NCBI GenBank assembly: GCA_963971425.1
Contig: OZ020515.1
Coordinates: 17,438,291-17,502,290, forward strand
DNA: 64,000 nucleotides
Source: Bryoerythrophyllum caledonicum
Lineage: Eukaryota > Streptophyta > Bryopsida > Pottiales > Pottiaceae
Reading direction: 5' to 3'
Shown: piece by piece, positions 1 to 64,000 of the stretch
Layout: every line of letters starts with the position of its first letter
Numbering within the stretch: position 1 is the first letter of the stretch
Notes under the pieces: generated by a model
What the model saw: only the letters and a program-made list of their open reading frames with translations
Database searches by the model: none
Told to the model about the DNA's origin: nothing
Position numbers and translations under genes: made by a program

Positions 1-2
1 TA

Positions 3-973
3 CCTTGCATCCATAATCTAACCGTTCACACCAACACACCACCCGCCATAATTGCCATACAAGAAACTAAATTAACCGCTACTAAATCCACAAAATACAT
101 CCAAAAAACATTCCCCAATTATAAACTCATATTTAACAACACTCATTCTCTTACACGATGCATCCAACAACGGAGGCCATATACTCCGGCAAGAGGTGGT
201 CTACTCATGCTCATACACCAATCATATGCCTTCCCCAGGAATATTACTAAAATCCCCACCCCGGTTAATATATCACCTTATCTCCAAATTATTGAAATTG
301 CTAACCGCCCCCTTCAACCATGGATCATTCTTCATCTATACATGCCCTCACATATAGAAGACTCTAGGCTTATTCCGGAGATCCAAAACTCCATTATTTC
401 ACAAATAAATACACACCTTAACCATACAATTATACTTTGCGGTGACTTTAACCGAGACATCGCCCTTATCGAACGACAAAATGGAGCGGTTTTTACCCCC
501 CCACTTGACATAGACTATCAATGGCATAACTATACGGATGACCTAGAATTATACCTAATCCCAATCGACACACAATACTCTCGACAAGGTGGACTAAATT
601 ACACACACACTAGCCTAATTGATGGAATTTATATCAGAACACTTAACCATACCAGTTACACATCAATCACCAACACCACTACCAACTTAAACTCGGACCA
701 CTTCCCAATCCATCTCAACATACCCCACAATACTCTTATAAATAGGCCTCCTACAACCATCAACTCAAATGATATTAAAATACTAAACCCCATCCCAAAA
801 GAAAACCTTGACAACTTTAACACAATATTCTTCGAAAAAAACTCTCTATAAATGGACTCCCTTACAGATATCCTTTCTAACCATCAACACCTCACACACA
901 CACAATGGCAAGACGTTTGCACGACTCTTGACAAACTCATAAAAGAAATCTCTACTATACTAGAAAAAACTTG
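3..973 (+). pseudogene. LINE APE-type endonuclease domain
   Basis: The frame is open from the window edge to a TAA at 849-851 and resumes in the same frame to 973. Exonuclease/endonuclease/phosphatase-family motifs are visible: IIAIQETKL (about 45-71), CGDFNRD (about 438-458) and SDHFPI (about 693-710). In LINEs this domain nicks the target strand for target-primed reverse transcription. The catalytic Asp/Asn/His residues of these motifs are present. The start lies outside the window. The frame is cut at 973 by the inserted element and resumes, still in frame, at 2772. Confidence 0.8.
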
Positions 974-2771
974 TAAAGCGCCACCGATGTCGTGTAGAGA
1001 GGAGAGCACCTTGAGAATTCGCAGGGAATCTGGCTGCGACTGGAGATTGTTTGCTCGGAAATCCAATCGTATCTTCAAATCTTCAGGTCTTCAATCATCC
1101 GGTCTTCTAAATCTTCAAGTCTTCAGTCTTCAGTCTCCAAACTCCTCCCCGTTGGCCTATCCTGAGGTGGCTCTAAAGGGTTAAGGGTAAAGGTGGGTGA
1201 TAAGAAACCACGGCCTCGGACGGGTAAAACGGGACGGCCAGACCACAAGCTGAAACCGTCCGAAAAATTGGCTCCTAAAATTCAAACCCACGGTGACCAG
1301 CAAACGTGCCTCATCGGTGGGAACGACATAAACACGACCGCGTGGGTAATTAACCCCACTTCGCCGCAACAGAGTTTACAAGAACATAATTGAAATACAA
1401 CTAGCCTCCAAAGCTGGCTTGGAATCACAAAAAAAGAAATCGGACCACAAGCCACAACACACTTGTCTCCATCTTCTCTTCTCTTCAAGCCTCAAGTCTT
1501 CAATTCTTCCATCCTTCAACTCCAAAGTCTTCAAGTGTTCAAAAACACTAAGAAACTCAAAAGAAAAGTTCAAAAACACAATGGAAAAGTTTCACCAAGG
1601 CTGTAACCTTCAAACAAGTGACACAGATGACTCAAAACTTCAAATACTAAGTGTAATAGCTCTATGAAAAGCTAATTCAGACAACTAACACTCCTCCAAA
1701 TTTCAAGTCAATCTAAACTACTGTCCGAAAGTTATACGAGTTCAAAGTTTTGCCCCTCCAGATATTCAATCGCTCATAATATCTTCTTCAAAACTCCAAA
1801 TCTCAATTGTAATATTTTTTTGAAGAGCTACGACCATTGTTCACGCACCTTCCAATTCTCAAACAATTCTAAACTACTGTCCAAAAGTTATGGACAATCA
1901 AAGTTCTGCCTACCCCTATTCATTCAGATCTCTATAACTTCTTGCTCACAACTCCAAATCTCAATTGTAATACCTTTCTAAAAAGCTAAAATAGAGATGC
2001 ACAGTCCCTCAAAATCTCAAATCAAGTTGAGAACTACAGAAAAAGTTGTGGCTCCTCGAAACCTCTGCCCCTCAATGGATGGCCTCGGGTTTTCACAGAA
2101 TTAAAACCTCAATAACTTTTTCTCAACAACTCCGAATTCAAAATTTAAAACAAGTAAGGAAAGCTCTTAAAGTAAGGAACAAGATCACTAGTTTTCAATT
2201 CCATAGCACTCAAGCTCAACGAGTTACACACAGTCAAAGTTCTGCTCCAAACCCTTCCTCTTTCACCCGCACACACACACACACTCACTAACGAATCTCT
2301 TTTCCCACTTTTCCACCTCAAGTAGACGTGGGCACTCCAGCCCATGTCACCCTATCCAAAGTACCCCACAAGGTACTTCATTACTTTCTTATCCTTTCCA
2401 CTTTCAACCACATAAAATCCCCTAGTTTTTTATTTATTGGAAGACTAAAAACTTAGACCTTCCAACCAACAAGATAAGTAAAATAAAAAATAACTAAATA
2501 AAAATAAAAATAAAACTTATCGTAAGATAGCTGATGGTACGGACGTATAAAGGTGTTGATTCGCACAACCTGATCGCCAAGTCGTGGACTTTGTTGGTTG
2601 GAAAAGTCGTGGTCAGTGGCTGCCGCCGGTCCGGGTTCGAACCCGATCGAGCCCGTCGAGTGGTTCGGCGGCCCAAGGCTTGGCTCGCTAGTGAGGCAGG
2701 AAAAATACCAGTCAACCCGCTACCTATCCCCCTGAGCAGTGACAAGAGCGGTGCAGCACCTATATGCTAAC
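974..2771. mobile_element. Unclassified 1.8 kb insertion in LINE copy 1, 5-bp target duplication ACTTG
   Basis: The LINE reading frame stops matching at ACTTG (969-973) and restarts at a second ACTTG (2772-2776) in the same frame, giving codons for Glu-Lys-Thr-Cys then Pro-Asn. The intervening 1798 bp is therefore a later insertion with a 5-bp target duplication. I see no long terminal repeats, no inverted termini and no transposase. The interior holds CTTCAAGTCTTCA-rich low-complexity stretches (about 1080-1150 and 1480-1560) and a tRNA-promoter-like module near its right end. A 5-bp duplication suits a non-autonomous LTR-type or related element, but the class is unresolved. Confidence 0.6.
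2520..2771 (+). other. tRNA-like pol III promoter module (possible SINE part)
   Basis: GGGTTCGAACC at 2633-2643 matches the B-box of tRNA genes and tRNA-derived SINEs. A-box-like sequences lie upstream (TAGCTGATGGTA near 2527, and GCCAAGTCGTGG near 2575), but the spacing to the B-box is longer than in a normal tRNA and no cloverleaf can be closed. It is therefore not called as a tRNA gene. It forms the right end of the 1.8 kb insertion. Confidence 0.35.
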
Positions 2772-3967
2772 ACTTGCCCAAATCCTCAAACCGTGGTTCT
2801 TACCACGACCAACCCCTTTTATCCCAACTCCTTACTTATTAAAATCCACACATATAAAGACTAATACTTGTATGTACATGATGGAAGAATTTCCATCAAG
2901 ACACCGATCCCACAACTCACACCCCGAACCTCAAAACAAGGGGGATATCTATCGAGAAAACTAGCCAAAAAATGGAAACAACATCTTGTCACATATCACA
3001 CTATTCGTAAAACAATTTACATTGCTAAAACCAACCAAAATTGGCGAAACCACCCAATACTCTCCGAACTACAAAACCTCCGTCACCCCCAAATCCCACA
3101 AGTACCACCACCCAACACCCCTCACGAAGACTGGTTAAAAGACATTGCTACCACTGCAAAAGATGCCAACAAAGATGCTAGAAAAATTACCACAAAATAT
3201 GCAAGAGAATGTGTCAAAAAGGCCATATCTAAGTACCGCCTATTGTACGAAACCAGCCCAAAAAAGGTTAACAGAAAAGTCTTTAAAAATAAGACAAACC
3301 TGCCACTAGACTGTATCTTAGATCATAACAATAACATTCTAACCAGCCCAGATGACATCGCAAACGAAATACATTTTCAACAATCCATAAACAATAAACC
3401 ATCCACCCCTCCATGCCACTTCCAACCACAACATACACCAACATGCACGTGCGGAGTTAGGCAATACCCGTGGCATGATTTGGACGGATTTACCATTGAT
3501 AAAAGAGGCGAACCAACAACACCTCTCCACACATATTATAACAGAGACACATACAACATGTGCATTGAACATCTGGGAACCAACAAAGCCCCCGGCCCGG
3601 ACCATATACCTAATTCAATCCTAAAACACATGCCCCCCAGATTCCATGACCTTCTATCATTATTCTTCCTTCATTGTTACAAACAAAAATCCATCCCCGC
3701 ATCTTGGAAAACAAGTTTAACAATCCTACTATACAAAAAAGGCAACCCATCCGAGCTACCTAACCACCGACGTTTCGCCTTAGCTAACACCACTTACAAG
3801 CTATTCACTAGCACACTAACATCAATACTATCGGCCTACGGAGAAAAATACCAAATATTACACAAAAGCCAAGAAGGGTTTAGAGCCGAGAGAAGTACCA
3901 CACGACAACTTCAAACGCTCATTGGCGCCCTAGAAGATGCAAAACTCACAAACAAAGACATCTACAT
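2772..3967 (+). pseudogene. LINE linker and N-terminal reverse transcriptase
   Basis: This continues the APE frame after the inserted element. One TAA at 2862-2864 precedes an open stretch to about 3967. The stretch encodes a basic linker and the first RT blocks: NKAPGPDHIPNSILKHMP (about 3583-3636), RRFALANTTYK (about 3770) and SQEGFRAERSTTRQL (about 3870-3915). The next RT block is read one frame over, so a one-base shift lies near 3968. Length and order fit the fingers and palm of a LINE RT. Confidence 0.75.
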
Positions 3968-6900
3968 CTCTACGTTGACTTCAAAAACGCATTTGGCTCC
4001 ATTGACCATCCCCGATTACTAACTATTATGAGCGATCTTGGATACCCGGTAGACGCAGTCACACTAGTTGGCAGTATATACTCCCAATCTACCACTACAT
4101 ACACTGGAGAATTCTTTGGTACGACACGCCCTATCCCCATCCAACGCGGTACCATCCAAGGCGATACATTGAGCCCATACCTCTTTATCATCTTCCTAGA
4201 ACCTCTATTGAGATGGCTCCAAAGGGGTAACAATGGCTACACATTTGGCACCTCAAAAGTCTCCATAAACTCGGCCGCATATGCCGACGACCTAGCGGCC
4301 ATCTCCGGACATCTTAAATCACTCCAAATTCAATTAAACAAAATAGACAAATTCTGTTTATGGACTGGGATGGAACTCAGTGTCCAAAAATGTGCCATAA
4401 CTGGGTGCCCAAACAAATCCAAAATAAATCCAACCGCCTTCAAAGCCCTTATCCAAGCTACCAATATCCACTATCGCAACCAACCAATCCCGGTTCTCAA
4501 CCAAAACCAATCCTACATATACCTTGGAATAAACCTAGTCCCATCGCTAAAATGGAAAATTCAAATTCACGCGACTACTACAAAACTTATCAAACAATGC
4601 AAGGATCTTACATTATGTCCGGCCACATTGCAACAAAAAGTAAAAATGATTGATACCGTTATACGACCGGGTATCTCATATAGTTTCTATGCGGTCCCTT
4701 ATTCCATACCCGCCATAAACAAACTTGATAAAAAAATCATAGCCATACAAAAGAAAGTATGTGGACTCCCTAATTGTACGCCCAATGTCATAACACAACT
4801 CCCCCACGAACTATTCGGATTAGAAGTCTTTTCCCTCAAAAATGCCTATCTACGTTGCATTGGAGAACAACTCCAGAATGCACTTAACGACAAGGGAAGA
4901 CTAGGACTAATTTACAGTGGACTCCTTCGGCACATCCTTGCCATTTATGGAGGGGCACAATACCTCCAAAGACTTAAAAAATCTGATTGTCTCCGGTCTC
5001 CCATTATCCGCACACTTTTTCTACTCAAAACAGAAGCTCAAACATTCCTAAAAAGCACACTAGAAGATTTCCTACTAGACCCCGCCCCGCTTGAACAAGA
5101 TTGGGCAAATGAAATACATAACCTCCCTAGACTTGACCGACAATTATCTGCCAAACTCCTACAAAAACTTTTCTCTGCAAACATTACCGATCTAAAACAA
5201 ATTACTCTACCAAATGGAACACACCTTATGGACGACAAGAACTACAAAAAAATTTATGGTACCCCTCACAAATTAATAAAAAGTGCACTAAATATTGCTA
5301 AACAATTATTCTGTCATCCTCCATGCCTCCCTATATGCCCGAACTCTTGCACCACTCACGCCCCACCATACACACTTAAAGACCCATACATCATCGATCA
5401 CAATGACACCCACCCCAACATCAACTCCCCATCAATCCCTCTAAACCCACCACACTCACGATCAAATGCCCCTCCAACACATATATTAAAAAATCCTTCC
5501 ATGCACCCAATAAACAATATAACCGCGCACAAACATAGAAAACACATTGACTCTAACAACATAGGCAAACAATATACGTCATACTTATGCCACTGGTCCT
5601 ACAATAACACCACCTATGCCAAATGGCTACCACAAAAAAATCTTTTCCCTTGGCACAACCCAAATACTTCCTTATATAACACCGAAATCCTCACACAATA
5701 CTACCTTAGAACTCAAAACAATTACTACCTAAAGATCATACAATTACACCACCCTCAAGCACAACCTCGAGACAGTAGATTTGTCACGCCACCTATTATT
5801 ATCCCCCTCCTTAACATCTTTACAACCGAATGTAACCCCGAAATGGACATCCTCGCACAAACAAATACAATCAACATTCAACAAGATAATGCCCACATAT
5901 ACGAAAATAATGGTAGACATCTAATAACCATACCACTCGCTAGACTACAATGGTTGTGGAATCAATATCACAATGCACTACAAACCCCCATTAACATCGA
6001 ACCAATACCCCAAATATTTGAAACCGAAATTGTTTGGCTATACCAAAGATATAACTACCGAATACCCAAAAATGACCCCCTTAAAAATGCACACTACACA
6101 TTACCTGAGCCTATCTTAGACTACCTTATTACATCTCTGAATATCACACACTCATACTTCTCATCCCCCGTTACATGCTCCACAAAAATCTCAAAATTCT
6201 ACTCTCCATTCAAACGCGATAAGATTTTTGGTTCTCTTGGAAAAGCTTTTGATTATAAATGGAACGGAATAGGCCTTGCACACCCTCACAACGAAGAAGA
6301 AACACAACAAGCAACACATTGGACACGCCTAGCGGCAAATAATGACCCCAACCACAACATCACCATTATTATCACTCCCGACACTCGTTGGTACCACAAC
6401 TCTAACCCACATTTAGGCCCATTCCCGGACTCCCACATCATAGTACTATTTGAAGCCGACTCTATGACCTATAAAGAACCCACCATACCACCGCAAATAC
6501 AAACACCCCGCCTTGAACCAGCAACCCTACGTATCATATGCATACATCACCAAACTCGAGAAATAGGTACTCTAGAAAACCTCACTCATCTCACTTTGAT
6601 AGCAAAAAATCTAAATATCAACAAGGTATACACCGCAATAGCCTCCCCCACACCTATTTCAACCCGTGTAAACCACAACAAAAAATGGTCTAAAACCCCC
6701 CACACAAACATCTCCACATTACCAATTACCGAATTGAACCTCCCCCTCCCCTACTACCAAATTAATACAGATCTTAAATTTGACCCCAACTTTAGCTACT
6801 ACACTGATGGCTCCTTTAAAGAACCGACCGAAGTAAGCCCGGGACATTGGCACCGTGAAAAAGCCGGTTATGGGATATACAATTCAACCAAACAAATTAA

Positions 6901-8263
6901 ATTAGGCAAAAGACTACATGGACTCCAAAATATTCTAAGAGCCGAAATGATGGCTATACACAAAACCCTCAAAATAATCACCACTCAATACCCAAACGAA
7001 CCGGCTCATATTTTTACAGATTGCATAAATGTATTATACCTCCTTAATACACACATTAAACATCCTACCTTACACAACAGTCACCCGGATAAAACTATCC
7101 TTACATCTATGGTTGCAATGCTCCAAAATCGTACACAGACGACTACACTCCACAAAGTCCGAGCTCATGCTAATATCGACGGCAGTGATCAAGCCGACAA
7201 ATTAGCTAAGGAAGGAAGAGAAAAAACCCACAAGAATGCCATACACCCATACGAACACGCCCATGCCACCCCATATTACTTTCATAGATATGAATGGCCC
7301 TCTATGGGTGAAACTCCCGATAAAGGCCCCATACGATTCTTGGACAAGCACCTCAAAAAACACGACCGTGTACATAACCTAGAAAAACTTACAGAAAATT
7401 TCCCCAATAGTGATAAATGGACTGGCAACCCAAACATTCATAAAGTACTGTCCAATATTTTTTGGAAAAACCCCATTATAACAGATTCACAAATCACATG
7501 CCTAATCAAATTTCGCACCGGACAATATATTGGCAATGCCTGCAAACAACTCTTCTTTGGAATAGAAAGATTCCCTATAATTACATGTCCAATTTGCAAC
7601 ACCACGGACCCAGACACATGGCTGCATGTCCTACTCAAGTGCCAAAACCCACATATACACTCACTTATTGTCAAAAGACATAACAAAGCTGTATGGGCTA
7701 TTCGTAAACTACTTACATCATCAACCAAATCCCGGTGTTTCATCCTCATGAACGCCGGAACCTTCAATAACAACCCACAAGAAAATACGGTCCCTCCTTG
7801 GCTACTACCATGCACCTGTCATACCCAAAGATGCCATTGTAACGCAAGATTTAAACCAGACCTACTATGTGTTAGAGGACTTTCATACAAAGACCCCCCA
7901 CCAAACCACATAGACCCCAATCTCACCATCCAATTTATTGAATTCACCTATTGCAATGACAGATTCTCTCCGGACACTATTGCAAATAAAATAAATAAAT
8001 ACTAACCACTACTTGACGATATCCAAGCACTAGGATGGACATTAGACCCCCTCATTGTCATCACCGCGGGTGCTAGAGCCACCACCTTCATTCCCTCAAT
8101 GACAACCCTCGAAGAAACATTTAAAATCTCCATCACTTCAATCAAAACCACCTTTTCAAATATTAACATTATTGCAATTCAACATGCTATGTCGATACTC
8201 CTACATAAACGTAAAATTGAAAACAACCAACCCCTTCCTGAAACTTCAAACCCCCCTCCATAG
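3968..8263 (+). pseudogene. LINE reverse transcriptase, RNase H and R2-like restriction endonuclease
   Basis: The frame is open from 3968 to a TAA at 8003-8005 and then continues in frame to a TAG at 8261-8263. RT motifs are DFKNAFGS (about 3977), RGTIQGDTLSPYLF (about 4145) and YADDLAAI with the catalytic Asp pair (about 4280). RNase H motifs are YYTDGSFKE (about 6797), RAEMMAIHK, FTDCIN and AHANIDGSDQADKLAKEG (about 7160-7210). The C-terminus has a CPIC...H...C zinc knuckle (about 7585), RHN (about 7676), KPDLL (about 7853), IEFTYCND (about 7936) and a K..KY motif. That is the order seen in R2-type restriction-like endonucleases. LINE copy 2 has CAA (28290-28292) where this copy has the TAA at 8003. 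Confidence 0.8.
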
Positions 8264-8502
8264 ATCTACACCTGCATTCACATTTCACCATACTTGCCTT
8301 CTCTTTTTTGGGACTTTCCCAGGGTCCCTTTGTTATTGGTTTCTTGATACTGGGTACATAGTGTCCACCCTCGAAAGGGGGAAGTAGTTCCATACTACTA
8401 ACCCATGCCCTGTGGGCATGGACTTAGTGGTGGAATGAACGGACACTTCACTCACGTCGGCCCCCCGATGGGGACTGGAGTTCTTCTTCTTCTTCTTCTT
8501 CA
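8264..8502 (+). other. LINE 3' untranslated region with hairpins and (TTC)n tail
   Basis: Non-coding. CATGCCCTGTGGGCATG (8404-8420) is a perfect stem-loop. A second GC-rich hairpin (about 8454-8480) abuts the (TTC)n tail. The same layout recurs in LINE copy 2 (about 28690-28824) and in the minus-strand fragment at 54578-54707. A terminal hairpin plus a short repeat tail is the usual recognition signal for the reverse transcriptase of stringent LINEs. Confidence 0.65.
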
Positions 8503-9376
8503 AGCCAGATACAACTTTTGGTTATGAATATGAGTCTCACAGGCCTGACAAGATTAGCATGTCAAGACCGCACATCCAAACCAGATCACTGCTCAATGAC
8601 AACGACCACAACCTTCCACCCCTTGATTCTCCTACACCTTCTGATCGGGAGGAGCCAGTCCTTGAACCACACCGACCCACTCATCAAATCGATTGTCACC
8701 AGGTCACTCCTGTGGAGGAGACTGCATGCGACCCTTCCGAATGGCACATCGTACGCCTTCTGAAGACATTCGCCAAAGCGTGCTTCGCTCAACAAGCCAT
8801 CACCAAAAAGATGTGCGTAGCTCGGATTGTATAAGACGAGAAGAGCACTGCTGCTCTAACCTATACTGGTATGATGGACAACTACAAGAAGAATAGGAAG
8901 GAGTCTATGCAATTCTTCTTCTGCAATGACGACATTGAAAGATGCGTGAAGGGCACTCGTCGAAAGTGGATGATGTCAAGACTAGAGGTCCCAGAGGTAT
9001 GGCCGGTTAAGTTGGGGACCAATTTATCTCTCAAAGAGATCCTCTCCTTGGAGAATGCAGGCTTTAGACTACCCTAGCAAGGAGATTTCGCCAGCAAGGC
9101 TCTTTCAGGACCAACCATTATCTGTGGACTTATGAGCTTACACGACTCCAACATATCCAGACGATTATTCCACCCGCAGATCAGGGAAAAATATTTGGCG
9201 CAACAAAAAGGCCCCGTCCACGTAGCATGCGAACAATTGTGCATCAACCTTTATCATTGAAAGGAAGTGTGCGCAAGTTATGCATGCCCCATGTCCCTGC
9301 CCTTGGATGCATCGTCTCATTGGATTCGGACGCACCTCCAAAGGTGCAGCAGTATTTCTTGATGATATCGCAGCTA
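8502..9376 (+). pseudogene. SWIM zinc-finger gene, 5' part (broken)
   Basis: Coding-like sequence is open from 8502 with stops at 8832 and 9074 and a frame change before 9227. It ends in a frame encoding QQYFLMISQL at a TA (9375-9376). Joining this TA to 31015-31016 continues the same frame into the SWIM zinc finger CTCPNFKE...NCKHLYYVF. The pogo transposon between them therefore broke one exon. SWIM domains bind nucleic acid or protein and are common in MULE transposases and FHY3/FAR1-like proteins. Which of these this was cannot be told, and the N-terminal part has no motif I recognise. LINE copy 1 abuts its left end. Confidence 0.5.
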
Positions 9377-9399
9377 CAATCCACCCTTGATAAATGTTA
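9377..9399 (+). repeat. pogo element left terminal inverted repeat
   Basis: Pairs with 30992-31014 (20 of 23 identical), with TA immediately outside. Related TATAAATGTTAAC motifs recur just inside at about 9404-9540, suggesting subterminal transposase sites. Confidence 0.8.
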
Positions 9400-9756
9400 C
9401 ACTTATAAATGTTAACTCACTATATTTGTTAACAAAATCGTACTCCCCTCATATTGCTAACTAGAATGTTAACTATGTTAAATGTTAACAATAATTTACT
9501 CCTCTCTTTGTTAATTTGCCACTTATAAATGTTAACCTACAAAATACATTCTATACTGTGTAATGACATCCATTACATTGACTCACAACCTTTCAAAGTG
9601 GCAAAAGCCACCAAATTTGACTTTTGTGATCAAATTATTCATGTGGACTATATTGGAGATGTTTCATACTAATGAACGCCGGCACTTTTAATAACAATCT
9701 ACAAGAAAATACGGTCCCCCCTTGGCTACTCCCATGCTCATGTATGACCCAAAGAA

Positions 9757-9783
9757 CACCATATTCGTTATACTGGGAGATTT
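9757..9783 (+). repeat. 18 kb element left terminal inverted repeat
   Basis: CACCATATTCGTTATA followed by C, then TGGGAGATTT. It pairs with 28085-28111, with a single C/T difference. One extra base (A, 9756) separates it from the AAAGA duplication. Confidence 0.9.
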
Positions 9784-10096
9784 CCATGACTTTGAAGATA
9801 TATGATCTTTGAAGTATCAATATATATAGATATTTGTAGGTGCAAAGTATAAAGACAATGTACCAAGAATAATATATTTCATTCCATGGATGGACCAAAT
9901 TAGCCGAATTTCCAAAAAAAAATAACGGTAAAAGAAGCAAATACCATTAATCCAACCTTTATTAAAAACAACATGAAAAAAAGGCACACACAACACTCAT
10001 ATACCCCGAGCATTTACTCAATCAACCAAAACAATTTAGCTCTACCCGACCTAAAGTGTAATAGAGATCTAAGCGTACTATTACTAATCAAATAGT
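9784..10096. other. Left subterminal DNA of the 18 kb element and gene A 3' region
   Basis: AT-rich, with no coding frame. A 45-bp segment at about 10032-10076 (TTTAGCTCTACCCGACCTAA core, then AGTGTAATAGAGATC) recurs at about 10874-10918 inside gene A intron 5. It looks like a half-decayed palindrome copy. Confidence 0.5.
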
Positions 10097-10383
10097 CTAG
10101 GGAGTTCCTCCATAAGCCTTAATACGCAACTTCAAAAAAGCCCTCTGACGCTGCCTAGTCCATGTTGCGCCACTCTCTTGCATTAATGGACTCTCTAGAA
10201 GACGCTGCAAACCCCGCCTACGCACCTCGTCAGTGTTTGACTTGGGCAGCGAGTGTCGACAGGTGGGAGCAGATGGAGAGCATTGGTTTCCAACAGCATT
10301 TCTTGAGAGAATACGAGGGCGGAGACATTTACTAGATGGTTCCTGCACAATAGGCACCACATACATTCCAAACAAATACACTT

Positions 10384-10440
10384 TAGAATGGAGCTAAAAT
10401 AGCTACATTCCAAACAAATACATTTTAGCTCCATTCTAAC
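10384..10440. repeat. Inverted repeat filling gene A intron 6
   Basis: TTAGAATGGAGCTAAAA and its complement TTTTAGCTCCATTCTAA face each other around a loop of about 23 bp. The 98-bp intron (10343-10440) is almost entirely this structure. It is a variant of the element's palindrome (AGCTC core). Confidence 0.7.
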
Positions 10441-10952
10441 TGAACGAGGCCACTGTGGCGAAGGGGAGTTGATTCTATTATGATTAGGCTCCCGTGCAAT
10501 AGGGCTTTCGACAACTCCATCGTCCACTGCCATGGTCGAATAATCCATAGTTGACTGCGCGATTGCAGCAGAGTGCAACAAGAGCCCTTTACTCCGAAGG
10601 GAAAGGGCGAACTCCTGTGGACCCAGCAAGGAATCCACGGACGCCCGACAATCACAGTCCTGTAGAATTTTCAACCAAAGTGACGCTCAAATACCGGAGA
10701 ACAATAGATGAAAACTCCATGCATTCAAAAAGGACGATATTCCATCAGCAGAAGGTATCCAACCCGCACAACAAACAAAGTTGCGAAACATCTCGGTTTC
10801 ATTATGAAAAAATATATATACAAAAAAATGGTCCAACAAAATTTACAAAATGGAGCTGAAGTCAATCGATACAGATTAGCTCTATTCGACCTAAAGTGTA
10901 ATAGAGATCGAGGCGTATATCAACTGCATTAAGAGCGGAGACCCTGAGACAC

Positions 10953-11596
10953 TTGGATTGCGTTCCAGATACTCACAGACTGACCACACGTCTTCTGATC
11001 ATTATAGAACATCTCCCGGCCCGAGGGATGTTCGGCACGATACTGCGCTACCCCACGCGGAAACAGATGAAGGTCAGAGAGATATGGCAACAATTCCTCC
11101 AACAGCACAGAATCGTCCCTCGCGCCATTATGTTTGCGCGACCATGATGGAAGAAGAAGGACATTCTCCGGCAAATTGAGCATATGCTTAATCGGGCTGT
11201 CGTCAATGACAAGCGTATTCGCCGGAGTATACTCACGACCCAACCTATTGAAGAGATGGTTCGATAAGGTCTTCAAGAAGATGTCCTTCTGAGTGCCGAA
11301 TTCCTTCATGTAGATTGTTCTGTTACCGACTCTACGCTCGGGAATCCTATCGCAACTCTCCTGACCAAAGATCCTGAGAGGGTACGAAGAACTTCGCTGC
11401 CGGCCGAAGTAGGCCCTAAAGCCGAGTGAATGGACGGGATAGAGTCCCTCGATCCTCTGGCCTGCCACGACGGCTCACACGTGCATAGAATCCCATTGAG
11501 GTCCAGCACAACATTCAACCACCTGCCCTCGAAATCTGATAGGACTCTAGGTATTTCTTCTAGATTACTGGCACCACTTATGGATGCCTCGCATAC
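10953..11596 (-). pseudogene. FCP1/NIF-type HAD phosphatase-like domain (gene A exon 5)
   Basis: After an acceptor at 11597 the frame encodes NVVLDLNGILC, the DxN/DGxL nucleophile motif of FCP1-like HAD phosphatases. The rest of the domain is one frame over: GRQRSSSYPLRIFGQESC, KDIFLKTL, TPANTLVIDDSPIKHMLN (the DD metal-binding motif) and LLEELLPYLSDLH. A one-base deletion between about 11440 and 11500 explains the change. Known relatives dephosphorylate the RNA polymerase II tail or other Ser/Thr substrates. The second Asp of the nucleophile motif is Asn here, so catalytic activity is uncertain even before decay. Linked to the rest of gene A by phase-compatible introns. Confidence 0.55.
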
Positions 11597-12095
11597 CTGG
11601 TTCGGAAACGCCAGGAGAATGAACAATATTACTAATGATTCATTAACAACGACGGGCCAACAAAATGTAGAACGACAGAGGCAAACAGGGGAGAGGCGTC
11701 ATGAGGGGGGGGAGTGGATTGTGAAAAGTGTTTGAAGAGTACCTCGAGAACTTCATCGTCTTGCAGCATTTCGTCTCGGACCTCCATCGATCCCAACGAA
11801 CCCTGCATGGTGTCAAGGGGTTCCGAGAGCCCCACAATTATATGAAGGAACGGTCCTGGGACGAGAAGCGGTGGCTGCGGGACAGCAGAATCTTGATTGA
11901 TCTCGTCTACGAGCACGGGCGAAGCTTGGACGACCCCTTCTACGACAGGGACTGCAGTTTGGACGACCTCATCTATGACTGCGTGAGCGATCCCGTCATT
12001 ACCGAAACTTAGATCTGAAAAAATTCAACAACTTCAACCTATCAGTAGACGCGCACAAAAGACAGTGATACAAGTCAGAGCCGTCAGACGTCAAG

Positions 12096-12122
12096 CAGTT
12101 TAGCTGGAGTCGAGCTGAAGTG
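12096..12122. repeat. Palindrome in gene A intron 3
   Basis: Degenerate copy of the 27-mer (TTTAGCTGGAGTCGAGCTGA), centred at 12109, in the 210-bp intron 12015-12224. Confidence 0.7.
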
Positions 12123-13137
12123 CTCGCTGAGCACTGTAATATTAACAAAAAAAATACAGTGGTACAAAATTGGACATTTACAAAATGTTCTGCTTCTATA
12201 CACTCGCAACTACGTTACACTAACCTGACGATGAGCTGGAGACAGGAACGATTGATACGCCCCGAGCGGGAGACTTCGGAGGGGATGAGGGACGGGATGG
12301 CGGGGATGGAGGATCAGGAAGCGATTGACCCCCCATGGACACGGGGGAGGCACCCGACGGAGACGGCAGGGGAGGTTGTGGGATCGTAGGAATAACTGCG
12401 AGGGGTGTCGTAGCAACAGGAGGCAAATTTGCCGTCATGAATCTCTGCATCATGAGCATCATATCGGCATGCCTCTGGTCTTGGTCCCTCTTCATCTCTT
12501 CATCACGCCTCCGCTGCAGATCTCTCAGCTCCTGGTCACGCTCCGGAAGCCGTTGCTCCATCAACCTCCGATGGGCTGCCTCCTCTTCGAGCTTCTTCTC
12601 GAGGAAGAGAAGCCTGCTGTCATCCTGAGCGCTGCTCGCCGTAGCCAACGGAGAGCGGCCGCTGGCGCTGGCGACTTTCCTCTTTTTCGCTGCTGGACGA
12701 GCGGATGAAGCGCCCAAGGTCGGAGCAGAATGAGGCCGGTCGGAAATATCCAGCGAATCCAACTCTGGGAAGTTGAGTCGTTACCGGGAGGAACCGATTG
12801 TGTCCTCTACTTCTGATTGAGAGACACTGTGATACTCTGGCGGAGTGTTGGTCTCGAAATCGTCAAAGGATGCATCATCCGGAGTAGCGGTGCTCGAGCT
12901 CGGACACACAACCATTGCGCTTGGGTCCTCATCTTCCTCCTTATCGCCGAGGTCAACAACTACTTTCCCCTTCCCCTTGGAAACGGCCTCTCCAAGCTCG
13001 GGGAAGATCTCCGCGTTGACGTGGTACGCAGAAACATTGAAATCGGCCCGATCCAACGTCAGCGCGACCTCCATGGCGTTGTCGTGTTCCTCCTCATCGG
13101 TGTCGTGGGAGATGCAGAACGCCTCTAGATCCAACAT

Positions 13138-13423
13138 CTACACACCAAATGGATTGAACAAGTTACATTTTAGGTCGAATCGAGCTAAAGTAAATGTATA
13201 CATTTACTGGAATGAAAACTCAGCGATTGCAACTAGAATGCTTACGGCGTAATGACGTCTGCTAGAAAATCATATAAGTATAAGCCAGCACTTTTAGCTC
13301 GAGTCGAGCTAAAGTGCCAAGCAACAAACGCAAAAGAGACAAGCTCTCCGAAACAATTCAAGTACATTCATAGAGGGTATCAACAGTTTAGCTCGACTCG
13401 AGCTAAACTGCAGGAAAACTTAC
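13138..13423. repeat. Three palindromes in gene A intron 2
   Basis: This 286-bp intron holds 27-mers centred at 13179, 13303 and 13397. The last two are perfect in the core TTAGCTCGAGTCGAGCTAA, the third having C at the centre. Exon flanks are free of the motif. Confidence 0.8.
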
Positions 13424-14791
13424 CACACTTGCAATGAGCAATTTCGTCCCGCCAAATAGTTGAACAACTGCATCCCCCTTCTTGCAGAACTGCGCCAAGA
13501 CCTTGATGAAGAACTCCATCCTCAGCTCGTTCATGTTCATGGAGTACGCCAGCTCGTTGTACTTGCGAAGCTTGGTGTGCAACACATGCTCAGGAGCTGC
13601 GTAGGTCTTCTTCACGGCGGGGATCAACGTAATCTCCTTCTTGAAGAGGAAAAGAAGGCGAACTGGGTCGAGAGCGTTGTTGCTCTTTACCGCGAATCCC
13701 CCCAAGCGCTCGTTCTCGGAGGGAAGATACTTGGACTGCAGCACATCGTACGCATGGCACAACGACGGGCCCTCAGCATACGCTGTCACTTGAAGATGTG
13801 ACTGCTCGTCGCCGCAAATAAAGAGCCAGGCCCGAAGATCGGTGAGGGGAGGCTGCCCTTTCGATTCGAACATCGTCATGAACTCGTCGAAGAAGGGCCT
13901 CTCCAACGACGACGTGGCCTTCCCAGAGAAACCTGGGATATTCCGGAAGTCGATGATGCCGAGCTTCACGTTGCAGCCCATGTTACGCCACGAATCTGAG
14001 GTCCATCCTCCGAGCGAGTTGGTTGCCGCCTTGTATGGACGAAAGTGCAAGGCCCCCTGAGGTACAACGAACTGCGACCGCACATCAATGAAGACTCTGA
14101 AGAACTCCTTCGCATACGGAGAGAGATCTTCACATTTGCAGTTGCGAAACTGCGTCTACCTCGAGTTGGCGTAGTACGAATCCGGTGGACCCCAATCCAA
14201 GAGGGCACGCTTTGAGGCCTTGCTGACGTTGTAGATCGTCTTAAACTTTTGCCAGCTGGAACGACTGTACACTCCAGAGCTGTTGAAGAAGGCCAGCTCC
14301 GGCCTGATTAACTGTAGCTCCATCCGAGCGACCTCCTTCCTCTTTCTTCGATCGACCCAGTCCCGAGCGCTATAGCAATCCTCCAGCACAGAAGTCGGTT
14401 GCTTAACAACCACCTTAGGATAAGGTAATTTTTGCGATGGCCCTGATCGATTCAGAATGTGCTTGCACAATTTTGCGTGATCAGCCTCGGTCATGTTGCC
14501 GAAAAACTTGAAGAACTCGCGCGTGAGAACCCCATCCTTCTCAGGCACCCAAAACTTGGCGTCCTTGAACTTTGCCAAGGGCGTTGAAGTCGAATCGACA
14601 TTGATGAGGTCGCCATGCGCCGCCGAAGAAATGACATCCGACCACAGCTTGAAGGTCTCATCGATCGAGGTGATGATCTTCACCTCGTTCGTAATCGATA
14701 GCTCCTTCGCCTTTCCAGCTTTCTTGAGCGCAGCCTGGCTCTTCGCAACGTTGATCATTGCAAAGCACTCACGAACCGCGTTAAGGAATGG

Positions 14792-15017
14792 CTGCACAGA
14801 AATTAACAATGTAAAATTAGATTATATTCTGATCAGTTCATAATCATATTCAGTAGGATCTGGAGCTGCAAGTTAGCTCGAGTCGAGCTAACTTGCAAAC
14901 CTGCGAGTACACACTATACAATGATGAAATCCACACTAAATACTATACCGCAAATGAGTATGCATGCAAGTTAGCTCGAGTCGAGCTAATGTGCAGGACC
15001 TTGCTTAGTAATATTAC
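14792..15017. repeat. Two palindromes in gene A intron 1
   Basis: This 226-bp phase-0 intron holds palindromes at 14868-14896 (perfect, ends GCAAG/CTTGC) and 14966-14994 (nearly perfect), centres 98 bp apart. Confidence 0.8.
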
Positions 15018-16464
15018 CTCAAACTTCTTGTCATTTGCAATCTCAACTGCCGTTCTCCGACCTGATTTGTGAGACCCCTGAACGCCTGCGGCAGAGTGCT
15101 TTGGCATTGGTCTCCCAGCTTGGATCCATAAAGCCCGAGAGCCGAGGATATTGGTTGCCAACGTTGGCTTGAATTGGACCAAATGATTGACGCGATTATA
15201 ATACGCGGAAATCTTTCTCAGCTTCTCCAAATCCTGCGTCCAGACAATATAACACTGCCACGTTCGGAAGTGCCTTCGCATCACCTCCGAGACGTTGCCG
15301 TTAATCATCGCCTTTGATGCTGCAACGCTGTGCTGACCGTTGATGATGTAGTACTCGTAGTCACTGAGCTCTTCAACGGTCGTAGGCATGGCATCAAGCT
15401 TCGGCATGACGCAGAGAGTCTGCTTTTGTGTTTTGTCTGGCATTTGGAGGTAGTAATGCTTTAACTCCTCCATACCCCGAGGTTCGAATGCACGGATCGT
15501 CCACTCCGGCGGTGCAATATGCAACCTCATCACGTCGAGCTCGATCTTCATCTCCCTGTCTTCTTGGAAGAAGCAGCTCTGACACTCCGTCCAAAATTTC
15601 TGGTAAATCTGTTGGACGTTGTTGTAGTCGATTTCCTCTCCAAACCCGAGTGCCTGTGGAAGCTCGAAGAGTGCGGAGGCCATTGAATTGGCCATCTCGT
15701 CCTCTGAATGGAGCTTCGTCTTCTTCCTCGAAGAGGTCTCAGGCTTCTTTGCAGCTGAGCGCTTCTTGACGGGGGAAGCAGAGAGCGTGTTGCAAAGGGT
15801 GCTTCGACTTGTTCTCGCACCTGGTGTTCTAACCGGTACCGACGCTTGGCTCATATCCTGGCTACCCGTCACGGCCCCCGAAACTATCGATATATCTATC
15901 GGGCGTCTTACCGCGATATTCTTTGCCTTCTCTAGAGCGGCAAAGGTAGTCATTCTCGATAGAATGACGCGGAGTTTGTTCGCTACAGCCTTAGCTTTCA
16001 ACGGCTGACCACTACTAGTCTCCCATTTTTTTTGGGAGACTTCGTGGTCGATCTGAGCCACTACTTCTTCAAATTTAGACGGCCTAAGAGAATCGACTAA
16101 ATCCTGGATAGAGAAGGGAGAAGAATTATTGTTTACTAGAATAGTAAACAAATAAGGATCTACGGACGCAGTGGTTGTCTCACACGACAACTTTACGTGA
16201 TCGTTATCCTCGTGGATTACATCCGTAATTTTGGTCGTGAAGTCAATGTGCTGAGGTTCGGCGATGTCACCAGCGAAGGTCTGACCGAATACCAGATTTT
16301 CTGTAAACGTGGCCCAAAGAAGCGTCCACTTCAGCGTCATGGATGGGTCTTTCAGCTCCCAGCAATCCAAGTGGTTGTTGTCGTCTCCATCGTCATCATC
16401 ATGGTCGACGAGCTTTGGCTGGAAGAAGTGTTGCAGCTGATTCACCACCCGGTCTCTCTCTGAT

Positions 16465-17356
16465 CTGCACACACGAAATCAAGCACAAGAATTAGATTCA
16501 GAAATTGATCATTCAAATAGGATAGAGAGATTACGCTTTAGCTCGAGTCGAGCTAAAGTGTAACCAAATACAAGTATGTCAATAATACTCTTCATTAAAA
16601 TATAGTTATTTTTAATTGAAATTCCTAGACCCTTTCAATCAATTCATGTCCTCTTTATGTTCAACTCTCTTAAACCGCGGAAAAGCTTACGAACCGATTC
16701 AATCACTCACGAACCGCAGGATCTGAGATTCTCAAGTGGTTGAAACGGGACTGAAGCTCATGCACGATTCAGGAGAGGTGAACGAAAAGTAGACATGAGT
16801 TGAGATACTATACTGCAATTACACGGTGATAACAATGTAGAATTTAAGCAAATGCTACATCTTTAGCTCGACTCGAGCTAAAGTGCTATTACAAAGAATG
16901 TAAAACTAAACAGTTTCGACACTTACAATATTCATTTGGAGGACTTTCCAAGACTTTTTTATTCAATTCATGGCTACTTCTCGTTCAACTCTCAAAACTG
17001 TGGAAGAGCTTCAGTTCTGCTTTAATCACTCATGAACCTCACTCTTCAAGATTCTCAAGTGGTTGGAGCGGGACTGAAGCTCTTGCACACTAGTGAAAGG
17101 TGAACGAGAAGTTGACATTTGTTTAGTCGTAGATATCATTGGTAAACTGAGCTTTTGGAACGATTTAAGTCCGAATGTAGTTGTGTTTGAGTTGTTGTTT
17201 AAGTTCATTGTTTTACACTTTAGCTCGATTCGAGGTAAAGTGTGTTGGCTTTTCAGAGAGGCCATGTCTAATTTCAAAACCAGAGTTTGAGAGAATATAT
17301 TAAGATTACATTTCCAGGAGTCGCTTTTTGGGCAACCGAAGACGTACTCAGTCGTA
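16465..17356. repeat. Upstream region of gene A: duplicated block with palindromes
   Basis: A block of about 190 bp is present twice in direct orientation (about 16618-16805 and 16930-17120). Both contain CTCAAGTGGTTG and GGGACTGAAGCTC. Palindromes precede each block (16534-16560, 16859-16885) and a third sits at 17216-17242. On the minus strand each block carries ATGTC(A/T)ACTT followed by a short frame and a GTAAG donor, so it may be a duplicated 5' exon or promoter of gene A. No full coding exon can be proven. Confidence 0.55.
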
Positions 17357-17697
17357 CATTTTAGCTCCAGTTGAGCTATTATGTGACCTTGATACTGAAT
17401 TATAGTCCACACTTTAGCTCGAGTCGAGCTAAAGTGGGACTTTTCTGTGCACATTTGGCCCACTTAAGCTCAAGTTGCGCCAAAGTGCGCTTTCGTGTTT
17501 GCTTTATTGATCACACTTTACCTCGACTCGAGCTAAAGTGTGGCCAAATGTGCACAGAAAAGGCTCACTTTAGCTCAAGTTGAGCTAAAGTGTGGATATT
17601 AGTGCACAGTGGAGGCACACTTTAGCTCGAGTCGAGCTAAAGTGTGGACAATACTGCAATATGGATTTCCCACATTAGCTCGACTCGAGCTAAACTG
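17357..17697. repeat. Phased array of seven palindromes, gene A side (period ~52.3 bp)
   Basis: Palindrome centres are at 17370, 17423, 17474, 17527, 17579, 17631 and 17684, so spacings are 53, 51, 53, 52, 52 and 53 bp. Each unit is a 27-mer of the form CACTTTAGCTCGA, one base, then its complement; copies range from perfect (17410-17436, 17618-17644) to degenerate (17461-17487). Spacers differ in sequence except that 17437-17460 and 17541-17565 are inverted copies of each other. The period is close to five helical turns. The array lies upstream of gene A. Confidence 0.85.
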
Positions 17698-18298
17698 TGT
17701 TCAATGAATTGCGTATTTATTGCAGATTGTACAGATTCGTCATTCGTTATATAATACTGAAGGCGTAGGGTTTAGGGCTCCTGGGTGAGAGTATGGATTT
17801 TACCTTTCAGCCATTGGTTATGAACCTTAATCCCAGACAAATTCTGTTGGAACTAGACTTCCTGCAACAACAATTACAAACCCACACACAAAATCAATCA
17901 AAGTAGCACATGGAAACCAAAACATTGAAATCCTTCACATTGAAATCAACACTTTGAAATGGGCACATTGAAATTCAGCACTTTGAAATAAACACATTGA
18001 ATTCAGCACATTGAAACAATGACATTAAAACCAGCACATTCAAACTAGCAGAAAGTAGCACATTTACACCAGCACAAACCAGCACATTTAAACTAGCACA
18101 GACCACCACAAATATCCACAAACCACCACAAAACCACCACATTCAAATCACCACATTCAAACCAGCACATTGAAACCAATACACACTCTCATCTACGTGC
18201 TCACACATACATCAAAAGCAATGCTACACATATATTATGTTTCAACACATCATATCAAAAGCAAAACTACACAAATATCAAAAGAAATGCAAGACTGA
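17698..18298. repeat. Degenerate CACATTGAAA minisatellite
   Basis: No gene. From about 17936 to 18180 short units such as CACATTGAAATCAACA and CACATTCAAACCAGCA repeat imperfectly every 15-20 bp. Confidence 0.6.
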
Positions 18299-18404
18299 AT
18301 GAGTGCACTTACCTTTAAAAGTGAGAAATCCGACTGGAAAAGCTGGAAGTCTTGTTACTTGTTCATGTCAATCCTCCGCGCACGGCCGTTTCGGACTCTA
18401 CGTG

Positions 18405-18655
18405 CTCACAGAAACTCACAGAAACTCACACACACTCACAGAAACTCACAGAAACGCACACACACTCACAGAAATTCACACACACTCACAGAAATTCACA
18501 CACACTCACAGAAACTCACACACTCATACAAACTCACACAAACTCACACACGCTCATAGAAACTCACACACACTCACAGAAATTCACACAAACTCACACA
18601 AACTCTCACAAACTCACACAAACTCACACAATCTCACACAATCTCATGCAAACAG
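18405..18655. repeat. CACACTCACAGAAACT minisatellite
   Basis: About 250 bp of tandem CACACTCACAGAAACT-type units, decaying to CACACAAACT toward the right. Open frames across it are repeat artefacts. Confidence 0.8.
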
Positions 18656-19665
18656 CCCTAAACTCTAGCGCTACAGTGTACACGAAGTCACACAACAACA
18701 AATCGCACGTCCTACAAACCCTATCCGCAGGAAATCCTAGACTCCAGTAAATTGCACACGGAAGCCTAAACGCAGCGCTACAGTGTACACAAACATAACA
18801 ATCCCTGTAGATAACGAAACTAACACAAACCAACGCATCAACTCACAAAACTCACAAAACAACAACGCCTAGAAGTACACGGAAAACCTGGACTGCAACG
18901 AAAAGAATAGAAAAAAGGCTTGCGCCACGATTTCGTGGGGAACTTTCTGGGCCACCTATAGCCGTGAGGGTCGAAACCCTGTGGCCGTTTGGTGGTCTCG
19001 AGATACCCTCGGGATACCCTTTGCGATATTGGGGTGTAACTCCCGGGTATTATGCCGGATGCACCACAAATCATTCACCTTCGTTACTGATACCCGGACT
19101 TTTAAGAAGCCAATTTAATTTTACCAGAATAAGCTCAAGATATTACGTGCCTGTAGTATTTCTGTACTCGTTAATTTCCAACACAATTTTTCGGAGCCAT
19201 TAACACTACAATTTTGCATATTTTGGGGCAACGAACAGGTTGCAAAAGAAAAGTGATTATTTCCAATTTCATTCGTATGATCTCAATTAAAACTTCTAAA
19301 TTGACATTTTCTCATTAATACACAAACTTAAATTGGACGAAAGTGAACGTTTATAGTATTTAGTGTTTAGTTTTCTTTCATGGTTTTAGTGGATCAGTTG
19401 GCTTTCACTTTACCCGATTTCAATTTTTGAATTACACAAGGAGTAAATTCATTACCATCGATATATATAAGTTCCTCCTACACCAATTATTAGGTGAAAC
19501 ACACTTAAGAGAGTTTTAAAGCTACGATTTTAAGATTCTATTACTTTGAATTCAAGTTTTGTTTTTTTATGAGTTTGATATTATTTTCTATGACAATCAA
19601 ATAGACAATAAGTATGTTAAGACCACATCTTGCAATTGTATAATTATAAAATATATGCCGGTGCA
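18656..19665. other. No gene seen between minisatellite and type-B palindromes
   Basis: Mixed composition at 18660-19080, including a short inverted motif GGGTATCCCGAGGGTATC, then AT-rich DNA. No coding frame or RNA gene is recognised. Confidence 0.5.
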
Positions 19666-19762
19666 CTTTTTAGCTCTAATGGAGCTAAAGTGTGCGTATT
19701 TGCTTTATAGTTCCCTACATTTACTGAAAGTGTACACTTTAGCTCTAATAGAGCTAAATTGT
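19666..19762. repeat. Type-B palindrome pair, 69 bp apart
   Basis: Two copies of the palindrome with a changed middle (AGCTCTAATGGAGCT, AGCTCTAATAGAGCT), centred at 19679 and 19748, flanked by the CACTTT/AAAGTG arms. Confidence 0.75.
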
Positions 19763-19825
19763 GAATTTTTTCTGTACTTTTCACTTCATTTTGCTTTTAC
19801 TGTAACGGTACAAATACAGTTGTTA

Positions 19826-20212
19826 GAGCATCTCCGCCCCTGACGGAGAATTTTCCACGCCAGCGGGAAGGTGCCCAAGTTTGAGATGAAGTGAGGGGGG
19901 TCACCCTTTTCCCCCCGCACCGTCCCCAAATTGGCCACTGTGAGGAAACGCCCAGCACTAACGCCATAGTAGGCTAATTTTTTTGGAGGTTTTTATTGAT
20001 TTCTTTTAATTCCCTCGTGTAATTTCATGCTTGAACACATGCTCTCGGGGAATTTTGGTGTCCCCTGTACTTTTTGTAAATTTACTATTTAGAGGAACCG
20101 GCGCCGCCACTCCAGTGGGCCGGGACACCGGCCTAGGCTTCACGGAGTCGGCTTTACCGTGTTTATTCTTGCATTCCGGTCCCTCGGCCCCGGTAGAGAT
20201 TCTCTTTTTCTA
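19826..20212. repeat. GC-rich block, possible small inserted element
   Basis: A locally GC-rich stretch inside AT-rich DNA. It begins near TTAGAGCATCTCC and ends near GAGATTCTC, which are imperfect inverted ends. No clear target duplication. Confidence 0.3.
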
Positions 20213-20339
20213 GTACACTATTTGTCAACAAGTTGGCAACTAGTTTTAGCCACCATTGTCCTGAATATTATCCCTCATTCGTTCACCTACTACAGTTTAT
20301 TTCGTAATAGCCCTCTATCAAAACTCTTCCCTAGCACAC

Positions 20340-21400
20340 AATTTTGATACGTGATAAATAGTATAAGCTCAAAGTCTTTAGCCTACCGGTCGCCATGCAT
20401 TTATTCTTCGTCTCATCTTCAACCTCAATCTCTTATCCTCTTATCCACAACTATTCTCATTCCCATCTCTTGCATTTTCTTTACATTATTTCATATTATC
20501 TAATGAATATTTAATGTGTAATCAAATATTTAGCCAATAACTAATGACTTTGTAATGATTTTTTAGAGGATAATTCATGTATATTGGTATATCTGTAACT
20601 TTTATGCACAATTAAAGAATATTGGAATTTTATTTATTGAATGTTGGAAGTTTTAAAAGTATATTTATGATAGTTTATTAATATTTATATATTTAATGAT
20701 TATTTAAAGAGTATTTAATGCACTGTTAATGAATAGTTAATGAATAGTGCATAAATTTCTAATGTAAAATTAATGTGTATTTGAATATTTAATGAGTATT
20801 TAATTAATATTTACTGAATATGTAATGCACATTGAATGCGTATTATGTGATGGATATCTAATGAGTATTTTACTTGTATTCCTATATTTATTGTATGTTT
20901 AAGTTTTTTCCTTTTCCAATATTCCTTTCTTTCCTCATTTTCGTTTCCAGAAGAATGTTCTTATATTTCCAGTCTTCTACTTGTAGTTTCATTTTCCCTC
21001 CATATTTTACATTCTACTTTGTCCAATTTTTTATATTTTCCTTTTGCTCCATACCTACGTCCGCTTATTCCTAAGCTCTTTCTTGCAAATTCTTCCTATT
21101 CTACATGCACTCAACCCTTCTTTACTATGATGCTCAAGATGTAATCAAATCATGATTAAGGTTCCCTACAATAACTGTCCACAAGTAAAAAACTTTATGT
21201 TCCACTATTTACTAGGATTGACATTTAGTGTAGTAGTTGGCATTTAGTGTAATATAGTTTTGTCACTACACTTATTGTAAATTTTACAATTACTGTGTGG
21301 ATTCCTATTTAGTGTCCACTACAGTAGAAGCCATCTTCTGTATACTGGAGCTACATAGTGCATTTTTGCTTTCTAATCCACTCCATTTAGTGATGGTGCA
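20340..21400. other. AT-rich DNA with TTAATGAATATTTAATG-like repeats
   Basis: No gene. Between about 20500 and 20870, ATTTAATGAGTATTTAATG-type units repeat irregularly. The remainder is low complexity. Confidence 0.5.
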
Positions 21401-21497
21401 TAATTTAGCTCTAGTAGAGCTAATCTGTGCATATTATCTTTTTAGTTCACTGCACCTAGTGATGAGGCACATGTTAGCACGAGTGGAGCTAAAGTGT
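21401..21497. repeat. Type-B palindrome pair, 69 bp apart
   Basis: Centres at 21414 (AGCTCTAGTAGAGCT) and 21483 (AGCACGAGTGGAGCT). The surrounding 300-400 bp, with TAGTTCACTGCACCTAGTGA spacers, is similar to 27430-27740, so the block is duplicated within the element. Confidence 0.7.
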
Positions 21498-21549
21498 GTG
21501 CACACACTCCTTTTAGTTCACTGCATGTAGTGATGGTGCACACCTCTGC

Positions 21550-22940
21550 TAAAAACCGATCTGATGTATGTGCAATGTGTATTTCCACTTCTACAAACAA
21601 TCATTTTGAACTCCGTACTTCTCTTTATGGATAAGTATTTCACAAGTGGAATAGTAATCTTTTGAATTTTAAGAGGATTTTCAAAATATGTGGATCTAAA
21701 TCTCCAATAGTAATATTAAAAAACAAAAAAATATGACGATCCCCTAGTTTTTAGTGGATATGAAGTCTAAGTATTCTTGGTACCCTAAATCAATAATATG
21801 TGACAATGTGAAAAATAGATGAATGAATATGTAATCTTATATTTCACTAGAAAAATAACATATTTTTTCACAATATCATTCGTTCTAATATTACTTCTAT
21901 GTATTGAAAATACCACATTCCATACTGTGTCATAGCAAAAGGTTTTTTAGGTTGCTCGACGTGCCGGCAATCGAGAAGTTTCTCTTTCGGCTCGCATAAC
22001 TTTTAATGAAGACGTTCATTGAGAAAATAAATTACTTATAAATATGCCTCTCATTGAGAAAATACATTACTTATAAATATGCCTCATTACTTTTATCATC
22101 CTTCTACAAAATTTTGAGAATTTAAAATATAATTTGCGACCACTAGAATGTGCTAAAAAACTAATTATTCCATTTTTTCATGTATAAATAAATTCAAAAT
22201 TACTTATATTACGAACATTAAATTATGCCTGATGCACTAAGTGATACACTTTGTATTAGTTATATTTTATATTTTGATTATCCTTTTTTTGTCATGAGGA
22301 GGTCTCTTCGTTTCTTATTTAAATCTTTTAATATTGTTCCACTCTCTATGTTTTACAAATGACAAAGTCTTCAATTTCACGTCAAAACATGAAATAAATT
22401 GTGTGTAGTCAAGAATTCTTCCATCTTTTATGTCATGCTTAGATTGCCACACCCTAAAGTCATGAAAATACAATGTGAACTCAAGAATAAGATATTTTAA
22501 TCGAAATATTAGTTTGCGCACATTTCAAGTCTTTGAGTACCTCTAAGTGGAAAGTAACCAATTTCAATTGCAAATCCAGACCATGGGGACATAGGGATTC
22601 TTGCCAAAGAATGCACATTCTAAATTGATGACGAAATAGTTACATGACGCACATTTATAAAACCCCAAAGAAATGATGTCCAAAGCACGTTTGAATACAT
22701 TTTTTTTTGCTAAAAAACACGTGCACATATAATATGTTTTTTTGTTTTTTAAAATGCTACTCGTTTGTTAAGGTCTTCGATTTCAACATAATAGATAAGT
22801 CCTATTTGGCTTGTAATAAAAATTATTTCTAATCATCTCAATATCTTCTCTACATTTCCCTATACCTTAGTTGAATTGTCAATATCATGAATCTTCAAAG
22901 TATTATTATATTGAAATGAATTGACATCAGAAGATAACAC
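21550..22940. other. AT-rich region without recognised genes
   Basis: Long AT-rich stretch. A 43-bp segment (ending TTACTTATAAATATGCCTC) is tandemly duplicated near 22017-22088. No domain-bearing frame is seen. Confidence 0.5.
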
Positions 22941-22949
22941 CTAAACCAA

Positions 22950-23098
22950 GGATCCTAAACCCTGAACCCAAAATCTGAACCTAAATTCCAAACCCTAAAT
23001 CCGAAACTCCAAACCCTAAACCCGAAACTCCAAACCCTAAACCCTAACCCTAAACCCTAAACCTAACCCTATCCAAAACCCTGAGCGTTACCCTAAAA
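22950..23098. repeat. Interstitial CCCTAAA telomere-like repeats
   Basis: Degenerate CCCTAAA/CCCTAACC units, the plant-type telomere repeat, in the interior of the 18 kb element. Not a chromosome end, because unique sequence continues on both sides. Confidence 0.75.
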
Positions 23099-23211
23099 CC
23101 GTGTATATAACTCGCATGTGCGAGTATATTCGAGGTATGTACCTTTCCTTATTTTAGTCAACCAGGAAATAGTTGATTCAATTTCCCGCTAAGATTTTGA
23201 ATTTGCACTTT

Positions 23212-23586
23212 TTAGGGGGTGTGGAAAAGTTCCCCCCCCCGCCAATTCTGAAGTTTCCTCCCGCCAATTTTGAAACGGTCGTGTGTCCGTGAGTGACCTC
23301 GCCGATCCTCGAAAACTTTCTTCATTTGTTTCCTTCTCACTTTGGTTGTTGTGCAAGGTTGTTGTAGAGAGGCTTGGAGGTAGTACGACTGTCGGAGCTT
23401 GAAGAGGGCAACATCTATAGGTTGCGCACGGTTGAGCAGGTGAGGCAACAACGTACTGGTTGTCTTCTTCATAAGGTACACAATGTATACTTCTTGCATT
23501 CTCCGTGCACAGTCTCTAGCGATTAGGATGTGACAGTATGTAGGGTTATTGCGCTGGTTCCAGCTGCTACTGTGATTTTGAAGCAT
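23212..23586 (-). CDS. Hypothetical 124-residue frame between the arrays
   Basis: An open frame on the minus strand between the telomere-like repeats and the gene B-side palindrome array. It is Lys/Arg-rich with His/Cys scattered and has no motif I recognise. It could be an exon of an additional element gene or a chance frame. Composition is less AT-rich than its surroundings, which gives slight support for coding. Confidence 0.25.
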   Translation of the reverse strand: MLQNHSSSWNQRNNPTYCHILIARDCARRMQEVYIVYLMKKTTSTLLPHLLNRAQPIDVALFKLRQSYYLQASLQQPCTTTKVRRKQMKKVFEDRRGHSRTHDRFKIGGRKLQNWRGGELFHTP

Positions 23587-23702
23587 CAGTGAGAGTTTCT
23601 TGACGACTAACGGATAGATTTGGGTTGTAGTATACAGAGAGTCAGATTCATGGGCAGAAGAGTTTTTCCATACGAATCCCGAAAAAGGCGCCGAGAATCA
23701 CA

Positions 23703-24014
23703 GAAGGACAGTTTAGCTCGAGTCGAGCTAAACTGTCCTTCGAACGAAGGTAAGACAGTTTAGCTCGAGTCGAGCTAAACTGTCGATTCACTATTGTAGG
23801 ACAGTGTAGCTCGTATGCAGCTACACTTTCCTACTATATTGTTTCGACAGTTTAGCTCGACTCAAGCTAAACTGTCTCACCTTCTTTCGAAGGACAGTTT
23901 ATCTCGACTCGAGCTAAACTATTATACCTTATTTTCTATGTCTTTTTAACTCGACTCGGGATGAAATGACATTGCGTCTTATAGTCATTAAATCAGGTCG
24001 GATCGGGCTAAATT
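23703..24014. repeat. Phased array of seven palindromes, gene B side (period ~46.7 bp)
   Basis: Centres are at 23722, 23769, 23815, 23861, 23908, 23955 and 24002, so spacings are 47, 46, 46, 47, 47 and 47 bp. Arms here read GACAGTTTAGCTCGA, against CACTTTAGCTCGA in the gene A array. The first copy is a perfect 39-bp palindrome (23703-23741). The third has a different centre but complementary arms, and the last two are degenerate. Spacers are unrelated in sequence. Two further palindromes follow, centred at 24110 and 24188. Gene B begins about 110 bp after the last one. Confidence 0.85.
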
Positions 24015-24096
24015 GTCACTATCGAGGGTGAGATAATTTCATATTCGGATTAAAACTAATCGCATTAAATTTTATACTTGTCATATAATACCGCAT

Positions 24097-24201
24097 CAGT
24101 TTACCTCGAGTCGAGCTAAATTTGCCTGTTCTTCAATGTCAATTCACTTGAATCAAATTTATTTTCTAGCGCCAGACTTTACCTCGATTCGAGCTTAATT
24201 A
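24097..24201. repeat. Two palindromes just upstream of gene B
   Basis: Centres at 24110 (TTACCTCGAGTCGAGCTAAA) and 24188 (TTTACCTCGATTCGAGCTTA). They fall outside the 47-bp register and are the closest copies to the gene B start. Confidence 0.75.
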
Positions 24202-24300
24202 TCCTCTTCATATTCTTCTTCATTGATGTCTATTCCTACAAGGTATTCACCCATTCTTATTTGGCAGGGTTATTTAATATTTACCTCATTGGAATGCAGA

Positions 24301-27132
24301 ATGTCGTCTTCGGAGGGCGACGATGTTCATGTTGACACTCCCGTGAACCCTGACCCTCCTGAGTTTGATGTTATTCCTCGCCGTCTCTGGATTGGGATGG
24401 CTGTTTCGCTTCACAATGGTTCGGGTGTTCGCGTTGCGGAGGGGTTGGTTCGCAATGTCCGGTCCACTGCAATTCTAGGTTCCTCTGGTCCTCTTGGGGA
24501 TTCGAATGTTGTAGTACAGGTGTCCAGTACTTTTGTTCTGGAGGAAGCTCCTGATGAATGGAGGTACTCGTTTAAGTCCTGGCCAATTCAACAAGTCTTC
24601 TTAAACGGTGTGAGTCTCTTCCATCATTGCCTTAGGGACGTTTACAATGTCTGGTTGGTTGAGCGTAACAGACCTCTAGGTGGGAGCTCCCATTCGTACG
24701 ACAATTCCTCAAGGAATACACGTCCAACAGTGTCCAAGAATGCTGAATTTCTCATGACCCCTCTTTCCATTAACGCAGTTGCGAGCAATAGTTGTTGCAG
24801 TCAGAACTGTGTACAACACTATCCTAGAGATAAAATAAAAGTCCTTCGGATGCGCTTGTACTGTGAGACCATTGTGCAGTTTAGAAATCATATCAAACTC
24901 GACGTTCATAGATAGTTTCATAGAAACTCTTCGGGTAGGAAGGTTGTGACCCTAGAGGGTGTGGACGTTTGTGCCCATGCTTGGATGAAAATCATGGGTG
25001 TAAGTTCGAGTACTTTCTATCGGAATGCGAAGGACGCTGCCGCTGGTCATGCGGCTCAACACCATGGGAATACCGGTTTGCGTAAGCCTAGAGGTCATAC
25101 GGTTGTGGCTACTGCGGCTCTTTGAGCCATTCTCGATAGACATGCGGACCACATGCCTCACAAGTCCCGTGTTCTCCCATCTGGTGAGAAGGCTGTGGCA
25201 AAGGTCCTTCCTGCAAGTTTTAAGTGGAAGGATCAGATACCGCTTCTTGATGATCATCTCGCTGATTGTGGATTGCCGCCAATCTCAACCTCAAGCTTGA
25301 GTAAGATTCGGCGAGTGAGCTTCCCTGAGTACTATGCCAAGAAAGGTGGAGACAATTTCGCCCGTTGTTCTACGTGTAACAAATACCAGGATCAGAAGAA
25401 GCTTACTCAACCTGGAACACAAGCATCGCTGCTATGGCAAAAGAAGATGCAGGTTCACATCGATTCTGCCTTCTCACATCGGGACTTGTACTACCTGAAC
25501 CGATTTCGATCAAAGTCGTCGCCCAAGGAGGTTCTTACCATCATGCATGATAAGATGGATCACTCAAAGACCGCCTCCCCGGTTTTTTCACATAAAACAA
25601 AGCACTTAGATGGGCTTATGAAATTGCCTCTTGCAATCACAGGCATGCTTGCCCATGGTCATGTGGACCAGCGTTACGCCCATTACGGCCTTGATTTATA
25701 CTCCCATGATGCCAATTACACGGTTGGGTCGTTCGCAAAACTATTGCGTGACTTGAAGGCGCCTCCGAAGTCATCGTCCCGGCAACTCTTTCCTGAATCT
25801 TGCTCTCATCCATTGTATGCGGCGGTGTTACGGGGTGCAAAGATGTGTTTGGATCCATTAGGGCAGATGCCTGATATCCCAGTTCCTGGGAGGCCTTTGC
25901 CACCAATATTGAACGTGCAAATGGACAATGCTGTTGGTGATAACAAAAATAGATTTGTTTTCTGTTTTTGGTCTCTTCTTGTTGCAAAACGCATCTTCCG
26001 CGAGGTATATGTTAATTTTATGCTAGTTGGTCATACACATGATGATATAGATGCATTATTTGGACGTTGGAGTATGACACTGAGGAAGGAGAGTTTTCCA
26101 ACCATTCCTTTGCTCATGAGGTCGTTCATGAAAAATGAGAGTGTTCCCACAATCCCGCATCTCATTCAAGAGGTTCCTGACTTTAAGAAGTTCATTGGGA
26201 ATATGATTGCGGATGGTGATGAAGCTTTGCAGGGTCATACGAAGGCTCATCAATTCAAGTTTTATGTGGACTCAAGTGGTTGTCCGGTAATGAAGTATAA
26301 AATCCTTTGCCATGATGAGGATTGGCTTCCTAAGGGAGGAGAAGGTAGTGGCATCAAATTATGGAAGGAGGATTCTGAAGGGAGGTCTTTATGGCCTCGC
26401 GGAGAACCTGATGCATTGAAGCCTTCTACGATGCGGCATCTCCATGAGGTGGTGAAAGGACTTTCAGGATTCATCGATCACTGGGAGCAATCATCGCGGG
26501 AGTCTGTTGAAGCCCGTTCGCGTTTTGAGCCGCTATCGTACTATTGGCGCGATGTTAGAGATGCTCTGAAACTTCCAATGGATACACCGATATCATTGGA
26601 AGACGGCTTTTGGCCAACGACGCGAATTGCCCATGCCATTGAAGATGAGTTCTCAACGGAGGGTGAGGTTCGCGAGGAGTACCGTGAAGATGAGCATTTT
26701 GTTGGCCAGAGACGCGATCGTCCACCTCCTTCTTTTAGAGTTGATCGTGATTTTTTTGCTGGCTATTTTGTTGCATTGCGGCCTTGTGATGGGGACGAGC
26801 GCCCATTTTGGATTGCTCAAGCAGTTTCAGATCCTAATTCTAATCCGGATATGCCAAACACCGTGCGTATCCAATTCTACCGCCCTATATCGCGCGATCG
26901 GGATGTTCTGAAGTTCTATAAAGATTGGGATATTGATAGCAACCTTCGTTGGACAATTGAAAAGGGGATAGCCATACCGTGGGAGAGTACCGATTCAATC
27001 TTGACAGCATGGAAACCTAGGTCTTCAAAGAGGGATGGAGGTTATGTGCAAGATTCAACTACAAAAATTCCGAAGGGGCAAGTAGCGATTATGAAGGCCT
27101 CCTTGGAAGCACTTGCCAGGTCCGAGTCGTAG
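24301..27132 (+). pseudogene. Gene B of the 18 kb element: DUF7869-like protein, candidate transposase, two in-frame stops
   Basis: A single frame runs from ATG 24301 to TAG 27130-27132, about 943 codons, interrupted only by TAG at 24913-24915 and TGA at 25123-25125. An acceptor-like GGAATGCAG ends just before the ATG, so a 5' exon is possible. Visible blocks are a Cys/His segment (CCSQNCVQHYPRDKIKVLR), VDVCAHAWMKIMGVSSSTFY, CSTCNKYQDQ, IMHDKMDHSKTASP, LNVQMDNAVGDNKNRFVF and FMLVGHTHDDIDALFGRWSM. The last two are, by memory, the signature of uncharacterised plant and oomycete DUF7869-type proteins. The spaced Asp residues could form an RNase H-like catalytic core, which is inference. The ends of the element and the divergent gene A support a mobile-element role. 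Confidence 0.6.
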
Positions 27133-28084
27133 TGGACTTAGATCTATGGACTTTCCTTTTCCTAGATTTTGGATTCTAATGCGTAATACTTCATGTAGTA
27201 TGGTTAGATCCATTGGTGTTGAGATTATAGATATTTGTATTTGATTACACTCTGTATGACTATAATATGTGATGCCAATGATTGCTATGAAATATTCTCT
27301 CCATTGTTTTTGCGTATCGGTGATAATTTGCAGTATGTTTTATTTTCTTTTTAAAATAACAATATGATAAATTGCTTCTAATCTTGAAACCAATAATACC
27401 AGTAATTGTCTTCATGGTGAATGATAGAAAGTAAATGTTGAGTCGCACTTTAGCTCTAGTGGAGCTAAAGTGTGAGCAAATCTTCTTATTTAGTTCATTG
27501 TACTTAGTAATGGTGCGCACTTTAGGTCAAGTGGAGCTAAAGTGTGTGGAATTGCCTTTTTGAGTTCATTGCACCTCTAAGTGATGGGGACACTTTAGTT
27601 CGAAGAGAGGTAGTGTGTGTGCAATTTTTTTCCCACTTCTGAGCACCATCATTTGAAACTCGTTATATATTTTTAGCCAATGTGTATTCCACAAGGAGAA
27701 TTGAAATTCTTTTAAATAAAAAAAAGCTCATCAAAATGTGTTTAGCTAATTCTTTTACAAGTGGATATTTGTCCGTCATTTAGCTCACTTTTAGCTAAAT
27801 TGGAGCATGGTGTTAATCCGGGTTAGTAGGATCGAGTGTGAATATTTAGCTATTCATATTCAATGAACACATGTGGTATAAAAGAAGTGTCGACTAATGT
27901 GTTCTTCTTTTCAATATTATAGTTAGATTCGTAATGCAATGTTATCCGTAGTACTTATTTTTCTAGGGGTTTTTGTAGAAAACATTACCTCCCAATTTAA
28001 TGGAAACTCATATCCCTCCATATTGTAGAAATTAGATGTGCACTTTAGCTCTTATGATCTACATATGTTAATTTGGGAGTTGCT
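27133..28084. repeat. Gene B downstream region with three type-B palindromes
   Basis: AT-rich, no gene. Palindrome copies are centred at 27459 (perfect AGCTCTAGTGGAGCT), 27531 and 27604 (decayed), 72-73 bp apart, with a weaker pair at about 27777-27805 and a half copy at 28040. The block 27430-27740 matches 21390-21690. Confidence 0.7.
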
Positions 28085-28111
28085 AAATCTCCCAATATAA
28101 CGAATATGGTG
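28085..28111 (-). repeat. 18 kb element right terminal inverted repeat
   Basis: The reverse complement reads CACCATATTCGTTATA, then T, then TGGGAGATTT. Two bases (AT) separate it from the AAAGA duplication at 28114-28118. Similar CTCCCAAT-type motifs recur inside at about 27990, possibly subterminal binding sites. Confidence 0.9.
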
Positions 28112-28113
28112 AT

Positions 28114-28547
28114 AAAGATGTCATTGCAACGCTAGGCTCAAACCGGACATCCTTTGTGTTAAAGGTCTACCATATAATGACCCACCACCCGATAACATCA
28201 ACCTAGAATACACCATTCAATTCATTGAGTTCACATATTGCAATGATAGATTTTCCCCAGAAACAATCCAAAATAAAATAGATAAATACCAAGCCCTTAT
28301 TGACGACATCACCGCCCTCGGATGGAATGTCGACCCCCTTATTGTAATCACATCCGGCGCTCGTGCCACCACCTTTATCCCATCTATGAAATCTCTTGAA
28401 GATACCTTCAAGATACCCATTGAAACAATTAAAACCTCCTTTAAAAACATTAACACCATTGCTACTCAATATGCCATGTCCATTCTCCTACATAAATGCA
28501 AAATCGAAAACAATCAAGCCCTCCCCGATACACAGGACCCCCCCTAA
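28114..28547 (+). pseudogene. C-terminal restriction-like endonuclease fragment of LINE copy 2
   Basis: Together with 9658-9755 this gives one open frame ending at TAA 28545-28547. It encodes CHCNARLKPDILCVKG, QFIEFTYCNDRF and KIDKYQALIDD, the catalytic end of the R2-like nuclease. Where copy 1 has the premature TAA at 8003, this copy has CAA (28290-28292). It lacks RT and promoter and cannot move by itself. Confidence 0.8.
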
Positions 28548-28824
28548 ATAATTTTCCCCCGCCTTGATTTATCATGACTAGTTGGTTTTGAGGTTTCTTG
28601 ATGAATTGCTTGATTTGTGGTTGGTTCGTTGCCTTGTTGATTAGTTAGTGGCTCGTGGGTTGGTTTGTGGTTCCTTGGCTACTTGTTACATAGTGTCTAC
28701 CCTCGAGAGAGGGAAGTAGTTCCAGTTTACTTATTCCTTGTCCTGTGGGCATGGTCTTAGTAGTGGAATGAACAGACACTTTATTCACGCTGGTCCCCTT
28801 CGGGAACCGACGTTCTTCTTCTTC
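28548..28824 (+). other. 3' untranslated region of LINE copy 2
   Basis: Matches the copy 1 tail from TACATAGTGTC through the terminal hairpin to (TTC)n. About 120 bp of TTGGTTTG-rich sequence (28570-28680) is specific to this copy. Confidence 0.7.
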
Positions 28825-28854
28825 GACTATATTGTGAAGGGTTTAGGATAAGGG

Positions 28855-28955
28855 TTCAGAAGGTCTTGAGGTTGTGAGGGTTTGGGAGGTCTTGAGGCTG
28901 TGAGGGTTTGGAAGGTCTTGAAGGTGTGAGGATTTGGAGGGTCTGGAGCAGCTTG
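28855..28955. repeat. Minisatellite in pogo 5' region
   Basis: About three imperfect 30-bp units containing GGTCTTGAGG and GTGAGGGTTTGG. Confidence 0.6.
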
Positions 28956-29087
28956 AGCATTTGACTCTTGGACAATGGAGTGAGAACAAGGACACATGTC
29001 AAATTAAGTAATGGAGGCAAAGAGTCTTTGTTAAGTTTAGCACAAATAGGTTTCATTTTCATTTTGTGTTGAGGATAGTCTGTTAAG

Positions 29088-30784
29088 ATGGGAGGCCAGT
29101 TAACAAATGCTCAAAGGAGAGAGATTATCATGTATCATGCAAGTGCTCCTATTTCAAACCGGTCTCTCACACTTTGGGCAAATGAGAAGTTTAGCACATC
29201 TGTGAGTGAGATGACAATTTTATGGCTTTTGAAAAACAAAGCTTTATATTTGGGTAGGTTTACTGATAAACCTAATTCAATGAGAGCACGCAAGGTTCTC
29301 TCACCTGCAGTTGAGCGGGCTACATTTGCTTGGTTCTCTCTTATGGAAGAGAAATCAGCAACTATTTCAGATGATGTTCTTAGTAGCATTGCAAAGAGAT
29401 ATTATGCTCGTCTTCCTACAGCACGAGGGAGCAAAGAGCATCACTTCTCAAAGGGATGGGTAGCCGGGTTCAAGAAGCGCCATGGAATCAAGGGTTTTGT
29501 GCGTCATGGTGAAGCGGCCTCTATAGATAATGCACAAGAGACAAAGGTTAGAATTCAAGAGATCAAAGACAAGATTGCAACCTACAACCCTAGCGATGTA
29601 GTCAACATGGATGAGACTGGATTATTTTACAGGTTTGAATCATTGTTTTGCTTTGTATCTTTTATTTTGTCACTTGTACACTATTGAATGCAAAAGGTTG
29701 CAAAATACGGTTACAAGACTTGTTTAGTGGTTAGTTTAATGAAAGAGTTGCAAGTGAATGTGTTGTGCTAATTATGTGCAGGTTAGAACCAAACCGTACG
29801 CTTGCCACAAAGCGATTGTTTGGGAAGAAGTTGCAGAAAGAAAGAATTACGATTGCTTTGACAACAAATGCCGATGGTAGCACTAAACTTCCTCCGTTTG
29901 TTATTCATAAGTATGCTCGTCCTCGTGCATTTACAAGGAGGAAAATCTCAAATCCAAATAACCTTGGCATTCTTTGGAATTCTAATAGCGAAGCTTGGAT
30001 GACCATTGTATTGTTTGAAAAGTTCGTATTGGATTTTGAGAGGAGAATGCACCTTGCAGGAAAGGACAAGGTTTTATTGTTGGTTGATAATTTTTCAGGG
30101 CATCAGTGCAGTGCTGTTGAATCTCAATTACACATTGTCACTGTGGAGTTCCTACCTCCAAATACCACTAGCTACCTACAACCGATGGATGTAGGTGTAA
30201 TTAACTCATTCAAAGTACAATATCGCAAAATGCTTGTTGAGCACAGGCTGGATTGCTTAATGAACAATGAGGACCCTGAGATTGATGTTTATCAAGCTGT
30301 GAAGATGTTGGAATGTGCTTGGAAGGTGAAAGTTACTTCTTCAACCATATATAATTGTTGGAGGCATACTAGACTTCTTATTCTACTTGATTTGAATGTG
30401 AGGACAACTTGGAGCCATGCTGAGAAATTGAAAGAGTTAACAACCCTGCTTGAGAAACTTTCATTGATTACTAGTGACATCCAAGTTTCAAATATGGAAG
30501 CTGGTGAGTATGTAGCCTATGAGTTGGATTTTGATCTCAACAATTTAATGGAGATCACAGAGGATGAGGTGTGGAATGTGATAGGATGTGATGATTCAAA
30601 TTCTCCCAATTCGGATGAAGAAGGCGAAGAGCAAATAGAGGTTAAACCAGTTGTGAAGTTTAGTGAGGTCCAGTCATGTGTACTGACTCTCCAAACATAC
30701 ACGGAGCAACGGTCTAGTGACACGACTAAGTCAGCTAGCATGTTGTTGGAAATTGAAAAACATTTGAAGATTGTAAATGCTTAA
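29088..30784 (+). CDS. pogo/Tigger-type transposase, intact
   Basis: Two exons, 29088-29632 and 29782-30784, joined across a 149-bp GT..AG intron, give 515 residues with no stops. The N-terminal ~130 residues have the helix-turn-helix layout of pogo/CENP-B-type DNA-binding domains (RREIIMYHA..., then FSKGWVAGFKKRHGIKG). The DDE core follows: NMDETGLFYR spanning the intron (first Asp), LLLVDNFSGHQ (second Asp) and YLQPMDVGVINSFKVQYRK (third Asp). An acidic C-terminal tail is usual for the family. It cuts and joins at TA sites using the CAGTCCACCC ends found at 9377 and 31014. Its own promoter region is split by nested insertions. Confidence 0.85.
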
Positions 30785-30991
30785 GAATCAGTCCAAAGGA
30801 CTATTGGTTCTTATTTTGTTTCATAAAAATAAAAGATTGATTTGATACACTTATTTTATATATGATAATTTTGCAAAACTCTCCCTCCATAATTGTAATG
30901 AATTTATATTTGTTAAGCATTCAAAAAGCTCCCTTTATAACTGTTACAATGTAACTCACTGTAACTGTTAGGAAAATTTTACTCCAGAGCC

Positions 30992-31014
30992 TAACATTTA
31001 TAGAGGGTGGACTG
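30992..31014 (-). repeat. pogo element right terminal inverted repeat
   Basis: The reverse complement starts CAGTCCACCCTC, the classic pogo/Tigger CAGT terminus, followed outside by TA. It lies 208 bp after the transposase stop. Confidence 0.8.
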
Positions 31015-31229
31015 TACCTTCATGCACCTGCCCGAATTTCAAGGAGATGGCAACAAAAGCAATTGGAAAGCGTGGTCTGTGGGCCAATTGTAAGCACCTC
31101 TATTATGTATTTACAGTCATTTGTGGTTTGGATTCAGAGTCCGATACATTCATGCACGGAGCTAGTTTTAGCTTCAATGAAGTGAAGCAAGTCCTAGAGA
31201 GTGGGTTGTTGAACCACCTACACTCGTAG
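31015..31229 (+). pseudogene. SWIM zinc-finger gene, 3' part
   Basis: From the TA duplication the frame encodes PSCTCPNFKEMATKA..., then NCKHLYYVF (the CxC...CxH SWIM pattern), and ends at a stop at 31227-31229 after ESGLLNHLHS. The 5' part lies at 8502-9376. Without the pogo element the frame reads through QL-PSCTCP. Confidence 0.6.
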
Positions 31230-31868
31230 ATTTGACAGTTTCTACAAAGTAACCCTTGTAAGCAGCACTTGATTTATTTATTCAATAGTGAGACTAAAAG
31301 GGCCACTACTGTAGTTTGCAGTATCACCTTTCTTCTGGTTTTCAGAGTATCAATCAAAGTACTCCTCATAATCTAACTACCTGAACTCCACTATAAGTGC
31401 ATCGTACTAACAGAATCTAAAAGACAAAAAATTCCCTTTCACAAAATCTACGAGAGTAGTTGCAGTTTTATTCATTTTTCTAACTTACCCCATGACGAAA
31501 CACATCTTCAAAACGAATTTTCAGTAGTTTTTGTGGAGTAATATTCCACGGTTATAGGTTCCAAATTGTACTATAAATAGTAAAATATTTTGGAAATTTC
31601 TGATTTTCTAAATCTTCATCTACGTATGAACTATTTTTGATCTAAAATATCCAAATCTAGCTGCTCAAAGCTCACCGCTCACCACTCACACAATAGCCTC
31701 ATCCGGACTCTGGGTCCTTTTGTGTTGGTCTTTGGGACTGGAGTAATGATTAATAGAGACAGTTGGAAGCATTCGTAGAATATTTTTCCTTCTTTATTCA
31801 TTGCACTAGAATCCAACAATTTTTGAAGTGGTTTTTGTGTGAAACTGCCACGATACTTGAGGGATTAA
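31230..31868. other. Gene-free; right end contains a TTAA-family repeat end
   Basis: AT-rich. Sequence 31785-31864 (CATTGCACTAGAATC...TTTTTGTGTGAAACTG) matches the right end of the element at 56241-57150 and, reversed, 38510-38590. Confidence 0.5.
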
Positions 31869-32358
31869 GGCCAATGAGTTTTTTTGGCTTGCAAAAGCCT
31901 ATGGGTCTTCTAGATCATGTAGAACAACATCTACACATAGGCTACATTTCATCGCAACTCTACTTCACGAAAATCACTATAGCTTGCAGATGCTTGCACC
32001 CATTTTCATGATGCCGGAACCAACATATGCCCATCTTCCTCCACCTCTATGTCATAATTTAATCCATTAAGACCGATCGACCATTTGTGGGTTGATTCTA
32101 GACAAAAACCTTTATAGAAAGCGCTATAGGCCACTTCAGAGGAAAAAATTGATCATGACTTAGAGGTGGAGGAAGATGGGCATCTTTGGAGACTATCGCC
32201 ACCGCAATTGGTACAAGCATCGACGAGCTATAGTGATTTTTGTGAAACAATTAGTAGATTTTTGTTCTGAAATGGAACCATTGCGTAGAAGCCATTCTGC
32301 ATAATCTAGAATACTCGTAAATCCTTGTAGGCCAAAAAAGCTCATCGGCCTTTAAGGG
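31869..32358. mobile_element. Foldback element, ~215-bp arms, TTAA-flanked
   Basis: The left arm starting GGCCAATGAGTTTTTTTGGC and the right arm ending GCCAAAAAAGCTCATCGGCC are inverted copies through TGCCCATCTTCCTCCACCTC (about 32019) and its complement (about 32163). TTAA occurs at 31865-31868 and 32359-32362. Related to the ~290-bp TTAA family at 53293 and 53993. Confidence 0.6.
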
Positions 32359-32519
32359 TTAAACCTTTCATGGAGGTAGCCTGTAGCATTTGCTATTGTG
32401 ACTATCGTGCCCAAACGACCCAAAAATAAACATTAGGCTTTAAAAAGTTCGAAGCACTACAACTCCTCAAAGCCTCACATCCGGTAACAACACAAAAAGA
32501 ATAGTTGAATTGGTAAAGA

Positions 32520-32640
32520 CACTGAGACGATGGTCGAATAAAACTGACGAAAGTGGACGATACCGACGAAAGTGAACAATCCCGACGATAGTGGACGATA
32601 CCGACGATAGTGGACACATACGGAAGTGGACGATCGATAT
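32520..32640. repeat. Short tandem repeat GACGATAGTGGACGATACC
   Basis: Four to five imperfect units of about 19 bp. No gene. Confidence 0.6.
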
Positions 32641-33013
32641 TTTTTCAAGCATCGGCTTGTCACCGAACACGACCCAACTAACACGAGTCCCCGGCGAGCA
32701 CGCCGGTGTTCATCCGTGATTGGATGAGAATCGTCGTCTCTATACCAACTTACCCGAAGAGCGCGCCAAATTTCATCTATTTTTTGGATGATAATGCTCG
32801 AAGAGCAGTGTGATTTCATCCATTATTGGATGAGAACCATCGAGTGGGTGGTGCGGAGGCTGCTTTGGGGCGAGGACAAGCTGTGGGCTGCAGTTGCCGC
32901 TTCCAGCGAGCGTGGCGAGTTGCTGGGATTGCTTGGTCCCGGGAACGCACCTTGGGTTTCCGCAGGTGAGTGAGGGAGTCGCAGCTGCGGGGAGGGAATC
33001 GCGTCCTGCCGCC

Positions 33014-34280
33014 ATGAAGGTGCTGCCCGTGCCGTGCCTGGAGGACAACTTCGCCTACTTGTACGTGCTCGTCTCTCCTCTCGCTTCGCTTTGACGTCGC
33101 GTTCTCTTTCATGTCATGGCAGTGGGGCAAATGGTCCTGGTTTTGATGGGTTTTTTGTGAAGTCCCTCGGGGGTGTAGGGTTTTGTGTGGAGGATGTTGA
33201 GCGATGGTCGAGGCCTGGGTTGAAGGATCGGGAGTTCTTCGGAGTAATTAGGAATTTCGATGCCGCTGTTGGGGAATGACGTTAGGGTATCAGTGAAACC
33301 TAACTGATTTGATGGAGGGGACGTCTTCAGGAGGGTGCGAGAATTTGAAAGTCATGGCTGTGCTATTTTGTTCGTTGCAGGGTGTTCGATGAAGAAACCG
33401 GTGACGCAGCGGCGATTGACCCAGTATTGCCTGACCAAGTTCTGCAGGCAGCTCAATTGAACGGTGCGGAAGTGAAGATGGTTCTCACCACTCACCATCA
33501 CTGGTAATGCTTGTGACTTGAGGATTTAGCGGTCACTGTAAAAGTAGCAATGTGGTCGTCACAAGCACTTTGATGAGAATGCTCTATTGCAACCTGGGAA
33601 ACGAAGCATGATTCATGTTGGTTGAGATTGGTTGGCGTGTATGTATGTGAAGGGATCACGCTGGCGGGAACAATGGTACGAAGAAGCTGCTGAAAGAGGT
33701 GCCGATATATGGCGGCGTGAAGGACGACGTGGAGGGTTGCTCACATCCTGTGCAACATGGTGACGAGTTTTCCATTAGTCCTACTATTCGTGTCAAATGC
33801 CTGGACACTCCATGGTGGGTGAAACCTTTTGTGGCGTTTTCTGGTCATGCAAACGATGTGTTAGGGTGACTTGTTTTTTGATTGTTGGGGTTTATGTGGG
33901 CTGATTGTTGCAGCCACACGAAAGGGCACATAAGCTACTTTATCACAAGCACACTTGCGGGAGACAAACCGGTCGTGTTCACTGGGGATACTTTGGTGCG
34001 CTCTCCTGCCGGCGTCTTTACTCGCCTGTGTCACATGAATCATAGCATAACTGTCTCTTGCAAGCCCTGTCATAATTTGGAATTCTGAAAAGTAGTTTCA
34101 GGTCTGGGGCTATGTTTAGACACAATGGAGGAGTGATTGATTGGCCTTGTCTGTTGGCGTGGGCAGTTCAGAGGGGGCTGTGGCAGGTCTTTTGAGGGGA
34201 CGCCTGATCAGATGTACAACTCATTGTGCAAGACTCTTGCGTCACTTCCTCCGGAGACTCAAGTTTATTGTGGTCACGAG
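33014..34280 (+). pseudogene. Glyoxalase II (hydroxyacylglutathione hydrolase), 3' exons missing
   Basis: Exons 33014-33060, 33381-33503, 33653-33814, 33914-33995 and 34167-34280 join in phase to 176 codons beginning MKVLPVPCLEDNFAYLVFDE. Metallo-beta-lactamase ligands are all present: THHHWDHAGG, CHTKGHISYF, FTGDTLF and YCGHE. The family hydrolyses S-lactoylglutathione to glutathione and lactate; lack of a transit peptide suggests the cytosolic form. A normal protein has about 80 further residues forming the substrate-binding helical domain. None is found; the donor after CGHE leads instead to the PHD-BAH gene at 34369. The upstream region is GC-rich and plausible as promoter. Either a truncated gene or the 5' part of a fusion. 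Confidence 0.8.
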
Positions 34281-34368
34281 GTGAGAGCTCAGTCAACTCT
34301 CTTTGAATTCTGTTTATTGTTTGTATCGACGGGACAATTGAATATTGTCCACGTATCCCTTGCTTCAG

Positions 34369-37300
34369 GATCATTCAATTTCGACTAGGATGGAGATTGA
34401 CGTCAGGGGGGAAGGCCATTCAACAATTAGAAGGTCGGAGGATGGGCATGAACCAGCAGGGAAGAAGCTTAAGAGAGATAATGGAGATGTAGAAATGGGT
34501 TTGAGGCAAACTGCAGAGATAGTAATGGTCTTGGTGGGAGTGGCAGCTCTTCGAGGTGGGGCTCAACCCAGTCCTCTGGAATGTCAGTTAGCTGCACAAG
34601 CGTATGAGAAGCTGGCAACTCTTGTTACGGTGTCTGCCCCGCAAGATTTGGTTTCCAAAAATGCTCTGCAATCTCTAATCCAGCAGCTCACTGTGCCGCC
34701 GCCTACCCCTGCTCGCCCAGCTGCCAAGCTTATTGCTTTTGTAAGACTTTTTGATTTATCGCTTGCATTGATCTCTATCATAGTTTTTAATAGTGTCACT
34801 GATCTGGGGGATCCTTTTTCATTTGTGCGGCTACAATGGAGTTTTTACTGTTCTACTATTTCATGATATACAGCAATCTTCAACAGCATCGCTGTCAGCA
34901 CCTCCTACACCAACACCTGCGTCAAGCCCATCATCCGCGCCTTCTGCAGCAGCTCAAGCTGGGGCTACACCTTCGCCATTATCTTCACCGTCAGTATCAC
35001 CATCGCCATCGCCAGCTCCAGGACTAGTGCCTGTTTCGGCGGGCTCATCTTCTGAAACTGGACCAGCAGTGACACAAGCAGTTGCAACCACATCAAAAGC
35101 TGTGGTATCAGCACCGAAAGCAGGATCGCCAGCGCTGGAGACGGCAAAGACGTTGGCATTGGAGCAAGTACAAACGCCAAGTTCATCTCTTGATAATGCA
35201 GCACCATCATCATCACCTGCAACAACCACAAATGTTTCTGGTAAGACACGATCGTCAGCACCTGCATCAAGTACAAGTGTTCCAGGTAAGACATTCCGCT
35301 GTTTTGTCTCGAACATTCCTTATTATAATCTAAAGAAAATCAAAAGAAAGATTTTCAAAATAACTGAACCATCTGAGTCTTTACAGCCTCTCTTCAAAGT
35401 ACCTTCCTTGATCCCTGATCTAGTCTCATGTCTTGTGTGTTTTATCTCTAATTTTAACAACCAATGTCACTGTTCCATTCTTATTTTCTTCTGAATTATT
35501 TTGCTCGAATTGGAGATGCTCATCACCACTGTGATGGACTTTTTTAAAGGCAATTGTTCGGACTGTTTTGTTTGTGTTTGCAGTGGCAATATCAACCACA
35601 CAGACTCTGAGGACGAAATCCGGGGGCCGGACAAGTCCTGCTGGAATTTCAAGTGCAGATGCTCAACCCACAACGACTGTCACCATCAAAGATCAAAGAG
35701 GGAGTCAAGCACCAAAGGCGCTTGCAAGGCAGCGTGGTTCGAAGAGCGTGGTTCCTGAACAACCTGTCGTTTTAGATCCTGTGGAAATACACCGGCAGAT
35801 AGCCCTGGCGGTACAGCTCCTCTTGAAGCCTTACATTATAACCACGGCGTTGAGCAAAACAGCTGGAAACTACATGAACACTCCGATCTCGTGCGGCATC
35901 TGCAAAGTGGGAGCGAACACGACCAACAATGTTCTGGTTTGTGATGGATGTGAATGCGGGTTTCACTTACAGTGTCTACAACTGAGCTCCACTACGAGCA
36001 TTCCAAAGGGTGACTGGTACTGTCCTAAGTGTGTGACGACAAACGCTGGTCGCCCACAGCCTCCCAAGTATGGGCCTCTTCGCCGTGGACCTGCCGGGCA
36101 GTCTGGACCTAAAAACTCATGGTCTATGCAGGTACTAACACAGAAACAATAATGCACCCACTTAAGGGTCAGTATTTTGGAGCTGCTCATTGTTGATAGT
36201 GTCAACTGTACAGATCTAGCTGAGGTTCCCTGCGATCTGAGACAGTCATTTGTATTTTCTAATGCTGTTGCATTATTTTGAACCTCAGTTGTAGCTGCTT
36301 AGGGGATTTCTGGTTATAACATGCTCAGGAGCCATAGTGATCTTGATCCAGCCTAGAAACTCCACTCCTCATCCTTGAATATTGTATCCTCAGAGTACTA
36401 CTGGATAGCAAGGCCTACGTGAGTTTTGTTCTTAGAAATCCAACCGAAGGGAGGCGCCAAAGCAAAGTTACATGTTTGTTGGGAAAGAACATCAGAAGTC
36501 ATGTTCAAGTGGATAGAAGTCAATTGCTCTCTGCCCTGGTGGAGGACATGATCAACCGAGGAAGGTCCCTACTTTTCTACCCTTCCTTCAATTGTGAATG
36601 TAGGCTGGCCGCGGAAGCGATGCCTCCAAGGGCCAATCCCCCGGAAAGCTGCTGTTGCAATCCAGGAGAAAGGAACTTGATGCTGTTGAGCCCTCAAGTC
36701 CACCGCTTGGAGCTTGCACGAGCTGCCGACCTGAGGCAGTGGCAAGGAGACATAGCATGGAAGACTATGCCAGAGACAGGGCTCAAAAATCAGGAGTCTC
36801 TGAACAAGAAGCCTCCGACCAGTCCCTGAAACTGGAATGGCTTGGCCCAGTGGTGAGTTCAGGCCAAGAGAAGCTTTACTACTCGGCGTGCTCTGTTGGA
36901 GGTGTGACTGTACGTCTGCAGGACGCTGCTTTCTTTCGGCCAGAGGCTCCGGATGTGCCACCTTATATTGCCAGGCTTCAGGTACTACTACTGGATCACT
37001 TTCAAGTAAAAGAACATGCTTGTGGTACGTGGTGTAGCAATCATAGAATTGAGGACAGAAAAGTAGGATGAACAAAGCTCTTGGTGAGATGATGTAATTT
37101 CGGTGATGAAGTTTTGATAGTCAGAAAATATTAATGTTGGTGTTGTTGTACTAGGCTTTGTGGGAGGATAAAAGCTCTGGGCAGAAGTGGGTGAAAGTGA
37201 ATTGGTGCTATTATCCGTCGGATCTTCCAGTTAATTCAGGCCGGCCAGTGATACGCGATCCAAGAGAGGTGATTTTTTCTTCAATCTTTGAAAACCCGTT

Positions 37301-38029
37301 GGACTTAATCGATTATTTGGATTCATGACGAAGGTGTAGCTTATTCATTTTCCACTTAGGATTCAACAGTAGCATGACATGTTAATCAGAGTGCTTCCTT
37401 AATATTTCTGAGATGGATTTGGTTCTCTGGTGTCTTTTTAAGCACAAAACTTGCTAAAATGCCGGGAGTTTATTTACAGGTATATGAGTCAAATCATAGT
37501 GACAACAATCTAGTAGGATCTATTCAGGGTCCGTGTCTCGTCCTCTCACCTCTGAAATACCAAGAGGAATTGGATCGACGTTCAAAGCACCCAATAGAGG
37601 ATCCTATACCTCTCTTTTTATGCCAGTAAGTCAGATCACCTACATTTCACGTTATTGTTTCTGTTCCCCCATCAGTGTCTTTGGCTCTAGTATGACTATA
37701 CATAGAAACAGTAGGCATTAGTACGTGTACCAAACTAGGCACCTCTTTTCTTCGTTCTAAGCAGTTTGACAGATGGTTTTATATTTTTTGAAAATAACTA
37801 GATGCAAGAAAAATAGTGTAAAATATGTGTGAAGTTTGCGTTGATCATGGTGTGTATAATTTTGTGACTTTGTTCATGGATATTTTTCGATACTTGTTCC
37901 CTTAATGAGTTCTTAAAGAGATGCAGTATTAAACATAATTATATGCGGATTTGAATGTTTTGTGCGTGCAGATGGTTTTATGATGCCCCAAAAGGACTAT
38001 TCAGAGCTCCCTCAGAGGATTCTTCTTGA
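34369..38029 (+). CDS. PHD-finger and BAH-domain chromatin protein
   Basis: Exons 34369-34740, 34874-35285, 35584-36131, 36604-36981, 37155-37268, 37480-37625 and 37972-38029 all use GT..AG and keep phase. From ATG 34390 this gives 668 residues. Order: basic N-terminus, Ser/Pro/Ala-rich linker (exon 2), a C4HC3 PHD finger (CGICKVGANTTNNVLVCDGC to WYCPKC, exon 3), then a BAH domain across exons 4-7 (LYYSACSVGGVTVRLQDAAF, WVKVNWCYYPSDLP, VYESNHSDNN, FLCQWFYDAPKGLF). PHD-BAH proteins read histone modifications in the nucleus. Exon 1 also begins with an acceptor and an open phase-0 frame, so it could be spliced to the glyoxalase II exons. I cannot assign the exact plant orthologue. Confidence 0.8.
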
Positions 38030-38730
38030 AGTGGTGGGATGAGTATTAGCACTTGGTCTCGAATCCTTGTCTGGCAAATTCTAGAAAATGAAGGGATGCC
38101 AGGTGATTGTTGCGCTTCACCTCCTTTTTCCAATCACATAAGGTACTATTCTTGTTGTCTTCTTATTTTTTTTACTGTATTCTGTAGCTTGAAGTGTTGT
38201 CTTCTTATTTTTTATTGTATTTTGTAGCTTGAAGTATATCTGAATGTCACTGAGTTTTGTTAGTCATTGATGCAGATTTTCCTCTTTTGATGATTTTGTG
38301 GAGGGAATTCTGGAGACATGGGAACAAGTAAAAGAGAAATTTGAGTTTTTTTAATTCAAGTTTCATGTATTGTACATTCTTGAGTGTCTTTCTAGAAAAG
38401 ACGGCTTTTAGAGATTGATCATGGTAGATATATGTGCAAGGCTTTTTTATTAAAAAAGAAGACATTATCACATGTGCAGTTTTTGTATTTATTGGCTTTG
38501 TGGTACCCCTAAAGTCCCAAGGCATTTTCACACCAAAAGCACTTCAAAACTGCTCGTAGTAGTGCAATCAGTAAGGAGGGAAAACAAAACTTTTATTTCT
38601 AATCTGACTTTTCTAATCTGACTGTAGTATCTCAATTAAGGCTTATCAAGTAATGTACTCACAAAAATTTACAAGGTTTGACCTCCTGGATTGAACCTCC
38701 TGGATTGAACCTCCTGGATTGAAAGGTTAT
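38030..38730. other. 3' untranslated/intergenic; repeat end and small minisatellite
   Basis: No gene. 38510-38590 is a reversed piece of the TTAA-family end. Three perfect 14-bp units ACCTCCTGGATTGA lie at 38681-38722. Confidence 0.5.
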
Positions 38731-39131
38731 AAGGTTGGATGACCCATAACCACCACGAACCCCATAATGGACAAGGTAAAGTGGACTAAAACCACCACAG
38801 ACCCACCCCATTTCCGAAATTTTAGGAAGTCATATCTGATTGGTTGTCAGTTCATGATTGGTTCAAAGCTGCCGGTTTTTAGTCAATGCAGAAGTGGTTT
38901 TTAGTACAACTTAGTGTGGAAATAGAGAGTTGGGTAAGTCGAGGAATGGGTCACGGCTTACTATCCACTTTGAAAATTTGTAGCAATTTCAATATGAAGA
39001 AATAAATGGTCACGACAATTGCAATATTCATGAAATCCTATTTTGAATTCCGAAAAAATGTCTTACCACGTATACAAACGCTATAAATAGGTCAGCAAGC
39101 TTAAGTTGGTGGTTATAGGTCATCCAACCTT
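38731..39131. mobile_element. 401-bp non-autonomous element with 25-bp inverted ends
   Basis: AAGGTTGGATGACCCATAAC at 38731 and its complement ending 39131 form 25-bp inverted repeats (24 of 25 identical). The interior is AT-rich and non-coding. The target duplication is unclear. Confidence 0.65.
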
Positions 39132-39219
39132 CGTGTTTGAATTAGAGAAATTCTTCCCTACATTGAGTGGATCAGCAAACTTTGACTTCACTTAGTGTCA
39201 AGTTTTTGCACTTCAACTC

Positions 39220-39790
39220 ACTAAAATCATCACCCAATTCTATGAGGGAGAAGCACCGAGAGGCCTCTGGTGCACAAGCGATGCCAACGAGGCTTCAAAG
39301 GTTGTGGCAGCCACTCACATCAAGGGATTGCAGCAACTTCAACCCGCTAAAATCATCACACAGCTCCCTTAAGTTGCCGCAAGATGCCTTCAACTTTACC
39401 AAGTGCACGAGCAATGCCAACAAGGCTAGCCAGGGTATTTGTAGCCACTCACATCAAGGGATTGCAATTGCTTCAACCCACTAAAATCATTAGGCAGCTC
39501 CCTTAGCCATAAGCAGGAAGATGCATCCAACTTTCGCAATGGTGGTGCACAAGCGATGCCAATGAGGCTTCCCAAGTTACGCAGCTACTCACATCAAGGA
39601 ATTGTAGCTGCTTCAACCGACTAAAATCATCAGGCAACTCCATGAGGGTGGAACACCTAGAGGCCTTTGGCTCTTCCAATGCTCGTGCACGAGCGATGCC
39701 AACGAGGCTTCTCAAGTTCTTGCAGCCCGACACATCAATGGTTTGCAACTCTTCAAACTTGAAATCGTCATCAGCCAATTTCATGAGTTC
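39220..39790 (-). repeat. Decaying LRR-coding tandem units
   Basis: Four or so units of about 130-150 bp share ACTCACATCAAGGGATTG, CACTAAAATCATCA and CGATGCCAACGAGGCTTC. They encode LDVS-type leucine-rich repeats on the minus strand, with growing numbers of stops toward 39200. Confidence 0.6.
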
Positions 39791-40214
39791 AGGTCAAAGT
39801 GCAAATCGTAGGGTGACAAGATTGCTCAACTCATCAAATCCCACCAATCTTTCAAGCTTTCTGCAATTAGCCACCACTACACATCTCAAATTGGACATGC
39901 CTATGACATCAAGCTCCTCTAGCTCTTGACAAAAATGAAGGTCCAACACTTCAACATTCTTGCAATGCTTCAGGTTTGCTTTCTTCAAGGTCCGTGCTCT
40001 ACTATGGTGCATGACAAACCTCTTCAAGGACGGCCAACATAGGTCACGTGGTTGCTCCAGGAGTTCATGAGGAACTTTGGTTTCATACTTGTTCAAAAGG
40101 AAACGCCTTCCTTCAAATGGTCCTGTTTGTGCTTTGTTTTCAGCAAACTCAACAAACAAATCATGAAAAGAAAAATCCAACTCCTCGATGTCATGAACAC
40201 TTTCAAGCAAGCCC

Positions 40215-40884
40215 TACCTTAGAAGAACATCGACCTGGAATTACAAGTTCAACAAAATTAGGCCCCACCATGTGACACAATGTGCACAAGATCACGGTGG
40301 TAATCACCAAATACATGGTGCCACCAATAATTTGGTCATCAAATCAATAAAAATTTCATTTTCAAGGCATCCGAAGTTTCTGTAACATACACCCTTTAGT
40401 AATTTACAACAAACTTGTAATAAATCATAAAGATCAAATTCATTTCAAAACTGACGATATCTTTGCCAACTTGTTTAATAACTTCAATATGTATGAGATT
40501 TCTTTCCTTTAAGAAACCATTTTATCTAAAACAACCATTAGTTTACAATTGTACTTGAATCATAATAACCCAAATTAATCACTAAGTGCATGCAAGTTCT
40601 AAGGTTACTACTAAGGAACCATCTAAAGTCTACTATTTCAATCACTATTAGTGGATCAAGCTCCTATTATGAAATTGCAAACATGACAAGAATTATCTTC
40701 ATACCATCACAACATTTGTCAACAACTATATTTGAAGCAAAAAGTTCATTAGACTCACATGTGTTTTCATGTCAACTTCGCTTCTTCTATGAATTGTGCA
40801 CAACCATTCCCACTCAAACTGCTAGCTCCCCCATATTGAGCTTAACTTCCATTTAGTCCCCAAATTCCATCTTGACCTCCATTT
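40215..40884. other. Intron or spacer of the NLR pseudogene
   Basis: AT-rich, with no coding frame. Lies between the LRR and NB-domain exons. Confidence 0.4.
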
Positions 40885-41461
40885 AGTCCCTCAAATCAAT
40901 GCCAAATCCAAGAATATATGTTGTTGTTCAATGGCAAATACATCATATCCTTTTTCTAGAATGGAAATAAGTGGGTGCGGATTTTCCTGCAACAAGTTGA
41001 ACTTGCCAACTTTCAAACTTTCCTCCCATACATCAAGCTTGATTTCCTTTACATGGATTCCTAAGAACTTCAATGCTAACGGATAATAAGCATGCCCTCT
41101 ACTTTCGATTGCAAAATAACATTTCTTCACATACCTTTTGACAATTTTCCATTCATCACTACTCTTGAAGGACTTCCTTGAGTATCCTACGTAGAGGAGG
41201 AATACATCAATTGCGCCTTTTTCATCTACATTTGGCATCTCCATGCAATGGTGCAAGGAATGCGAAGTCTTTTCTCTAGAACATCTAGAGAATGTGACAC
41301 CAAAAGCACCATGCTCCCATCATGGTACCAAGCACTTAAGTACTTCTCAACTTCCTCAATGTCATTGTCCCATATGTTGTCAAGGACTAGGAACACTTTT
41401 GTCGTCTCATACGCTCCTTCAAGAGATAAGCAAGCCATATTAGAGCCGCATCTATGAACAT

Positions 41462-41478
41462 GTAACACATACACACAT

Positions 41479-41518
<40 letters not shown>

Positions 41519-41519
41519 G
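41462..41519. repeat. (CA)n(TA)n microsatellite
   Basis: CACATACACA units followed by about 20 bp of alternating TA, inside an NLR intron. Confidence 0.9.
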
Positions 41520-42002
41520 TGAAACTAAGACATAACCCCCATGCAATGCAATGACTTGGATGATACAATACAACAACTCTTTTAAATGAAAATGTAGCTA
41601 TTTGAATGATGTAAAACAAATAACAAGATAAAATATTGAATAGAGAAACAATCGCTTAAAAATGTAACAAAGATATAATTACTCTCAATAAATTAAGAAT
41701 CTACCATATACAACCCATTTGGAAACAAAGTGCCACCTACACTAGTTAATTAAAAATCATATAACTTTTTATACAAGGTGAATGCTTCTACCAAGTGTAT
41801 CACAAAAGGTCCTCCTATGTTAGTAGTATAAATACCTTTGCTCTTGATTAAAAATTCATTATACATGAAAGTTTACTACATTGAGTAAATAGTTAGTGTG
41901 GGTGGTACTAATAGGATTATTATTAGTGTAGCCAATAGCACCTTCCTTCTCACTTTTGAATTACACATGAACCAATTTACCATGTCATTGATTGGAACTT
42001 AC
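41520..42002. other. NLR intron, no feature
   Basis: AT-rich DNA between the kinase-2 exon and the P-loop exon. Nothing is recognised. Confidence 0.4.
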
Positions 42003-42601
42003 CTTATCATGTTTGACATCCAGAATTGTAGGATCAATTGTTGTCAACTCTTTCAGTATTGTCTTCATCTGCTCCTTCAAATTCATACCACCCAACTCCA
42101 CATGGCAAACTTTCCCAACAAATTCCCAAACATTTAGTTGCACAATTCCCTTGTGACGGTGGTCTTCCAACACCCCCTGTTCCATGTAACCCACCACTCC
42201 AACCTTATTCCCATCGTATGGTCCAACTTCCTTTATTTTATTCAAAATTGGATGTCAAAACAATGATCACAAGTTGCTAAAACTTAGAAAGGGATACAAA
42301 CAAATTGAAAAAAATGAATGAAACCATGGTCATTGTACTTGTCACTCTAAGATTGGCCAAGGATCTATACAACTTCAACAATACAATATCACATGACTTG
42401 AATTGATTAATCAATAAAATGAAAATAATCACTAGGTGCTCAACCATCCCTTCAAGATTAAAAGGATAGAGAGCAATTCTTGGTCATACATATCCAATGG
42501 CATGTTCAAATATAAGGGCTTCACTATCCACTACGACTAATCTATCCTCACAACCCACATTCTAGAGAATATTTCAAAACAGAGGTCAATGCGTACCTTA
42601 A

Positions 42602-42673
42602 CCCTTTAACGCTGCGGGATTCCTGGAGACAGTGCTGCAAAAGCCCATTTTGGGCCTCTCCCGCGTTAAAGGG
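42602..42673. mobile_element. 72-bp TTAA-flanked mini-transposon at an NLR splice donor
   Basis: Inverted ends CCCTTTAACGC with TTAA at 42598-42601 and 42674-42677. Without it the NLR exon would read GCC TTG CTT AAG followed by the donor GTACGC; the TTAA lies in those last codons. The insertion adds 76 bp and an in-frame stop. Confidence 0.8.
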
Positions 42674-43145
42674 TTAAGCAAGGCTTCCACTGATTGGAGA
42701 TGAGACGTATCCCACTTCACATCAGGTGGCACATCCAAATTGCTGAGAGATGCCACCACTTTCTTGATGAGCTCTACTTCTCCTTCACTCTCTTTGGCAT
42801 ACTCAACAAATAGCATAATTTCATATATTGAGACACATGATCAATATATAGCATAATTGAAGTGGAGATGGAATACTCACCAATGCAACATATTACAAGA
42901 CATCACAAAGTGAGACCTTCGAATGTGAGACTACCGGACATCACAAAGTTAGACAACCAAATGTGAGACTACCTCCAAGCAGGACTGTACTCTATGTTGT
43001 GGGGCTTACTTTGCTTGATCCATAGCGCGAATAACAACAACTCTTTTGGCACTCTCTTTGCTGCAATCTTGATCAGCTCTTGATTCCAGCTCTTGGTTCA
43101 CCCCTTTGTGCTTTTTGAAGGGCATGGGACCAGGCTTTCTCCAGC

Positions 43146-43318
43146 CACTACAAGAAAACAAGGTGTTTAGCAACATTTTGAAAAATCCTAAGCAACGCCT
43201 CGGGGTTTGGTTTTTAAAGAAGCAACAGTTGTAGCGTGGTTTTATGTACACAGAAAGCCCCTAGGCGTTGCTTAGAAATTCTACAAACTGTTGCTAAACA
43301 CCGTGTTTTCTTGTAGTG
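43146..43318. mobile_element. 173-bp CACTA-type MITE with AGC target duplication
   Basis: The ends CACTACAAGAAAACA and TGTTTTCTTGTAGTG are perfect inverted repeats, flanked by AGC (43143-43145 and 43319-43321), the 3-bp duplication of CACTA/EnSpm elements. The arms continue to pair for about 63 bp (GGTGTTTAGCAAC, CTAAGCAACGCCT), so the transcript would fold into one hairpin. Confidence 0.9.
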
Positions 43319-43321
43319 AGC

Positions 43322-44132
43322 GATGGACGTTGCGAGATGGGAGGTTTCAGCTTCCGATGTGGTACTCCGCAAAGAATTTTTTGTGAAGCTCATGATGCTC
43401 ATCTGCTGATTAGACGAAAGCTTTCTCAAGCTGGAGGGATAATCTAGCTTCTCACCCTACCCGAAAAAGGAAGGTTGGGCGTAGCTAATTATCTCGGGGA
43501 TGATGGAGCCGCTTTTCAAGCCCGTCAACTTCTCCATTCCTCCCAACATACTAATCAGAGCAATGGCACATGGGGAAATTCAAGGTGGGACCTGTCAAAT
43601 CCTCTAAAGGTAATTGGGGTAGAACTTGGAAGCACCTAAAACCTTGGGTTGATTATAATAGCTATCGGGTGTGACGGATAGAAGTGGCCCTCCATTTTCT
43701 TCCCTGCATTCTGCAAGTAGGGAAGCTACAGTGATAAATCGGGTCGGGTTTCGCCCTTTGAAAAAGGATTGTGCTCTGCAAAACAAATCAATGCCTCAAA
43801 ACATCAGAATCCAAAACATCCGCAGGAAAAGTCAAATTCTCTAGAATGGAGCCCCAGATCCAAAAACAGCTCCAAAAACGAAAACCACAAAGTTCTTTGT
43901 GCTCTGAAACTGAGCCACCAACACCTCAAATTATCGGAATTCACAACAAAACTTTTGCGCGATGAAGCCCTATGCATGAACAAAAAGAGATATGGTGTTG
44001 ACATGCCTATTTGAGGCGCCCGAGCAGGTGATTGGCTTCGTCACATCGACTTGTAACTCCACTGACGTTTTTACCGACATACTTCATTTCCGTGTCTAGA
44101 CCAGTATAAATGGGTCTGGCAGGCAAGGAAAG
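43322..44132. other. No gene recognised
   Basis: Short frames on both strands without domains. The region lies upstream of the NLR pseudogene and might include lost N-terminal exons. Confidence 0.35.
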
Positions 44133-44337
44133 CTACACCGTTCCGTGAATATAGTGTAGACTAGACTATTTGAAATTTCCTACACTAATTGAAAATGTAC
44201 ATGCAATTGTTGACTGACACACACTTGTTTGAGAACAAATACCCAATCAGAACTTAGCATGCACATGCTTTCATGGAAATTAGTGTGAGTGATCTACATC
44301 AACAATCCCTCTACACTATATTTAGTGTTTAGTATAG
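44133..44337. mobile_element. 205-bp MITE, first of two neighbouring copies
   Basis: Starts CTACACCGTTCCGTGAATAT. The end contains CTACACTATATTTAGTG and the ends are imperfect inverted repeats. It is about 93-95% alike, and exactly equal in length, to 44421-44625. Confidence 0.65.
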
Positions 44338-44420
44338 CTGCCTAACTTGACCTCTCAGGCTCTGAACGAAAGCGCCCACTTTGCATAGGATATACAAATC
44401 AGCAACCCGTGATGGGGCAA

Positions 44421-44625
44421 CTACACCGTTCCGTGAATATAGTGTAGACCAAACTATTTGAACTTTCCTACACTAATTGAGAATTTACATGCAATTGTTG
44501 ACTGACACACACTTGCTTGAGAACAAATACCCAATCAGAACTTGGCATGCACATGCTTTGATGGAAATTAGTGTGGGTGATCTACATCAATAATCCCTCT
44601 ACACTATATTCAGTGTTTAGTGTAG
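44421..44625. mobile_element. 205-bp MITE, second copy in the same orientation
   Basis: Same start and length as 44133-44337, 83 bp downstream. The target duplication is not clear. Confidence 0.65.
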
Positions 44626-44778
44626 TGAGATACAGCCTGTGATAAGAATCGGAAGCACCGACAACCAGGTCATGATCATTTCGCCACTGATGCTCCACAA
44701 GCCACACCTCAAAAAAACAGTTGTCCATCACATAAAGACAGAGCACACCATACTCCTACAGTGCCAGCTTCACCTTAA

Positions 44779-45587
44779 CCCCTAAAGGACCAAGGCAATT
44801 TTTCCACAAAAACACTCCAAAATTGCCATTTTTAGCACATTCAACACAAAATGATACAAAATCAATTTTTTGAAAATTTAACCGTAGGATCTTGTACTAG
44901 ACTTGTATGAGAGTGTGTGGTAAACATTTTGGTAAGTTTGGCCGCATTGATTGAAAGATATTAGCCATTGAAGTGCGAAATAATCTCTTTTTTAGGTCAT
45001 ACTCTACACCTTCAACAAACTTCGACCACCTTCTATGGCAACTTTTTGCACTACAGGCCGTGATTTTATTGTGTTAACTTGAAAAGGATCATGTTAGGCA
45101 CATGTGCACCAAATTTTAGAAGTAGAAGAGGTGTAGAAGATGTCCTAAAAAATCTTGCAATGCAACTATGTGCCGAGAATCAACAATACACTTTATATTT
45201 TGCATATATCATATCCTTCTCAAATATTTGAAATTCACAAATCCGTACGGTAGATGCAAAGATCTCAATCTCCTTTCCAAGAGGACATTTTCTTTCTTTT
45301 AAATGGACAAAAACTCAAATTTCTATTGAATTTAGAAGTTATTAAAGTTTGGTGACAGTATTTGTGATATGTCACACTAAACTGCTGCACAATTTGTATA
45401 TGTAATTGAAAATAAATTGTAACTTTTGAACCGTAAGTCAGAATTCTACGAAATTTGTGTCTACGCAAAGCTAATCAAAAGTTGTCAATTCAATAAAAAA
45501 ATCTCAGAAAATAATGCCTAGAATTGAGAACGTGGTACCTTACCCAAACTCAAAATGTCCCTCGAGGGGACATTGGTCCTTTAGGGG
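44779..45587. mobile_element. 809-bp TTAA-flanked non-autonomous element
   Basis: Inverted ends CCCCTAAAGGACCAA with TTAA at 44775-44778 and 45588-45591. No coding frame. Its right two thirds resemble 57960-58500. TTAA duplications and a CCC start are the pattern of piggyBac-type elements. Confidence 0.75.
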
Positions 45588-45591
45588 TTAA

Positions 45592-46991
45592 GTAATAGTT
45601 AGCTTGAAGATCCAACGGTTGAAATTCTTTTAATAACTCTAGTAATATCTCATTTCAAAGTGGCAATTTGGGGGTGGTTCTGGTGAAGTACAGAGCCCGG
45701 TCCTTGAGGGGTTAAAATTAGAAGTGATTGTAGCTTCAAGTTGGAGCAATATCAAACAAGAGAATATCAAGCTTAAAAGACACAATATTGCTTACCCCCA
45801 CAATATTGCTGGAACATTTAAATCTGTCGCTTGCCATATTTTCTGGATCCTATGGGTACTATTTATTCTTTGTAAATACTTTCACTGTTATACCATCCTA
45901 TCTGAGTGATTCTACAGCAAGACAATACAGAGGTGGATGATGTCCTCTGTGAGTTGGAAACTTGTGAAGGATTTTATCTACTATTTCAGGTATCAGGTGT
46001 CGAGGAGTTGAGTCGCCTTATGAACGTGATGAGTGGAGTCGGGGCTGTCGCAGCTTGTTTGGTCGGAATCTGCACAGCCCGGGTTGGAGTCTTTCTCCAG
46101 CCATGGTCCTCCGGGAATCAGGAGCTGATGGTGAGTAGCTGATCCAAAACTTACATGAAGAAGAAATTAAGAAGTTTTCTATGTGATTAGGGAATTCAAC
46201 CTTTACAAACCACTAGAGATTCTCTTAAAGAGAGGTTTTATGCGTGCTTATCCTTTCAAGGACTATGACCGAATGTGTTCCTCACCTGTCGTAGACTTGG
46301 ACATGTGAGGACCAGATTCGGCCATCGTCCTTAAAGGGTTATACAACACTTCTTAAATTTATCATTCAACTTAGAGGAGTATCGCCACAGCACAACTTAG
46401 ACACCTACAAGCAAGCAAAATTCACTGTGAGACAGAGCAGCACAAACACATGATTCAAAGCAAACTTACTGTAAACCACAGTTTTACATATCAGAAGCGC
46501 ACACCTTAAGCAGGAATCATTATAAAGGAACGTTGGTCCAAAAAGCCAATGTCATTACTTTGCACATTGGCAAGTCACATCTCTTGAGACTAATTCAACA
46601 CGCAACGAATCAAAACTATACCTCAAGGGAGAAAGCTGTGATCCCCCACTCAGGAGATGGAGCTGCCTCCCTACTTGCCTTTCCTCTGAGCTTGCTTACA
46701 ATGTCGATGTATGGACGTCAATCCCGTTAGGAGGTTGATTCTGAACCCTTGTGCGAAGACTCTTATTTGTCTACCACGCTATCCCGACCCCTAACCTGCC
46801 TACATGAGTAACTACTACCGGTTGATTTCACTCATCACCTGGGAGTGCCTGAATGCAGCACCGTGATACTATAGTTGCTCACCACTGAAATATCTGAGTT
46901 ACCTAAGCGAAATCTAATCTTAATATGGCACCCAGACTGTAACGGGCTGTGTGGTCTCGTGCTAGACGCCTGGTGAGTGTTGGTAGACACC
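45592..46991. other. Gene-free interval
   Basis: Only short frames without domains (for example 45906-46142, plus). Contains GGGTTAA-type repeat ends near 45715 and 46340. Confidence 0.4.
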
Positions 46992-47734
46992 TCAGCGTGC
47001 CGACAAGGCGGGGACAAGGTTGCATATGCTTGCAGTGGAAGCGACGAGGGGCTTCACTGGGAACACTTCGCACGTACAAATCTCTATCATGAACGCATCC
47101 GGGTCGTGGAAAAACACTTGCTCGATTGCCACGCCGGCTTCGTCGATGGTTTTGCGAGTGTACTTGATGCCATGCTCTTGCAATGCCTGCTCCACCCCTG
47201 CGATGAAGTCGCTCTGCAAGACCGCCACCAATGGATAAAAGTAAGTCTCTGACTCATACACATGAATTGGAAAGGAAATGACGAACGTTCTTCACGTCCA
47301 TTGCTAGTGATGTGGCTTGTACCTGGAAGGAGAGATGGTCATCTCTGATATTGATCTCCTTATCGATGGGGGGAAGCGATGACAGCTCCTGGTTCTCAGC
47401 TTGCAGAAGATGGACGCTAATCCCATAGTTGTGCAGCCTGTCAAGGACATCAGACACCTTTTAAAACCAGTATTAGCACCCCAAACATACACCCCCACAG
47501 ACATGAAAAATATGAGTATTCTAGTGTACACAGAGGAACAAATGTAAAATGGTAAAGAGCAGCTGACCATGCTCCGTCAAATTTCAATGCTCCTGGGCGC
47601 ACAATGGGGATGAAGCCCAGAACCTTCTCGTAGAAATCGGTAGTGACGTGCACATTTCGGCACACTCTAGACACATGGTTCAAGGATTTCAGCGGCAATG
47701 AGTGCTTCTCTTTCTGGATGATCGCCATAGCCAT
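46992..47734 (-). CDS. Glyoxalase-I-like VOC-superfamily protein (plant GLYI4/GLYI7-like)
   Basis: Three exons (47568-47734, 47323-47437, 46992-47213) join at GT..AG sites in phase to 167 residues, with ATG at 47732-47734. One VOC domain: LNHVSRVCRNVHVTTDFYEK, GFIPIVRPGALKFDGAW, YGISVHLLQ, DDHLSFQ and VFFHDPDAFMIEICTCE. The His of LNH, the His of DDH and the Glu of IEIC occupy the usual metal positions. Plant homologues of this size belong to the glyoxalase/bleomycin-resistance group, whose members are linked to methylglyoxal or related stress metabolism; substrate is not certain. No targeting peptide is visible. The model looks complete and functional. Confidence 0.88.
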
Positions 47735-48538
47735 CAACTCGCGTCGCCCGGGTGACTAGTTTGCAGCTGAGGGTCTTCAACGTGCCAGCAACTGATACCG
47801 TCAACTTGTTTAGAGGTCTTGAGCGGGAAGTGAAACTCTGAATTGCTACCACCACTGAAAGTTTGTCCACAGCAGTATAATTTGAGGATGCCACTTGAGT
47901 AGGAGGGCTTGATTTCTGCAGGTGAATAATACGGTGACAACTGGTTCCTTCACAATGAATCTGAAAACCTCGGCGGAATTCGACGGATTCAACGCGTGCA
48001 GGAACTAGTCAAACAAGAGGAAGAGTGATAGCTTTCCAAATCATCCAAAACCAGCTCACTGAAAGGAAATTATCACCAACTCTCAGACTGCACACAAATC
48101 ATAAGAAAGAAACAAATTAGGCGTGTAGAAGTAGATATGGTGACAGTAAAACCTTTCGTTTTATACTGTGACAAGTAGACTCGTGTTATGTAACCCCCCT
48201 TGCTGACAGCCTCAGCCGAAGAGAGACGTGCTTGTCAGTTGCTGAAAAGTGGACCAACATTCTCGCAGACAGCTGCAAGGTGTGCACATGGACTCGTTGC
48301 ATAGACATCCTCACCCGAAAATTCTCAGGTGAAAACGAGAATTCATTTTATTTCCGTCACCTGCTTGACACGGACGCGACTGTTTCGTCCTGACGTGCGA
48401 CGGATCCTTCAGTAAATAGCACCGAATCCGTGAACTCAGCTCATGATCCTCACATGGAACGCGCTGCTGATTCCAGATCTACAATCTACTACAGTGTTGA
48501 CAGATAATACTTGTGTATGAAGAATTCAGCCCCACTAC
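47735..48538. other. Upstream region of the glyoxalase-I-like gene
   Basis: Less AT-rich than the surrounding repeats. Probably 5' untranslated and promoter DNA. No defined element is recognised. Confidence 0.4.
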
Positions 48539-49066
48539 TTGGCATCGCCTACCCATGTTAAGACAGATATGTATCCGCTTCCGAGGTCGGATAATAATCT
48601 GACAGTACAATCGCTACCCTCTACCAGTAACAACGATCCGCCCTACTCGTATTTGCAGAGGAGACGAATGAGGCTTTGCGCATCCTTCCTCCTTCATTCA
48701 TGTGATCTCAGCAGCGGTCACTACGTCAGAAATGAAACAAGCCTTACCAGGATATGGCCGCAAACGCCCCTCTTGCAACTCTGGAACTCTACTGCAGGTA
48801 TGCAAGATGGAGACTGGATCCAGCAAATGGCTCTGAATCGGTCGCCAGACTGTCAACACAACACCCTCCCACGAGCTCCCACCATCAGCATAACAACCAA
48901 AGAGACCAACAAGATCACGAAAACAGAGCATAAGCAGCGATCCGGAGCCCGGACAGAAACCAAACGCTACAGCTTCCAAACACTGAACGTCCTACACTAC
49001 ATCCACTCTGACAACACAAACGCTAACCACAGTCATCCCCAAACTGCAACCTTACCTTTCAGCTAA
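48539..49066 (+). CDS. Hypothetical 175-residue frame
   Basis: An uninterrupted frame in a locally GC-richer region. Ser/Thr/Asn-rich, with no recognised domain or signal. A frame of this length can occur by chance, and no splice partners were found. Confidence 0.2.
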   Translation: MASPTHVKTDMYPLPRSDNNLTVQSLPSTSNNDPPYSYLQRRRMRLCASFLLHSCDLSSGHYVRNETSLTRIWPQTPLLQLWNSTAGMQDGDWIQQMALNRSPDCQHNTLPRAPTISITTKETNKITKTEHKQRSGARTETKRYSFQTLNVLHYIHSDNTNANHSHPQTATLPFS

Positions 49067-49727
49067 CGTGATGAAAGCGATCAACTACGACGGCAATCGG
49101 AACACGGAAGCTTTGCAAGCACAGGACGAAGATGGAGTTACAGAGTAAGCCACCGAAAGAGGAGTTGAACAGGACTTGACAGTTGCAGCGAAGTCCTCAA
49201 CCTCACAAATTGCAGCAGCTGCCAACTCCAGAGGCACAAGCTGGCTGAGATGCAGAGAGAATTTTGATTGCGAGCAGCAGTGGCGTCGCGGGAATTTATG
49301 TATGCGTGGGGTAGCTTTGCATGTACCTGTTGTAAGTACAGAACAGGTCTCGTAATTCCGGGTGCTGCTATCTATGCAGGAATGATGGGCATAGTGAACG
49401 ACTGTTGCACATCCGCATCCTTGTTCCCTGACATCCCTCCACCTCTGCCAAGGGTGATTAGCTCAAGCTCAACTGATCAGCTTCAGGAGGATAACCACAG
49501 CGCCATCATTGACCACAGGCGCCGTTTTCAACTCGCATGTGATTTTTGTTCCTGAGTACTTTTTTGTGGCATTCAACCCCCATCCCATGCCATGTCATCC
49601 GCCATTTATGCCATGGAGAGGGGCCTACTATAAGCAAATGCAAATGCAACCAGATGGAGCTCCCATGTGGACCCCAGCGTCAAATGGTGGCTCCACCTGA
49701 TCTGAAATTTTGTTTTCTGCTATTTTA

Positions 49728-49820
49728 AAGTTACACATTGGGAACACTTGGGAACGACTTTGCACACTTGGGAACTCGCTCGGAAACGCACTTGGGAAGA
49801 TTGGGAACATACTGGGAACG
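49728..49820. repeat. Tandem TTGGGAACACTTGGGAACG units
   Basis: Six to seven imperfect repeats of TTGGGAAC(A/G) with variable spacing. Confidence 0.6.
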
Positions 49821-49920
49821 GATAAGTTACAAATATGGTAAAAATTGTAAAGTTGAAGGAGGGTAAACGAATGGTTTGGTTAGTAACCAAACTAGTTTTC
49901 CACCTCAACGCGATATGGGT

Positions 49921-49967
49921 GTGAGATACCAAACCCGGCCCCGTAGGAGCCGGGTTTGGTACCTCAC
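49921..49967. repeat. Strong hairpin, 19-bp stem
   Basis: GTGAGATACCAAACCCGGC and GCCGGGTTTGGTACCTCAC pair with one mismatch around a 9-base loop. The GC-rich stem stands out from the AT-rich surroundings. No gene is attached. Confidence 0.8.
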
Positions 49968-51278
49968 AGCACCATATGGTGTTCATGAGCGTATGCTTCA
50001 TGACAGCGAGCCATGAAAAGTCTTGTGACCATCTCAGGAGAGTGCTCAATCATGGTCATGTTGGGCTTCCTCTTTTTAACCTTTGTGCACTTTGGTTTGG
50101 ATAGGTTTGGATCGCAAGATCTATATTCTGTCTGATCCAGGCGGTAAGAGAGGGTGGGGAGGCGAATCCAGTGTCATGAGTGCTTGAAGAAAAGAAGAAA
50201 AATAAAATGAGGATATCTGATTTTTATGAGGAAGTGAAATATTTTTTGTGCGCCTTAAAGGGTGAGAAAACTTTGACTGGCCTTGTCGTGAAAGTTTCAC
50301 ATTAAGAAAGGTTTTTTTTTTTTTTTACACAATCTCATATAAGATAATGTATTAACTCTCACATGACAAAAGTTTTGAGATGGGCTTTTGCATATCTCAA
50401 GCAGGTTACCATGGTTACAATTTATCTTTACAATTCTAGAAGTTTCCTAAAAAGATGCAAGAAGAGAAGAGGTACATTGGGATATAACGTTTGTTCTCAT
50501 CGGACCTATGGAAAATAAAAGTTATGCCATCTTAAAGAAAAAATTCTCGAGAGCGGGTAGGGTTGGCCACTCCAAAAACTTTTGCTAGTACACTTTATTA
50601 AATGTGAGATTTTCAATACTATCAAGTAATATTATTTCCGTTCATATTGTTAAAAAAAAAACTTGTTTGTAGTGAAAAATAGCATATTGACATTTACAAT
50701 TCCACACACATTGTTGGGCAAGGTACCAAAAAAACTTCTTCATTTTCACATAAAACTGAAAGATCTTCATATGCCTTACATGGATAGCTTCGCATGCAAA
50801 CTGAGATTTAACACATCCAGAGACCAAAAAGTGCTTTCGTGATGACTACAAGGGTTGAGGATTTAGGAGAATTTGGGCGATGATGGTTTCAATTCCAAAA
50901 TGTGGGGGCACATGGGAGTGAGTGGGATATGGCAACACGGCTCCTTGGCAAGGGCTGCACAAGTGACACCCACTGAAGTTTAGTCTATATGATTGACTAT
51001 ATGAAACTAATACAGAACTACAACCATTTGCTGGATGCCATCCTCTGATGTGATTGTCACTTGCTTCCAGCTGCCACATCTTTCCTCATACGGTATTACT
51101 TACTGCATGAGATGCATTTCACAAACGTGTGGTTGTGACAAATGTCTTCCTCGAGGAGTGGTGGGACATGGCTTCCACAAGGCTACGTCAATGCATGACA
51201 CGGGGGCTGCTAGGAAAACCTAATTCTCCCCGCCCAAATCTGGGTCAATTCCCAAATATAGCTACATTCCTCAATGTG
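49968..51278. other. Gene-free interval
   Basis: AT-rich. Poly(T) near 50309-50325. No coding frame with a domain. Confidence 0.45.
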
Positions 51279-51562
51279 CGATTTGACAGGACATCCCCCA
51301 CTCTCAGACTTACTGGGTGGGGGAGGAGGTGGTGGGGCCAAAACCTGGCCCCTATTTTGTTTTTGAATGACGCCCTAAATTTAGCCAAAGGAGGACCTGT
51401 AGACAAAATTGGGGCCGTAGGTCCCAATTTTGTTAAAAAAAAAAGCCAAAAAAAGCCTCTGACCCCCCCCCAAAATGGGAGGGCCAGAAAAATGAACCCA
51501 TGCAATTAAAACGGGGACCCACCTCGGGTAAGTCCGAGCGTGGGGGATGTCCTGTCCGCACC
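51279..51562. mobile_element. 284-bp Mutator-like MITE, 9-bp target duplication
   Basis: CTCAATGTG at 51270-51278 and 51563-51571 flanks inverted ends sharing GACAGGACATCCCCCAC. A 9-bp duplication is typical of Mutator-like elements. The interior is a G/C-homopolymer-rich sequence shared, in opposite orientation, with 62821-63099. Confidence 0.8.
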
Positions 51563-51581
51563 CTCAATGTGGTGTAGTAAG

Positions 51582-52135
51582 CCTAAGGCAGAGGCACCCT
51601 ATTCCGATCCGCCACCAAATTCCAATCAGGAGAGTATGCATGAAATGGTGCATGAAAATGATAGATGTTTGAAATGGTGCATGAAGCGACCCAAAACTGA
51701 TAACTCAAAATTCGAAAATTTGAGACATTATCGGCATTGGGTCATGAAGTGTGCAATTTTGGGTTGCTCCACCTCAATTGAGCTCTCATTGGTGGCATTG
51801 CCTTGAAAGTTGAACAAGGCCGATTGGCATTGGGTACCCTCCATGAGTTGGTTGTCCATAGCATGTCTTCTCTCTTTTTACTCACTCTTCTTGTTGGAAT
51901 TGGGCAAAGGAGGGCACCCAAATCTCACCTACTCTATAGTTTGATTATGGGCTCCGGTGATTTTTGGGCTTTTAAATTCAATATCAATTCCAAATCTTTG
52001 AGATTAAATTTGAAAAAATATTTGTTGAGTTTCATTCCTGCTTCCGCATCTTTCTACATAAATATTTTTGACGTACAATGTCATTTGAGTCCCCAACTGG
52101 CAGAAGTGATCGAAATTAGGTGCCTCTACCTTATA
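51582..52135. mobile_element. ~550-bp repeat with inverted ends, copy 1
   Basis: The left end (TAAGGCAGAGGCACCCTATT) and the right end complement (TAAGGTAGAGGCACCTAATT) are inverted repeats. The interior, with repeated GCATGAAATGGTGCATGAA, matches 61711-62245 in opposite orientation. Confidence 0.6.
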
Positions 52136-52809
52136 TCCCCCAATGACCACCACCTCGCTAACACCGCCACTTTGTATGCAAACGCACATGCCAGTTGTGC
52201 GGCTGGCTTTCAACCCCCATTTGGTCCGTGGAATCCTGGATTTGGACCCGGGTGACCAAATGGGTTTAGCCCGACGAGCTGAAGGGGGTCTGGGTCCGGG
52301 GCCATGTGCGTCGGCTTAATATTTGGTCTCAAGACCACCCCACATTCACCATAGTACCACCCAATCACTCTTTGTTAACTCCAAATTAAGACATACTATT
52401 GATCAAGACCCCTGACTTTTGGCCGGCGCTCATGGGGGGTACCTAGTAGCATAATTAGCCTAAAGTGGTAGCACACTTTGAAAATTCATAACTAATTCAA
52501 TTTTCATCGGAAAAATATGAAATCACTTGGGTTGAGATTATAATTCTATTGTCTATGACTGAAAAATAATTGCATAATTATTTGGGTTCTCCAAATATGC
52601 ACATTACTTAATCTCGCGGTCATAGGTTGGTATACCTTAATGGCATTGTGTACTTGTCCGAAAGCAGGGTCTAGACGTTCCAACCGCGGACAAATTTCCA
52701 TAGGAGCGTCTGTGTAATCTATAATTAATTGATTATTGGTGATGAAGCAAGGGCTTTCTGCATTGAAGAGACAACAGAAGCCTCTGCATTGGAGCATCCA
52801 CTAACTTAA
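52136..52809. repeat. Intergenic; dispersed repeat copy at 52385-52575
   Basis: GATCAAGACCCCTGACTTTT through TTTTCATCGGAAAAATATGA is repeated at about 60058-60240 and, reversed, at about 63430-63610. No gene. Confidence 0.6.
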
Positions 52810-52931
52810 TCCTTTAATGTTGGGTTGGCTATGGCTCATGGAGAATCTATGAGTGTAATAGATGATACCTTATAAATTCTATTATGCTTGTAGATTTGAC
52901 GATCAGCCATAGCCAGCCGGGCATGAAAGGG
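52810..52931. mobile_element. 122-bp TTAA-flanked hairpin MITE, copy 1
   Basis: TTAA at 52806-52809 and 52932-52935. The arms containing TTGGCTATGG and CCATAGCCA pair over most of the length. A second copy of equal length lies at 53815-53936. The right TTAA also begins the next element. Confidence 0.75.
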
Positions 52932-52935
52932 TTAA

Positions 52936-53110
52936 CCCTTAAAGGTTACTAGTGGACAGATATACATTCACGTATTTTATTCTTAACATACAAAAAATAT
53001 ACTAATGACATACACCTTTGGATTGAAGGTTCATTTGGAGGTCATTTCAATATTTAAACCTTATCATGCTCAAATACAACACCATATATGTAGAATACAT
53101 GACCATTATG
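52936..53110. mobile_element. Partial TTAA-family element adjoining the 122-bp MITE
   Basis: Begins CCCTTAAAGG directly after the shared TTAA. Its interior (CACCTTTGGATTGAAGGTTC, TTGGAGGTCATTTC) matches 62340-62480, and the reverse of 58560-58650. The right end is not defined. Confidence 0.5.
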
Positions 53111-53292
53111 CAACTTCTTAAGCATGTAGTAGGTGCAATAATGATCTAAATTAAAATTATCATGTGTCATAAGATTGGGCTCAACACAAATACATACTTC
53201 TATAACTATCATATACATCAATCTTACACCTTGTATATCAAGTACAACAATACATCATTTTGCAACCCAAATGTAGCTTCTCATACCTTTAA

Positions 53293-53580
53293 CCCTTTAA
53301 CGCCAACAAGGCCCTAGCATGGTTGTTTTTGGTGCTTTTGCTCTTCTAACTCTTTCCACAACTAGCCATTGCCTCTCATGTCCTCTGAAAGCATTTTGAG
53401 CTCCTTTTTAGCTTTCCAACGGATCTCTCCAATCTCCAATCCAAGCAAGCATTAGCAAACTACACTATCCTTGAAGTGGGGTTATGGTGAAATTTACAAA
53501 TTGTGCACATCATATTCAGCCTAATCTATTATTATCGTAGATTCTCCACAACTCTCATGGTCCACGTAGGCGTTAAAGGG
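53293..53580. mobile_element. 288-bp TTAA-flanked element
   Basis: Ends CCCTTTAACGCC inverted, with TTAA at 53289-53292 and 53581-53584. Same family as 53993-54290 and the foldback at 31869. Confidence 0.75.
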
Positions 53581-53814
53581 TTAAGGGTTAATTGACACTA
53601 TTTCCCTAAATACAATATAGGCACATGTAGTTAAGTCTAGTCTGTGCTTCAAGCTGTGGATCCAAATCACATTACATTAGTGATATTACAATGACTGCTG
53701 TATGTTATGAACATCGTATACTGGATATGCATGAGAACTCTTCACTCAGATTCAATCAGCTCATGTTGCCATGGGTCCCCGCTCTTGGATGATAATGAGC
53801 AGCATCTATGTAAC

Positions 53815-53936
53815 CTTTTAACGCTGAGTTGGCTATGGTTGATGGTTAAATCTACAAGGGTAATACATTCTATAGAATATAAATCTATTACACTCGTAGA
53901 TTCTCCATTAGCCATAGCCAGCCCAACGTTAAAGGG
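53815..53936. mobile_element. 122-bp hairpin MITE, copy 2
   Basis: TTAA at 53937-53940 on the right. The left copy has decayed to GTAA. The arms TTGGCTATGG and CCATAGCCA pair as in copy 1. Confidence 0.7.
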
Positions 53937-53992
53937 TTAAGGCCGGATCCTGTTCCAAGTACACTCAGGATTGACCCTATCTGAGCTCATTT

Positions 53993-54290
53993 GGCCTTTA
54001 AGGGATGAGGCCTAACAACCATTTTTTGGTCGTTTTGGGCATGTTTTTCTCTGTAGCAAGAACTACAAGCCACCTCCCTAGAAAATTTGAGTAAATTTAG
54101 AGGCAAAGCAAGATGATCATCTATTTGGACCGGCGCCACCAAAATTGATGTAGGCATTGGCAAACTGCAATGATTTCTATGAAGCGGGGTCACGATGAAA
54201 TGTATCCTATGTGTAGATGATGTTTTGCATAATCTATCACACTTGTAGATTCTCCCAAACCTCGTGAGCTTGTAGGCCTTAAAGGATTTA
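53993..54290. mobile_element. Diverged copy of the 288-bp TTAA family
   Basis: GGCCTTTAAGG at the left and CCTTAAAGGATTTAA at the right are inverted. The interior (GAAGCGGGGTCACG, CTTGTAGATTCTCC) parallels 53293-53580. Confidence 0.55.
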
Positions 54291-54337
54291 AGACATATCT
54301 AATTTTAGCATTTCCTCACTTTGCTATTGATTTTGGG

Positions 54338-54482
54338 GACCCATGTTTTTTTTAGAATTTGGTTTCTTAATTTTTGGGCCTGAGGCCCGAGAGATTGTTG
54401 GAGGCCCCTCCTTGGTAAAAATAGCCCCCCTCCAACATAAAAATAGGAGGCATGTTTTGTCCATACTTCCCTCCCCGTGGCA
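54338..54482. repeat. Fragment of the Mutator-like MITE family
   Basis: GGACCCATGTTTTTTTTAG to CATACTTCCCTCCCC resembles the interiors of 51279-51562 and 62821-63099. Ends are not defined. Confidence 0.5.
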
Positions 54483-54577
54483 TCCATTGCCATGATTTAA
54501 AGATAACCCATCACAATGGATCCAACAACTCACCTCCAATCAAAATCCTCATTTTTTGTATCCAAAAACAACTACAA

Positions 54578-54707
54578 GAAGAAGAAGAACGCCGGTCCCC
54601 GTAGGGGGCCGGCGTGAATAGAGTGTCCGTTCATTCCACCACTAAGTCCATGCCCACTGGGTACAGGTTAGTAGAGTGGAACTACTTCCCCCTTTCGAGG
54701 GTAGACC
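54578..54707 (-). mobile_element. LINE tail fragment with 13-bp target duplication
   Basis: The 130-bp 3' end of the same LINE family on the minus strand, starting at its (TTC)n tail. It is flanked by AAAACAACTACAA at 54565-54577 and 54708-54720. Its terminal hairpin is better paired than in copies 1 and 2. Confidence 0.9.
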
Positions 54708-54720
54708 AAAACAACTACAA

Positions 54721-56240
54721 CTAACAATGTCTTGTGTGCAATGAATACCCCTTTAGTGCAATGATTGCCATTCGTATTTCCAATTCTTAAAATTTTGTTC
54801 AAAGATGCAAGAAGATTAAAGCTACATAAGAATATAATTCTTGATCTCACCCGGCCTGTAGGAAGAAGCTATGCCATCTTATCTTTAAATTGTCAATGGT
54901 GGGCACATTGGGCAACTTAAAATCTATTGCTACAACCCTCTGTTGAATAAGAGATTTTTAATACAATAAGTAACATTATTTTATTTCGAGATTGTCAAAA
55001 AATAACCTCCTGTACTGTAAAAATTTCACTTTAATACAAGTCAAAGTTTTCTCAGCTTTTTCAGACAAAGTTCAAAACAAAAGTTCATTTTCTTATCAAA
55101 ATAAAAAATACTATAGCTTTTCTCATTTCGTTTCTTTTGCTTCAGGAAGAACCTTCATGAACCTCAATTTCGGCTGTGTGGATTTTCTATTTACACAATA
55201 TTGAATTTATTGAAAATCAAAATGTGGTTTCGTGATTTTAAACTTATCTTTATTGCTTAATTTTTTGAATAAGCTTCACTTCTATGGTATGCCTAAAAAT
55301 TGGTATACAAGGAAATGTACACCAACTATAAGACATACGCATACTTTGTAATGATATAAAATCTATAATTTTTGTAATGCAAAAATCCAATACCAATTGA
55401 AGTCAAAGTCTGTTAATTCCTATTGCAAGGAAGAAGAAAGGAAAAACTCTTCAATTCAAACTCTAAAATCTTTCAATGCGTGGGATCAAAGATTTGAATG
55501 CAAACTTGTGAGCATGTGTTTTTATCAGTATCCATTACAGTCTCATGGTTGGGATGGAAATAACAACTATATTTTTCAACTTTAATCTTTGCTTTGAAAT
55601 GAAAAAATTTGATGTGTTTTTGGTGAGAAATATTCAAGGAAAATAAGGGGTTAAGTTACCAAAAGAATAGGAATACCATACATTTGGATCAATTTTGACA
55701 CCTAGCTGCCAAAATATTTATTTACCCTTTTACGGGCATTCGGCACAATGGGTATCACCTAGACATTACACAAGTATCACCTTGGCATACCATGGGTGTC
55801 ACCTAAACCAAATCCCTTGAATTTTAAATTTTTTTAACATTCTCCTTTGTGAATTGATTATGTACAAAACTGACCTGCCCGTAGGTCACCCAAATTTTGA
55901 AAAAGGACAGCCAACAAAGTTCATGATAAACATTCTTTTGAGGGTGGCAGATGTGAGATATGATCAAGTTTCTCCATAGATTCAACTTCTATAATAAATT
56001 ATGTGTAGTCAAAATTGAACACAAGAAGAAGAGGTGATATTTGATGGAGTCCATGATTTTTTATGGAATTGATCGTGCAAATCCTCAGGTTAGGTGTAAG
56101 TTCCAAACACACAGATTCAGACTTTCGAAGAAATTCCTGCCAACCCAACCGACATACGTACCTTGAACTGCGGGAATGTTGCAACTTATTGTGTTCAGGT
56201 TTTGAAATTTGCAGACACTTTTAGTCAGGAACTGGGTTAA
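54721..56240. other. Gene-free AT-rich interval
   Basis: Short frames only. A degenerate GGGGTTAAG repeat end lies near 55650. Confidence 0.45.
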
Positions 56241-57150
56241 CCTCTAAGAGCCCAAGTGTAGGTTGGGCGTACGTTTTGGATTTTGGGTAGGTTCCAACAA
56301 TTCAAAAAATCTATTTTTAAAACTCTTATACTATATTTTCCCTGATAAGAGCTCCATGGAGATATTTTTATTATTTATTTTGGATTCATGGTTTGAAAGT
56401 TAGAACCACTCAAAGTTAGAAATGGGGACTCTGGGCAGCTCCAAAATTTTGCTAGACGTCTCTATTGACATTGAGATTTTCCGTTCGTGAAGAGAATATT
56501 ACATTCTTTGAAGATATCAAAAAGAAGTTCTTGTCTTTAGTGTAAAAAAACATTTTAACACATTTTTACACATTTTGGGCAAGCGAGAAAAAACCTTCAT
56601 CTTTTTTACATAAAACCTAGAGATCTTCATAGTTTTCACTATTTACTTTTTTCTACAAAATATGTAGTGTAAACCTTCTTATTGATTGTTTAGATCATCA
56701 TGATTCTAAAACATATTAAATTCTCAAAAAAATAAAATTGTGAATTGACAATTTTTAAACCTCCACTCCTTGCACACTTGTTTTGAATATGCTACACCCC
56801 TTCTTTACCTCTAAAAAATGTTGTATACGAAACTAACATCATGCTCAACACAATGGTAAAAGATTTAGACCTTGTGTAGTGCAAAAATTTAATACCAAAT
56901 GAAGTCAAAGTCTGCTGATCCACTCAATGCAAGGAAGAAAATGTACCATTTTTTTGACTTCAAACACTATAATCTTTCAATCCGTGCGGTCAAAGTGTAT
57001 GAAATTTTGTAAGTATGTTACTTAGTAAGTCTTTATGGAGATCCTATGGTCAGCAGGATAAATATAAGGTTTTGTTTCCTTCCCTACTCATTGCACTAGA
57101 ATCAATCATTTTGAAGTGTTTTTGGTGTGAATTTGTCACGGGCTAAAGGG
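56241..57150. mobile_element. ~910-bp TTAA-flanked element sharing its right TTAA
   Basis: TTAA at 56237-56240 and 57151-57154. Ends CCTCTAAGAGCCC and (complement) CCCTTTAGCCC. The right TTAA is also the left one of the next element. Non-coding. Confidence 0.55.
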
Positions 57151-57154
57151 TTAA

Positions 57155-58516
57155 CCCTTTAGCGCTCAGGTCGTAACTAAAATTGTCTACATTCTCATAC
57201 ATTGCCTAGGTCATGTTTCTCCAAAACCAAGATATGTGCTCATTTTTTTCTTTGAACCAACTTTGATGGAAGTATAATGTCTAATTTTAGTATTCAACCT
57301 TACAAAATTGAACTCAAACCATGACTTGAACTTTGGGGAAAATTTGCACAACATCCAATGGTTGATGGAATAGATAGTGTTAAAGATACTAAATATTGGT
57401 AATGATAAGTGTGGACTTTGGAGGTATACTACTTTGTCCATCAACACATTCTTGCAAGAATGTTTGTACTTTGAATAAAAGAGGTTCACATGTGCACTAG
57501 GTCGATAGCTTTGCATTGACCTATCATATGTAAAGAAAACATTTATGCATGAGTATTGATGTTTTTTTTACTTTTGTCTACTTAATTGTATACAGAAACG
57601 TTCCAAAATTATTCAAATTAAAACAAAAGTTTTGTATGTGATGAGAGAGATCAACAATCACAAAACAATGAAGAATCTCTTAAAGATAAATTTCAATCAA
57701 AATTTAAGACCAAAATCATTTTGCCTGTGTATGAAATACAACAAAGTATGTGGCATGGTATTCATTGTTTTCCACTGTATTTGATGTATTTTGTGTTGTA
57801 TTCCTAGGTTTTCTAGGAGTTTCTATTACTCCTAATCATGATTTGATTTTTGCAGAGTATTCATGTATTGTGTGCGCAAATCTGAACTTCACATTTCACA
57901 ACCTAATTCCTCATGGATTTCATGCAAATTGAGACTTTCTATGACCACTTTCTATAACAAATTTTTGCACTGCGGGCAGTGAATTTATAATTTTAACTTA
58001 AAAAGGATCATGTTAGGCACATGTGCACCAAATTTTAGAAGTAGAAATGGGGTAAAAGATGTCCTTAGAAATCTTGCAATGCAACTATGTCCTGAGAATT
58101 AACGATACACTAACATGTTTTGCATGTATCCTATCCTTCTCATATTTTTCAAATTCAAAAATCAGTATGGTAGATGCAAAGATTCTCATTTCCTTTCCAA
58201 GAATAATTTTTCGTTTTTTTTAATGGACAAAAACTTGAATTTTATTGAATTCAGAATTAATTAATGTTTGCTACAGTATTTGTGATATGTCACACTAAAC
58301 TGCTGCACTATTTGCATATGTAAGTGAAAAATGTTTGTTGCTATTGAACCGTAAGTCGGATTTGTGCAAAAAATTATGTAAATGGAAAGCTAAAAAAAGT
58401 TGACCATTCTATAAAAAATTCTTATGAAATCATGCCAAAATTTGAGATTGAGGGACTCAATTGAAACACAAAGTGTCCTCTAAGGGGACTCTAGTCCTTT
58501 AGGGATTAAGTGATAT
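57155..58516 (+). mobile_element. TTAA-family element, chimaeric, inverted relative to 58947-59736
   Basis: Begins CCCTTTAGCGCTCAGG. Its first ~800 bp match the reverse complement of 58947-59736; the rest (57960-58510) matches 44990-45591, ending CCTTTAGGGATTAAG. It is probably two elements merged by recombination or nested insertion. Confidence 0.55.
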
Positions 58517-58723
58517 GTGGTGCCACTGGTGGCCACAATATTCTACAAGTATGGTGTTGTTTTTGACATGATAAGGTTCACATATTGAAATGACTCCAAA
58601 TGAAAGATGTTTGTTGGAAGAATCTTCAATCCAAATGTGTAAGTCTTGCTAAACTTTACTACATTTTTTGTATTTTATAGAGTAAAATATGTTCTTGTAT
58701 GTATGATTCCCAACTGACATTCA

Positions 58724-58942
58724 ACCCTTACACGTCAGAAGGTGCTACTGGTGGCCACAATATTCTACATGTATGATGTTGTATTTGAACATGATAAGGT
58801 TGAGATATTGAAATGACCTCCAAATGAAAGATTTTAGTTGGAGAATTTTCAATTTGAAGGTGTATGTCTTCCTGGACTTTAGTACTTTTTCGGTGCAGTA
58901 AAATACATCCCTGTATATTCGGTTCCGACGAACATTTAAGGG
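58724..58942. mobile_element. ~219-bp TTAA-family element
   Basis: Starts CCCTTACACGTCAGAAGG and ends CATTTAAGGG before TTAA 58943-58946, which it shares with the next element. Relatives lie at 58517-58720 and 62510-62716. Confidence 0.55.
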
Positions 58943-58946
58943 TTAA

Positions 58947-59736
58947 TCCTTAAGCGCCCAGGAAGCCCAAAATGAAACTCCGGAGGTGCTAAAACCCAAT
59001 TTGCATGAAATCCATGAGGAACTAGGCTTCAAGATACGAGATTTAGATTTGCGCACTCATTACACAAACGCTCTCCAACAATCAGATCATGTTTTGGATT
59101 TATAGAACTCTCATAAAAGCTAGGAATACAACACAAAATACACCTAATACACTCAAATACAGTGAATATTATGCCACATACTATGTTGTATTTCACACAC
59201 ATGCACATTGATTTTGGTCTTAAATTTTGATTGAACTTCATCTTTAAGACATTCTTCATTGTTTTGTGATTGTCAATCTCTCTCCTCACATACGAAACTT
59301 CCGTTTTGATTCGTATAAGGTTGGAACATTTTTGTACATAATCAAGTAGAAAAAAGCAAAAAAATCATCAATAATTGTGTATAAATATTTTCTTCATATC
59401 TGATATGTCACTGCGAAGCTATCAACCTAGTGCACATGTGAACCACTCTAGTTCAGAGTAAAAAAAATCTTGCAAGAATCTATTGATGGTTAAAGTAGTA
59501 CACTGTCCAAAATCCACAGTTTTCACTACCAATATATGGTAACTTTAAACATTGTAATCTATTCCATCAACTGGTGGATGTTGTGCAAAATTTCTCCAAA
59601 GTTGAGGTCATGGGTTAAGTTCTATTCTGTAAGGTTATATATTAATATTAGGCATTGTATTTCCATCAAATCCGGTTCAAAGAACAAAATCAGCAGAAAT
59701 CTTGGTTTTTCCATAAACATCCTGGGCGGTAAAGAG
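58947..59736 (-). mobile_element. 790-bp TTAA-flanked element
   Basis: TTAA at 58943-58946 and 59737-59740. Ends TCCTTAAGCGCCCAGG and (complement) CTCTTTACCGCCCAGG. Non-coding. Inverted relative to 57155-57960. Confidence 0.65.
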
Positions 59737-59740
59737 TTAA

Positions 59741-61448
59741 AGGTTAAATGAGGTCATGTGAAGGCCATTGACCAAGTCTTGTGGGTCACATCAAACTAGC
59801 AGCCTCCACGTAACTGAGAAGAATGGTATCAACCAGTAGCCATGCATGCAAGTATCCAATTCCGAGTGTCTGTATTTGTTGAGAGGATACTTTGTTTCAT
59901 AGGAGAATATTACTTCCAATATCACTGTGGCATGGTTATCATCTAACGTAAGCCCCAATGACCAACCAAATCCCACAACCAACGCCTATAAAATGGGGTA
60001 TATACAACCCACTTCTATCCCATTATCATCCATTTAGCTCCAAGTGGAGGTTTTCTATCAGTCAAGACCCCTAGTTTTTGGTCGTTGCTTCATGGAGGTT
60101 ACCTATTGGTGCCACCCACTAAACATGGCAGCACACTCTGAAAATTCATAATTGATTCAATTTTCATCGGAAAAATATGAAATCACTTGGGTTGAAATTT
60201 TAGTTCTATTGGCTATCACTTCAAAATAGATTTATTTTTAATTTTCTCTCTCCTTGCTTAACTTGTTGGTTGTGGGGGTTTACCTTAGTATTCTATAGGC
60301 TCAATGGAGAGTGCATATGGTTACCATAGTAGTGTGTAGGCTCCAACGCAAAACACAAGTGGTTCTACATTGAGTTGGTCTTGGATACTGGACTTGGACT
60401 TGTGGATATGGTTTGTATGACCATGTTTGTGTGATTGCTCTATGTTCATTGGATTTCAATGTCTTGGAGGCATAATAGAGTTCTTTGTAAAGTGACACAA
60501 AGATACCATGGATTTTAACCTCTTATTTTTAGGATTTAAAACCGATCAAAAATATTGTTGCATTTCTATGATTGATTTAAATGGATATTTAACAAAATTT
60601 GGACTTAAACTCAGTATTCATGTTGGCGGCTAGTTGGTTTTTCTCCTCATTTCCAACATTCAAATGGCCATAGTTCACTTAATTTTTGTCCAAATCGAAT
60701 AACTCAGGTGTTTTTTGACATCAATATTTCATGTAGATTCTTATAAACACCTCATATGTCCAATTCGGAGAAATTTTGAGTGAGTTATGCTTATCAGGAG
60801 ATTGTTGATAAGATACATTGGCAACTCTCGGCGGACCGTCGACCATTATTTCTAGACTTTTTTCCCCATATTTGGTTAAATACTTGATTTTAGAGAAATT
60901 TTCCCATGTTTGGTTAAATATTTTATTTCAAAGTGGCTAAGATTTATTGTACATGACCTCTTCTTTTGTCTTTTCAAAGGCAATTGAAACTACTTCCAAT
61001 GTGAGATTAGAGACCACCAAGCTCTTCCATACTTGGATAGATCACCAAACTTGTCATAATAGTATGGTCAACTCCCTTTACAACAACCTCGTTGGTTATG
61101 TGTGCTATATAGCAGCCTCTATGTGTTGTAATATGGGAGTATTGGATAAATGGTGATGGCTTTTTCGCTTTGGTGGGAGTGATGACAACTTGGAAGTGCA
61201 CGGAAAGCAAGGCTTAGGGGAGGGAGTTGATGATGAATGAGGCTTTAATAGCCAATGGCTCTTATAATGAGCGTAAATTTGTTCTTGATCCAAGCTGCCT
61301 CTTATAATGAAATTGTTCTTACATTGATTGGTTTATTAAAAGGAGCTAACTGCATTTCAATAAAAGAAGGGATATCTTATCAAAACTATGGATGATTTCA
61401 CAAATAGCTATAATAACTTCAACATGGTGGACTTTGCCATTATGTCTT
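59741..61448. other. Gene-free; dispersed repeat copy at 60058-60240
   Basis: AT-rich intergenic DNA. 60058-60240 is the second direct copy of the repeat at 52385-52575. No coding frame with a domain. Confidence 0.5.
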
Positions 61449-61640
61449 TTAATCCTTTAAGGCCTACGAGGATGACCAAGCCTAGGAAGATTTAAGAATG
61501 TAATAGCTCATGTAGGACATCATCTATACAGTGGGTACATTTCATCGCGATTGGTTGTCACGGAAATTGGTCCACCAAAATTTGCAAATTACTCCAAAAA
61601 TGACCACCTAATATGGGCGTCTTGTCTTAAAAGGGTTAGC
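61449..61640. mobile_element. Diverged TTAA-family element
   Basis: Starts TTAATCCTTTAAGGCCTACG and ends near TTAAAAGGGTTAGC. The interior resembles the 288-bp family (GGGTACATTTCATCGCGATT). Confidence 0.5.
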
Positions 61641-61710
61641 ATTGGCAATGAAACTTCTTGTTCTCACCACGCAATCCCTAACCAATATGCATAATTCAAT
61701 TAACCAACAC

Positions 61711-62245
61711 CTAAAGCGGAGGCACCCAATTCCGATCACTTAAGCCAGTTGGGGACTCAAATGACATTGTATGTCAAAAACATTTATGTAGAAAGATGCG
61801 GAATTAGGAATGAAACTCAACAAAAAAGAGAATTCAAATTTAATCTCAAAGATTCGAAATTGGTATAGAATTTAAAAGCCCAAAAAAAATTGGAGCCCGT
61901 AATCATATTATAGAGTAGGTGAGATTTGGTGCCTTCTTTTGCCCAATGCCAGTGAGTGAAAGTGAGTAAAAGATAGAAGACATGCCATGGATAACCAACT
62001 CATGGAGGGTATCCAATGTCGATCGGCCTTGTTCGACTTTTGAGGCAAGGCCACCAATGAGAGCTCAATTGAGGTGGAGCAACCCAAAATTGCACACTTC
62101 ACGACCCAATGCCAATAGTGACTCGGGTTTTCAGATTTTGAGTTATCGGTTTTGGGTCGCTTCATGCACCATTTCATGCATTTACCATTTTCATGCACCA
62201 TTTCATGCATACTCTACTAGTCAGAATTGGGTGTCTCTACCTCAC
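61711..62245. mobile_element. ~535-bp repeat with inverted ends, copy 2
   Basis: Reverse-orientation copy of 51582-52135. Ends GCGGAGGCACCCAATTCCGA and (complement) GGTAGAGACACCCAATTCTG. Confidence 0.6.
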
Positions 62246-62329
62246 TCCGTACTAAGTGAGAGATGGTGTAGAAAACCAATATTTAATGTAATCCCTATCT
62301 ACACCAAGCTTTAGTGCAAATTGCTCGTG

Positions 62330-62716
62330 CAGAATACAAGAAATGTATTGAAGTTTAGCAAGACTTACACCTTTGGATTGAAGGTTCTTCTACTAACATC
62401 TTTCATTTGGAGGTCATTTCAAAATGTGAACCTTATCATGTTCAAATACGACACCATAAGTGTAGATTACCGTGGCCACGCGTGGCACCTTATGAAGTTC
62501 AAGGGTTAAACGTCAGAAGATGCCACTTGTGGCCACAATATTCTACATGTACGGTGTTGTATTTGAACATGATAAGATTCATATATTAAAATGACCTCCA
62601 AATGAAAGATGTTAGTTGAAGAATCTTCATTCCAAAGGTGTAAGTCTTGCTAAACTTTGATACCATTGTTGTAAAATATGTGTCAGTATATACGGTTCCT
62701 GACTGACTTTAAAGGG
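62330..62716. mobile_element. Two facing TTAA-family copies (foldback)
   Basis: 62510-62716 (TTAA at 62506-62509 and 62717-62720) starts ACGTCAGAAG. 62330-62505 is a reversed copy of the same sequence, so the pair forms a long inverted repeat around the shared TTAA. Confidence 0.55.
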
Positions 62717-62820
62717 TTAACTCAATTGACAAATGAAGACTTAGAAAATGATATTGTACCAAGATCTGTGGACACACTCAAAGTTCAAGATGGATTAGAA
62801 CAAAATACCCCAGTTGTAGG

Positions 62821-63099
62821 GGATCACCTTATTGACCCTGGTCGAGCGGTGCACCAAACCTCAGCCTCGGGTGGGTCCATTTTTCTGGCCCTGCCCGTTT
62901 TAGGGTTCTAGAGGCTTTTTTTGGTTTTTTTTTTTACAAAATTGGGGCATGCGGCTCCAAAATACCCTTGGTGGCCCCCCGTAGGATTAAATAGGGCCCC
63001 ACTCCAATACAAAAATAGGGGCAGGTTTTGTCCCACCCCTCCCAACCCCTGCCGAGCCTGTGGCTCGGTGCACCGCTCGACCGGGGTAAATAAGCAAAT
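62821..63099. mobile_element. ~279-bp Mutator-like MITE, ~11-bp target duplication
   Basis: CCAGTTGTAGG at 62810-62820 and 63100-63110 flanks inverted ends sharing GGTCGAGCGGTGCACC. The interior matches the reverse complement of 51279-51562, with G/C homopolymers and GAGGCTTTTTTTGG. Confidence 0.75.
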
Positions 63100-63110
63100 C
63101 CAGTTGTAGG

Positions 63111-63718
63111 CATGGGCACGTGTATGAAACAAACTCGTTCCCAACCTCCAATGAATTCTTGCACTTGCAGAAGTGCGAAATATTTTGGACAAGGTCAGAA
63201 ATTAGAGCTGCTCTTTGACCCTTGTTAAATGGCACCATGTGTTGCACAGCTTTGTCTCCACTTGCAAGGCGTATCAACTTGAGACAAATTCAGAAAAGGT
63301 GATTTGATCGTGTGTGTTGGCTGTGCATCCAAGAGCATTACTACCCCGGCAAGTAAGGTAAAGCCCCCCTAAAACCGACAAGTTAAAGAATGTGCATATA
63401 TGGAGAGAGGAGGTAATTATACTATTATTTTTTAGTGATAGCCAATAGAATTTCAATTCCAACCCAAGTGATTTCATGATTTTTCAATGAAAATTGAATT
63501 AGTTATGAGTTTTCAAACTATGTAGCCATGTTTAGTGGGTGGCCAGTAGTAGGTACCCCCCATAACCAACGACGAAAAGTAAGGGTCTTGACTAATAGCA
63601 AACCTCCATTTGGAGTTGAGTTGGTGGTAGTGGGGTGAAAGAGGGTTGGATTTACCCCAATTTTATGGGCGTTGGCTATGGGTTTTTGTTGGTTGTGGGG
63701 AGGCTTACCATATATTGG
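63111..63718. repeat. Intergenic; inverted copy of dispersed repeat at 63430-63610
   Basis: Reverse of 52385-52575 and 60058-60240 (AAGTGATTTCATGATTTTTC, AAGGGTCTTGACT). No gene. Confidence 0.5.
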
Positions 63719-63966
63719 AATGCATCAAGAATCATTTACCAACAATACTTTCTTGGGTGCCCAATGCTTGCTTCACCTGAGTTGATGGAGCTGCACCATT
63801 CCTGGACCGCACATGCTACCAATCATAGTGAATTTTACAGGATTGTGAAAATGCTGTTTCTATTCAGACAATTTGTTTTCATGAGAGACCCAATTCCCAA
63901 AGTTAAAGTATTGGCTATTAGAGTTTTCCTGAAACTCCTTCCCAAAGAGGAAAGAGAAAGAAAAGG
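63719..63966 (+). CDS. Unrecognised coding-like exon at window edge
   Basis: An open frame encodes ASRIIYQQYFLGCPMLASPE and continues to FLKLLPKEERERK, ending at a donor-like AAAAG before GTAGGA (63967). It has balanced codon use, charged helices and no stops for about 80 codons, in contrast to its surroundings. No family is recognised. The 5' boundary is uncertain and further exons would lie beyond the window. Confidence 0.35.
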
Positions 63967-64000
63967 TAGGATAAATTTAAATAATGAAAGAAAGATAGCA

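What the first reader, a model, noticed from the sequence alone, without database searches (positions are those of the whole stretch)
9756..28113. 18.36 kb TIR-bounded mobile element of an apparently undescribed type
27-bp inverted termini (CACCATATTCGTTATA...) at 9757 and 28111 bracket two divergent large genes and dozens of palindromes. The insertion point is exact: it interrupts LINE copy 2, and removal with one AAAGA restores the LINE frame in agreement with copy 1. The cargo (ParB-like/FCP1-like gene A plus DUF7869-like gene B) matches no transposon superfamily I know.
Basis: partly seen in the sequence, partly recalled or inferred. Interest (0 to 1): 0.95.

Follow-up and report, generated by a model that had tools for sequence, protein, structure and literature searches.

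The report
Moss transposon encoding ParB-like protein
This is a large, recently active moss jumping gene; besides its transposase it carries a protein with a bacterial ParB-like fold and is studded, between and inside its genes, with mirror-symmetric DNA sites that look like that protein's landing sites.

Summary
Confirmed: a real 18.36-kb DNA transposon (window 9755-28113) with about 29-bp inverted termini and an exact empty site in a LINE. The terminus occurs 343+366 times in the genome. The target duplication is 4 bp (13 of 17 copies), not AAAGA. Gene B is a DUF7869 protein whose model resembles DDE integrases/transposases; the 4-bp duplication points to the Sola superfamily, but sequence membership could not be tested. 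CACTA and KDZ do not fit the duplication.

The surprise is gene A: one protein of about 1,500 aa with a PH-like domain, a ParB-type CTPase fold and an FCP1-like domain, under purifying selection. The element carries about 30 odd palindromes (core TTTAGCTCGASTCGAGCTAAA) in promoter arrays and introns; 0 of 17 exact cores lie in exons. Thirteen sampled gene A loci of this genome, grouped into five families, all have palindromes in intron 1, but the sequence differs by family. I infer that gene A binds its own family's palindromes. The anatomy matches VANC/VANDAL anti-silencing transposons, but the protein is ParB-like. Binding, CTP use and anti-silencing are inferred, not shown. The window copy is broken in both genes; gene B is intact in 7 of 8 other copies sampled.

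The parts
9751..9754 (.). left 4-bp target site duplication AAAG
9755..9783 (+). left terminal inverted repeat AACACCATATTCGTTATACTGGGAGATTT
10929..11695 (-). gene A exon 5 (approximate): FCP1/NIF-like domain with DLNGIL motif; read in two overlapping frames in this copy
   Evidence: PF03031 E 4.2e-6; Ceratodon relative P0169 E 4.4e-12
11640..12024 (-). gene A exon 4 (approximate), low-complexity acidic
   Evidence: placed by comparison with the Ceratodon protein P0169
12225..13137 (-). gene A exon 3 (MLDLEAF...), in-frame stop near 12781 in this copy
13138..13423 (-). gene A intron 2 with palindromes at 13384-13410, 13293-13313 and a degenerate one at 13169-13189
   Evidence: core identity 0.91-0.96 against flanks 0.68-0.83
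13424..14791 (-). gene A exon 2, in-frame stop near 14156 in this copy
14792..15017 (-). gene A intron 1 with palindromes at 14867-14897 and 14971-14989
   Evidence: palindromes also in intron 1 of 13 of 13 other gene A loci sampled
15018..16450 (-). gene A exon 1: PH-like domain and ParB-like CTPase-fold domain (start codon uncertain)
16536..17706 (.). palindromes and 52-bp-period palindrome array upstream of gene A
19669..21504 (.). scattered intergenic palindromes (TTTAGCTCTAATAGAGCTAAA type)
23705..24206 (.). 46-47-bp-period palindrome array upstream of gene B
24301..27132 (+). gene B: DUF7869 putative DDE/D transposase, single exon; stops at 24913-24915 and 25123-25125 in this copy
   Evidence: (PF25273 E 2.4e-43)
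27446..27625 (.). palindromes downstream of gene B
28085..28113 (-). right terminal inverted repeat (ends AT where the other sampled ends have AA)
28114..28117 (.). right 4-bp target site duplication AAAG

Best explanation
A Sola-like cut-and-paste DNA transposon of mosses with two genes. Gene B is the transposase; it is inferred to act on the 29-bp inverted termini and leaves 4-bp target duplications (duplications shown, catalysis inferred). Gene A is a ParB-fold protein that, I infer, binds as a dimer to the element's own family-specific odd palindromes, which sit in the promoter arrays of both genes, between the genes and in the introns of gene A. By analogy with ParB it may use a nucleotide to load and spread from these sites (not tested). 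Bound gene A, with its FCP1-like domain, then most likely keeps the element's chromatin open and transcribed against host silencing, or autoregulates both promoters: a functional counterpart of the VANC anti-silencing proteins of Arabidopsis VANDAL transposons. Shown: element, duplications, copy number, recent activity, gene content, predicted ParB-like fold, purifying selection, palindrome placement, and family-specific palindromes at the same place in different gene A families. Inferred: that gene A binds the palindromes (about 0.65), anti-silencing (about 0.4), CTP-dependent spreading (about 0.3).
Against: No binding, expression or methylation data. No ParB family is among the 25 of 28 Pfam families listed for the 45 gene A members, and the ParB box reads GQHSVAASK where ParB has a GERR-type box (recalled), so nucleotide use is doubtful. 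The FCP1-like motif is DLNG, not DxDx (canonical form recalled), so phosphatase activity is doubtful. Against random non-coding windows of the whole element the palindrome cores are not exceptionally conserved (0.884 against 0.833, 332 of 5000 draws reach it). Relaxed quasi-palindromes also occur outside the element, 12 in 45.5 kb against 32 in 18.4 kb inside. Some arm positions that are not conserved in sequence are still complementary, which binding alone does not need and which also fits a hairpin. The gene A families were grouped without a tree, and whether the other families sit in complete elements with gene B was not tested.
Confidence: 0.6

Rival explanations
1. The palindromes act as hairpins (RNA in introns and leaders, or extruded DNA) rather than as protein sites, for example to shape splicing or small-RNA production; or their perfect symmetry is kept by template-switch correction of quasi-palindromes without selection.
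For: Arm positions 4 and 8 outside the core vary in sequence yet pair more often than in shuffles (in each of three copies: 1-5 and 0-7 of 2000 shuffles reach the observed value; positions 3 and 7 do not stand out). In the window's family palindromes in introns 1 and 2 of gene A begin about 28 and 13 bases after the 5' splice sites, and one follows the intron-2 donor of a divergent family closely. Across one palindrome from each of five families 9 of 15 pairs change on both sides (but I chose these sequences because they are palindromes).
Against: They also fill promoters and intergenic DNA and occur around the intronless gene B. In one family the intron-1 palindrome lies well over 100 bases from the donor (L065-L067). 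A sequence core AGSTC...GASCT is shared by one palindrome from each of five families, and CA/TG steps outside an unconserved base are kept, which pairing alone does not need.
Confidence: 0.2
2. The palindromes are binding sites of the transposase (gene B) or an enhancer of transposition, like the subterminal repeats of CACTA elements, and gene A does something else.
For: CACTA elements carry subterminal repeats bound by their own protein (recalled). The right-most exact core lies 0.65 kb from the right end, and degenerate ones lie 0.3-1.1 kb from the left end.
Against: The densest arrays are upstream of the two genes, about 7.5-8 kb from the left end and 4 kb from the right end, and others are in introns; the left-most exact core lies 3.5 kb from the left end.
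Confidence: 0.12
3. Gene A is a captured passenger gene carried by an ordinary transposon and the palindromes are an unrelated repeat.
For: Transposons often carry captured host genes (general knowledge). One of 11 further whole copies, the L037/L038 foldback, has gene B without gene A.
Against: dN/dS 0.13-0.37 between copies; gene A in 10 of 11 further whole copies, one of them only as a fragment; many gene A clusters in Ceratodon and three in Physcomitrium; palindromes in all 13 sampled gene A loci.
Confidence: 0.05
4. It is a CACTA/EnSpm or KDZ element.
For: Termini read CACCA; KDZ elements also carry chromatin-modifying cargo (TET/JBP; PMC12730594 passages).
Against: CACTA makes 3-bp and KDZ 7-8-bp duplications; here 4 bp. 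No CACCA-based duplication of 2-9 bp in any of 17 pairs. Pfam at E up to 1 finds only DUF7869 in the main gene B ORF.
Confidence: 0.03

Closest known systems
Sola superfamily of DNA transposons (reported from Physcomitrella among others)
   Same: 4-bp target duplications, TIRs, putative DDD transposase, moss host, size (some Sola exceed 15 kb) (PMC10741241 passage)
   Different: no direct sequence comparison with a Sola transposase was possible; a ParB-like/FCP1-like second gene and palindrome arrays are not mentioned in the passages I saw
VANDAL transposons and VANC anti-silencing proteins (Arabidopsis)
   Same: TE-encoded protein plus motifs enriched in the TE's own non-coding regions, introns included, expanding as tandem repeats and changing between families (PMC5735166, PMC10398659 passages)
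   Different: VANDALs are Mutator-like (recalled); their motifs are short and arrayed in one orientation, and palindromes are not mentioned; VANC is not described as ParB-like in the passages seen; here DNA binding is only inferred
Bacterial ParB-parS, Noc and plasmid KorB-OB
   Different: 8 extra bp between the half-sites; no sequence-level family match listed; GQHS instead of a GERR box (recalled); the shared half-site may be coincidence
TET/JBP-carrying fungal transposons (KDZ and others)
   Same: DNA transposons with a putative anti-silencing cargo (PMC12730594 passages)
   Different: different transposases, target duplications and cargo; no palindrome system in the passages seen

Membership tests
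Sola superfamily | 4-bp target site duplication | tested here: met
   13 of 17 pairs exact at 4 bp, 0 of 17 at 5 or 6 bp
Sola superfamily | DDD-type RNase H-fold transposase | tested here: inconclusive
Sola superfamily | sequence similarity to known Sola transposases | not testable with these tools
   no Repbase sequences held; the Sola paper is not in the library
CACTA/EnSpm | 3-bp target duplication and CACTA/CACTG ends | tested here: not met
   ends AACACCA, 4-bp duplication; definition from PMC10741241
KDZ (Kyakuja, Dileera, Zisupton) | 7-8-bp target duplications | tested here: not met
ParB/Noc/KorB family (gene A) | ParB N-terminal CTPase fold | tested here: met
ParB/Noc/KorB family (gene A) | detectable ParB sequence family | tested here: inconclusive
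   no ParB model among the 25 of 28 families listed for the 45 members at E up to 1
ParB/Noc/KorB family (gene A) | binding of cognate palindromes and CTP hydrolysis | not testable with these tools
   bench work needed
VANC-like TE anti-silencing system (functional class) | own-family motifs concentrated in non-coding DNA, in tandem arrays, changing between families | tested here: met
VANC-like TE anti-silencing system (functional class) | protein binds the motifs and removes silencing marks | not testable with these tools
   no ChIP, methylation or binding data

The most novel reading that the evidence does not exclude
Moss Sola-like transposons run a eukaryotic ParB-parS-like system: a transposon-encoded ParB-fold protein fused to an FCP1-like domain loads on dozens of family-specific palindromes spread through the element's promoters and introns and coats the element to keep it expressed or to hold its copies together; protein and palindrome co-evolve so that each family recognises only itself.
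Probability: 0.45. Interest if true: 0.92.

Novelty: new variant of a known kind. Interest (0 to 1): 0.8.

Why it matters
ParB and parS partition and silence DNA in bacteria and plasmids (general knowledge). A ParB-fold protein that travels with a nuclear transposon together with dozens of matching palindromes would be an unexpected eukaryotic use of the fold and an independent counterpart of VANC-type anti-silencing, with candidate binding sites kept in introns and promoters. Several gene A families with different palindromes coexist in one moss genome, so protein-DNA specificity can be tested directly. It also suggests what moss proteins annotated as 'FCP1 homology domain' or DUF7869 may be: transposon genes.

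Tried and rejected
5-bp or 8-bp target duplication: rejected. CACTA and KDZ: rejected on target duplications. Exon 2 of gene A as a degenerate N6/N4 DNA methyltransferase (its GDxVxQLFGGTK stretch resembles motif I from memory): no support from Pfam or from PDB sequences, kept only as a lead. Viral relatives: none confirmed in IMG/VR for gene B or gene A, and no exact palindrome there. The only hit in the prokaryote genome collection is best read as a moss contig misbinned into a cyanobacterial MAG, since it is 75% identical to P0001 over nearly the whole protein and carries the same palindromes (inference). PDB sequence searches with both alignments gave nothing useful. A quasi-palindrome scan also finds 12 in 45.5 kb outside the element against 32 in 18.4 kb inside, so relaxed palindromes are not unique to it; in the window the exact core is (17 in, 0 out). 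Eight 3-kb loci around termini have no exact core, but six of them are left-type ends, whose first 1.5 kb has none in the window either, so I no longer use this against the transposase-site rival. One supposed intron of a divergent family (L076) reads as exon and has no palindrome, while its next gap, a real intron (L077), has one close to its donor. A third palindrome cluster without an exact terminus nearby (C1:13.774-13.787 Mb) was not examined. Literature: searches (held open-access library only; listings seen) showed no description of a ParB-like/FCP1-like transposon gene, and DUF7869 occurs in no held paper. That is no proof of absence. Linkage of genes A and B in the divergent families was not tested: the gene B search meant for it did not complete.
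Full report
What is there. The window lies in a 437-Mb genome of 894 contigs. Relatives of gene B come from unnamed ENA/JGI-type contigs (up to 83-85% identity), Ceratodon purpureus (up to 63%) and Physcomitrium patens (53-54%), so the host is a moss (inference; species not determined). The element runs from 9755 to 28113. The 16-base terminus occurs 343 times forward and 366 times reverse, against 1 and 0 for the reversed control. Among the first 100 of these 709 places, the only ones listed, I took 16 +/- pairs; ten were fetched whole (16.1-19.0 kb), one 9.5-kb foldback was also fetched whole and five by their ends. With the window this makes 17 pairs: 13 of 17 have an exact 4-bp duplication outside AACACCA...TGGTGTT, none has 5 or 6 bp, and mismatched left/right pairings match in only 2 of 272. 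The four failures are L009, L015 (both ends of left type), L033 (3 of 4 bases) and L037 (the foldback). Joining the window flanks over one duplication restores a LINE that aligns to copy 1 with 500 bases on each side and an unbroken translated match through the junction.

Palindromes. AGCTCN5GAGCT occurs 17 times in the window, all inside the element (chance 0.03), and 9-20 times in each of 11 sequences, the window and ten copies. None of the 17 lies in an exon, though exons are 7717 of 18355 bases (chance about 1e-4 on a simple model with partly approximate exon borders). They form a 52-bp-period array upstream of gene A and a 46-47-bp-period array upstream of gene B, lie between the genes, and stand in introns 1 and 2 of gene A about 28 and 13 bases after the donors. 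Across 176 instances the half-site reads CA-N-TTTAGCTC; the unconserved N is nevertheless complementary (0.72 against 0.39 in shuffles, where copies are not independent; within single copies 1-5 of 2000 shuffles reach it). Cores are better conserved than non-coding windows within 150 bp (0.88 against 0.72, 0 of 2000), but not clearly better than non-coding DNA of the whole element (0.83; 332 of 5000 reach it), partly because the 20.5-22.7-kb intergenic stretch is itself well conserved. Genome-wide the perfect 21-mer occurs at 3562 sites, reversed control 0 (only the first places are listed). Two listed clusters without an exact terminus nearby proved to be diverged or truncated copies with gene A, one of them also with gene B; a third was not examined.

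Family-specific palindromes. Searching the same genome with the Physcomitrium protein P0187, which is 31% identical to the window exon 1, finds other gene A families, 32-61% identical to P0187 over exon 1. I fetched intron-1 windows from 13 of these loci, which I group by eye (identity and intron similarity, no tree) into five families, one of them the window's own: 13 of 13 carry palindromes, 21 in 3.9 kb, where mononucleotide shuffles of the same windows sum to about 0.35 and the rate outside the element in the window would give about one. The sequences differ by family: CTTTAGCTCGACTCGAGCTAAAG; CATATTCAGCTCGACTCGAGCTGAATATG; GAAATCAGCTCTTGTCGAGCTGATTTC; CAGTTCAGGTCGAGTCGACCTGAATTG; ATTTAGCTCTATAAGAGCTAAAT. 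The GAAATCAGC family also has 8 palindromes in the 1 kb upstream of its gene A (L075) and one just after the donor of its next intron (L077). Intron-1 read-through in ORFs of other mosses or copies tells the same: strict translations of the palindrome appear behind the donor in 16 of 48 proteins (612 residues in all), 2 times in the 18,987 residues before it, and once in 79,771 residues of 120 gene B relatives. A contig probably from another moss has the palindromes upstream of gene B.

Interpretation. The best-supported reading is a Sola-like transposon (4-bp duplication, DDD transposase and moss host as in the passage of PMC10741241) with a second, conserved protein that recognises family-specific palindromes throughout its non-coding DNA. 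The closest functional parallel is VANC/VANDAL (passages). The closest structural parallel is ParB-parS; KorB's operator TTTAGC(c/g)GCTAAA shares the outer half-site, which may be coincidence. That gene A binds the palindromes, and why, is inference. The covariation count over one palindrome from each of five families (9 of 15 pairs changed on both sides) is partly by construction, since the sequences were chosen as palindromes; what is not by construction is that every sampled intron 1 has one.

State of this copy. Gene A exons 2 and 3 each have an in-frame stop, exon 5 is read in two overlapping frames, and gene B has two stops. The window copy is a dead member; intact gene B frames exist elsewhere.

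Changes made on checking. Whole-copy counts now include the foldback (9 of 11 with both genes); the argument from terminal loci against the transposase-site rival was withdrawn; the way the families were grouped and the choice of sampled copies are stated.

Noticed in passing
window 4028-8002: LINE ORF with RVT_1 and RNase H and, between them, a PCIF1_WW match (PF12237, E 9.4e-10, aa 661-787): a LINE that seems to carry a PCIF1-like domain.
   Followed up: no
window 29088-30784: Tc5/pogo-like transposase remains (HTH_Tnp_Tc5 E 1.5e-11; DDE_1 E 4e-41) next to the element.
   Followed up: no
window 22954-23082: Telomere-like CCTAAAC repeat tract between the two genes; CCCTAAA clusters at a similar place in most other copies, not in c15.
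   Followed up: partly
window 20505-22700: AT-rich non-coding stretch without large ORFs, at least as conserved among copies (mostly 0.91-0.95, one bin 0.86) as the exons (mean 0.885).
   Followed up: no
L037, L038 (G000:C1:25031490-25041399): 9.5-kb fold-back made of two inverted copies of the gene B half, with mirrored flanks: assembly artefact or aberrant transposition product.
   Followed up: partly
L057 (CADCWO010000071.1): Moss-type transposon contig filed under an uncultured Synechococcales cyanobacterium MAG: likely contamination.
   Followed up: partly
P0169-P0184 (Ceratodon): Nine of 16 Ceratodon gene A proteins have UG locus tags and three have VG tags, presumably the U and V sex chromosomes: they look like transposon genes counted as sex-chromosome genes.
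   Followed up: no
window 34390-34863: ORF with DUF7797 (E 3.5e-18).
   Followed up: no
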